A stretch of 34,453 nt of DNA from Alphaproteobacteria bacterium (GTDB lineage: Bacteria; Pseudomonadota; Alphaproteobacteria; Caulobacterales; Caulobacteraceae): the NCBI GenBank assembly GCA_003241825.1, contig QBLX01000008.1, positions 1-34,453 of the forward strand. The letters run 5' to 3'. The notes under the pieces are model-generated. The model saw only the letters and a list, made by a program, of their open reading frames with translations, had not been told where the DNA came from and ran no database searches. Positions 1 to 34,453 of the stretch are shown piece after piece. Positions within the stretch are counted from its first letter, which is position 1. Every line of letters begins with the position of its first letter. Position numbers and translations under genes: made by a program.

Positions 1-15
1 GCGCCTCCCGCCCCG

Positions 16-1296
16 ATGACCCCGGCTCGCCGCCTCCGGAATATCAGCGGCGGGTCGACCGGGAACCTCGTGGAATGGTTCGACTGGTACGCCTATGCGG
101 CCTTCACCCTGTATTTTGCGCCGCTGTTCTTTCCGTCCAGCAGTGACACGGCCGAGTTGCTGCAGGCAGCGGCTGTTTTCGCTGTCGGCTTCCTCATGCG
201 TCCGATCGGGGCCTGGGTCATGGGCGTCTACGCCGACCGCAAGGGCCGCAAGGCCGGACTGACGCTTTCGGTCACCCTGATGTGCACGGGGTCGCTGATC
301 ATCGCCTGCATCCCGACCTATGCCTCCATCGGTGTCGCAGCGCCAATCCTGCTCCTGGTCGCGCGGATGCTGCAGGGGCTGAGTGTCGGCGGCGAGTACG
401 GGTCATCGGCGACCTATCTGTCAGAAATGGCCACGGCCAAGCATCGCGGGTTCTGGTCCAGCTTCCAGTACGTCACACTGATTTCGGGGCAGCTGCTGGC
501 CCTGCTCCTGCTGATCGTCCTTCAGAACACGTTGAGCGAGGCCGCACTCTCGTCCTGGGGCTGGCGGATCCCGTTTTTCGTCGGAGCGGCTCTGGCGATC
601 GTGGTGTTCTGGCTCCGGCGCGGCCTCGACGAGACTGCAGAGTTCGAGGCGCGGGAAAAGGGCACCGAGGCGAGGTCCAGCGCCCTGCTGCTGTTCATGA
701 AGCACCCGAAAGAGGCGCTCATGGTCATCGGCCTGACCGCCGGTGGTACGCTCGCCTTCTATACCTACACGACCTACCTGCAGAAATTCCTGACCAATAC
801 GGCGGGATTCCAGAAGACCACGGCGACCGAAATCAGCGCCGCCGCCCTGTTTGTCTTCATGCTGCTGCAACCTGCCGTCGGCGCCCTGTCGGACAGGGTC
901 GGGCGAAAGCCGGTCATGATCACATTTGGCGTCCTGGGTGTCGTTTGCACCGTCCCGATCATGACGGCGCTGTCGACGACCACCGATCCCATCATGGCCT
1001 TCCTGCTGAGCCTTTCGGCACTCGTGATCGTGTCGGGCTACACCGCCATCAATGCGGTCGTGAAGGCCGAGCTGTTTCCAGCCCATATCCGCGCGCTCGG
1101 CGTCGCCCTGCCTTACGCAATCGCCAATGCGGCCTTTGGCGGAACCGCCGAATATGTTGCCCTCTGGTTCAAGCTGGACGGCAAGGAGAGCCTGTATTTC
1201 TGGTATGTCACCGGCATGATCGGCATTTCGCTGCTGACCTATGTAACCATGCGCGACACCAGAAATCACAGCCTGATCCGGGATGAGCACGGCTGA
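16..1296 (+). CDS. MFS transporter, metabolite:H+ symporter (MHS) family, KgtP-like
   Basis: A 426-residue inner-membrane permease of the major facilitator superfamily, probably importing a small carboxylate (such as 2-oxoglutarate or another dicarboxylate) with protons. The opening stretch with GNLVEWFDWYAY is the typical first helix of the MHS/alpha-ketoglutarate permease group. The loop 2-3 signature appears as ADRKGRK (about residues 73-79), and a second copy, LSDRVGRK, lies between helices 8 and 9. Hydrophobic segments account for about 12 helices, and the length is usual for the family. The reading frame stays open from base 1, so a start upstream of the window cannot be excluded, although the ATG at 16 fits family N-termini. 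No catabolic neighbour points to the substrate. Confidence 0.85.
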   Translation: MTPARRLRNISGGSTGNLVEWFDWYAYAAFTLYFAPLFFPSSSDTAELLQAAAVFAVGFLMRPIGAWVMGVYADRKGRKAGLTLSVTLMCTGSLIIACIPTYASIGVAAPILLLVARMLQGLSVGGEYGSSATYLSEMATAKHRGFWSSFQYVTLISGQLLALLLLIVLQNTLSEAALSSWGWRIPFFVGAALAIVVFWLRRGLDETAEFEAREKGTEARSSALLLFMKHPKEALMVIGLTAGGTLAFYTYTTYLQKFLTNTAGFQKTTATEISAAALFVFMLLQPAVGALSDRVGRKPVMITFGVLGVVCTVPIMTALSTTTDPIMAFLLSLSALVIVSGYTAINAVVKAELFPAHIRALGVALPYAIANAAFGGTAEYVALWFKLDGKESLYFWYVTGMIGISLLTYVTMRDTRNHSLIRDEHG

Positions 1297-1373
1297 CCGC
1301 GCCAACCTGACCGTTGTTAAGTTAGCTCGCCTTCGCTAGGCCTCACCCAAACCACCGGAGCGAAGACACCCCG

Positions 1374-2246
1374 ATGCAGCGGCCGACCGAACGGTTCGAG
1401 GGCACCTCGAACTATATCGCAACCCAGGACCTGAAGATCGCGGTCAACGCCGCCGTCGCACTCGAACGCCCCCTGCTGATCAAGGGCGAGCCCGGCACGG
1501 GCAAGACCGTCCTTGCCTATGAGATGGCCAGTGCCCTGAACGCTCCCTTGATCACTTGGCACATCAAGTCGACGACCAAGGCCCACAATGGCCTGTATGA
1601 ATACGATGCAGTCAGCCGTCTGCGCGACTCGCAACTCGGCGATCCGCGGGTTCAGGACGTGAAGAACTATCTCAAGCCTGGCAAGCTGTGGGAGGCCTTT
1701 ACCAGCCCGGTTCGCCCCGTCCTGCTGATCGACGAGATCGACAAGGCGGATATCGAGTTCCCGAACGACCTTCTGCAGGAACTCGACCGGATGGAGTTCT
1801 TCGTCCAGGAGACCGGCGAGACCATTCGCGCCGCTGTTCGACCTGTCGTCGTGATCACGTCCAACAACGAGAAGGAACTGCCGGACGCCTTCCTGCGCCG
1901 CTGCTTCTTCCACTACATCCGCTTTCCCGACGATGAGACGATGAAGGCGATCGTCGAGGTCCATTTCCCTGGCATCAAAGGCCGTCTGGTCTCCCAGGCG
2001 CTGAAGACCTTCTATGAAATCCGCGACACGCCGGGCCTGAAGAAAAAGCCCTCAACGTCCGAACTGCTGGATTGGCTGAAACTGCTGCTGGTCGAGGACA
2101 TCGATCCCGAGACCCTGCGTGAAAAGACCCCGAACAAGCTGATCCCGCCGCTTCACGGGGCCTTGCTCAAGAACGAGCAGGACGTCCACCTGTTCGAGCG
2201 CCTGGCCTTCCTGAACAGACGCGAAGGCGCACGGCCCGGAAGCTGA
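1374..2246 (+). CDS. MoxR-type AAA+ ATPase
   Basis: A 290-residue single-domain AAA+ ATPase of the MoxR group, whose members act as ATP-driven chaperones that mature or insert cofactors into partner proteins. Walker A is GEPGTGKT (38-45) and Walker B is LLIDE (117-121). Sensor 1 is seen in ITSNNEKELPDAFLRRC (about 161-177), and a helical lid makes up the C-terminal third. Relatives of this subtype usually precede a von Willebrand A (CoxE-like) gene, but here the next gene is an unrelated lipoprotein. The partner must therefore be encoded elsewhere. It is distinct from the second MoxR protein at 7560-8516, which sits with its DUF58 partner. Confidence 0.85.
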   Translation: MQRPTERFEGTSNYIATQDLKIAVNAAVALERPLLIKGEPGTGKTVLAYEMASALNAPLITWHIKSTTKAHNGLYEYDAVSRLRDSQLGDPRVQDVKNYLKPGKLWEAFTSPVRPVLLIDEIDKADIEFPNDLLQELDRMEFFVQETGETIRAAVRPVVVITSNNEKELPDAFLRRCFFHYIRFPDDETMKAIVEVHFPGIKGRLVSQALKTFYEIRDTPGLKKKPSTSELLDWLKLLLVEDIDPETLREKTPNKLIPPLHGALLKNEQDVHLFERLAFLNRREGARPGS

Positions 2247-2363
2247 CACGCCTTCGTCACGGCAGGGACATCGCGGCACACCAGAGCCGCCACGCCGATT
2301 ACCGCGATTTCACTGGCGCATGGATGCGATCGGCAGGACTATGGGGTATCCAAAAAGGATAGG

Positions 2364-3248
2364 ATGATGCGGACCGCCTTGATCACCTTCTGCGCTGTGG
2401 CTGCTCTTCTTGCGGGTTGCGATGTGCGCACCAGTTCGCGGGTCGATGCCGACGGTGACAGGAATGAGGGTCACACCGCCCTGCGCGTCATTGAAACGCT
2501 CCAGTGCCCAGACACGCTTGGTGCTCTGACACGCAAGGGATCAGCACAGGCCGGAGGGACAGTCTGTACCTATGGCGGCCCACGTGGAGCCGAGGTTTCC
2601 CTGCATCTGGTCAGCCTCGACGGCACGACACCCGATCTGGCCCTCGCCCGGTTCGAAAATGAACTCATTGCGGGCATGCCCGGTACCGCCGCCCAGATGC
2701 GCGGAGCAGCTGCAGATTCAGACGCCGACCAGGCGGACGCCGAGGCAGCCCGTGCGGATGCAGAGGTCGCCCGGGCCGACGCCGAGATGGCAAGGGCGGA
2801 ATCCAGCGCGCAATCAGGCGACCGCGCAACGGTTCGCTTGCCCGGCGTCACGGTCGAATCCAGCGGCGAGGACGCCAGCGTGCGCATTCCCGGCATGGCT
2901 GTCGATACGGATGGCGACAAGGCTCGCGTCCGCATCGGTGGCTTCAGCATCGATGCCAGCGAAGGCAGTCAGGCGGTCGCTATCTCTTCGTCTGACGAAT
3001 CCGTCAGTATCCAGGCCCACGACGACGCTGCCGAGATCCGCACACGGGCCCCCGGATCGGCAACCCGCGTGACCTATATCCTGACCGACAATGCTGCGTC
3101 CGAAGCCGGCTGGCGTCTGGTAGGCTATGAGGCCCGCGGTCCCCAGGGGGGGCCGATTGTTGTTGCGACAGTTCGCGCCAAGGATCGCAATAATGACGGC
3201 GTCTTCGACGATGCCAAGGACCTGGTCTCCCTCAACGTGGGCGAATAG
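2364..3248 (+). CDS. Putative lipoprotein with heptad and 16-residue tandem repeats
   Basis: A 294-residue exported protein of unknown function. Residues 1-19 form a lipoprotein signal ending in LLAGC, with Cys19 as the lipidation site, so it should be anchored in an envelope membrane. Three perfect heptads of the form ADAE(A/V/M)AR occupy residues 124-144 and predict a short charged Ala-rich coiled coil. Three 16-residue units follow at 157-204, beginning VRLPG, VRIPG and VRIGG, and alternate short hydrophobic strands with acidic turns in a way that suggests a small beta-stack. The ending has an Asp/Asn-rich stretch (DRNNDGVFDD) like a calcium-binding loop. An AGGAT-type ribosome site precedes the tandem ATGATG, so the start could be either ATG. 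I recognise no characterised family. Confidence 0.75.
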   Translation: MMRTALITFCAVAALLAGCDVRTSSRVDADGDRNEGHTALRVIETLQCPDTLGALTRKGSAQAGGTVCTYGGPRGAEVSLHLVSLDGTTPDLALARFENELIAGMPGTAAQMRGAAADSDADQADAEAARADAEVARADAEMARAESSAQSGDRATVRLPGVTVESSGEDASVRIPGMAVDTDGDKARVRIGGFSIDASEGSQAVAISSSDESVSIQAHDDAAEIRTRAPGSATRVTYILTDNAASEAGWRLVGYEARGPQGGPIVVATVRAKDRNNDGVFDDAKDLVSLNVGE

Positions 3249-3309
3249 CGGCCTTGATCGTGGCGCCGGAATGGGTCACCTGACCGACCCGCCGCCCAGG
3301 ACTGCTACC

Positions 3310-3975
3310 TTGTCTGAACGCCCGATCTCGACGCCCGTCGCCAGAAAGTCTCGAAACCCGGCTCCACGCGCCTGGCAACGAATGCTGTCCGGTCGTCGCC
3401 TTGACCTGCTGGACCCGTCTCCCTTCGATATCGAGATCGAGGATATCGCGCACGGCCTCGCACGGGTGGCCCGCTGGAATGGCCAGACCATCGGCGAGCA
3501 CGCTTTCTCGGTCGCCCAGCACTCCTGTGTCGTCGAGGACATCGCGGTGCATATGAAGCCGGATCTGGACCCCAGATGGCGACTCGCCGCCCTGCTGCAT
3601 GATGCGTCCGAATACGTCATCGGGGACATGATCTCGCCGTTCAAATCCGCGCTAGGCGTCAACTACAAGGACTTCGAGGTGCGACTGGAAAGCGCTATCC
3701 ACGTCCGGTTCGGCCTGCCGCCCAAATCCCCCGTTGCGATCAAAACCCTGATCAAGAAGGCCGACCGGGCCTGCGCCTACTTCGAGGCAACCCAGCTCGC
3801 CGGGTTCGAGCGGAGCGAGTCCCTCAAGCTGTTCGGTGCGCCACCCGCGGGTTTCCATTTGACCATCGACCCCTTGCCTGCTCCGGTTGCCCAGATGCGT
3901 TATATCGAGCGATATCGCGCCCTGGCCGAGGCCGTCGGCATCCTGCCCGGGGCCCACCCCCGGCCTGCGGAGTGA
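3310..3975 (+). CDS. HD-domain phosphohydrolase, YfbR/5'-nucleotidase-like
   Basis: A soluble HD-superfamily metal-dependent phosphohydrolase similar to the YfbR group, which dephosphorylates nucleoside monophosphates. The metal-binding pattern is visible as EHAFSVAQHS followed by LLHDASEY(V)IGD, and a conserved Asp lies further on in KKADRAC. The TTG at 3310 is chosen as start because an AGGA lies eight bases upstream and it avoids overlap with the lipoprotein gene. An in-frame ATG at 3271 is the alternative, and the frame is open back to 3127. The stop lies four bases before the ATG of the NrtR-like gene, so the two are probably co-transcribed. That supports a role in nucleotide or NAD metabolism, but the substrate is not shown by sequence. 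Confidence 0.8.
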   Translation: MSERPISTPVARKSRNPAPRAWQRMLSGRRLDLLDPSPFDIEIEDIAHGLARVARWNGQTIGEHAFSVAQHSCVVEDIAVHMKPDLDPRWRLAALLHDASEYVIGDMISPFKSALGVNYKDFEVRLESAIHVRFGLPPKSPVAIKTLIKKADRACAYFEATQLAGFERSESLKLFGAPPAGFHLTIDPLPAPVAQMRYIERYRALAEAVGILPGAHPRPAE

Positions 3976-3979
3976 AGTC

Positions 3980-4915
3980 ATGTCCTTTGGGGGCGAGCAT
4001 GGCGTCCGCATCGGTCTTTCGGCTGTTGTCATGGCCCTGCACGACCGCGCACTCTGCGTCCTGACGACGGGCTCAGGCCCTGACCTCGCTCTGCCCTTCG
4101 GCCCCTTTGACCCCGTCAGGGACCGGACATTCGAATTGTCCCTGCGCGCCTTCGTGGCCGCCCAGACCGGGTTTCGTCCCGGCTTCGTGGAACAGCTCTA
4201 CACGTTTGGCGACGCGGGACGGGCTTCGCCCCGCCCGACACCCGGCCCCGAACGCGCTCGCGAAGTCTCCGTCGGCTATCTGGCCCTGACGCGCGAGGCT
4301 GACACAGCATCCGTGGCCGATGCACTCTGGACCCCGCTTTTCGATATCTTCCCCTGGGAAGATCGCCGGAGCGGCCCGGCCTCGTCAGTGCCAATCTCCA
4401 GCGCCCTCATGGACTGGGCAGGCCATGACGATCGCAGGAGTGCCCGGGTCCAGTCGCTCTTCGCGACAGGGGCCGATCATCGCTGGAACGAGGAACGGGC
4501 GCTGGAGCGCTACGAACTGCTCTATGAAGCCGGGCTGGTCCCAGAGGCCGCACGTGATCGGGATCAGCCCGGCGCTCACGTCATGCCCGGCCGGACCATG
4601 GCTTCGGACCACCGTCGCATCCTCGCTACAGGCCTCGGCAGGCTGCGCTCCAAGCTGAAGTATCGTCCTGTCCTGTTCGAATTGACGCCGGACACCTTCA
4701 CCCTGTCCGGCCTCCAGTCCGCTGCAGAGGCTGTCGCAGGCCTGACCCTGCACAAGCAGAATTTCCGCCGTGGCGTCGAACGAACCGGGTTGGTCCAGCC
4801 CACGGGCCTTCTGTCAACGGGGACCGGAGGACGCCCCGCCGAACTCTTCCGCATCCGCGACGCCGACCCGCACTCTGGCCAGGCTCCGGGCCTCGCCCTG
4901 CCCGCCCAGCGATAG
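3980..4915 (+). CDS. NrtR-like regulator (degenerate Nudix domain plus winged helix)
   Basis: A 311-residue transcription factor of the NrtR / 'NAD regulator' type, which represses NAD biosynthesis or salvage genes and senses an ADP-ribose-like ligand. The first half has the Nudix fold pattern, including QLYTFGD and the strand EVSVGYLAL. The second half has the NrtR winged-helix motifs KLKYRPVLFELTPDTFTLSGLQ, HKQNFRRGVERTG and GRPAELFRIRD. The Nudix catalytic box is eroded: the helix reads LRAFVAAQTG where active enzymes have REUxEExG, so it should bind ligand but not hydrolyse it. The GGAG just before the ATG at 3980 supports this start over an upstream in-frame ATG. It follows the HD hydrolase by four bases. 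Confidence 0.8.
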   Translation: MSFGGEHGVRIGLSAVVMALHDRALCVLTTGSGPDLALPFGPFDPVRDRTFELSLRAFVAAQTGFRPGFVEQLYTFGDAGRASPRPTPGPERAREVSVGYLALTREADTASVADALWTPLFDIFPWEDRRSGPASSVPISSALMDWAGHDDRRSARVQSLFATGADHRWNEERALERYELLYEAGLVPEAARDRDQPGAHVMPGRTMASDHRRILATGLGRLRSKLKYRPVLFELTPDTFTLSGLQSAAEAVAGLTLHKQNFRRGVERTGLVQPTGLLSTGTGGRPAELFRIRDADPHSGQAPGLALPAQR

Positions 4916-5003
4916 GAACGAAAATCCTCCGCATCCTGCTTGCGGTGAAGGCTCCGGCCCATTAGAGAGGCCGCTCGCTTCGACCTAGCGACTTCGGCAC
5001 CGC

Positions 5004-5093
<90 letters not shown>

Positions 5094-5143
5094 CTGCCTT
5101 TTGGCGATTTTTTCCATAAAAACCAACATATTGAACGCAAGGA

Positions 5144-5157
5144 ATAGTCGCGACTAT
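5144..5157. promoter_or_regulatory. Perfect 14-bp palindrome
   Basis: ATAGTCGCGACTAT is its own reverse complement and sits 50 bases after the tRNA. It could be a dimeric protein binding site, but no gene start lies close downstream, so a regulatory role is only a guess. Confidence 0.3.
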
Positions 5158-5399
5158 CGCGCTCAATCGCGCGTGATCGGTAGACGTAAAACGAGATTTT
5201 CGGTTGGATTTAGCCCATTTCGGGCCGGAGTCTCCGGCGCGCCAAACTGACTCCGGTTTTTCCTGCTAACAGGAAGTTTATCTGGGGGTTTTCAGGGATT
5301 TGGGTTCACCGCCAGGATTGCGTTGGCTCACTGGCACTGTGGGGATTGGGCGAGCGGGTCTTGGGCTACTCCTGGCAGGGAACTTTACAGTGTAGCCGA

Positions 5400-5515
5400 G
5401 TGCTGTCACGTTAGCTTTGCGTGCTCTAATTGAACGATAGTTTCGCCATAGCGGACTGTTCCACTTCGCTTTTGGGCTCATCAGTGGAGACAAGTTAGCA
5501 TTGGACTGACAGCAC
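5400..5515. repeat. MITE-like element with 9-bp terminal inverted repeats
   Basis: A 116-base segment begins GTGCTGTCA (5400-5408) and ends with its exact complement TGACAGCAC (5507-5515). Similarity continues inward: GTTAGC follows one end, and GCTAAC lies a few bases further from the other. Its right end (5481-5516) matches 34 of 36 bases of the sequence at 23463-23498 next to the IS6-family transposase remnant. It has no coding capacity, so it looks like a non-autonomous derivative of that element or a relic of both its ends. I see no target-site duplication. Confidence 0.5.
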
Positions 5516-5732
5516 CCTGATTTCCGTCCATCAAGCGTGACTGCCTGTTCTTACGACCTTCGCTTCTTCCTTCGCGGCGGCGACAGCGCCGGTGACAGCG
5601 CCAAAATCATCGCTTCAGGCTCCGCTCATCGCTGGACGCGAAGTGTGGAATAGGCGAAACGTAACTCAGGGTTTTTCACCGCTCCGCTCAACATTCGAGG
5701 CGACTTCAGGATTGTCTATACAGGCTCGATCG

Positions 5733-6356
5733 ATGACCGCGCCTGAACCGCCGGATGCGGCGTTGACAGCGGCTCATGCGCGCTTGTTGCGGGACGAGAG
5801 CCTGCAATTCGATCGGGTCGGATTTGAGCTGCCCGAAGTCCCCGGTTGGTTGCGCTGGATCGCAGAGGCGTTTCAGGCTCTGGCCCCGGTGATGCAGTGG
5901 CTGTTCTGGGGCGCTCTGGCTGGCTTGGTGGCCCTGCTTCTGTTTTTCATCGGGCGCGAAATCCTCAATCTGCGCAAGCCGCTCCCGCGACCGACGGCAC
6001 TCGTGCTGGGTGAAGAGCCTGACTGGCGGCCGGACCGCGATGCTGCACGCGATCTGCTGGCGGCAGCCGATCGCCTGGCGGCTGAAGGGCGGTTTGGAGA
6101 AGCCGCTCACCTGCTTCTCCTGCGCAGTGTCGAGGACATCCAGAGCCGCCGGCCCAAGGCCCTTCGTGTCTCGTTGACGACCCGGGAGATCGCCAGTCTG
6201 GAGGCCCTGCCCCCAGAGGCCCGGCCTGCCTTTCGCCGGATCGGACGGGTGGTGGAGCGCAGCCTCTTCGGGGGAGCCGTGATCGGCGCGGACGCCTTTG
6301 CCGACTGTCGCCGCGCTTATGAGGATTTTGCCTTGCCGAAGGGCTGGAGCGCATGA
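5733..6356 (+). CDS. DUF4129-domain membrane protein
   Basis: First gene of a six-gene operon: a 207-residue protein with one transmembrane helix at about residues 55-80 and a cytoplasmic DUF4129 domain after it. Family features are visible in the helical stretch AADRLAAEGRFGEAAHLLLLRSVEDI and in the closing FADCRRAYEDFAL. DUF4129 proteins commonly sit beside MoxR and DUF58 genes and are thought to belong to the same envelope-associated complex; no biochemical activity is established. The ATG at 5733 is preferred. A TTG seven codons upstream is in frame, and the frame is open back to 5592, but that extension lacks family similarity. The ATGA overlap with the next gene implies translational coupling. 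Confidence 0.75.
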   Translation: MTAPEPPDAALTAAHARLLRDESLQFDRVGFELPEVPGWLRWIAEAFQALAPVMQWLFWGALAGLVALLLFFIGREILNLRKPLPRPTALVLGEEPDWRPDRDAARDLLAAADRLAAEGRFGEAAHLLLLRSVEDIQSRRPKALRVSLTTREIASLEALPPEARPAFRRIGRVVERSLFGGAVIGADAFADCRRAYEDFALPKGWSA

Positions 6357-7573
6357 GGATCGCTGCAGGAAATGGAGCCTTTTCGCCTCTGACTGTCATC
6401 AGCCTGGTAGTCATAGGAGTATTGTCTCTGGCAGGGCTTGGTGTCCTGTCGGCCTATGCCCCGGAACTGAAGTCGGGCAATGACGGTGGGGCCCATGGGC
6501 TTTCGAAATCGTCGGTCGGGTTCGGCGGGATTGTTCGTTTGCTTGAAACGACAGGCGTGCCGGTATTGCTCAGCCGTGGCGCACTCGGAACGGGTGCAGA
6601 GGGCAGTTTGCTGATCCTCACACCGACACTGGCTACACCGGCCGACCAGATTGCGGATCGCCAGCACCGGGGTCCCACGCTGATCGTCCTGCCCAAATGG
6701 AACGTTGTGGCGGAGCAAGAAAAGCGAGGATGGGTCAATACGGTCGGTGTCATCGAGCCGTCCCGTGCATTGACCTTGCTACCCGACGCCATCCGGCCCG
6801 GAACCCGGATTTCGCAGCGGACCGGGGTGAGCGGCACCCTGCTGACGCGCCCCGCCGGCAATCCAATGGGGCCACGCCTTGCCCTGGAAAATCTGCAGAC
6901 GATTTCTGGCCGCGACTGGATCCCTGTGGTGATCGACGAACGCGGTGAACCGGTTGTCGCCCTGCGACGGGGAACACAGACCTATGTGCTGTCCGATCCC
7001 GATCTGTTGAATACCCACGGCTTGAAGCGGCTGGCAGGGGCACAGGTCGCGATAAGCATCCTCGATGTCGTGCGGGCTGATGGTGAGTCCGTCGTGTTCG
7101 ACCTGACCCTCAACGGCTTCCAGCGAACCCGCAGCCTTTTGCGATTAATGCTGGAGCCGCCTTTGCTCGGAGTCACCCTGGTCATCGCAGCCCTGTTTGT
7201 CGTCGCCGGCCTGCAAGCCGGCGTGCGGTTTGGCCCGGCGCGAGAAAGGGCCAGGGCCGTCGCCCTTGGAAAGCAGGCGCTGGCTGACAATACCGCCGGG
7301 CTCGTGCGCATGGCGCGACGGGAACATCGCATGGCGTCACCCTATGCCCTGCTGGTCCGCGCGTCCGTGGCGCGGGCGATTGGCGCGCCCCGTCGGCTCA
7401 GCGAGCCAGAACTTGATGCCTTTCTTGATCGCGTCGGAGCCCAGTCGGGTGTCGAGGCCCGCTATTCGATCCTGGCCACCCGTGCCGCCGAAGCCCGCAC
7501 CGCGGGAGATCTGATGACGGTGGCACGCGACCTTCACCGCTGGAAACTGGAGATGACCCATGGACATCAATGA
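6353..7573 (+). CDS. DUF4350-domain membrane protein
   Basis: A 406-residue protein with a membrane helix near the N-terminus (about residues 12-34) and a second hydrophobic helix at about 265-290. Between them is an extracytoplasmic domain typical of DUF4350, including the motif [23 protein letters not shown], in which a cytidine-deaminase/GATase-like fold is often predicted. Its C-terminal part is cytoplasmic. It overlaps the DUF4129 gene by four bases and the MoxR gene by fourteen. In this conserved gene order DUF4350 is a structural partner of the DUF4129, MoxR and DUF58 proteins. The precise role is unknown. Confidence 0.75.
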
Positions 7574-8516
7574 GGTGATGGCGATTGCCGTCCGCATTCG
7601 AACCGAGATCGCCAAGGCCGTGGTCGGACAGGACGAGGCGGTCGACCTGCTGCTGACAGCATTGTTTGCTGGCGGCCATGTACTGCTGGAAGGCCCGCCA
7701 GGAACGGCCAAGACCCTGCTGGCCCAGGCTTTTGCGCGTACAGTTGGGCTGGATTATGGACGGATCCAGTTCACTCCGGATCTGATGCCCGGGGACATCA
7801 TCGGGTCGAACCTGTTCAACTTCCAGACCTCAAGCTTCACGCTGACGCGCGGCCCGATCTTTTCGGAACTGCTGCTGGCCGACGAGATCAACCGGACGCC
7901 TCCAAAGACCCAGGCAGCCCTGCTGGAGGCCATGCAGGAGCGGCGCGTCACCATCGATGGCCAGTCTCACGCCCTGTCCGGTCGCTTTACCGTCATCGCG
8001 ACCCAAAACCCGATCGAGCAACAGGGAACCTATCCTTTGCCCGAAGCCCAACTGGACCGGTTCCTGTTCAAACATGTCATCGACTACCCCAGCCAGGCCC
8101 AGGAACGGGCGATTGTGGCTGCGCATGGTGCCCGGTCCGGTCAAATGGACCCGGTTGCACTGGGTGTCGCGACCGTCGTCGACCGCGCCAACATCGACGC
8201 CGCAGTCGCGGTCGTGGCGAATGTGCGCCTGACCGACGAGGTCATCGACTATATCGTGGCCCTAATCCGCGCGACGCGGGACTCGGCGGATACCGATACA
8301 GGGGCATCGCCCCGAGCCGGAGCCATGCTGGCTGTTGCCGCTCGGGCGAGGGCTGTCCTTGATGGACGGGACTATGTCATTCCCGACGATGTGAAGGGAT
8401 TGGCCGCCCCGGTTCTGCGGCATCGGTTGATCCTGTCACCTGCGGCAGAGATCGAAGGTCGCAAGGTCGATCAGGTCCTGTCGACATTGGTCGATCAGGT
8501 CGCGGCTCCGCGGTGA
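7560..8516 (+). CDS. MoxR family AAA+ ATPase
   Basis: A 318-residue AAA+ ATPase of the MoxR proper subfamily. Walker A is GPPGTAKT (45-52), Walker B is LLLADE (104-109), and the family block [18 protein letters not shown] follows. Sensor 1 is ATQNP (147-151). The helical lid near the end includes [29 protein letters not shown], another family hallmark. It is expected to act as a chaperone-like motor on the DUF58 protein encoded next; the two genes overlap by four bases (GTGA). Length and motifs are all normal, so it should be active. Confidence 0.92.
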
Positions 8517-9826
8517 TCTACCCGACCCGCCGCGCTGTTCTGATCGTCGCCGCCGGTGCGCCGGTGGCGCTGGCGTTTGGCCTGATCGGATCAGCGGGCT
8601 GGGTGGCCGGTCCTGTCTGGGTCGCGTGTGGTTTATTGCTGGCGGCGACAGATGCGCTGGTATCTGCATCGCGGGCCGGCCTCACGATCGATCAGCCGAT
8701 AGCGCCGCGTGCTGCGATCGCGCGCCCAGGACAGGCCAATGTTCTGGCCCGGTTTGGCAAGGGCCTGATGCCATCGCAGGCCGAGGCTGCCCTGGCAGCC
8801 GATGCAAGACTGGGTTTGGGCTCTGTGATCGCGCGGACCGGCGTCAAGGATCAGAAGGCCGCATTTTCTTTCCCGTTCACGCCTGAGCGGCGCGGGGAAG
8901 CCATGCTGAAATCGTTGTGGGTTCGCTGGCAAGGGCCGTTGGGACTGGTCTGGAAGCAGAAGACCTTTGCGCTCAATATCGCCGCCCCGGTTCTGGTCGA
9001 TCTCGAGAGCGTCCGGGATGACGCTGTCCGGCTATTCGCCCGCAACGCCCTGTTCGGAGCCAAGACCCAGATCGAGTTGGGAGAGGGATCCGAGTTTCAG
9101 GCGCTGCGCGATTTCCAGCCTGGCATGGATCGCCGGGCCATCGACTGGAAACAGTCCGCCCGTCACGCAGCCCTGCTGGCCAAGGAGTTCCGGACCGAGC
9201 GCAACCATCACATCATCATGGCCCTCGATTGTGGACGGGCCATGTGCGAGCCGGTGGGCGGAGCGCCCAGGATCGACCGGGCGATAAACGGGGCACTGCT
9301 TCTGTCCTACGCCTGTCTCCGAGCCGGAGACCGGGTGGGTATGTATGCCTTCGACAGCCGCCCCCGCGTCTCGACAGGTGCTGCAGCTGGGCTGGATGCC
9401 TTCAGGCACCTGCAACGCGTCGCGGGCCGGATCGACTATTCAACCGAGGAGACCAACTACACCCTCGGCCTGACAACACTGTCCGGATCCCTGCAACGGC
9501 GGTCACTGGTGGTGGTCTTTACCGACTTCACAGATACGACCTCGGCAGAACTGATGGTCGAATCGCTTGGTCGACTACTTCGGCGCCATCTGGTTCTGTT
9601 CGTAGTCCTCCGTGACGAGGAACTTGAAGCCCTTATGGAGACAGATCCGCGCGAGCCGGATGATGTGGCGCGGGCCGTGGTTGCGGCCACCCTGCTCAAG
9701 GAGCGCGACCTGGTCGTCGCCCGGCTGCGGCGCATGGGCGTGCATGTCGTCGAGACAAAGGCCCAGCTTGTGGGACCCGCTGTCATCAACGCCTATCTGG
9801 ACCTGAAGCGGAGGGACCTGCTGTGA
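8513..9826 (+). CDS. DUF58 domain-containing protein
   Basis: A 437-residue protein with two hydrophobic segments near the N-terminus (about residues 8-45) that anchor it, followed by a DUF58/vWA-like domain. The DUF58 signature is seen in [26 protein letters not shown] and the following [11 protein letters not shown]. The next strand, [13 protein letters not shown], is at the position of the metal-ion-dependent adhesion site of a vWA fold. DUF58 proteins are the usual partner of MoxR ATPases. It starts with GTG overlapping the MoxR stop (GTGA) and ends in another GTGA overlap with the SpoIIM-like gene, so the operon is tightly coupled. Confidence 0.88.
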
Positions 9827-10833
9827 GTGTCACACAGGCTGACGGGCGACTGAAAAGCCAGAAGTTCCGGCAGGCCCGCGAGGATGACTGGAAGCAGCTG
9901 GAACGGCTGATGGACAAGGCCGAGAAGGGATCGGCGCGACGTCTGTCAGACGAAGATATCCTGGCCATTCCGGTGCTCTATCGGTCTACCCTGTCTGCCT
10001 TGTCCGTGGCTCGGGAAACATCGCTGGACCGGGCACTGATCGGTTATCTGGAGACCCTGTGCGCGCGGGCCTACTTCTTTGTCTACGGCTCGCGTTCGAC
10101 CTTGAGCGGCAAGCTCGGTTCCTTCTTTCGCCAGGACTGGCCGGCAGCCGTGCGGGCCGTATGGAAAGAGACCTGCGCTTCGGGGTTGTTGTTGCTGGGC
10201 GGGGCCGTAGCGGCGGCTGTTCTGGTCGGCCAGGAGCCGGACTGGTTCTATGCCTTCGTACCAGGCGAACTGGCGGGTGGACGCGATCCAGCGGCCTCGA
10301 CCGAGACCCTGCGGGCCACACTGGCGGGTGAGGGTTCGAGCGATGGCCTGTCCGCCTTTGCAACCTTCCTGTTCACCCACAATGCGAAGGTTGCGATTCT
10401 GGCTTTCGCCCTCGGGTTTGCCCTGTGCATCCCGACCGGACTTCTCCTGCTCTACAATGGAGCAACGATCGGAGCCTTCGTGACCCTTTTCGCCAGCCGC
10501 GGGCTGGGTTTCGAGGTCGGGGGCTGGCTGCTGATCCACGGTGTCACCGAGCTGTTAGCTGTGGTCCTCGCCGGAGCGGCAGGGCTCCGGATCGGCTGGG
10601 CGATCGCCTTTCCCGGCGTTCGGGATCGACTGGACGCCGCGGCCGCGGCAGGGCGCACGGCGGCCACAGTCATCGCAGGCGTCGTGGTCATGTTGTTCGT
10701 TGCCGGTCTGCTGGAAGGGTTCGGACGCCAGCTGATCGAGAGCACCACGGTCCGGTATGTCGTTGCCGGAACCAGCGCCCTGATCTGGGGCCTGTATTTC
10801 TACGGGCCGCGAAGAGGCCGTACTCATGTCTGA
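9823..10833 (+). CDS. Stage II sporulation protein M (SpoIIM)-like membrane protein
   Basis: A 336-residue polytopic membrane protein of the SpoIIM/DUF95 family. A cytoplasmic N-terminal helical region of about 110 residues precedes several transmembrane helices. Family motifs include FLFTHNAKVAILAFALGFALCIPTGLLLLYNG and the later GWLLIHGVTELLAVVLAGAAGLRIGWA. In non-sporulating bacteria these genes occur with RDD and MoxR/DUF58 genes and have no sporulation role; the function is unknown, and in Bacilli the family is tied to peptidoglycan remodelling complexes. It starts with GTG at 9823 inside the DUF58 stop codon and overlaps the RDD gene by eight bases. Confidence 0.85.
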   Translation: MSVTQADGRLKSQKFRQAREDDWKQLERLMDKAEKGSARRLSDEDILAIPVLYRSTLSALSVARETSLDRALIGYLETLCARAYFFVYGSRSTLSGKLGSFFRQDWPAAVRAVWKETCASGLLLLGGAVAAAVLVGQEPDWFYAFVPGELAGGRDPAASTETLRATLAGEGSSDGLSAFATFLFTHNAKVAILAFALGFALCIPTGLLLLYNGATIGAFVTLFASRGLGFEVGGWLLIHGVTELLAVVLAGAAGLRIGWAIAFPGVRDRLDAAAAAGRTAATVIAGVVVMLFVAGLLEGFGRQLIESTTVRYVVAGTSALIWGLYFYGPRRGRTHV

Positions 10834-11746
10834 TGCGACGACTGCTCCCGGTCGCAAGGCCCGTCGAAAGGCACCGTCCAACCCGCCAGGGACACGCGAG
10901 CGGGCCTTTGTAACACCCGAAGGCGTCGATCTGAGGCTGGAGATCGGCGACGCAGGTCAGCGCGCCGCAGCCTTCATGCTGGATGCAGCGATCATCATCG
11001 GAGTGCTGCTTGCCATGACCCTGGCCGCCGTCTTCGCAGGCATCGGCAGCGTCATCACCGGGGGAACCAGCGGCGAGATGATCGTCGTGGTCTGGCTGCT
11101 CGGGTTCTTCCTGCTGCGAAATTTCTACTTCACCGGCTTCGAGCTGACAGCACGCGCAGCAACGCCCGGCAAGCGTGCGATGGGGCTGCGGGTCGCTGCC
11201 CGTGATGGTGGCCGCCTTCGCGCCGAGTCGGTCGTGGCCCGCAATGCCATGCGCGAACTTGAGGTCTTCCTGCCCTTCGGACTGATCGTCAGCCGCGCTG
11301 ACCAGGGCGGCGTCGACAGCTGGATGTATCTGCTGGCCTTCGTCTGGGCAGCGATCTTCGTCTTCTTTCCTCTGTTCAACCGCGATCGGTTGCGGGCAGG
11401 AGACCTGATTGGCGGGACCTGGGTGGTAAGAACACCGAAGCAGAAGCTCGTCCGAGACATGGCCGACGAGGGCACGGCGCGCATGGACCGCTATCAGTTC
11501 ACAACGGCCCAGCTGGATGCCTATGGCGCTCGCGAGCTGCACGTCCTCGAGGATGTGCTGCGGCTTCGAAAACGAGAGACCATGAAGGCCGTCACCGAGC
11601 GAATTGTGCGCAAGATCAACTGGGTCCAGGACGGCGATCAGGACGACTTCGATTTCCTGAGCGCTTACTACACCGGACTGCGAGGACGGCTCGAAGGGCG
11701 GCTTCTCATTGGACAGCGGCGTGCTGACAAACATGACCGTGGTTGA
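10826..11746 (+). CDS. RDD family membrane protein
   Basis: A 306-residue protein with an RDD domain, a small multi-helix membrane module. The domain opens with GQRAAAFMLDAAIIIGVLL, where the second R-x-x-D-type position is kept as LD. It continues with TPGKRAMGLRVAARDGGRLRAESVVARNAMRELE, the characteristic block after helix 2. A soluble C-terminal tail of about 90 residues, rich in charged residues, follows. It is the last gene of the operon; its stop lies nine bases from the stop of the convergent gene. Some RDD proteins elsewhere act as Na+/H+ antiporters or membrane partners of MoxR systems; which applies here cannot be told. Confidence 0.85.
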   Translation: MSDATTAPGRKARRKAPSNPPGTRERAFVTPEGVDLRLEIGDAGQRAAAFMLDAAIIIGVLLAMTLAAVFAGIGSVITGGTSGEMIVVVWLLGFFLLRNFYFTGFELTARAATPGKRAMGLRVAARDGGRLRAESVVARNAMRELEVFLPFGLIVSRADQGGVDSWMYLLAFVWAAIFVFFPLFNRDRLRAGDLIGGTWVVRTPKQKLVRDMADEGTARMDRYQFTTAQLDAYGARELHVLEDVLRLRKRETMKAVTERIVRKINWVQDGDQDDFDFLSAYYTGLRGRLEGRLLIGQRRADKHDRG

Positions 11747-11755
11747 GGCCAGCCG

Positions 11756-12523
11756 TCAGTCGAACAATTCCGCCAGTTCGTCGATCCCGACACCTTCCCT
11801 GGCGGTCCGGAGCTCGTAATAGAGCGCGGCAATGCCAGCCGAACCGATGATCGACTGAACCACAGCGATCAGGGGTGTGAAGATCATAGTGACGACGGGA
11901 CTCCCCGTACCGTCCATTGCGCCGCCGGTCGCAATACTGATGCCCGTCACCGTGCCGCTGATGACTGTCGCGACGACCATGTAGATCACGAACAGTCCGA
12001 AGATCGGCCAGCGGAAGCCCGCCGTCAGCTCGCGACTACGCCCGAAACTTTGGAATATGGACCTGTTCTCCATGACCAGAACCGGGGCTACGACGCAGAA
12101 TACGACGGCAATGATGATGCCGGGGACGATCAGAAAAACCATGCCGAGCATCGTTGCCAGGAACGTCAGGAGGCCGAGACCAAGCAACGGCAGCAACTTG
12201 CCGACCGCAACGCCGAGGGCGGCGCGCAGGGTGACGGCGCGCTTGTTCAGGGCGTTGACGGTGACGTGGACGACCGCAGCCTGAAGCAGATAGGCGCCCA
12301 ACAGCGACAGCAGCCACCCTGTCCCCATGATAACCCAGCCCCGCGGGCTGGTCGGAAACGGCGTGCCACCTTGACCGATGACGGTGATCAGAGACGGAAC
12401 GCCGGTCAGGACGATCGCAGCGAGCGCGAACGTGACAAAGTTACGGCCGATGACGGTGAAAGTGCGCTCCATGACGCGTCCGAGATCGAACCGCCCCGTT
12501 CCCCTTGCCACGTCTGCTGTCAT
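11756..12523 (-). CDS. Polytopic membrane protein, GDPD-membrane-domain/YciC-like
   Basis: A 255-residue integral membrane protein with about six hydrophobic helices. After a short polar start (residues 1-15) comes the motif FDLGRVMERTFTVIGRNFVTF, typical of the family annotated as glycerophosphodiesterase membrane-domain or YciC-like proteins. It carries only the membrane part; there is no phosphodiesterase catalytic domain. The central stretch FLIVPGIIIAVVFCVVAPVLVMENRSIFQSFGRSRELT, with its conserved V-E followed by S-x-x-R-S, is the strongest family mark. It converges on the RDD gene and has its own promoter region upstream of 12523. Function unknown. Confidence 0.75.
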   Translation of the reverse strand: MTADVARGTGRFDLGRVMERTFTVIGRNFVTFALAAIVLTGVPSLITVIGQGGTPFPTSPRGWVIMGTGWLLSLLGAYLLQAAVVHVTVNALNKRAVTLRAALGVAVGKLLPLLGLGLLTFLATMLGMVFLIVPGIIIAVVFCVVAPVLVMENRSIFQSFGRSRELTAGFRWPIFGLFVIYMVVATVISGTVTGISIATGGAMDGTGSPVVTMIFTPLIAVVQSIIGSAGIAALYYELRTAREGVGIDELAELFD

Positions 12524-13154
12524 CGCTTCATCCCATGCTTCGGATTCATTGAAGCCTTTACATCCGGGCGTGGCAATCTCCAGCGTGTAACAACCTTCAC
12601 AAAGCCTCTGTCAGCGCAAATTGAATGCCGCCGACAGGGCCGCGCCGCAGCGTGGGTACAGGGCCAGATCGACCAACCCCTTCCGCTGCTTCGACAGTTC
12701 GCCGGAGGTCTTCCGGCAGCTGGTCAAGCCATGACGACCGACGACTTGCGATCCTGCGAGGCTTCAGTGAAGGAGGTCGATAACACCGCCAGGCAGGAAG
12801 TGGGGGCGCTGGGCAAACAACAGGGCGAACGATATGTGCCCACTGCAGTGCCTTGAGCAGTGCCGGATCCGCCGATTGCCGGGGCTTCAACGCTGCCCGT
12901 ACGGGGCAGCAATCTAGGTCCTGCCGCCCCGAGACACCGGTCGGCCCAACGACACGCAGTCCAGCCTCGCCGCTTTCCCGCTGGTCTCGACCAGTTTCTG
13001 ACCGGTTGGGAACTTGGTCCGGCTCTGGGCGACGGCAGCAGCGCCGAGATCATTTACATGAGCAACAGTCATCACGTGCGCTCGCTCCACACCTAGGTGC
13101 CATTCCTCGAACCGTGACTGCATGTTCGACCGACCGTTACTCCCTCGAAAGCCA
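12524..13154. other. Long intergenic region without recognisable gene
   Basis: About 630 bases upstream of the glycan operon. Open frames on both strands are short, overlap one another and have composition unlike the neighbours' proteins; I see no family motif or good ribosome site. A 10-bp palindrome, CACCTAGGTG, lies at 13090-13099. The stretch may be decayed sequence, leaving only the promoter region of the operon functional at its right end. Confidence 0.5.
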
Positions 13155-13168
13155 TGACACCGGTGACA
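13155..13168. promoter_or_regulatory. Operator site A of glycan regulon (LacI-type palindrome)
   Basis: TGACACCGGTGACA differs at one base from the perfect palindrome TGACACCGGTGTCA found upstream of the receptor gene. It lies 94 bases before the aldose 1-epimerase ATG. Even-length palindromes with a central CG are typical of LacI-family operators. That three such sites stand upstream of the three transcription units of the same glycan locus is the main evidence. Confidence 0.65.
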
Positions 13169-13262
13169 GAAGGTCAGCAAATACGCATAGTGAAAGGGAG
13201 CATGCCAATACGCGGTGCAACACCGAAATGCGAGGTGTGCGGAACAGCAACAGGACGACCCC

Positions 13263-14429
13263 ATGACCGGACCCGTTCTTGGCCGTCGCGTGTTTGCCGG
13301 GGGCCTGGCCGCCGTGCCCCTGTCCGCCTGCACGACCCTTCGGCCCTCGAGGCAATCGTTCGGCACCGCCGGTGTGACCGAGTCCAGGTTCGGAACCACG
13401 GCCTCAAGTGAACCGGTCTGGCTTTTCACCTTGACGAACCGGGCCGGCCATTCGGCGAAAATCATGACCTGGGGCGCGGCAGTGACCTCGCTGATGATGC
13501 CTGACCGGGCCGGGGTCTCGGCCGATGTCGTCCTAGGCCTGGATACCTATGAGGACTATGTCGCGCGCTCGCGCAATTTCGGCACGACCGTTGGCCGTTA
13601 TGCAGGTCGGATCGCCGACGGCCGGTTCGACCTCGATGGTCGCACCGTTCAGCTCGACACCAGCGGCGGGGCCCACAGTTCCCATGGCGGGCCGATCGGC
13701 TTCGCGAAGCGCAACTGGACCGGACGTGTCGACGAGACGGCTGCGGGACCAGGCGTGGCAATGACACTTGCAAGCGCCGACGGCGATCAGGGCTTTCCCG
13801 GCGAACTGATAATCACCGTCATCTACCGGCTGACCCATGACGACCGCCTGACCTTGTCATTCGAGGCGACGACGACCCGGCCGACGGTCCTCAACCCCAC
13901 TCATCACAGCTATTTCAACCTGTCTGGTGACCCCGAGCGACTGGTGCTCGACCATGTCGTCACGATCAACGCCGACCGCTTCACCGCCTTCGGACCCGAC
14001 AAGATCGTCACCGGCGAGCTGAGGCCGGTGGCCGGTACGCCGCTTGACTTCCGCCTCCCCAAACCGGTCGGCCGCGACCTTGCGGTGCCAGATGAGCAGA
14101 TGACGATCGGCGGTGGCTACGACCACAACTTTGTCGTTCGCGGGCCGCAGGGGACGCTGCGACGCGCCGCCCGGGTCGACCACCCCGCCAGCGGACGCCG
14201 GCTGGAGCTGTGGACCACCGAGCCCGGCGTTCAGTTCTATACCGCGAATCCGGTTGAGATGATCGGCCGGGGCGGCGTCGCCTATCATCCGCGCTGTGGC
14301 CTGTGCCTCGAGCCACAGCACTATCAGAACAGCCCGAACCGACCCGAGTTTCCTTCCACCGTGCTGCGTCCGGGAGAGACCTTTCGCTCCGCCAGCGAAT
14401 ACCGTTTCAGCCTTGCGGGCTCAGTTTGA
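13263..14429 (+). CDS. Exported aldose 1-epimerase (galactose mutarotase)
   Basis: A 388-residue exported enzyme interconverting the alpha and beta anomers of an aldose. The N-terminus has twin arginines (LGRRVFAGGLAAV) followed by a lipobox-like LSAC at about residues 19-22, so it is probably a lipoprotein, perhaps Tat-exported. Family motifs are GRYAGRIADGRF, HSSHGG, the histidines in NPTHHSYFNL (His214, His215) and the catalytic glutamate in CLEPQHYQ (Glu350). AGGA eight bases upstream supports the ATG at 13263. It is the first gene of a plus-strand operon with a GH88/105-like hydrolase and a lyase-like gene. A mutarotase suggests that the glycan releases neutral aldoses besides uronic acids. 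Confidence 0.92.
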   Translation: MTGPVLGRRVFAGGLAAVPLSACTTLRPSRQSFGTAGVTESRFGTTASSEPVWLFTLTNRAGHSAKIMTWGAAVTSLMMPDRAGVSADVVLGLDTYEDYVARSRNFGTTVGRYAGRIADGRFDLDGRTVQLDTSGGAHSSHGGPIGFAKRNWTGRVDETAAGPGVAMTLASADGDQGFPGELIITVIYRLTHDDRLTLSFEATTTRPTVLNPTHHSYFNLSGDPERLVLDHVVTINADRFTAFGPDKIVTGELRPVAGTPLDFRLPKPVGRDLAVPDEQMTIGGGYDHNFVVRGPQGTLRRAARVDHPASGRRLELWTTEPGVQFYTANPVEMIGRGGVAYHPRCGLCLEPQHYQNSPNRPEFPSTVLRPGETFRSASEYRFSLAGSV

Positions 14430-14440
14430 GGATGCAGAAG

Positions 14441-15712
14441 ATGACGCGTGAAACTCCACCCGGTCGGCATACAAGCTCCCCGACTTCGTCAATGAAGAGA
14501 TGGGCGCTATCTTCAACTGTTGTTTTGACCCTTTGCCTTCTCAGTGGCTGCGCTCACAAAAGCGCGATGACGGGCATCGCTGCAGCGCCGGGATGGTCCG
14601 CGACTACCGGGTTGACGCATGCGACCGAGGCAACGGCGATCCCGCAATCCTCGACCGACACGCCATGGAGCCGCGACGTCATAATCCAGGCCCGACGCAT
14701 CGCGGACTGGCGACTCGAGAATTCGGCCCGGCTCAAAGACGAAGCTGCAGGATCGACGGCCTGTGAACTCACCGCTCTGATCAACGCCACGACCTATCTC
14801 GGTCTGGCTGATTTCGGCACTGTATCGGGTGACGCGCGCTTCGGCGACGCGGTCCAGGTCGGGGGTCGCGCGTTGGGTTGGGCGACGTCCGACGGAGCGG
14901 GTGGCTGCCAGCAGAGCGCTAATCAGTACGATGTGATCCGCCTGGCCTGGCTGTCGGCTGCCGCGAGGGTTGACGGCAGCGAGCGTCAAGAACGGCTGCA
15001 ACCGACCCTGGATCGCCTGAACCAGACGCTTGCGACGCTCGACGTTACCGGAGCCGTCCCCTGCCTGGAGCGATCATCTTGCAGGAACGACACGGATCTT
15101 CTGTCGATTGCGCTCTGGGCTGAAGCAAGCCGCCTGACCGGCGACCCCCGCTATCTCGCGCATGGCGATGATCGCTATCGCACCGCTTTCGAGCCTCTCT
15201 ACGACACCAAAACATTTCTGTTCCACGACCAGGTTGGCGCCGAAGCCAGCGCCGCCGGAGCGGAGGCTTCTGCTCTTTACAATGGGTTGGCCTATGCAGG
15301 GCTGGCACGGACAATCCAGGCAATCCCCGCCGACAATCCTGCCAGACTGTATTACGTCGCCCTTTATCGCGAGATGTCACGGACCATCCTGGCGCGCCAG
15401 AGAGACGACGGCCACTGGTCGGCTGGCTTGCGGCACCAGGACGATGGTCCCCCGGACATGATGGCGAGCGCGCTTTTCGTCTATGGGCTGGCGTGGGGTT
15501 TGAACACCCAGATGCTGAGCTTCAATGAGGGCGAGACCGCCGCACTGTCCGGTTGGGCGGCGCTGACGAGATCCCTCAGGGCCGACGGGGTCCTTACCGA
15601 AGCGAATGACACCGGGTTGAACCCGCGCCCGGGGGGCAGAAACCCTTCTCCGCGCGACGCGGTCGGGGTCTACCTGATGGCCACAGCGCAGATCGCGGAG
15701 CGAAAATGGTGA
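14441..15712 (+). CDS. Unsaturated uronyl hydrolase-like lipoprotein (GH88/GH105-like)
   Basis: A protein of about 423 residues resembling GH88/GH105 enzymes, which remove the 4,5-unsaturated uronic acid left at the non-reducing end by polysaccharide lyases. The (alpha/alpha)6-barrel pattern is seen in LLSIALWAEASRLTGDPRYL, NGLAYAGLARTIQAIPADNPARL, ARQRDDGHWSAGLRHQDD, MMASALFVYGLAWGLN and the closing VGVYLMATAQI. The usual WGRGNGW block is replaced by a SALYNGLAY stretch, so specificity may be unusual. A lipoprotein signal (MKRW... LLSGC) begins at the in-frame ATG 14492. The ATG at 14441 is listed because GAGG lies nine bases upstream; 14432 is also possible. It follows the epimerase by eleven bases. 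Confidence 0.7.
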   Translation: MTRETPPGRHTSSPTSSMKRWALSSTVVLTLCLLSGCAHKSAMTGIAAAPGWSATTGLTHATEATAIPQSSTDTPWSRDVIIQARRIADWRLENSARLKDEAAGSTACELTALINATTYLGLADFGTVSGDARFGDAVQVGGRALGWATSDGAGGCQQSANQYDVIRLAWLSAAARVDGSERQERLQPTLDRLNQTLATLDVTGAVPCLERSSCRNDTDLLSIALWAEASRLTGDPRYLAHGDDRYRTAFEPLYDTKTFLFHDQVGAEASAAGAEASALYNGLAYAGLARTIQAIPADNPARLYYVALYREMSRTILARQRDDGHWSAGLRHQDDGPPDMMASALFVYGLAWGLNTQMLSFNEGETAALSGWAALTRSLRADGVLTEANDTGLNPRPGGRNPSPRDAVGVYLMATAQIAERKW

Positions 15713-15762
15713 TCAACGCAAACGCCCTCTCACATCGGACCTTCGCAAGAGGATCTCGAACC

Positions 15763-16902
15763 ATGCGCTTGACCACAGCCGTTCTTGCCCTCGCCCTCGT
15801 CCTCGCCCTCGCCCTCGCCCCTGCCGTAACGGAGGCAGGAAGCGTTGACACGACAGGGGCGTCCTCAAGTCACGGCGACCACTTCGCCTTGTTCAATGCA
15901 GAGGCCCGATGCGCTCTCCCCCAACTGGCGCAAGGACCAGAGGGCATAGCGGTGCTCGAGCGGGCAGAGGCCGGACTGACGCGGCCGCACGGGGCCGTCC
16001 CTGTAATGCACACCGAAGGCACCCTGCCGGGCCGAGGCATCCGTGAATTCAGCGCCAAGGCGCGCGAGGACTTCCCTGTCGTCCAGGCCCTGGCCCTGGC
16101 CTATCGAATGACCGGGGAAACCCGATTTCGCGATGCCGCTGAACGCTACCTCCTGGCCTGGGCCGGAACTTACCGCTGGTCGTTCAACCCCATCGATGAA
16201 ACCGGCTTTGACGCCCTGCTGATTGCGTCAGATCTGATTGAGGACGACCTGTCCCCGGACAGCCGGGCCCGGCTGACCGACTTCTGGCATCGTCTTTCGA
16301 CAGGCTATCTGGACGCCATGGACGGCGCGCCGATAAACGCTCACACGAACTGGCAAAGCCACCGGATCAAGCTGGCAACACTGGCCGCCTATGCCGTCGG
16401 CGACGTCGCTCTGATCGATCGGGCCCGCGCCGCCTACCGGCGCCACGTCTCGGGCAATATCCAGGCCGACGGCTCGGTCCACGATTTCCATGAGCGCGAC
16501 GCGATCCACTATGTGACCTATAATCTGGATCCGCTGATGACGGCCGCCCTTGCGGCCGAGAACCACGGCGAGGACTGGTTCGGTTGGCGCAATGAGGCCG
16601 GGGCAGGCGCGCGCGACGCCATCCTCTGGTTGCTCCCCTACGCCGAGGGCAGGCTCACCCATCAGGAGTTCGTCCGCTCCACGATCAAGTTCGACGCCGA
16701 TCGCGCCGCCGTGGGCCAGCCGGGATACACCGGACAGTGGAACGCCGGCGGGGCGGTAAACACCCTGCGTCTAGCCGCCCTCCTGGATGACCGCTTCAAC
16801 GCCGAAGCGTCGGCTCTTTCCACGCGCGTCGACAAACCGGCTGCTCCCTGGATGGTTCTCATGTACGAGGCCCGTGCCGCCGAAGGTAACTGCAGACGCT
16901 GA
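15763..16902 (+). CDS. Alginate lyase superfamily protein (PL5-like)
   Basis: A 379-residue secreted protein of the alginate_lyase (PF05426-type) fold, cleaving a uronate-containing polysaccharide by beta-elimination in the periplasm. The signal peptide occupies about residues 1-26. Hallmarks are the Asn-His pair in NAHTNWQSHRIKL (Asn192, His194), a close match to the NNH-x-W region of PL5 enzymes, and DGSVHDFHERDAIHYVTYNL, where Tyr250 corresponds to the catalytic tyrosine of the LHYH motif. AGAGG nine bases upstream supports the ATG at 15763. It is the third gene of the operon, 50 bases after the hydrolase. The substrate may be alginate, but the neighbouring hydrolase and mutarotase fit a mixed uronate/neutral-sugar glycan better. 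Confidence 0.8.
   Translation: MRLTTAVLALALVLALALAPAVTEAGSVDTTGASSSHGDHFALFNAEARCALPQLAQGPEGIAVLERAEAGLTRPHGAVPVMHTEGTLPGRGIREFSAKAREDFPVVQALALAYRMTGETRFRDAAERYLLAWAGTYRWSFNPIDETGFDALLIASDLIEDDLSPDSRARLTDFWHRLSTGYLDAMDGAPINAHTNWQSHRIKLATLAAYAVGDVALIDRARAAYRRHVSGNIQADGSVHDFHERDAIHYVTYNLDPLMTAALAAENHGEDWFGWRNEAGAGARDAILWLLPYAEGRLTHQEFVRSTIKFDADRAAVGQPGYTGQWNAGGAVNTLRLAALLDDRFNAEASALSTRVDKPAAPWMVLMYEARAAEGNCRR
15787..15816 (+). repeat. Hexanucleotide tandem repeat in signal-peptide codons
   Basis: Five GCCCTC-type hexamers in a row (the third reads GTCCTC) code for alternating Ala-Leu in the hydrophobic core of the lyase signal peptide. Gain or loss of a unit would lengthen or shorten the core by two residues without shifting the frame. 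Confidence 0.75.
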
Positions 16903-17200
16903 AAGCCAGGCTGCGGTATCGCCTGCTGCTCCTGGCTTTAGCGCTGGATAGGGTTTCGTACGTGGAGGTTTGACGACGCCTTTCAGGCTCTGAGCCGGCA
17001 ATCAGGCCAAGCGGCCGACGGTCCTTTCGTACGAATGACAACGATCGACCTTTCGGACGGCCGGCGCTTCAGGGAAACGAACATCGAAACCGTCGGAAAC
17101 TCGGTGCGACTGGCCCTGCCTATGTGGGCCAGGTCAGTCTCTGCTGCGCTGAGTCCGAATTGATAAAAGAACAGATGCCGTGCTCAGAGCGGTCCCGGGC
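16903..17200. other. Intergenic region between convergent glycan operons
   Basis: About 300 bases with no firm gene. A 42-codon plus-strand frame (17035-17163, beginning MTTIDLSDGRRF) continues an open frame reaching back to about 16940 and might be the tail of a decayed gene, but it matches nothing I recognise and has no clear ribosome site. Confidence 0.4.
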
Positions 17201-17237
17201 AAAAAAACGCCCCGTCGTCTCGTGACGTCGGGGCGTT
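17201..17237 (-). terminator. Rho-independent terminator of the TonB receptor gene
   Basis: On the minus strand a stem of about 14 pairs (AACGCCCCG at 17206-17214 pairing with CGGGGCGTT at 17229-17237, extended inward past one T-T mismatch to a four-base loop) is followed by seven T residues (17207-17201). It lies 50 bases after the receptor stop codon. The stem could also slow plus-strand transcripts, but the T-run serves the minus strand. Confidence 0.85.
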
Positions 17238-17286
17238 ACAGTTCCCTGGGCCCGTCCAGCGGGACGAGCCCAAGGGTCAGGAGGCC

Positions 17287-20187
17287 TCAGAACCGGTAGC
17301 GAGCTCCGATCACGAATTCACGACCGGTCTTCTCATAGTTGAGGTTGTTCTTGCGCTGGCTGTTGATCCAGCGCTCGTCTGCCTGATCGGTCAGATTGAT
17401 GCCTTCGAAGGAGATCGTAACGTTCTCGCCGACATCATAAGACAGGGCCATGTCGACGTTCAGAGATTCCGCCTTGCCCTCGACGTCGTTGCTGCTCCCA
17501 CCCGGAACCCGGATAAGATACTCGTCGCGATAAGTCCCCGACAGACGAGCTTCGAACGGACCGCGCTCATAGTAAAGCGTGGCGCTCCACGAAGCCGGTG
17601 ACTGGCCGACGATTGGTTGCCTGACCGTTGTACCGACCGTGGGGCTGACGATGTATTCGATCTCGGAATCGACCGACGTATAGTTGAACAGGCCCCCGAA
17701 ATCGTCGAACGGCGCGGGCAGGAAGCTGAACGGCGTCTGCAGCGTGATCTCGAACCCTGTCAGGTCACCGCCCGGCGTGTTCTGGCTGGTGGTGAACAGT
17801 ACGTCGCTGGAGGGCAATACACCCGTGGGCAGGATAGAGTTCGGAAAGCCCGTTTCCGAGAACGGCAGGCGTTCGCGAGTCGTCTGGACGAAGGAGTCGA
17901 TCGACTTCTGGAACAGGGCGAAGCTGAACAGAGCCTCGGAATAAGGATACCACTCCACGCTAAGGTCATAGTTGGTCGCGCGGATCGGCTCCAGGAACGG
18001 ATTGCCGACCGTCAGGGTGACGTCCGACACGCCCTGGGCGATCGCGCCACCGGGTGTGAGTTGGTTGAGTGCCGGTCTCGCCATGACCTTTGCGGCTGCG
18101 AAACGGACAAGAAGGTCCGGAATCGGTTCAATCGAGACATTGATCGCGGGCAAGGTGTCTTCATAGTTGTTGACCAGCCTCAGGGTATTGGGGCCCAAAA
18201 TGCCGACCGATTCGACCTCGGTCTCCACATAACGGACGCCCGCATTTCCTCGGACCGGCATGCCATAGAATGAGGTCTGGAAATCCAGCTGGAGGAAGAT
18301 CCCGTCCGACGTCTCGTCAACCGCCCGGTTCTCGCCGGGGAACGGGGTGACGCGGAAATCGCCGAAGTCGTTGACGCAGTTGCAGCTGAAGCCGATCAAG
18401 GCGTCCAGCCGCGCCAGATCGGGGATCACCCAACTCGTTGGCGCACCCGGCGGCAGGCCCAGGCCGCTGCCGAAGTTGCTGACCGTCGTGGAATAATCGG
18501 CGATCGTACGGCCTCGGGACGCAAGCAGGGCCAGGGCCGAGGCAGGTACCCCCTCGACCGCCTTGCGGTTTTCCGCGACCGAGAAGCCGAACGACTTGGT
18601 GGACAAGCCGCCGCGCAGTGTCAGGGCATCGTTGAGGTCGTAGGTGAAGTCGACTTCGATCGTGTCGTAGGAGTTCACCGTCTCGTTTGGACGTATCCGA
18701 ATGATCGATGCATCGCCCAGGGCTGACGATGGACTGAGAGCCCAGTTTGCCGGATTAGTGATATCGAATCCGAAGTTGAAGGCTGGCAGGTTCGGATTGG
18801 CGGAATAGTCGTATGAGTAGCCATCGACGTCATAGCGGTCGAACGAAACAGTCGTCTGTTGCGGATTGCGGCCCAGGGCTTCCGATCGGCCATAGAGCGC
18901 CTTCATGCGGAACCTGTCCGAGAACTCGTGCGTCAACAGAAGCGAGTTTTGCGTGAACTCGGTCGAGAGCACGTCAACGCGCTGCTCGGTCCGGGCATCC
19001 ACATCGTCGAAGACGGCGGAGATCAGAGTGTTGTTGTTGTCCACGACGCCAGAGACCAGGTCCATGGCCCGAAAGCCCTGTACCCCGGCTTCGCGCGCCG
19101 GGCTGATGATCTCTACGAATTCCTCGTTCCGCGTCTGATCCAGCTTGGCGTGAAGAACGTCATAGGTGATCCGCGTACGGTCCGAAACATCGAACTGGAA
19201 AGCACCCGTCAGGCCCAGCCGTTCGCGCTGATAGGTGATGCGCCCATAGCGCGGGATCCGCGGATGCGCCGCGAAATGTGCCGCGCGCTGAGCCGCCAGA
19301 CCCGTCAGAACCGATCCGTCGGCGGTCGTGATCGTGCCGACCGACTGATAGCATCGCGTGGAGTTGACGTAGGAGGTGATCACGCCGCCGACCATGGTGG
19401 GGACGCAGCCGTCGTCTGCCGGGACCCGGAACTGGACCGAGCTGGATCCTTCCTCGAACGTCAGTCGCTCGCTGTAGGCGGCTGAAACGAGAGCGCCCAG
19501 ACGACCGTCCAGCCAGCGATTGCTCACCAGGACGGTACCGCGAGGGTCGCTGTTCTCTGTCTGATCGTTGTATGACGACTGCCCGCCCACGGCGAAGACG
19601 AAGCCGTCATAGTCGAAGGGGCGAGCCGTTTGCAGATCGACGGTAGCTCCCAGGGAGCCTTCGTTGACAGCGGCTTCCTGCGATTTGCGGACCGTGACGC
19701 TGTTGAAGAGCTCCGACGCGAAGACGTTGAAATCGAAGCCGCGGTTGCGGTTGGCCCGACCCTGGTCCCGACCGCCGGTCGTGGCCAGCGCCTCCAGCCC
19801 GTTGAGGCGGACGCGGACAAAATCGGAACTCAGCCCCCGCACGTTGATCGACCGACCTTCGCCGCCATCGCGATCGATCTGAACGCCTGGAACGCGTTGG
19901 AGCGAGTCTGCCAGATTCAGATCGGGGAAGTCAGCGATGTCTTCGGCAGTGATCGCATCGACGATCGAGTTCTCATTGCGCTTCACTGCGATAGACGCCT
20001 GAAGCGAGCGCCGGAAGCCGGTCACAACAATCTCTTCGACCTCGGTGGCCTCGTCCTGCGAAGGCACCGGCGCAGTCTGGGCCGAGGCGGCAACTACGCC
20101 GACAGAGAAAGCTATTACAAAACTGGAAGCGCCGCTGCAAAGGATACCGCGCAAGGCGCGATCCTTCGTCGGGTAGAGTTTCAGCAT
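17287..20187 (-). CDS. TonB-dependent receptor, carbohydrate-locus type
   Basis: A 966-residue outer-membrane receptor, probably importing oligosaccharides of the glycan degraded by the neighbouring enzymes. After a signal peptide ending about ASAQ, the TonB box region reads VEEIVVTGFRRSLQASI. The plug follows (DAITAEDIADFPDLNLADSLQRVPGVQIDRDGGEG, then INVRGL), then a 22-strand barrel that ends in the canonical aromatic GARYRF. This plug style is typical of Caulobacter and Xanthomonas carbohydrate receptors. The ATG at 20187 is preferred because GGGAGG stands at good distance; it would abut the other ATG at 20193. A perfect palindromic operator lies about 75 bases upstream and a strong terminator follows the gene. 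Confidence 0.93.
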   Translation of the reverse strand: MLKLYPTKDRALRGILCSGASSFVIAFSVGVVAASAQTAPVPSQDEATEVEEIVVTGFRRSLQASIAVKRNENSIVDAITAEDIADFPDLNLADSLQRVPGVQIDRDGGEGRSINVRGLSSDFVRVRLNGLEALATTGGRDQGRANRNRGFDFNVFASELFNSVTVRKSQEAAVNEGSLGATVDLQTARPFDYDGFVFAVGGQSSYNDQTENSDPRGTVLVSNRWLDGRLGALVSAAYSERLTFEEGSSSVQFRVPADDGCVPTMVGGVITSYVNSTRCYQSVGTITTADGSVLTGLAAQRAAHFAAHPRIPRYGRITYQRERLGLTGAFQFDVSDRTRITYDVLHAKLDQTRNEEFVEIISPAREAGVQGFRAMDLVSGVVDNNNTLISAVFDDVDARTEQRVDVLSTEFTQNSLLLTHEFSDRFRMKALYGRSEALGRNPQQTTVSFDRYDVDGYSYDYSANPNLPAFNFGFDITNPANWALSPSSALGDASIIRIRPNETVNSYDTIEVDFTYDLNDALTLRGGLSTKSFGFSVAENRKAVEGVPASALALLASRGRTIADYSTTVSNFGSGLGLPPGAPTSWVIPDLARLDALIGFSCNCVNDFGDFRVTPFPGENRAVDETSDGIFLQLDFQTSFYGMPVRGNAGVRYVETEVESVGILGPNTLRLVNNYEDTLPAINVSIEPIPDLLVRFAAAKVMARPALNQLTPGGAIAQGVSDVTLTVGNPFLEPIRATNYDLSVEWYPYSEALFSFALFQKSIDSFVQTTRERLPFSETGFPNSILPTGVLPSSDVLFTTSQNTPGGDLTGFEITLQTPFSFLPAPFDDFGGLFNYTSVDSEIEYIVSPTVGTTVRQPIVGQSPASWSATLYYERGPFEARLSGTYRDEYLIRVPGGSSNDVEGKAESLNVDMALSYDVGENVTISFEGINLTDQADERWINSQRKNNLNYEKTGREFVIGARYRF

Positions 20188-20262
20188 TTTCATCCTCCCA
20201 AGGACCTATCAGAGCCAGGATTTTTCCTGATCAACGCATTTATCGGGAAGTCTGACCTTGCC

Positions 20263-20282
20263 ATTTGACACCGGTGTCAAAT
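20263..20282. promoter_or_regulatory. Operator site B, perfect 20-bp palindrome upstream of TonB receptor
   Basis: ATTTGACACCGGTGTCAAAT is a perfect palindrome, with a TTGACA (-35-like) half on each strand. It stands about 75 bases upstream of the receptor start, so a bound repressor could block RNA polymerase. Its core matches site A (13155-13168) and site C (22652-22665) at 13 of 14 positions each. Confidence 0.8.
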
Positions 20283-20467
20283 CACGGCGAAAATTAGGCG
20301 TCCCCCCCAAAATGAAACTAGAACGATGTTCGTCGTCCTTGCAAGCCCGCAATGCCCGCTTTCAAACCCTGCGCGCGGCTGTCCGCCCGTTAGTAATTAA
20401 AACGCTTGCCCCGGCATTCGCCCAGATCGGTCACGCCCGGGGTCCAGTCCCCCTCCCAAATCCAGCC

Positions 20468-20728
20468 ATGAAGCACACGGTGACGGGTCGTATTGCGCCG
20501 CAGGTCGAGGCTTTAGTGACGCAACTGCTGATCTGAATGCGGACGTTCTGGCTAGACGGTGTCGGCGTCTCCATCGCGGACGACAGGTTCATGCTTGGCT
20601 GGGAAGACCAGAGCAGTTCCGACATACTCCTTGCCCGCACGCTGGGCCATTTCTGTCAGTGCGCCTTCAACTATGACCGTCCCGAAGAGACGAGCGGCGC
20701 GGGCCAGGCCACCGCTACAGCGTCCTGA
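20468..20728 (+). pseudogene. Decayed paralog fragment of the adjacent lyase-like gene
   Basis: On the plus strand a frame starting at ATG 20468 aligns without gaps to residues 41-84 of the intact minus-strand protein next door: 16 of 44 positions are identical, including the LDG and DxxF-like stretches. The frame is broken by an in-frame TGA at 20534-20536, exactly within the colinear alignment. Downstream, codons keep a high GC third position, and after a shift to another frame (about 20702-20767) the text HRYSVLIGDIAYRN resembles RYSVLLIGEIAQRF of the intact protein (about residues 234-247). The remnant therefore seems to be a truncated, stop-containing and frameshifted second copy, tail-to-tail with the intact gene and overlapping its 3' end slightly. 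Confidence 0.5.
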
Positions 20729-20741
20729 TCGGCGACATCGC

Positions 20742-22598
20742 CTATCGAAATCTCAAGGTCCAGCCGATGGCGAGTAGAGGGTCTGCCGGGGCATCGTCAC
20801 GACAGTTCAACAATGACCGGAACGGTCCCGTCGGCGTCCGATGCTCCTCGCCAGGACTGGCGATCTCACACTGCAGACCGACGGGAGCAAAGGCTGCGAC
20901 CTCGCCGACTGCGTAGGACACCTCTGTCCCTACCTTCACGGGGTTTGACGAAAAGCTCGCAAAATCGAGAGCGACAGACGCGATCTCGGCTCCCTGATGA
21001 GCAGCGATCTCGTCGGTGCGGCTTATCTGGCCATCCTCAAGTACATAGCGCGTTTTGAAGCTCACGCGGGCGTCGACCTCGGCGTCATTTCCGCCCAGCC
21101 GGCTGGCGTCCTGCGTCCAGGTCACAACTGTGCGCAGCGGCTCCGTCTGAACTACAACGTTCTTGAAGAATGACGTCGGAGACAGCACCGCTCCATCGGT
21201 CAGAGTGATCCGCGGAAGAAGCTGGGCATAGGACTGGTCGGGCGAACCCGCGAGAACACCCGGCGAGAACGGTATCGGAAAATAGGGCGTGTTCATGTGC
21301 TGGCCGGGGCCGCCATTGATGACAGGTAGCCCGATAACGCGATCTCCATCCCGGTAGGTCACCAGCAATCGATCGTAGGTCCCCTTCGAGAACCAGGTCG
21401 TCGTGGATTTTGGCAATGTGCCCAACCAGGCTTCATAGCCATCCGTCAAGGGGCGGTCGTCCCAACCACGCTCTGACCAGATCTGGTTTGTGTAAGTGAA
21501 CTGATGACCGAGGCTGAGGTTTTCGCCGAGGATGCGGTGCTTGCCGCGATAGGCATCTGTCAGACGTCCGTGATCCCAGAGATTGACCGATCCTGTTGCA
21601 GGATCTTGCCAGAAGCCGACATAGCGCGCCGCAACGCGCGACGAGAAGGCATAGGCCATGGCCTCCTCTTCCGGCGTGAGCAGGTCCAGTGCGGCAGCAG
21701 CACTCAGCACCTCCAGGAAGGCCGTTTCGCCATAGGCTCCTATGCTGCGGCCATATTCGAAGCCCTCACCTCTGAGGTTGAGGCGCGGAAGCAGAACATC
21801 GACAGATTGGCGAAGCCATACCCGCACCTCGGGAGGCGGTGCTATCCCCGTCTCGATGAAACGCTGCGCGATCTCGCCGATCAGCAGGACGCTGTAGCGA
21901 TCGTAGCGCCCGAGGCCGTCCGTCTCGTCGGCAAACCCGTATTCGCCCGAATACTCTTTGTAATGAGTGATCATCCTTGCGAGGAGGCGATTGCTGTCCT
22001 GTTCACCTTCCCAGCCCAGCAGAAATCGGAGACGCGCAATGCTGAAAGCCACGCCATAATAATTGTTCGGCAGATTGATCAGCGCAAGGCTTTGCGGGTC
22101 CACGAAGGACCGCCAATCCAGCTTGGTGCGGAGTTGCGCCAGGGTTTCCGGCGACACGGCCTTGTCCAGCAGACCCAGCTTTTCGAACCTGTAAATTGCT
22201 GAAATATAGTAATATTGCCCCCATGTGTCGTTCGTATCGTCGATCATGAGGGCCGATAGGTTTCGGAAGCCTGCAAGATATCGATCCCGGCGCGGGTCAC
22301 CCGGGTCCATGCTTTCGACAGCATGGGCGAAGGCAATGGCGACCTTGCCCGGAAGGAATTTGTCGTTCGCCGCAAAGACCTCGATGCCATCCAGACGGGT
22401 GGCCTTGCCATTCGCCATCACGGTTTCAAGCAAGGCCAGTGTCGACGGAGTTATACGCTCCGAGACGGTCTGGTGCATCGGCAGGACATGGCGGAACTCC
22501 GGGCCCCGCTCGACCTGAGCAAAGGCTGCGCCAGCAGAACTGGCGAGAGCTATCGCCAACAGAAACGAGGCTGCCGTGACGTTCGATTTCGCGACCAT
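20742..22598 (-). CDS. Exported polysaccharide lyase candidate, DUF2264-like (alpha/alpha) toroid
   Basis: A 618-residue periplasmic protein whose signal peptide ends about AFA/Q (residue 28). I do not recognise a characterised family with certainty. The N-terminal 400 residues look like an (alpha/alpha) toroid, with NLPNNYYGVAFSIARLRFLLGWE (175-197) and GFEYGRSIGAYGETAFLEVL (279-298). These recall DUF2264 proteins, which have NNW-x-x-F and FGRS-x-x-Y-x-x-A blocks at the same places. The C-terminal third is beta-rich, as in two-domain lyases such as PL8 and PL21. Context supports degradation of a uronate glycan: operator site C lies 53 bases upstream of the ATG, and the receptor gene and PL5-like lyase are close. 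Hydrolase or lyase chemistry is not settled by sequence. Confidence 0.6.
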   Translation of the reverse strand: MVAKSNVTAASFLLAIALASSAGAAFAQVERGPEFRHVLPMHQTVSERITPSTLALLETVMANGKATRLDGIEVFAANDKFLPGKVAIAFAHAVESMDPGDPRRDRYLAGFRNLSALMIDDTNDTWGQYYYISAIYRFEKLGLLDKAVSPETLAQLRTKLDWRSFVDPQSLALINLPNNYYGVAFSIARLRFLLGWEGEQDSNRLLARMITHYKEYSGEYGFADETDGLGRYDRYSVLLIGEIAQRFIETGIAPPPEVRVWLRQSVDVLLPRLNLRGEGFEYGRSIGAYGETAFLEVLSAAAALDLLTPEEEAMAYAFSSRVAARYVGFWQDPATGSVNLWDHGRLTDAYRGKHRILGENLSLGHQFTYTNQIWSERGWDDRPLTDGYEAWLGTLPKSTTTWFSKGTYDRLLVTYRDGDRVIGLPVINGGPGQHMNTPYFPIPFSPGVLAGSPDQSYAQLLPRITLTDGAVLSPTSFFKNVVVQTEPLRTVVTWTQDASRLGGNDAEVDARVSFKTRYVLEDGQISRTDEIAAHQGAEIASVALDFASFSSNPVKVGTEVSYAVGEVAAFAPVGLQCEIASPGEEHRTPTGPFRSLLNCRDDAPADPLLAIGWTLRFR

Positions 22599-22651
22599 GA
22601 AAGGCTCTCAAGCGATTGGCGCAGACCCGGACCTACGCAGCATCGCCAGCT

Positions 22652-22665
22652 TGCCACCGGTGTCA
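22652..22665. promoter_or_regulatory. Operator site C upstream of the lyase candidate
   Basis: TGCCACCGGTGTCA differs at one base from the palindrome TGACACCGGTGTCA of site B. It lies 53 bases upstream of the ATG at 22598, a normal repressor position. Confidence 0.6.
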
Positions 22666-22737
22666 TGGCCAGTCCAGCCCGAGTCCTCAATACAGAAGGA
22701 CGGCATCCGGTCAAAAGACATCCATCCCCGCCTGAGT

Positions 22738-23475
22738 TCAGGAAACGGCGGCCGCCCGAGCGGCATTGCCTTCGGCGGGGAAGCGTCCAAAAGAGGGTCT
22801 GCTGATGAGATGGCGTTGGTGATTGAAGGTGTTGTAGATCGCTGCGTGGGTGGTGAGAAATCGCTGGGCCGAGGCTTGGGATGTTAACAGCTGCTGCTGG
22901 AGTTCTTGTCGTCGGATCGCCAGGTGCGAGTTCTCGATCAGATTGATTTTACGAAGCCATCCCGGTTGATGCAGCTACCTCACATCCAGCTGGTCCAAAG
23001 CCGCTACGTATGATGCCAGGCCGTCCGTCGTGATCGTCTGCGGCTCCACCGGCTGGTTGTGAAGGAGCCGCCTTAGCAGCTTCAAGGCCGCCTCTGTGTT
23101 CCACCGGCGCTGGACCAGGACGTCGAGGACCTCACCTTCATGATCGACGGATCGCTACCGAAACATCCACTTGCCGCCGATGGTGCAGACCACCTCTTCC
23201 AGCTGCCAGCGAGGCGTCGGCGGCCACCGCCGCTTCTTCAGTCGCCGGGCGATCAGAGGACCAAACTTGATCTTCCAGCAGCCAACCGTCTCATAGCTCA
23301 CGTCCACGCCGCGAGCGGCCATCAGTTCCTCGACGTCCCGAAAACTGAGGCTGAACCGGAAATCAGCCATACCGCCTGACGGATCACATCGGCTGGAAAA
23401 CATTGGCGCCTGAACGAGTTTGGCTTCAAGAAACATCATCCCCATCAGCGGCTTAGCCGTCCTCAGTGGAGACAA
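22738..23475 (-). pseudogene. IS6-family transposase, broken by two amber codons
   Basis: One continuous minus-strand frame carries an IS6-type DDE transposase. Family text is plain: RFSLSFRDVEELMAARGVDVSYETV, KFGPLIARRLKKRR, then VDHEGEVLDVLVQRR (first Asp), TTDGLASY (second Asp), ENSHLAIRRQE (Glu) and the terminal HAAIYNTFNHQRHLISR. Two TAG codons interrupt it at 23155-23157 and 22975-22977, in the same frame as the final TGA at 22738. The first replaces the usual Trp of the YLWR-A-VDHEG block. The N-terminal helix-turn-helix region also seems altered. All three catalytic residues survive, but no full protein can be made without suppression. Only the right end (23463-23498) is recognisable. 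Confidence 0.85.
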
Positions 23476-23498
23476 GTTAGCGTTAGACTGACAGCACC
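23463..23498 (-). repeat. IS end, near-identical to the end at 5481-5516
   Basis: Read from the outside (minus strand) it begins GGTGCTGTCAGTCTAACG, like the GGnnCTGTTGCAAA ends of IS6-family elements. It agrees with 5481-5516 at 34 of 36 bases in the same orientation. It lies just before the transposase frame. A matching left end is not found near 22.74-22.80 kb, so the element is probably truncated. Confidence 0.65.
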
Positions 23499-23511
23499 AA
23501 CGGCACCGCCA

Positions 23512-24408
23512 TCAGACCGGGGCGGAAAGATGGCTCTCGATCATGCCCATTGCATTTCGGATCGCCGCGTTGCGGAGTGCCGCGCGGCGTGTGATCCGGC
23601 GGATGTCGAGACTCGGTAGCGGCCGCTCGAACCGGACACTCGTCAACCCCCGTGTCTGGATCTCATCGCGCCCAATGGCCTCGAACATACACGTGTAACC
23701 GAGGCGGCGATGAAGGCAGCTGAGGATCAACCCGAACTCGGCTGTTTCAACCACATGATTGTTCTGGGTGACGCCGACCTGCCGCATCAGCGCATCGACC
23801 GCGCGGCGGATTGGCTTTTCAGGCGACAGGCTGATGGATGGTGTCTCGCTTAGCTCCTGGGCAGTCACCAGCGGCTGGCTGGCCAGTGGATGGTCGCTCG
23901 CGACAAAGATCGCGAGAGGCTCTTGCGCGACGACCTCGCCCAGAGTGTCGAGACCATCGGCAGAGTAGAAATAGGCGACGTCCAGTTCACGCCCCATCAC
24001 CAGTCTTTGCAGTGCTTCGGGCGGGTTTTCATTGCTGCGCAAGTGGATGGCGCGGTCAGCGGTACCATTCCAGTCCTGCACCGAATGCCCCAGGTTGCGC
24101 ATCATGAACCCGTGCAGGGCGACTTCTAACGGACCTGTTGATCGGCCTTCGCCAGCCACGTTTTCCATGAAATCGTGAATATGCGAAAGCAGTTCATCCA
24201 CCCCTTCAAGGGCTCGCTTCCCGGCCTCTGTGGGTTTGATTGGGCCCCCCGGTGTCCGCTCAAAGAGCTGGACGCCAAGCTGGGTCTCTAGCGTTCGCAT
24301 ATGTTCGCTGACCGAAACCTGCGAGATACTCAGCTGCTCGGCGCAGCGACGGAAGCTGCCCCGCTGCACGACAACAGCGAATATCTCCAGCTGGCGCAGC
24401 GTAATCAT
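23512..24408 (-). CDS. LysR-type transcriptional regulator
   Basis: A 298-residue LysR-family regulator, transcribed divergently from the GMC/aldehyde dehydrogenase cluster that it probably controls. Residues 1-60 form the winged helix-turn-helix: TLRQLEIFAVVVQRGSFRRCAEQLSISQVSVSEHMRTLETQLGVQLFER. The rest is the two-lobed ligand-binding domain, with AIFVASDHPLA as a usual family strand. The ATG at 24408 is preferred since LysR proteins start with a short M-x-x-x-x-L-x-x-F pattern; an in-frame ATG at 24420 would add four residues. Its inducer would be the aromatic or related substrate of the cluster. A dyad at 24459-24489 in the shared intergenic region is a likely binding site. Confidence 0.9.
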   Translation of the reverse strand: MITLRQLEIFAVVVQRGSFRRCAEQLSISQVSVSEHMRTLETQLGVQLFERTPGGPIKPTEAGKRALEGVDELLSHIHDFMENVAGEGRSTGPLEVALHGFMMRNLGHSVQDWNGTADRAIHLRSNENPPEALQRLVMGRELDVAYFYSADGLDTLGEVVAQEPLAIFVASDHPLASQPLVTAQELSETPSISLSPEKPIRRAVDALMRQVGVTQNNHVVETAEFGLILSCLHRRLGYTCMFEAIGRDEIQTRGLTSVRFERPLPSLDIRRITRRAALRNAAIRNAMGMIESHLSAPV

Positions 24409-24458
24409 GGCCGTCCCCATAGCTTGCGATAGGTAAATCCGAACACCTCTTAGCCTGC

Positions 24459-24489
24459 ACCCTTATTCTCAGAAATCAAGGGTATCCCT
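24459..24489. promoter_or_regulatory. Likely LysR binding dyad in divergent promoter region
   Basis: ACCCTT (24459-24464) and AAGGGT (24478-24483) form a perfect inverted repeat with a 13-base spacer, overlapping a second dyad, AGGG-TAT-CCCT (24479-24489). It lies about 50 bases upstream of the LysR start and about 150 upstream of the GMC start, the arrangement expected for an autoregulated LysR activator. Confidence 0.45.
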
Positions 24490-24640
24490 ACCAATCCCGT
24501 GCCCGCAAAGACGGGAGCCTGTTTGAGCCCAATGAGCCGAGCGGGACAGATATTGGTGAGGAGACCCGCTTGCCCATCACGGCGAAGCTTCGACCTGCAA
24601 CTGGCCACGGCCGTGCGGTCCCCACATCGTGGGGTCGGGC

Positions 24641-26314
24641 ATGATCGCGTTCGATGTGGTTGTGGTAGGCGCCGGTAGCGCGGGATGCGCCTTGGCAGCG
24701 CGGCTCGCCACAGGGGGCGCAGGCCGGATATTGCTGATCGAGGCGGGCGGGGACAATCGCGATTTGATGGTCAAGGTGCCTGCTGCATGGCCCTTTGCCT
24801 CCGCCATGCCCCGATATGGCTGGCAAATGAAGACCGAACCGGAGCCAGCCCTTGGTAACCGGCAACTGGATGTACCACGCGGTCGGCTCATGGGGGGGAC
24901 CTCATCAATCAACGGCATGATGTACAGCCGCGGTCATGCCACCGACTATGATCGATGGGCGCGATCCGGACTTGTCGGCTGGAGCTACGCCGACGTCTTG
25001 CCCTATTTCATCAGAAGCGAAACCAATTGGCGCGGCGCAGGCCCGTTTCATGGCGAAGCCGGTCCGGTCAACGTCACCAACAATCCCCGCCCGTCAGGCC
25101 TCTACGAGCGGATGATCGCGGCAGCTGCAGAGCTGGGCTATGGTGAAAACCCCGATTTCAACGCGGATGATCAGCAAGGCTTTGGCATGCCTGATTTTAC
25201 CGTGGCAGGTGACGGCCGACGTGAAAGTGGTGCCACAGCCTATCTTGCCCTTGCAGCCGGCCATCCGAACCTGACGATCTGGAAGAGCGCAACCGTTCAG
25301 CGCGTACTGGTTGCCAAGGGTGCGGTCACCGGCGTCGAGGTGCTGCGCGAGGGCCGGACGCAGACCATCGCTACCGGAGAGGTCGTGCTGAGCAGCGGCA
25401 CATTCCATTCCCCCAAGATCCTCATGCATTCAGGCATTGGCGATGCTGAAGCGATGCGGGCGATCGGAATCGACGCCATCGTCGATCTGCCGGCTGTGGG
25501 CCGCAATCTGCAGGATCACCCCATGGTGGTGATGGGCTTTGCCTCTTCTCAGCCGCTGGGTTTTGAACAACGGCTGCGAGCAGACAAGTTCGCCGGATCG
25601 GCGCTGAAGTGGGCCCTGGGTAAGGGCGGCCTCCTGTCCGAGGCACCGATGGCTGCGCAGGGATTTGTCCGCGTCCAGCAAGACAGCCCTGTTCCAGACA
25701 CGCAGATCCAGATCACAACCGGATCGGCAATGAGCCGTCCCTGGTTCCCCGGAATTCGCAAGCCCCAGCCGGATATGCTCGTCGTGACGGGGCTGCAGTT
25801 GCGTCCCTGGGGCCGTGGGTCGGTGACGCTACGATCTGCGGATCCTGATCAGGCCCCGGCGATCCGGCTCGGCCTTCTGGACGACCCCCGGGATCGCCAG
25901 TTCGCCCACGACATCATTGGCTTCATCCGCCGCTTCTTTGCTACCGAGGCCGCCAGAGAACTGGTCGCTGCGCATGTCTTTCCGAGCGCGGACGCCACGA
26001 GCCCGGAGGCGCTTGATGCCTTCCTGGCGCAGATGTTCATGACCGGCCAACACCCCGTCGGCACCTGCGCGATGGGTATCGATCCTTCAGAATCGGTGGT
26101 CGATGCTCGCCTCAATGTGCACGGCCTGTCGGGCTTGCGAGTGGCCGACGCGTCGGTGATGCCCAGCATCGTCGGCGGTAACACCAGTGCGCCGGCGATG
26201 ATGATCGGCGAGCGAGCGGCGGACTTCATTATGGGCTCCGGGAGTGGGCAACGGCCCAACAAGCCATCATCCCACCGCGCTGCCTCTAAACCTGTTCTGC
26301 AAGGTGCAGCATGA
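24641..26314 (+). CDS. GMC family FAD-dependent oxidoreductase
   Basis: A 557-residue flavoenzyme of the glucose-methanol-choline family, oxidising a primary or secondary alcohol to a carbonyl; electrons go to oxygen or a membrane acceptor. The FAD dinucleotide motif GAGSAG is at residues 10-15. GMC signature 1 is [19 protein letters not shown], and signature 2 is seen in [17 protein letters not shown]. The catalytic pair is His471 (QHPVGTC) and Asn514 (GGNTSAP). The ATG at 24641 puts the Rossmann motif at the usual place; a GTG at 24629 is in frame. It is the first gene of the cluster and its end overlaps the aldehyde dehydrogenase start (ATGA). By analogy with lignin-dimer pathways it may oxidise a hydroxymethyl side chain. 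Confidence 0.92.
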
Positions 26315-27780
26315 CCCTTGATGCGCCCGACGCACCCTCCATCGTTATCGAACATCCGGACCAGCACTATATCGGCGGCACCTGGGTTGCGCCCCGGGAC
26401 GGTGGACGGATTTCTGTGGTGTCGGCACACAGCGAGGAAGAGATCGCCGTAGTGGCCGACGCGTCCGTCGCCGATGTTGAGCATGCCGCACAGGCAGCCC
26501 GTACTGCATTTGATCACGGACCATGGCCGCGCATGTCGCCTGAGGAACGCGCCGGCCATGTCCGGCGACTGTCCGAAGCATTGGCACCCCGGATGCCGGA
26601 AATCGCCCAGGCATGGGTCGATCAAATCGGCGCGCTTGCGACAGCCGCGCCCTTCGTCACTGGAGGCGGCAAGTTCTGGTTCGACTACTATGCCGATCTC
26701 GCCAGCCGCTTTGACTGGATACGTGACGTCTCCCGGTTCGACGGCCAGGGTTCCGCCCGGATCGTGCGCGAGCCTGCTGGTGTGGTGGCGGCCATCGCGC
26801 CGTGGAACAATCCGTTCGGCATCATGGCAGGCAAGGTTGCACCGGCACTGATGGCCGGCTGCACCGTGGTGATGAAGCCTGCCCCGGAAACGCCTCTGGA
26901 AGCCTACATACTGGCTGAGGCCGCCGACGCGGCTGGCCTGCCCGACGGGGTGATCAATCTTGTTTGCGCTGGTCGCGAAGCATCAGAGCGACTCGTTCGC
27001 AGCTCGTTGATCGACAAAGTGAGTTTCACAGGCAGTGTCGCAGCCGGACGCACAATCGGCATGGCCTGCGCCGAACGATTTGCCCGCTGCACACTCGAAC
27101 TCGGCGGCAAATCGGCGGCGATCGTACTTGAGGATGCTGACATCGCGCACGCCGCGCGCGTTCTGGCGAGCGTCATCACCCTGTCGGCCGGACAGGTTTG
27201 CGCCACCCTTAGTCGGGTGGTGGTCGTCGATGCCGTGCACGATCGCCTCGTTGAGGCGCTGGCTGCTGAAATGGCGGCTGTCAGGGTTGGTGATCCGTCT
27301 GATCCCTCATCACAGATGGGCCCACTGGCCATGCAGCGACAGCGGAATCGCGTCGAGGAGTTCGTTGCGATTGGCCAGGCAGAAGGTGCCCGGCTGGTGC
27401 TCGGCGGCACCCGCACCGCAGGTCTGGATCGCGGCTGGTATTTCGACCCGACCCTTTTCATCGGCGTCACAAGCGACATGAGGCTGGCCAGGGAAGAAAT
27501 CTTCGGCCCGGTCCAGGTGGTCCTGCGGGCCCGTGACGAGGCTGAAGCCATCCGCCTCGCCAACGACAGCGACTTTGGCCTGTATGGCGCTGTCTTCTGC
27601 GCCGACCCGGAGCGCGCCTACACTGTAGCGCGTCAGGTCCGGACCGGAACAATCGCGCACAATGGGTTTCTGTTCGACCCTTCGCTGCCGTTCGGAGGCT
27701 TCAAACATTCAGGTATCGGCCGCGAAGGCGGAGATGCAGGTCAGTCCAGCTTCACCGAGACAAAATCAATCATCTTCTAA
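26311..27780 (+). CDS. NAD(P)-dependent aldehyde dehydrogenase
   Basis: A 489-residue enzyme oxidising an aldehyde to a carboxylic acid with NAD(P)+. The oxyanion asparagine is Asn166 (APWNNPF), the nucleotide fold shows FTGSVAAGR, the general base is Glu263 (LELGGKSA), and the nucleophile is Cys297 (GQVCATLSR). The later EEIFGPV block and the final HSGIGREGG are also normal. Length and motifs indicate an active enzyme. It overlaps the GMC oxidoreductase gene by four bases, so the two are likely to work in sequence, alcohol to aldehyde to acid. A receptor gene follows after 47 bases. Confidence 0.95.
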
Positions 27781-27827
27781 ATCAGTAAATACCGCAGATA
27801 ATGCGAATAAAGGGAGGAAAAATCACC

Positions 27828-30125
27828 ATGAATAGGCTTTCAACTCTACGGAACGTTATTCTTATCGGTTCGATGCTTACACCGGTAGCGGTCTATGCGC
27901 AGGATCCCGATAGCAGCTACAAGCTGGATGAAATCGTTGTCACCGCACAGAAGCGCGAGCAAACGCTGCAGGACGTCCCGGTCGCTGTCGCCGTGCTGAG
28001 CAGCGAAACGCTGACAGCACAGCGTATCAACAGCATTGAAACCCTGAACACTGCCGTGCCGAACCTCGTCGTCACGCGGTCCCCGTTCCAGCCCTACGTC
28101 GCAATCCGCGGCCTTGGGTCCGGTGGCGGTGGCCGGGCCTTCGAGCAATCTGTGGCCATGTATGTCGACGGAATCTACGCCGGCCGCGCCAACCAGTTCC
28201 TAAATCCATTCTTCGATGTCGAGCGTGTGGAAGTTGTTCGCGGCCCGCAATCGGTCCTGTTCGGGGTCAACGCCAATGCGGGTGCGATCAACATCGTCAA
28301 CAAGCGGCCGGGCGACTCCTTCGAAGGCTATGTAACCGCCGGATATGACTTTGAATACGAGGGCCACAATCTGGAAGGGGCAATCTCGGTACCCTTGTCC
28401 GATACCTTCGGAGTGCGTGTTTCCGGTCGAACCAATCGTGACGGCGGCTATGTCCGCAACACCGTCAGCGGCCGCGACGAGGGACAGGCGGACAGCGACA
28501 TGGGTCGTATCGTCGCCAGCTGGCGTCCGACCGCAGATCTGCGTTTCGATCTGGCCTATGAGCACGCCAGCAGGGATGTCGAAGGCACCACCTTCCAGAT
28601 CACCTCGCTTGGTCTCGTTACCTTCCCGCCGGCTGTCGAAGATGGCCGGTTTGATTTCCGCAAGTCCACTTCCGGCAGGCCAGAGTTCACCCGTCTGACC
28701 AGCGACAACGCCTCGCTCAACGCCAGCTATGACATGGAGAACGCCACCCTCTCTGCATCGGTCGGTTACTCGACCTATGAATTCTCCCAAGTCCTCCCAG
28801 GCAGTAACCACCCCGTATCAGTGGGCGAGGCGCTCGCTCAGGAAGACTTCGAACAGTTCTATAGCGAACTGCGCCTGGTGTCCTCGGGCGACAACTTTTT
28901 CGATTACATCGTCGGCCTGACCTATTTCAATCAGAGCGCGCAGATCGATCAGGGGGTTGATATCGACTTCGGGGCGTTCGGCGTGCCTGGCCTGCGAGCA
29001 GGCGTCCGGAATGGCCTCGACCAGGGAACCGATGGCTATGCTGCGTTTGCTCAGGGTACGTTCAACTTCAGCGATCAACTCAGCCTGGTCGTCGGTGGTC
29101 GCTACAGCTCAATCACGAAGGAAGCGGACTATATCATCTCGCCGACCGCAGCTGGCCAGCCTGTCCGTGGCTATTCATTCGACGTGCCCAGTCTGTTCGT
29201 TCTGAGTGGTCCACCTTTCGGCTTCTTCCAGTGGTTCAACCGCAACAATCCCGCGACCTTCCGTACAAGCGCATTTTCACGGGAACGGACGGACACTACC
29301 TTCAATCCGTCAGTCAGCCTCAACTACAACTTCGACAACGGGTTGTCGGCCTATGCCAGCTATACCACGGGCACCAAGTCGGGCGGATTTAACGATCAAG
29401 AGAAGTCAGGTACCGTTCCCGAGAACGGCTTCAGTACTGACGTGTTCGAATATGATGCGGAAGACGCCCGTAACTTCGAACTCGGCCTGAAGGCAAGTCT
29501 GGATCAGGTGCGTTTTAATGTTGCAGCCTTCTACACCAAGTATGAAGACCTGCAGGCGACCCAGGTCCTGCCCGGCGGTACGCTACTGACCACAAACGCT
29601 GCGGCGGCAACGGCCAAAGGCATTGAAGCCGATGTCACCTGGCTGGCCGCTGCCGGGCTGACGATCAGTGCCGACGCAGCCTACATCCATGCGCGCTATG
29701 ACGATTATCCGGGCGCCTGCACCATCGGCAATCGGAACTGCAGTGACCCCACGACCGGCAACGCGCGCGGCGGCCTCCTTGAGGGCGTGCCAGAACTGTC
29801 TGGCAGCATCAACGTTGCCCATGCGGTCGAGGTGATGTCCGGCTGGGAACTGCGCACCCGCGGTCGTGCCTATTACAACGACGGCGCACAGTTTGGCTCC
29901 GACCAGAACCCGCTCAACCGGGTGCCCGATTATGTGTTCATCGATGCGTCAATCGGCCTTGCCCAGATCGGGACCGGACTGAGCGTCACTCTGAGTGGCA
30001 AGAACCTCGCCAATGAAGCTGCTCGCGGTTTCAGCGCACCCTCGGTCGCAGACGCCCTTTTCGGCTTCTATTCCGCCACCCTGCCAGGACGGCAGATCTT
30101 TCTCGACCTGCGCTACGACTTCTAA
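27828..30125 (+). CDS. TonB-dependent receptor, sphingomonad aromatic-uptake type
   Basis: A 765-residue outer-membrane receptor, smaller than the one at 17287-20187 and of a different group. The signal peptide ends about VYAQ. The TonB box is LDEIVVTAQKREQTLQDVPVAV, followed by the plug (VAIRGLGSGGGGRAFEQSVAMYVDGIYAGRANQF, then FFDVERVEVVRGPQSVLFGVNANAGAINI). The barrel ends in FLDLRYDF, with the C-terminal aromatic residue. GGGAGG before the ATG at 27828 is a strong ribosome site; an upstream in-frame ATG at 27801 lacks one. Receptors of this group occur in sphingomonad clusters for aromatic and lignin-derived compounds. Its place within the enzyme operon suggests uptake of the pathway substrate. 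Confidence 0.93.
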   Translation: MNRLSTLRNVILIGSMLTPVAVYAQDPDSSYKLDEIVVTAQKREQTLQDVPVAVAVLSSETLTAQRINSIETLNTAVPNLVVTRSPFQPYVAIRGLGSGGGGRAFEQSVAMYVDGIYAGRANQFLNPFFDVERVEVVRGPQSVLFGVNANAGAINIVNKRPGDSFEGYVTAGYDFEYEGHNLEGAISVPLSDTFGVRVSGRTNRDGGYVRNTVSGRDEGQADSDMGRIVASWRPTADLRFDLAYEHASRDVEGTTFQITSLGLVTFPPAVEDGRFDFRKSTSGRPEFTRLTSDNASLNASYDMENATLSASVGYSTYEFSQVLPGSNHPVSVGEALAQEDFEQFYSELRLVSSGDNFFDYIVGLTYFNQSAQIDQGVDIDFGAFGVPGLRAGVRNGLDQGTDGYAAFAQGTFNFSDQLSLVVGGRYSSITKEADYIISPTAAGQPVRGYSFDVPSLFVLSGPPFGFFQWFNRNNPATFRTSAFSRERTDTTFNPSVSLNYNFDNGLSAYASYTTGTKSGGFNDQEKSGTVPENGFSTDVFEYDAEDARNFELGLKASLDQVRFNVAAFYTKYEDLQATQVLPGGTLLTTNAAAATAKGIEADVTWLAAAGLTISADAAYIHARYDDYPGACTIGNRNCSDPTTGNARGGLLEGVPELSGSINVAHAVEVMSGWELRTRGRAYYNDGAQFGSDQNPLNRVPDYVFIDASIGLAQIGTGLSVTLSGKNLANEAARGFSAPSVADALFGFYSATLPGRQIFLDLRYDF

Positions 30126-30154
30126 AGTCGTCGCGGGCCAAAACAGGAGTATTC

Positions 30155-30541
30155 ATGAGCGATTTATTTGAGAGGGGCATGCAGGTCCGACGCGAGATGT
30201 TCGGGCCGGAGCTGGCAGAGCGGGCCGTAGCTTCTGCCAGCGATTTCGCCAAGCCGTTCCACGACATCATGACGCGGTACTGTTTTGGCGAGACCTGGAA
30301 CCGGGAAGCGCTGGGTCGCCGTGATCGCAGCATCGCCACGATCTCCATGCTCATTGCCCAGGGCAAGGAGCTGGAGATCAAGATGCACGTCAAGGGCGGC
30401 ATTGCCAACGGCCTGACCGTCGAGGAGATCCGTGAACTGGTCCTCCACGCGATGATCTATTGCGGCGTCCCCGCATCGTTCACCGCGCTGCGTGCTGCCG
30501 AGGCGGCTCTGGCCGAGATCGAAGAATCGAATCCGGCATGA
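30155..30541 (+). CDS. Carboxymuconolactone decarboxylase family protein
   Basis: A 128-residue all-helical protein of the PcaC-like branch of the carboxymuconolactone decarboxylase family. The family core is visible as GRRDRSIATISMLIAQGKELEIKMHVKGGIANGLTVEEIRELVLHAMIYCGVPA. It lacks the CxxC pair of the AhpD peroxidase branch. True PcaC decarboxylates 4-carboxymuconolactone, but many members in aromatic clusters have other or unknown roles. AGGAG precedes the ATG at 30155, 29 bases after the receptor stop, and the stop overlaps the next gene (ATGA). A decarboxylation, lactone or isomerase-like step in the cluster pathway is possible. Confidence 0.88.
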   Translation: MSDLFERGMQVRREMFGPELAERAVASASDFAKPFHDIMTRYCFGETWNREALGRRDRSIATISMLIAQGKELEIKMHVKGGIANGLTVEEIRELVLHAMIYCGVPASFTALRAAEAALAEIEESNPA

Positions 30542-31413
30542 AGATTGGCTTCATTGGCCTGGGCATGATGGGCCGCCCCATGGCGGAGCGGCTCATCACC
30601 CAGGGGTTTGACGTCCGCGTGTCGGACACGAACCCACAAATGGCGGATATCTTCGGCGAGGCCTTCGCCCAGAGTGCAGCCCTGGCCACGGCTGGTGCCG
30701 ATGTGATCGTGACAATGCTGCCGAATGGCCAGGTTGTCCGGGATGCATTGCTCGGCGCCGGGGCGGGATTAACATCAGCCAATCCCGGCACGATCGTCAT
30801 CGATTGCAGCTCTTCAGACGCGAGCGGCACGATATCGCTAGGCGTAGAACTGTCTGGGCGTGGCATTCACCTTGTCGATGCACCCGTGTCAGGCGGGGTG
30901 CCCAGGGCCCGCGATGGCAAACTGGCGCTGATGGTCGGTGGAACCGTTGATTCCGTCTACGACCAGATAGCCCCGGTACTGGAAGCGTTAGGCGACAGGA
31001 TTGTTCGGGTAGGTCCCCTGGGGGCAGGCCATGCCGCCAAGGCGATCAACAACGCTATTGCCGCCGCGACACTCGCAGCGACCGCTGAAGGGCTCCTGAT
31101 GGGTGAACGTTTCGGGCTTGAGCCGGAAACGCTGCTGGAAGTGCTCAATAGTTCCACCGGACGCAGCGCGGTTTCCGAATCCGTGTTTCGCACCCAGATC
31201 ATCCCCAGGACCTATGCCCAGGGATTCGCCCTCGGACTGATGGCCAAGGACGTCGGAATAGCCGACGCGATGCGCAACAGCCTCGGACTGGATCTGCCGA
31301 TGCTTCAGCAGACCCACGCGCAGTGGCAGTCGGCGCTGCACGCCCTTGGTCATGCTGCCGATTTCACGGCGTTTCACGCCTATGTCGAACAAACACTCAC
31401 CGAAGGCCGATGA
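30538..31413 (+). CDS. NAD(P)-dependent beta-hydroxyacid dehydrogenase
   Basis: A 291-residue member of the 3-hydroxyisobutyrate/6-phosphogluconate dehydrogenase superfamily. The Rossmann motif is GLGMMG (7-12), followed by GRPMAERL. The substrate-binding block is DAPVSGGVPRARDGKLALMVGG, and the catalytic lysine is Lys168 in GAGHAAKAINN. Such enzymes oxidise beta-hydroxyacids or reduce aldehydic acids such as tartronate semialdehyde; the substrate here is unknown. The ATG at 30538 overlaps the previous stop (ATGA); the frame is open upstream to 30460 but only within the previous gene. It may handle a C3 side chain or fragment released from the pathway substrate. Confidence 0.9.
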   Translation: MKIGFIGLGMMGRPMAERLITQGFDVRVSDTNPQMADIFGEAFAQSAALATAGADVIVTMLPNGQVVRDALLGAGAGLTSANPGTIVIDCSSSDASGTISLGVELSGRGIHLVDAPVSGGVPRARDGKLALMVGGTVDSVYDQIAPVLEALGDRIVRVGPLGAGHAAKAINNAIAAATLAATAEGLLMGERFGLEPETLLEVLNSSTGRSAVSESVFRTQIIPRTYAQGFALGLMAKDVGIADAMRNSLGLDLPMLQQTHAQWQSALHALGHAADFTAFHAYVEQTLTEGR

Positions 31414-31420
31414 GGACATA

Positions 31421-32887
31421 ATGGCCCTAAGCCCCCGATACCCAGACACCGTCCACTACACCGGGCTCAACCGTCCGACCCACATCGAAGCCACCGCCCA
31501 CGACCTGTATGTCGAAGGCGACATTCCCGGTGAAATCGAGGGCACGTTCTTCCGGGCCCTCCATGACCCGGCCCATGTTCCGTTGCGCGAGGAAGATGTT
31601 GTCCTTTCACGCGACGGGGTCATCGGCAAAATCGAGTTCCGGGACGGCAAGGTAAACTGTGCTGTGCGCTATGTTCGCACCGAGCGCTTTCTGGCGGAGC
31701 AGAAGGCCGGGCGCGCCCTGTTCGGGCTGTATCGCAATCCCTTTACGGACGATCCTTTAGCTGCTGGCGTTGATCGCACCGTCGCCAACACGACGCCCTA
31801 CTACCACGCCGGCCGGCTGTTCATGTCCAAGGAAGACGGCCTGCCCTACCGCATCAATCCGGACACCCTGGAGACGATCGGGCGGTGGGACTATCATGGA
31901 ACCCTGAAGTCGCCGACGCTCACGGCGCATCCCAAGATCGATCCTGACACAGGCGAGCTGTTCCTGTTCGGCTATGAGGCGGCGGGTCTTGCCACGCCCA
32001 CCGTCGCCTATTGTGTAATTTCACCGGAGGGCGAGTTGATCTCCGAACAGTGGTTCGACGCGCCCTACTGTTCGATGATGCATGACTTCGCGATCACCCC
32101 CGACCATGCGATTTTTACGGTCTACCCGACCAAGGCCGATCTCGACCGGCTGAAGGCGGGCGGGGTGCACTGGATCCACGATCCCCAGGACTACAGCTAT
32201 ATCGGCATCATGCCGCGTTACGGCAAAGTTGAGGAGATCGTGTGGTTCAAGGGCCCACGAGGCGTCCACAGCTACCATGTGATGAATGCTTTCAGCGAAG
32301 GCAGCAAGGTCCACCTTGACCAATGCATGGCCGACCGAAACCTCATCCCCTTCATTTCCGAAGACTCGGGCCTCGATCCTTTCGCCCAGGGTGGCCTTAC
32401 GCGTTGGACGATGGATCTCGCCCAGCCGGAGGCCGGCATTACCGAGTGGCAGATCGGTCCCTTCGGGGAAATGCCACTGATCGCACACCGGGATACCGGC
32501 AAACCCTATTCGCGGGGTTGGTATCTTTCGGTCGATCCGACGAAGCTGACCCGGCTGGCGAACGGCCCCGGGGAATATGTGTTCAATCAGCTTGTCCGCG
32601 TCAGCTTTCCGGATGGCGGACTGGAAGTCTTCTCCGAGGGGCCAGGCTGTGGCTTTAACGAGCCCGTTCACATCCCATCGCAAGATCCGGCACATGGCGG
32701 CTGGCTGATGCTGATGGTCGACTGGATCGTGGCCGAGGGATATTTCGCCCAGCAGGTCTGGATTTTCGAGGCCGACGACATCGCCAAAGGTCCGATAGCC
32801 AAGGTGCTTATGCCGTTTGTGACCTGCGAGCAGGTCCACGGAACCTGGGTGCCGCGCGCGCGGCTCGATCAGGCAAGGGAGATCTGA
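31421..32887 (+). CDS. Carotenoid oxygenase family dioxygenase (lignostilbene dioxygenase-like)
   Basis: A 488-residue Fe(II) dioxygenase of the carotenoid cleavage family, which includes bacterial lignostilbene dioxygenases; these cleave an internal C=C to two aldehydes. The four iron-binding histidines are visible: His170 (TAHPKID), His221 (MMHDFAIT), His286 (YHVMNAF) and His473 (QVHGTWVP). The second-shell NEP motif is also present in GFNEPVHIP. GAGGA five bases before the ATG at 31421 supports the start; the frame extends to 31346 inside the previous gene. There is no signal peptide, so it is cytoplasmic. With no carotenoid genes near and an aromatic-type cluster around it, a stilbene-like substrate is favoured. 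Confidence 0.9.
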   Translation: MALSPRYPDTVHYTGLNRPTHIEATAHDLYVEGDIPGEIEGTFFRALHDPAHVPLREEDVVLSRDGVIGKIEFRDGKVNCAVRYVRTERFLAEQKAGRALFGLYRNPFTDDPLAAGVDRTVANTTPYYHAGRLFMSKEDGLPYRINPDTLETIGRWDYHGTLKSPTLTAHPKIDPDTGELFLFGYEAAGLATPTVAYCVISPEGELISEQWFDAPYCSMMHDFAITPDHAIFTVYPTKADLDRLKAGGVHWIHDPQDYSYIGIMPRYGKVEEIVWFKGPRGVHSYHVMNAFSEGSKVHLDQCMADRNLIPFISEDSGLDPFAQGGLTRWTMDLAQPEAGITEWQIGPFGEMPLIAHRDTGKPYSRGWYLSVDPTKLTRLANGPGEYVFNQLVRVSFPDGGLEVFSEGPGCGFNEPVHIPSQDPAHGGWLMLMVDWIVAEGYFAQQVWIFEADDIAKGPIAKVLMPFVTCEQVHGTWVPRARLDQAREI

Positions 32888-32890
32888 TCC

Positions 32891-33826
32891 ATGACCATTG
32901 CCATTACCGGAGCTTCCGGCCAGTTCGGCCGAAGCGCTACCGAACTGCTGCTTGAATCGGTTCCGGCGCAGGACCTCATCCTCATCTCACGCTCGCCGGC
33001 GAAGCTGGAGGATTTCGCTGCGCGCGGCTGCGTAGTGCGCAAGGGCGACTTCGACGATCGCAGTGGCCTGACCGATGCACTTCGTGGTGCGGACAGGATG
33101 CTGATGATCAGCGGAACCCGCGTCGGCTTCCGCGAGCCCCAGCACACCAATGCGGTGGAAGCGGCAAAGGCCGCAGGCGTGTCGCATATCGTCTATACGT
33201 CCTTCATCGCGGCGAACCCCAGCAACCCGTCGATGGCGGTGAAGGACCATGTGTTCACCGAAGCCCTGCTGAGCCAGTCGGGTCTGACTTGGACCGCCCT
33301 GCGCGATGCCCAGTACTCGGAGGCCGTGCGCGATGCGATGGCACCGATGAATATCGCAACCGGCCGGATGATCAGCCTCGCGCGCAACGGCAAGATGGCC
33401 TTTGTGTGCCGCGAGGACTGCGTGGCATCGGCCGTCGCGGTGCTGCTGGGCGAGGGGCATGAGGGCAAGGTCTACAACATCACTGGGCCCGAGCTGATCA
33501 GCTATCACCAGGTCAGTGAACTCCTGGCCGAGGTTTCAGATCGTCCTGTCACGTTCCTGGATACAGACGTCGATGGCCTGTACGCGATGTTCGATGCCAT
33601 CGGCATCCCGCGCGAACCCGTCGATGATCTAACCGTCGCCAACTTCCCCTGGAACTCGGACGATATGGTGAGCTTCGAGGTCGCGGTGCGAGACGGCTAT
33701 TTTGCGGTCATCAGCGATGATGTCGAGCGCTTGACCGGACGCAAGCCGCGGAGCCTGCGCGATCTGTTGCATGCACATCGCGATAGCATTCTGGCCGCAG
33801 CGGACGCCATGGGCCATCCCGGGTGA
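32891..33826 (+). CDS. NmrA-type atypical SDR, NAD(P)H oxidoreductase (QorB/YtfG-like)
   Basis: A 311-residue NAD(P)-binding atypical short-chain dehydrogenase. The Rossmann motif GASGQFGRSA (7-16) and the following basic SRSPAKLEDF, which favours NADPH, are plain. VVRKGDFDDRSGL and VSHIVYTSFIAA are family strands. The ribosome site AAGGGAGA precedes the ATG, three bases after the dioxygenase stop. Related proteins reduce quinones (YtfG), and plant members of the same broader family reduce phenylcoumaran benzylic ethers. The latter parallel is suggestive given the context, but remote. Product and substrate cannot be read from sequence. Confidence 0.88.
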   Translation: MTIAITGASGQFGRSATELLLESVPAQDLILISRSPAKLEDFAARGCVVRKGDFDDRSGLTDALRGADRMLMISGTRVGFREPQHTNAVEAAKAAGVSHIVYTSFIAANPSNPSMAVKDHVFTEALLSQSGLTWTALRDAQYSEAVRDAMAPMNIATGRMISLARNGKMAFVCREDCVASAVAVLLGEGHEGKVYNITGPELISYHQVSELLAEVSDRPVTFLDTDVDGLYAMFDAIGIPREPVDDLTVANFPWNSDDMVSFEVAVRDGYFAVISDDVERLTGRKPRSLRDLLHAHRDSILAAADAMGHPG

Positions 33827-33830
33827 CGGC

Positions 33831-33980
33831 GTGAGATCGGTCGGCGGGTTCCGCACCCCGGAGGATGCCGAGATCCCGTGTGTCACCCACCGGCTCTATC
33901 CGGGCGATGTGGCGACCGTCGCGATCCAGGCCGGCGCGGTCACTGCCGACGGACGCCTGGTCAGCGTCGCCCGTCCTTGA
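33831..33980 (+). CDS. Small ORF or gene remnant between SDR and DUF3237 genes
   Basis: A 49-codon frame starting at GTG 33831, five bases after the SDR stop, with a coding-like third-base pattern. The product reads like the tail of a larger soluble protein: FRTPEDAEIPCVTH, then LYPGDVATVAIQAG and LVSVARP. It could be a true small gene or the 3' end of a gene whose front was deleted. The frame is open upstream to 33771, inside the SDR gene. I recognise no family, and there is no good ribosome site. Confidence 0.35.
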   Translation: MRSVGGFRTPEDAEIPCVTHRLYPGDVATVAIQAGAVTADGRLVSVARP

Positions 33981-34024
33981 CCCGTATTCACTGCCGCCAA
34001 GCTATAAATCCGGAACACCCTTCC

Positions 34025-34453
34025 ATGCCCTATTTCGAGAATGTGTCGCTGCCAGCCGAACCGCGTTTCGAGTTTCTATTCGAGATCGAATTGAAATGGG
34101 CCAATCTGCAAAACATCCCTGACATGCCCTCTGGCTACGGGCGGGGTGCAACCTATGTCGATACCGGTGTTGTCAGTGGACCGCATCTGAACGGCAAGCT
34201 GGTGCCCAGAAGCGGGGCCGACTGGGCACAGTTCCGCCCGGATCAGGTTCTGGCGCTGGATGCCCGATACATGATCGAGGCGGACGATAGTGCGCTGATC
34301 CTGATGCACAACCGCGGCTATCTGGCCGGCAGGGCCCCCGACGTTCTCCCCAGGATCCAGGACTGGATGTTCCGCAACGGGCCTGAAGTGCCGTTCGAGG
34401 ACTACTACCTGCGAACCACGCCCACTTTTGAGGTCAGCCAGGGCCCCTATGAC
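34025..34453 (+). CDS. DUF3237 domain protein (incomplete at window end)
   Basis: The first 143 codons of a DUF3237 protein; the frame runs open off the window. Family hallmarks are clear: RGATYVDTGVVSGPHLNGKLVPRSGADW, then RPDQVLALDARYMIEADDSALILMHNRGYL, and FEDYYLRTTPTFEV near the window end. DUF3237 proteins are small beta-barrel cytoplasmic proteins, usually 150-170 residues, so little is missing. From memory, the PhcF and PhcG decarboxylases of Sphingobium SYK-6, acting on a dehydrodiconiferyl alcohol-derived acid, belong to this family. With GMC, aldehyde dehydrogenase and carotenoid-oxygenase genes beside it, a decarboxylase role producing a stilbene is a good hypothesis, not a proof. 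Confidence 0.85.
   Translation, partial: MPYFENVSLPAEPRFEFLFEIELKWANLQNIPDMPSGYGRGATYVDTGVVSGPHLNGKLVPRSGADWAQFRPDQVLALDARYMIEADDSALILMHNRGYLAGRAPDVLPRIQDWMFRNGPEVPFEDYYLRTTPTFEVSQGPYD

Follow-up and report, generated by a model that had tools for sequence, protein, structure and literature searches.

The window analyzed here is a 34,453-nt stretch of contig QBLX01000008.1 from a bacterium of the Caulobacteraceae (GenBank assembly GCA_003241825.1). On its minus strand, positions 20742–22598 hold a gene of 618 codons from ATG to stop, encoding an exported toroid plus beta-sandwich protein, designated P0001. A preliminary description made from the sequence alone had placed the gene correctly, given its product the right length, and proposed that the protein is exported and has toroid-like and beta-rich halves. 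By sequence inspection, the N-terminus is a hydrophobic leader ending in AFA/QV, a probable Sec signal peptide of residues 1–27 (22518–22598, minus strand; ..SSAGAAFA/QVERG, with the slash marking its end), and the structural model of P0001 has a pLDDT below 50 over residues 1–30. The leader is followed by an (alpha/alpha) toroid at residues ~41–376 (21471–22478, minus strand; from model secondary structure and fold search) and an antiparallel beta domain at residues ~398–617 (20748–21407, minus strand; from the model and fold search). Export is thus predicted, and the two halves are borne out by AlphaFold models of P0001 and of a homologue from Brevundimonas sp. SH203.

The same part of the window encodes a TonB-dependent receptor of the TonB-Xanth-Caul type (17287–20193, minus strand; profile match) and a plus-strand run of three genes, for an aldose 1-epimerase (13215–14429), a divergent GH88/GH105-like unsaturated uronyl hydrolase (14303–15712; partial profile match, E 4.5e-21), and a PF05426 alginate_lyase-fold protein of a divergent subfamily (15706–16902; E 4.9e-32). 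The true start of the GH88/GH105-like gene is probably later than called, and its leader is lipoprotein-like. The nearest solved structures match the PF05426 protein weakly (E 7e-7), and it is not PL38-like. Near-identical palindromes stand ahead of all three units, as the predicted operators TGCCACCGGTGTCA (22652–22665) upstream of P0001, TGACACCGGTGTCA (20266–20279), a perfect palindrome, upstream of the TonB receptor, and TGACACCGGTGACA (13155–13168) upstream of the epimerase, GH88-like, and PF05426 genes. Operator matches with up to three mismatches numbered 6 in the window, against 1.46 expected, and 6 or more occurred in 0 of 100 shuffles. An operator common to these units agrees with the earlier proposal that the operator ties P0001 to glycan use.

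What is left of a decayed second copy of the family gene (20387–20707, plus strand) joins residues ~35–84 to ~182–231 across an internal deletion, carries a TGA stop codon, and points away from both the TonB receptor gene and the operator ahead of that gene. It sits in the divergent slot beside the receptor, which intact copies fill in SH203 and others. A family match at 20558–20707 was considered as spurious, a reading that was rejected because the match is part of this decayed copy. On the other side of P0001, positions 22800–23480 hold no intact gene and, judged by eye, suggest the remains of a broken transposase gene in minus orientation; a 106-aa ORF there had no Pfam match. Beside the glycan locus, the plus strand at 24629–33826 encodes a GMC oxidoreductase, an aldehyde dehydrogenase, a TonB receptor, a CMD-family protein, a 3-hydroxyisobutyrate dehydrogenase-like enzyme, a lignostilbene dioxygenase (NOV2 type), and an NmrA-like protein. 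Together these genes resemble a catabolic cluster for lignin-derived stilbenes, accompanied by a divergent LysR regulator at 23512–24420.

P0001 matched no Pfam or NCBIfam family, phmmer found no sequence relative of it in the PDB, and an alignment of 33 homologues likewise gave no match in Pfam and PDB searches. Neither phmmer nor hmmsearch matched PL33 at E up to 10 among the PDB chains, which are expected to include PL33 entries; the Pfam profile of DUF2264 (PF10022) matched 0 of the 33 family members at E up to 10, and the Hepar_II_III_C profile (PF07940; PL12/15/17/21-type) did not match the family. Between the family and DUF2264, hhalign returned a probability of 0.2%, a weak negative because the shallow alignments (Neff about 2) give little power, and on the same shallow alignments the hmmsearch link was no better than decoys. 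Membership in PL33, DUF2264/GH154, or Hepar_II_III by sequence was therefore rejected. The beta domain weakly matched PDB entry 1jov (E 0.12), a match taken as chance or as the common sandwich fold. By every sequence test applied, the family is accordingly unclassified, which agrees with the preliminary description insofar as no recognized lyase family was found; the word "new" refers to Pfam, NCBIfam, and the PDB.

Homologues with 50–62% identity occurred in 34 of the 299 Caulobacteraceae genomes sampled, with the window's own counted (about 1 in 9), and the gene is therefore regarded as real. No homologue appeared outside the Caulobacteraceae in a 299-genome sample of the phylum, and a profile search added two genomes that carry the gene, both from a single further family of the Alphaproteobacteria. 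Within the collections searched, the family is known so far from the Caulobacteraceae and that one other family. No viral relatives of P0001 were found by sequence, and its fold matches in BFVD were distant entomopoxvirus and ODV-E66-like proteins.

AlphaFold2 models built from 5-sequence alignments had a pLDDT of 75.3 and a pTM of 0.79 for P0001, and values of 79.5 and 0.83 for the SH203 homologue. When the PDB was searched with Foldseek, PL33 hyaluronate lyases ranked first for both models and were matched over the whole length (E 3e-10 and 1e-9; 10–13% identity), followed by PL12, PL17, PL39, PL15, and PL8 lyases. PL15 and PL8, to which the preliminary description had proposed that the fold be compared, were thus among the matches, and GH154 structures matched the toroid only (E 4e-4 and 1e-3 for the two models). 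The PL17 and PL15 exo-type alginate lyases Alg17c and Atu3025 have the same toroid plus beta fold (TMq 0.5–0.55 with the SH203 model; about 9–10% identity to the family). The fold matches had TM-scores of 0.5–0.57 with an rmsd of about 9 Å, and in the P0001 model the active-site loops at residues 225–236, 279–288, 339–353, and 429–458 fell short of a pLDDT of 50; the models therefore settle the predicted fold class, and active-site geometry stays outside what they show. The lyase part of the earlier proposal is thus supported by fold, with a dehydratase as a live alternative.

Human dermatan sulfate epimerase was also among the fold matches of the P0001 model (E 1e-8), as would be expected if P0001 were a carbohydrate enzyme of the same fold other than a lyase, such as a C5-epimerase or a glycoside hydrolase. 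We consider this improbable, together with the related explanation that P0001 belongs to a recent CAZy family, for which the choice of Pfam, NCBIfam, and the PDB as the basis of novelty leaves room. The gene neighbors are uronate-elimination enzymes, and sets of the NN-Y-R/H kind are elimination machinery in PL33, PL35, and BcGDH (PMC11848413, PMC12088678, PMC12269599).

Toroid folds carry their functional residues on loops ahead of the inner helices. According to the alignment and the model secondary structure, such loops in P0001 hold the invariant or near-invariant blocks DKFLPGK (residues 79–85), NxTWGxYY (123–130), PNNYY (177–181), GRYDRYS (230–236), GFEYGRSIGAYGE (279–291, including R284 and Y289), and GRxTDxYRxKxRILGE (344–359). 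Eight residues, namely N178 (at which the NNYYGVAFS of P0001 begins), N179, Y180, Y235, R284, Y289, Y350, and H434, were identical in 33 of 33 homologues. On the minus strand, N178-N179-Y180 (22059–22067) is a proposed carboxylate neutralizer with a stacking aromatic; D233-R234-Y235 (21894–21902), likewise invariant in 33/33, contains Y235 as the proposed acid/base; R284-S-I-G-A-Y289 (21732–21749) corresponds to R285/Y289 of BcGDH with one inserted residue; and Y350 (21549–21551) corresponds to Y354 of the same enzyme. H434 (21297–21299), in a loop of the beta domain, is one of only two invariant histidines in the family and the proposed counterpart of PL33 H444 and PL35 H401. The spacing from N178/N179 to Y235 is 56 residues, inside the range of 52–59 in known families, and that from Y235 to H434 is 199, above their 130–165. 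The best candidate catalytic set is N178/N179, Y235, R284, Y289, Y350, and H434.

PL33 has a Zn site and HA, heparosan, chondroitin, and gellan as its substrates, and its catalytic residues are Asn238, Tyr291, and His444 (PMC11848413). P0001 resembles PL33 (BtPL33HA, BT4410) in its full-length toroid plus beta-sandwich, and its invariant N178/N179, Y235, and beta-domain H434 follow the same order as this Asn/Tyr/His set, the latter two in loops of low pLDDT. It differs in the Tyr-to-His stretch (153 in PL33), in its low identity and lack of a PDB profile match, and in R284, Y289, and Y350, which are extra invariant residues of the P0001 family. The catalytic residues of PL35 are Asn191/Asn192, Tyr246, and His401, and Asn instead of His at the first position of the pair is associated with activity on GAGs, not alginate (PMC12088678). 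An NN pair with leading Asn, a Tyr 54–56 residues on, and a beta-domain His are common to the PL35 GAGases and P0001, whereas P0001 has a longer Tyr-to-His stretch and by sequence matches neither Hepar_II_III nor the PDB; PL35 was absent among the fold matches listed. In the alginate enzymes of PL5/15/17/38/39, His occupies the position of N178.

The solved relatives of DUF2264 are deposited as beta-D-glucuronate dehydratases, and in one of them, BcGDH, mutation of N176, N177, W178, Y229, R285, Y289, or Y354, among others, ends detectable activity (PMC12269599). P0001 shares with BcGDH the NN-aromatic, the DxY, the GRS..Y, and the later Tyr, at nearly equal spacings (N-Y, Y-R, R-Y, and R-Y: 56, 49, 5, and 66 in P0001 versus 52, 56, 4, and 69). 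The DUF2264-like blocks noticed in the preliminary description thus hold good: the mutated residues are matched in kind and spacing by positions invariant in 33/33. Its proposed set of residues fared less evenly, as N178/N179 and R284 are invariant, whereas Y282, although conserved, aligns with the Phe before GRS in DUF2264 and BcGDH; the set had also omitted Y235 of the DxY block, the residue that corresponds to the catalytic Tyr of related families. A joint motif, NN[WYF]-x-DxY-x-[FY]GRS-x-Y-x-Y, occurred in 33/33 family members and 9/11 DUF2264 proteins, and in 0/20 Hepar_II_III proteins, no other neighborhood ORF, and 0/100,000 shuffles; because it was fitted after the data were seen, it is support rather than a test. 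Other features separate the two enzymes: W178 of BcGDH is Tyr (Y180) in P0001, P0001 is one residue longer from R284 to Y289, and it has the invariant DKFLPGK block in place of an E-x3-R block at the helix equivalent to that of BcGDH E74/R78. BcGDH is moreover a single-domain protein that lacks the C-terminal domain of P0001, and profile methods detect no homology between them.

A lyase and a dehydratase carry out the same elimination, with a sugar leaving in the former and water in the latter. Since the solved DUF2264 relatives are reported to be glucuronate dehydratases (PMC12269599), P0001 might instead be a beta-D-glucuronate dehydratase, which would remove water from saturated non-reducing-end GlcA and so form the substrate for an adjacent GH88/105, as BcGDH does on chondroitin. 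The parallel between BcGDH N176/N177/W178, Y229, R285, Y289, and Y354 and the invariant P0001 N178/N179/Y180, Y235, R284, Y289, and Y350 argues for this alternative, as do the GH154 structures among the fold matches. However, the lyase matches are full-length and far stronger than those to GH154, H434 is a lyase-type beta-domain feature missing from single-domain BcGDH, and the profile searches show no homology of the family to DUF2264.

The genomic context across relatives bears on the same choice. In relatives, the neighbors of the family gene include PF05426 lyases, GH88/105 proteins, and TonB receptors homologous to the one at 17287–20193, and in many of them a GntR-FCD regulator and an enolase-family enzyme as well. 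PF05426 was present in 33/34 genomes with the family versus 2/36 sampled genomes without it (Fisher p 4e-16), and GH88/105 in 33/34 versus 7/36 (p 5e-12), p-values that are only indicative because the 36 comparison genomes were not phylogeny-matched. Among the best family copies, 32 of 34 lay within 15 kb of PF05426 or GH88/105, the latter often as the adjacent gene. GH154 dehydratases also co-occur with GH88/105 (PMC12269599), so that this association would fit a dehydratase too. In contrast, genome G201 combines the family gene with PF05426 and lacks GH88/105 throughout, and oligosaccharides must therefore be finished there by something other than GH88/105; in SH203, GH88/105 is located 68 kb from the family gene. 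Weighing the full-length fold ranking, H434, and these two genomes, we prefer an exo- or oligosaccharide-acting lyase, with somewhat better than even confidence, and regard a dehydratase as rather unlikely. Counting against the lyase are R284, Y289, and Y350, which are closer to the dehydratase than to PL33, the long Y235-to-H434 spacing, and the two genomes of the other alphaproteobacterial family (L105 and L106), in which the family gene is accompanied by a TonB receptor, and in L105 also by a GntR-type regulator, with no PF05426 gene in either genome.

Some relatives show further arrangements. At L053, a GH88/105 fused to a DUF4861 domain (10835–13183, plus strand) lies directly downstream of the family gene, and at L052 this position is taken by a similarly sized ORF that belongs to the same cluster. 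In several Caulobacteraceae (L048, L050, and L055), genes for an ECF sigma factor, FecR, and an STN-type TonB receptor lie near the family gene, which suggests a second regulatory mode.

SH203 degrades cellouronate (beta-1,4-glucuronan), and two lyases, CUL-I and CUL-II, have been purified from the strain, whose genome is reported to have one PF05426 protein (PMC5477187); our genome search likewise found exactly one PF05426 gene. CUL-I belongs to PL38 and cleaves glucuronan in endo mode (PMC13027841, PMC9029943), and the lone PF05426 gene should therefore be CUL-I, an assignment made by count and family rather than by accession. A homologous neighbor from the same cluster matches the PL38 structure 8bdq (E 1.7e-66). 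CUL-I does not act on alginate (PMC9029943), which, with the replacement of the alginate-type His by N178, disfavors alginate as the substrate of P0001. CUL-II, a purified activity to which PMC5477187 refers, is described as an exo-type cellouronate lyase; the literature searched, which takes in few subscription journals, names no gene, sequence, or mass for it. The SH203 family gene lies 3.6 kb from the PF05426 gene, with only a TonB receptor gene between them, in a cluster that also holds LacI, LacAB_rpiB, SDR, and MFS genes and related operators, a set that fits the uptake and processing of a 4-deoxy-5-ketouronate. This copy is on NZ_BDMM01000003.1, and its product has a predicted mature mass of about 66 kDa. 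Lying in the probable CUL-I locus of the very strain from which CUL-II was purified, it is a CUL-II candidate.

In fold and machinery, the P0001 family represents a variation on a known enzyme type. Our favored interpretation, held with somewhat better than even confidence, is that its members are exported, probably periplasmic, lyases that beta-eliminate at D-glucuronate and act in exo mode or on oligosaccharides, with the SH203 member as the CUL-II candidate. The PF05426-type lyase would cut the polymer, the TonB receptor would import the fragments, and P0001 in the periplasm would trim them to 4,5-unsaturated glucuronate, which would enter the 4-deoxy-5-ketouronate pathway. This role would resemble that of Alg17c and Atu3025, which act in exo mode on endo-lyase oligosaccharides by Tyr/His chemistry. 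In the active site, N178/N179, with R284, may neutralize the +1 carboxylate, Y235 may abstract the C5 proton, aided by H434 or R284, and a Tyr, either Y235 or Y289, may protonate the leaving oxygen. An endo-acting, PL33-like lyase on a GlcA heteropolysaccharide or GAG-like polymer would agree with PL33 as the top fold match of both models and with the range of PL33 substrates, but nearly every genome already has a PF05426 lyase for endo cleavage, and oligosaccharides are the better fit for an enzyme predicted to work in the periplasm, past a TonB receptor; we judge this explanation to have little probability. For the exo- or oligosaccharide-acting lyase that we favor, the substrate in the window may be a GlcA-containing heteroglycan instead of plain glucuronan, since the PF05426 partner is divergent and a GH88-like gene is present.

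A bolder proposal, which we advance only tentatively and consider doubtful, is that this lyase family unites the toroid site of the GH154/DUF2264 dehydratases with the beta-domain His of PL33/PL35, so that it acts as an exo-glucuronan lyase, in SH203 as CUL-II, and links uronate dehydratases and chain-cutting lyases in evolution. If the family does supply an exo-type glucuronan lyase gene, the route by which bacteria degrade cellouronate, with CUL-I, an early PL38 member, as the endo enzyme, would be complete, and unsaturated glucuronate would be obtainable from TEMPO-oxidized cellulose in one step. The Caulobacteraceae would also gain a lyase family unseen by Pfam, NCBIfam, and the PDB, and the P0001 family could reveal the kinship of uronate dehydratases and chain-cutting lyases.
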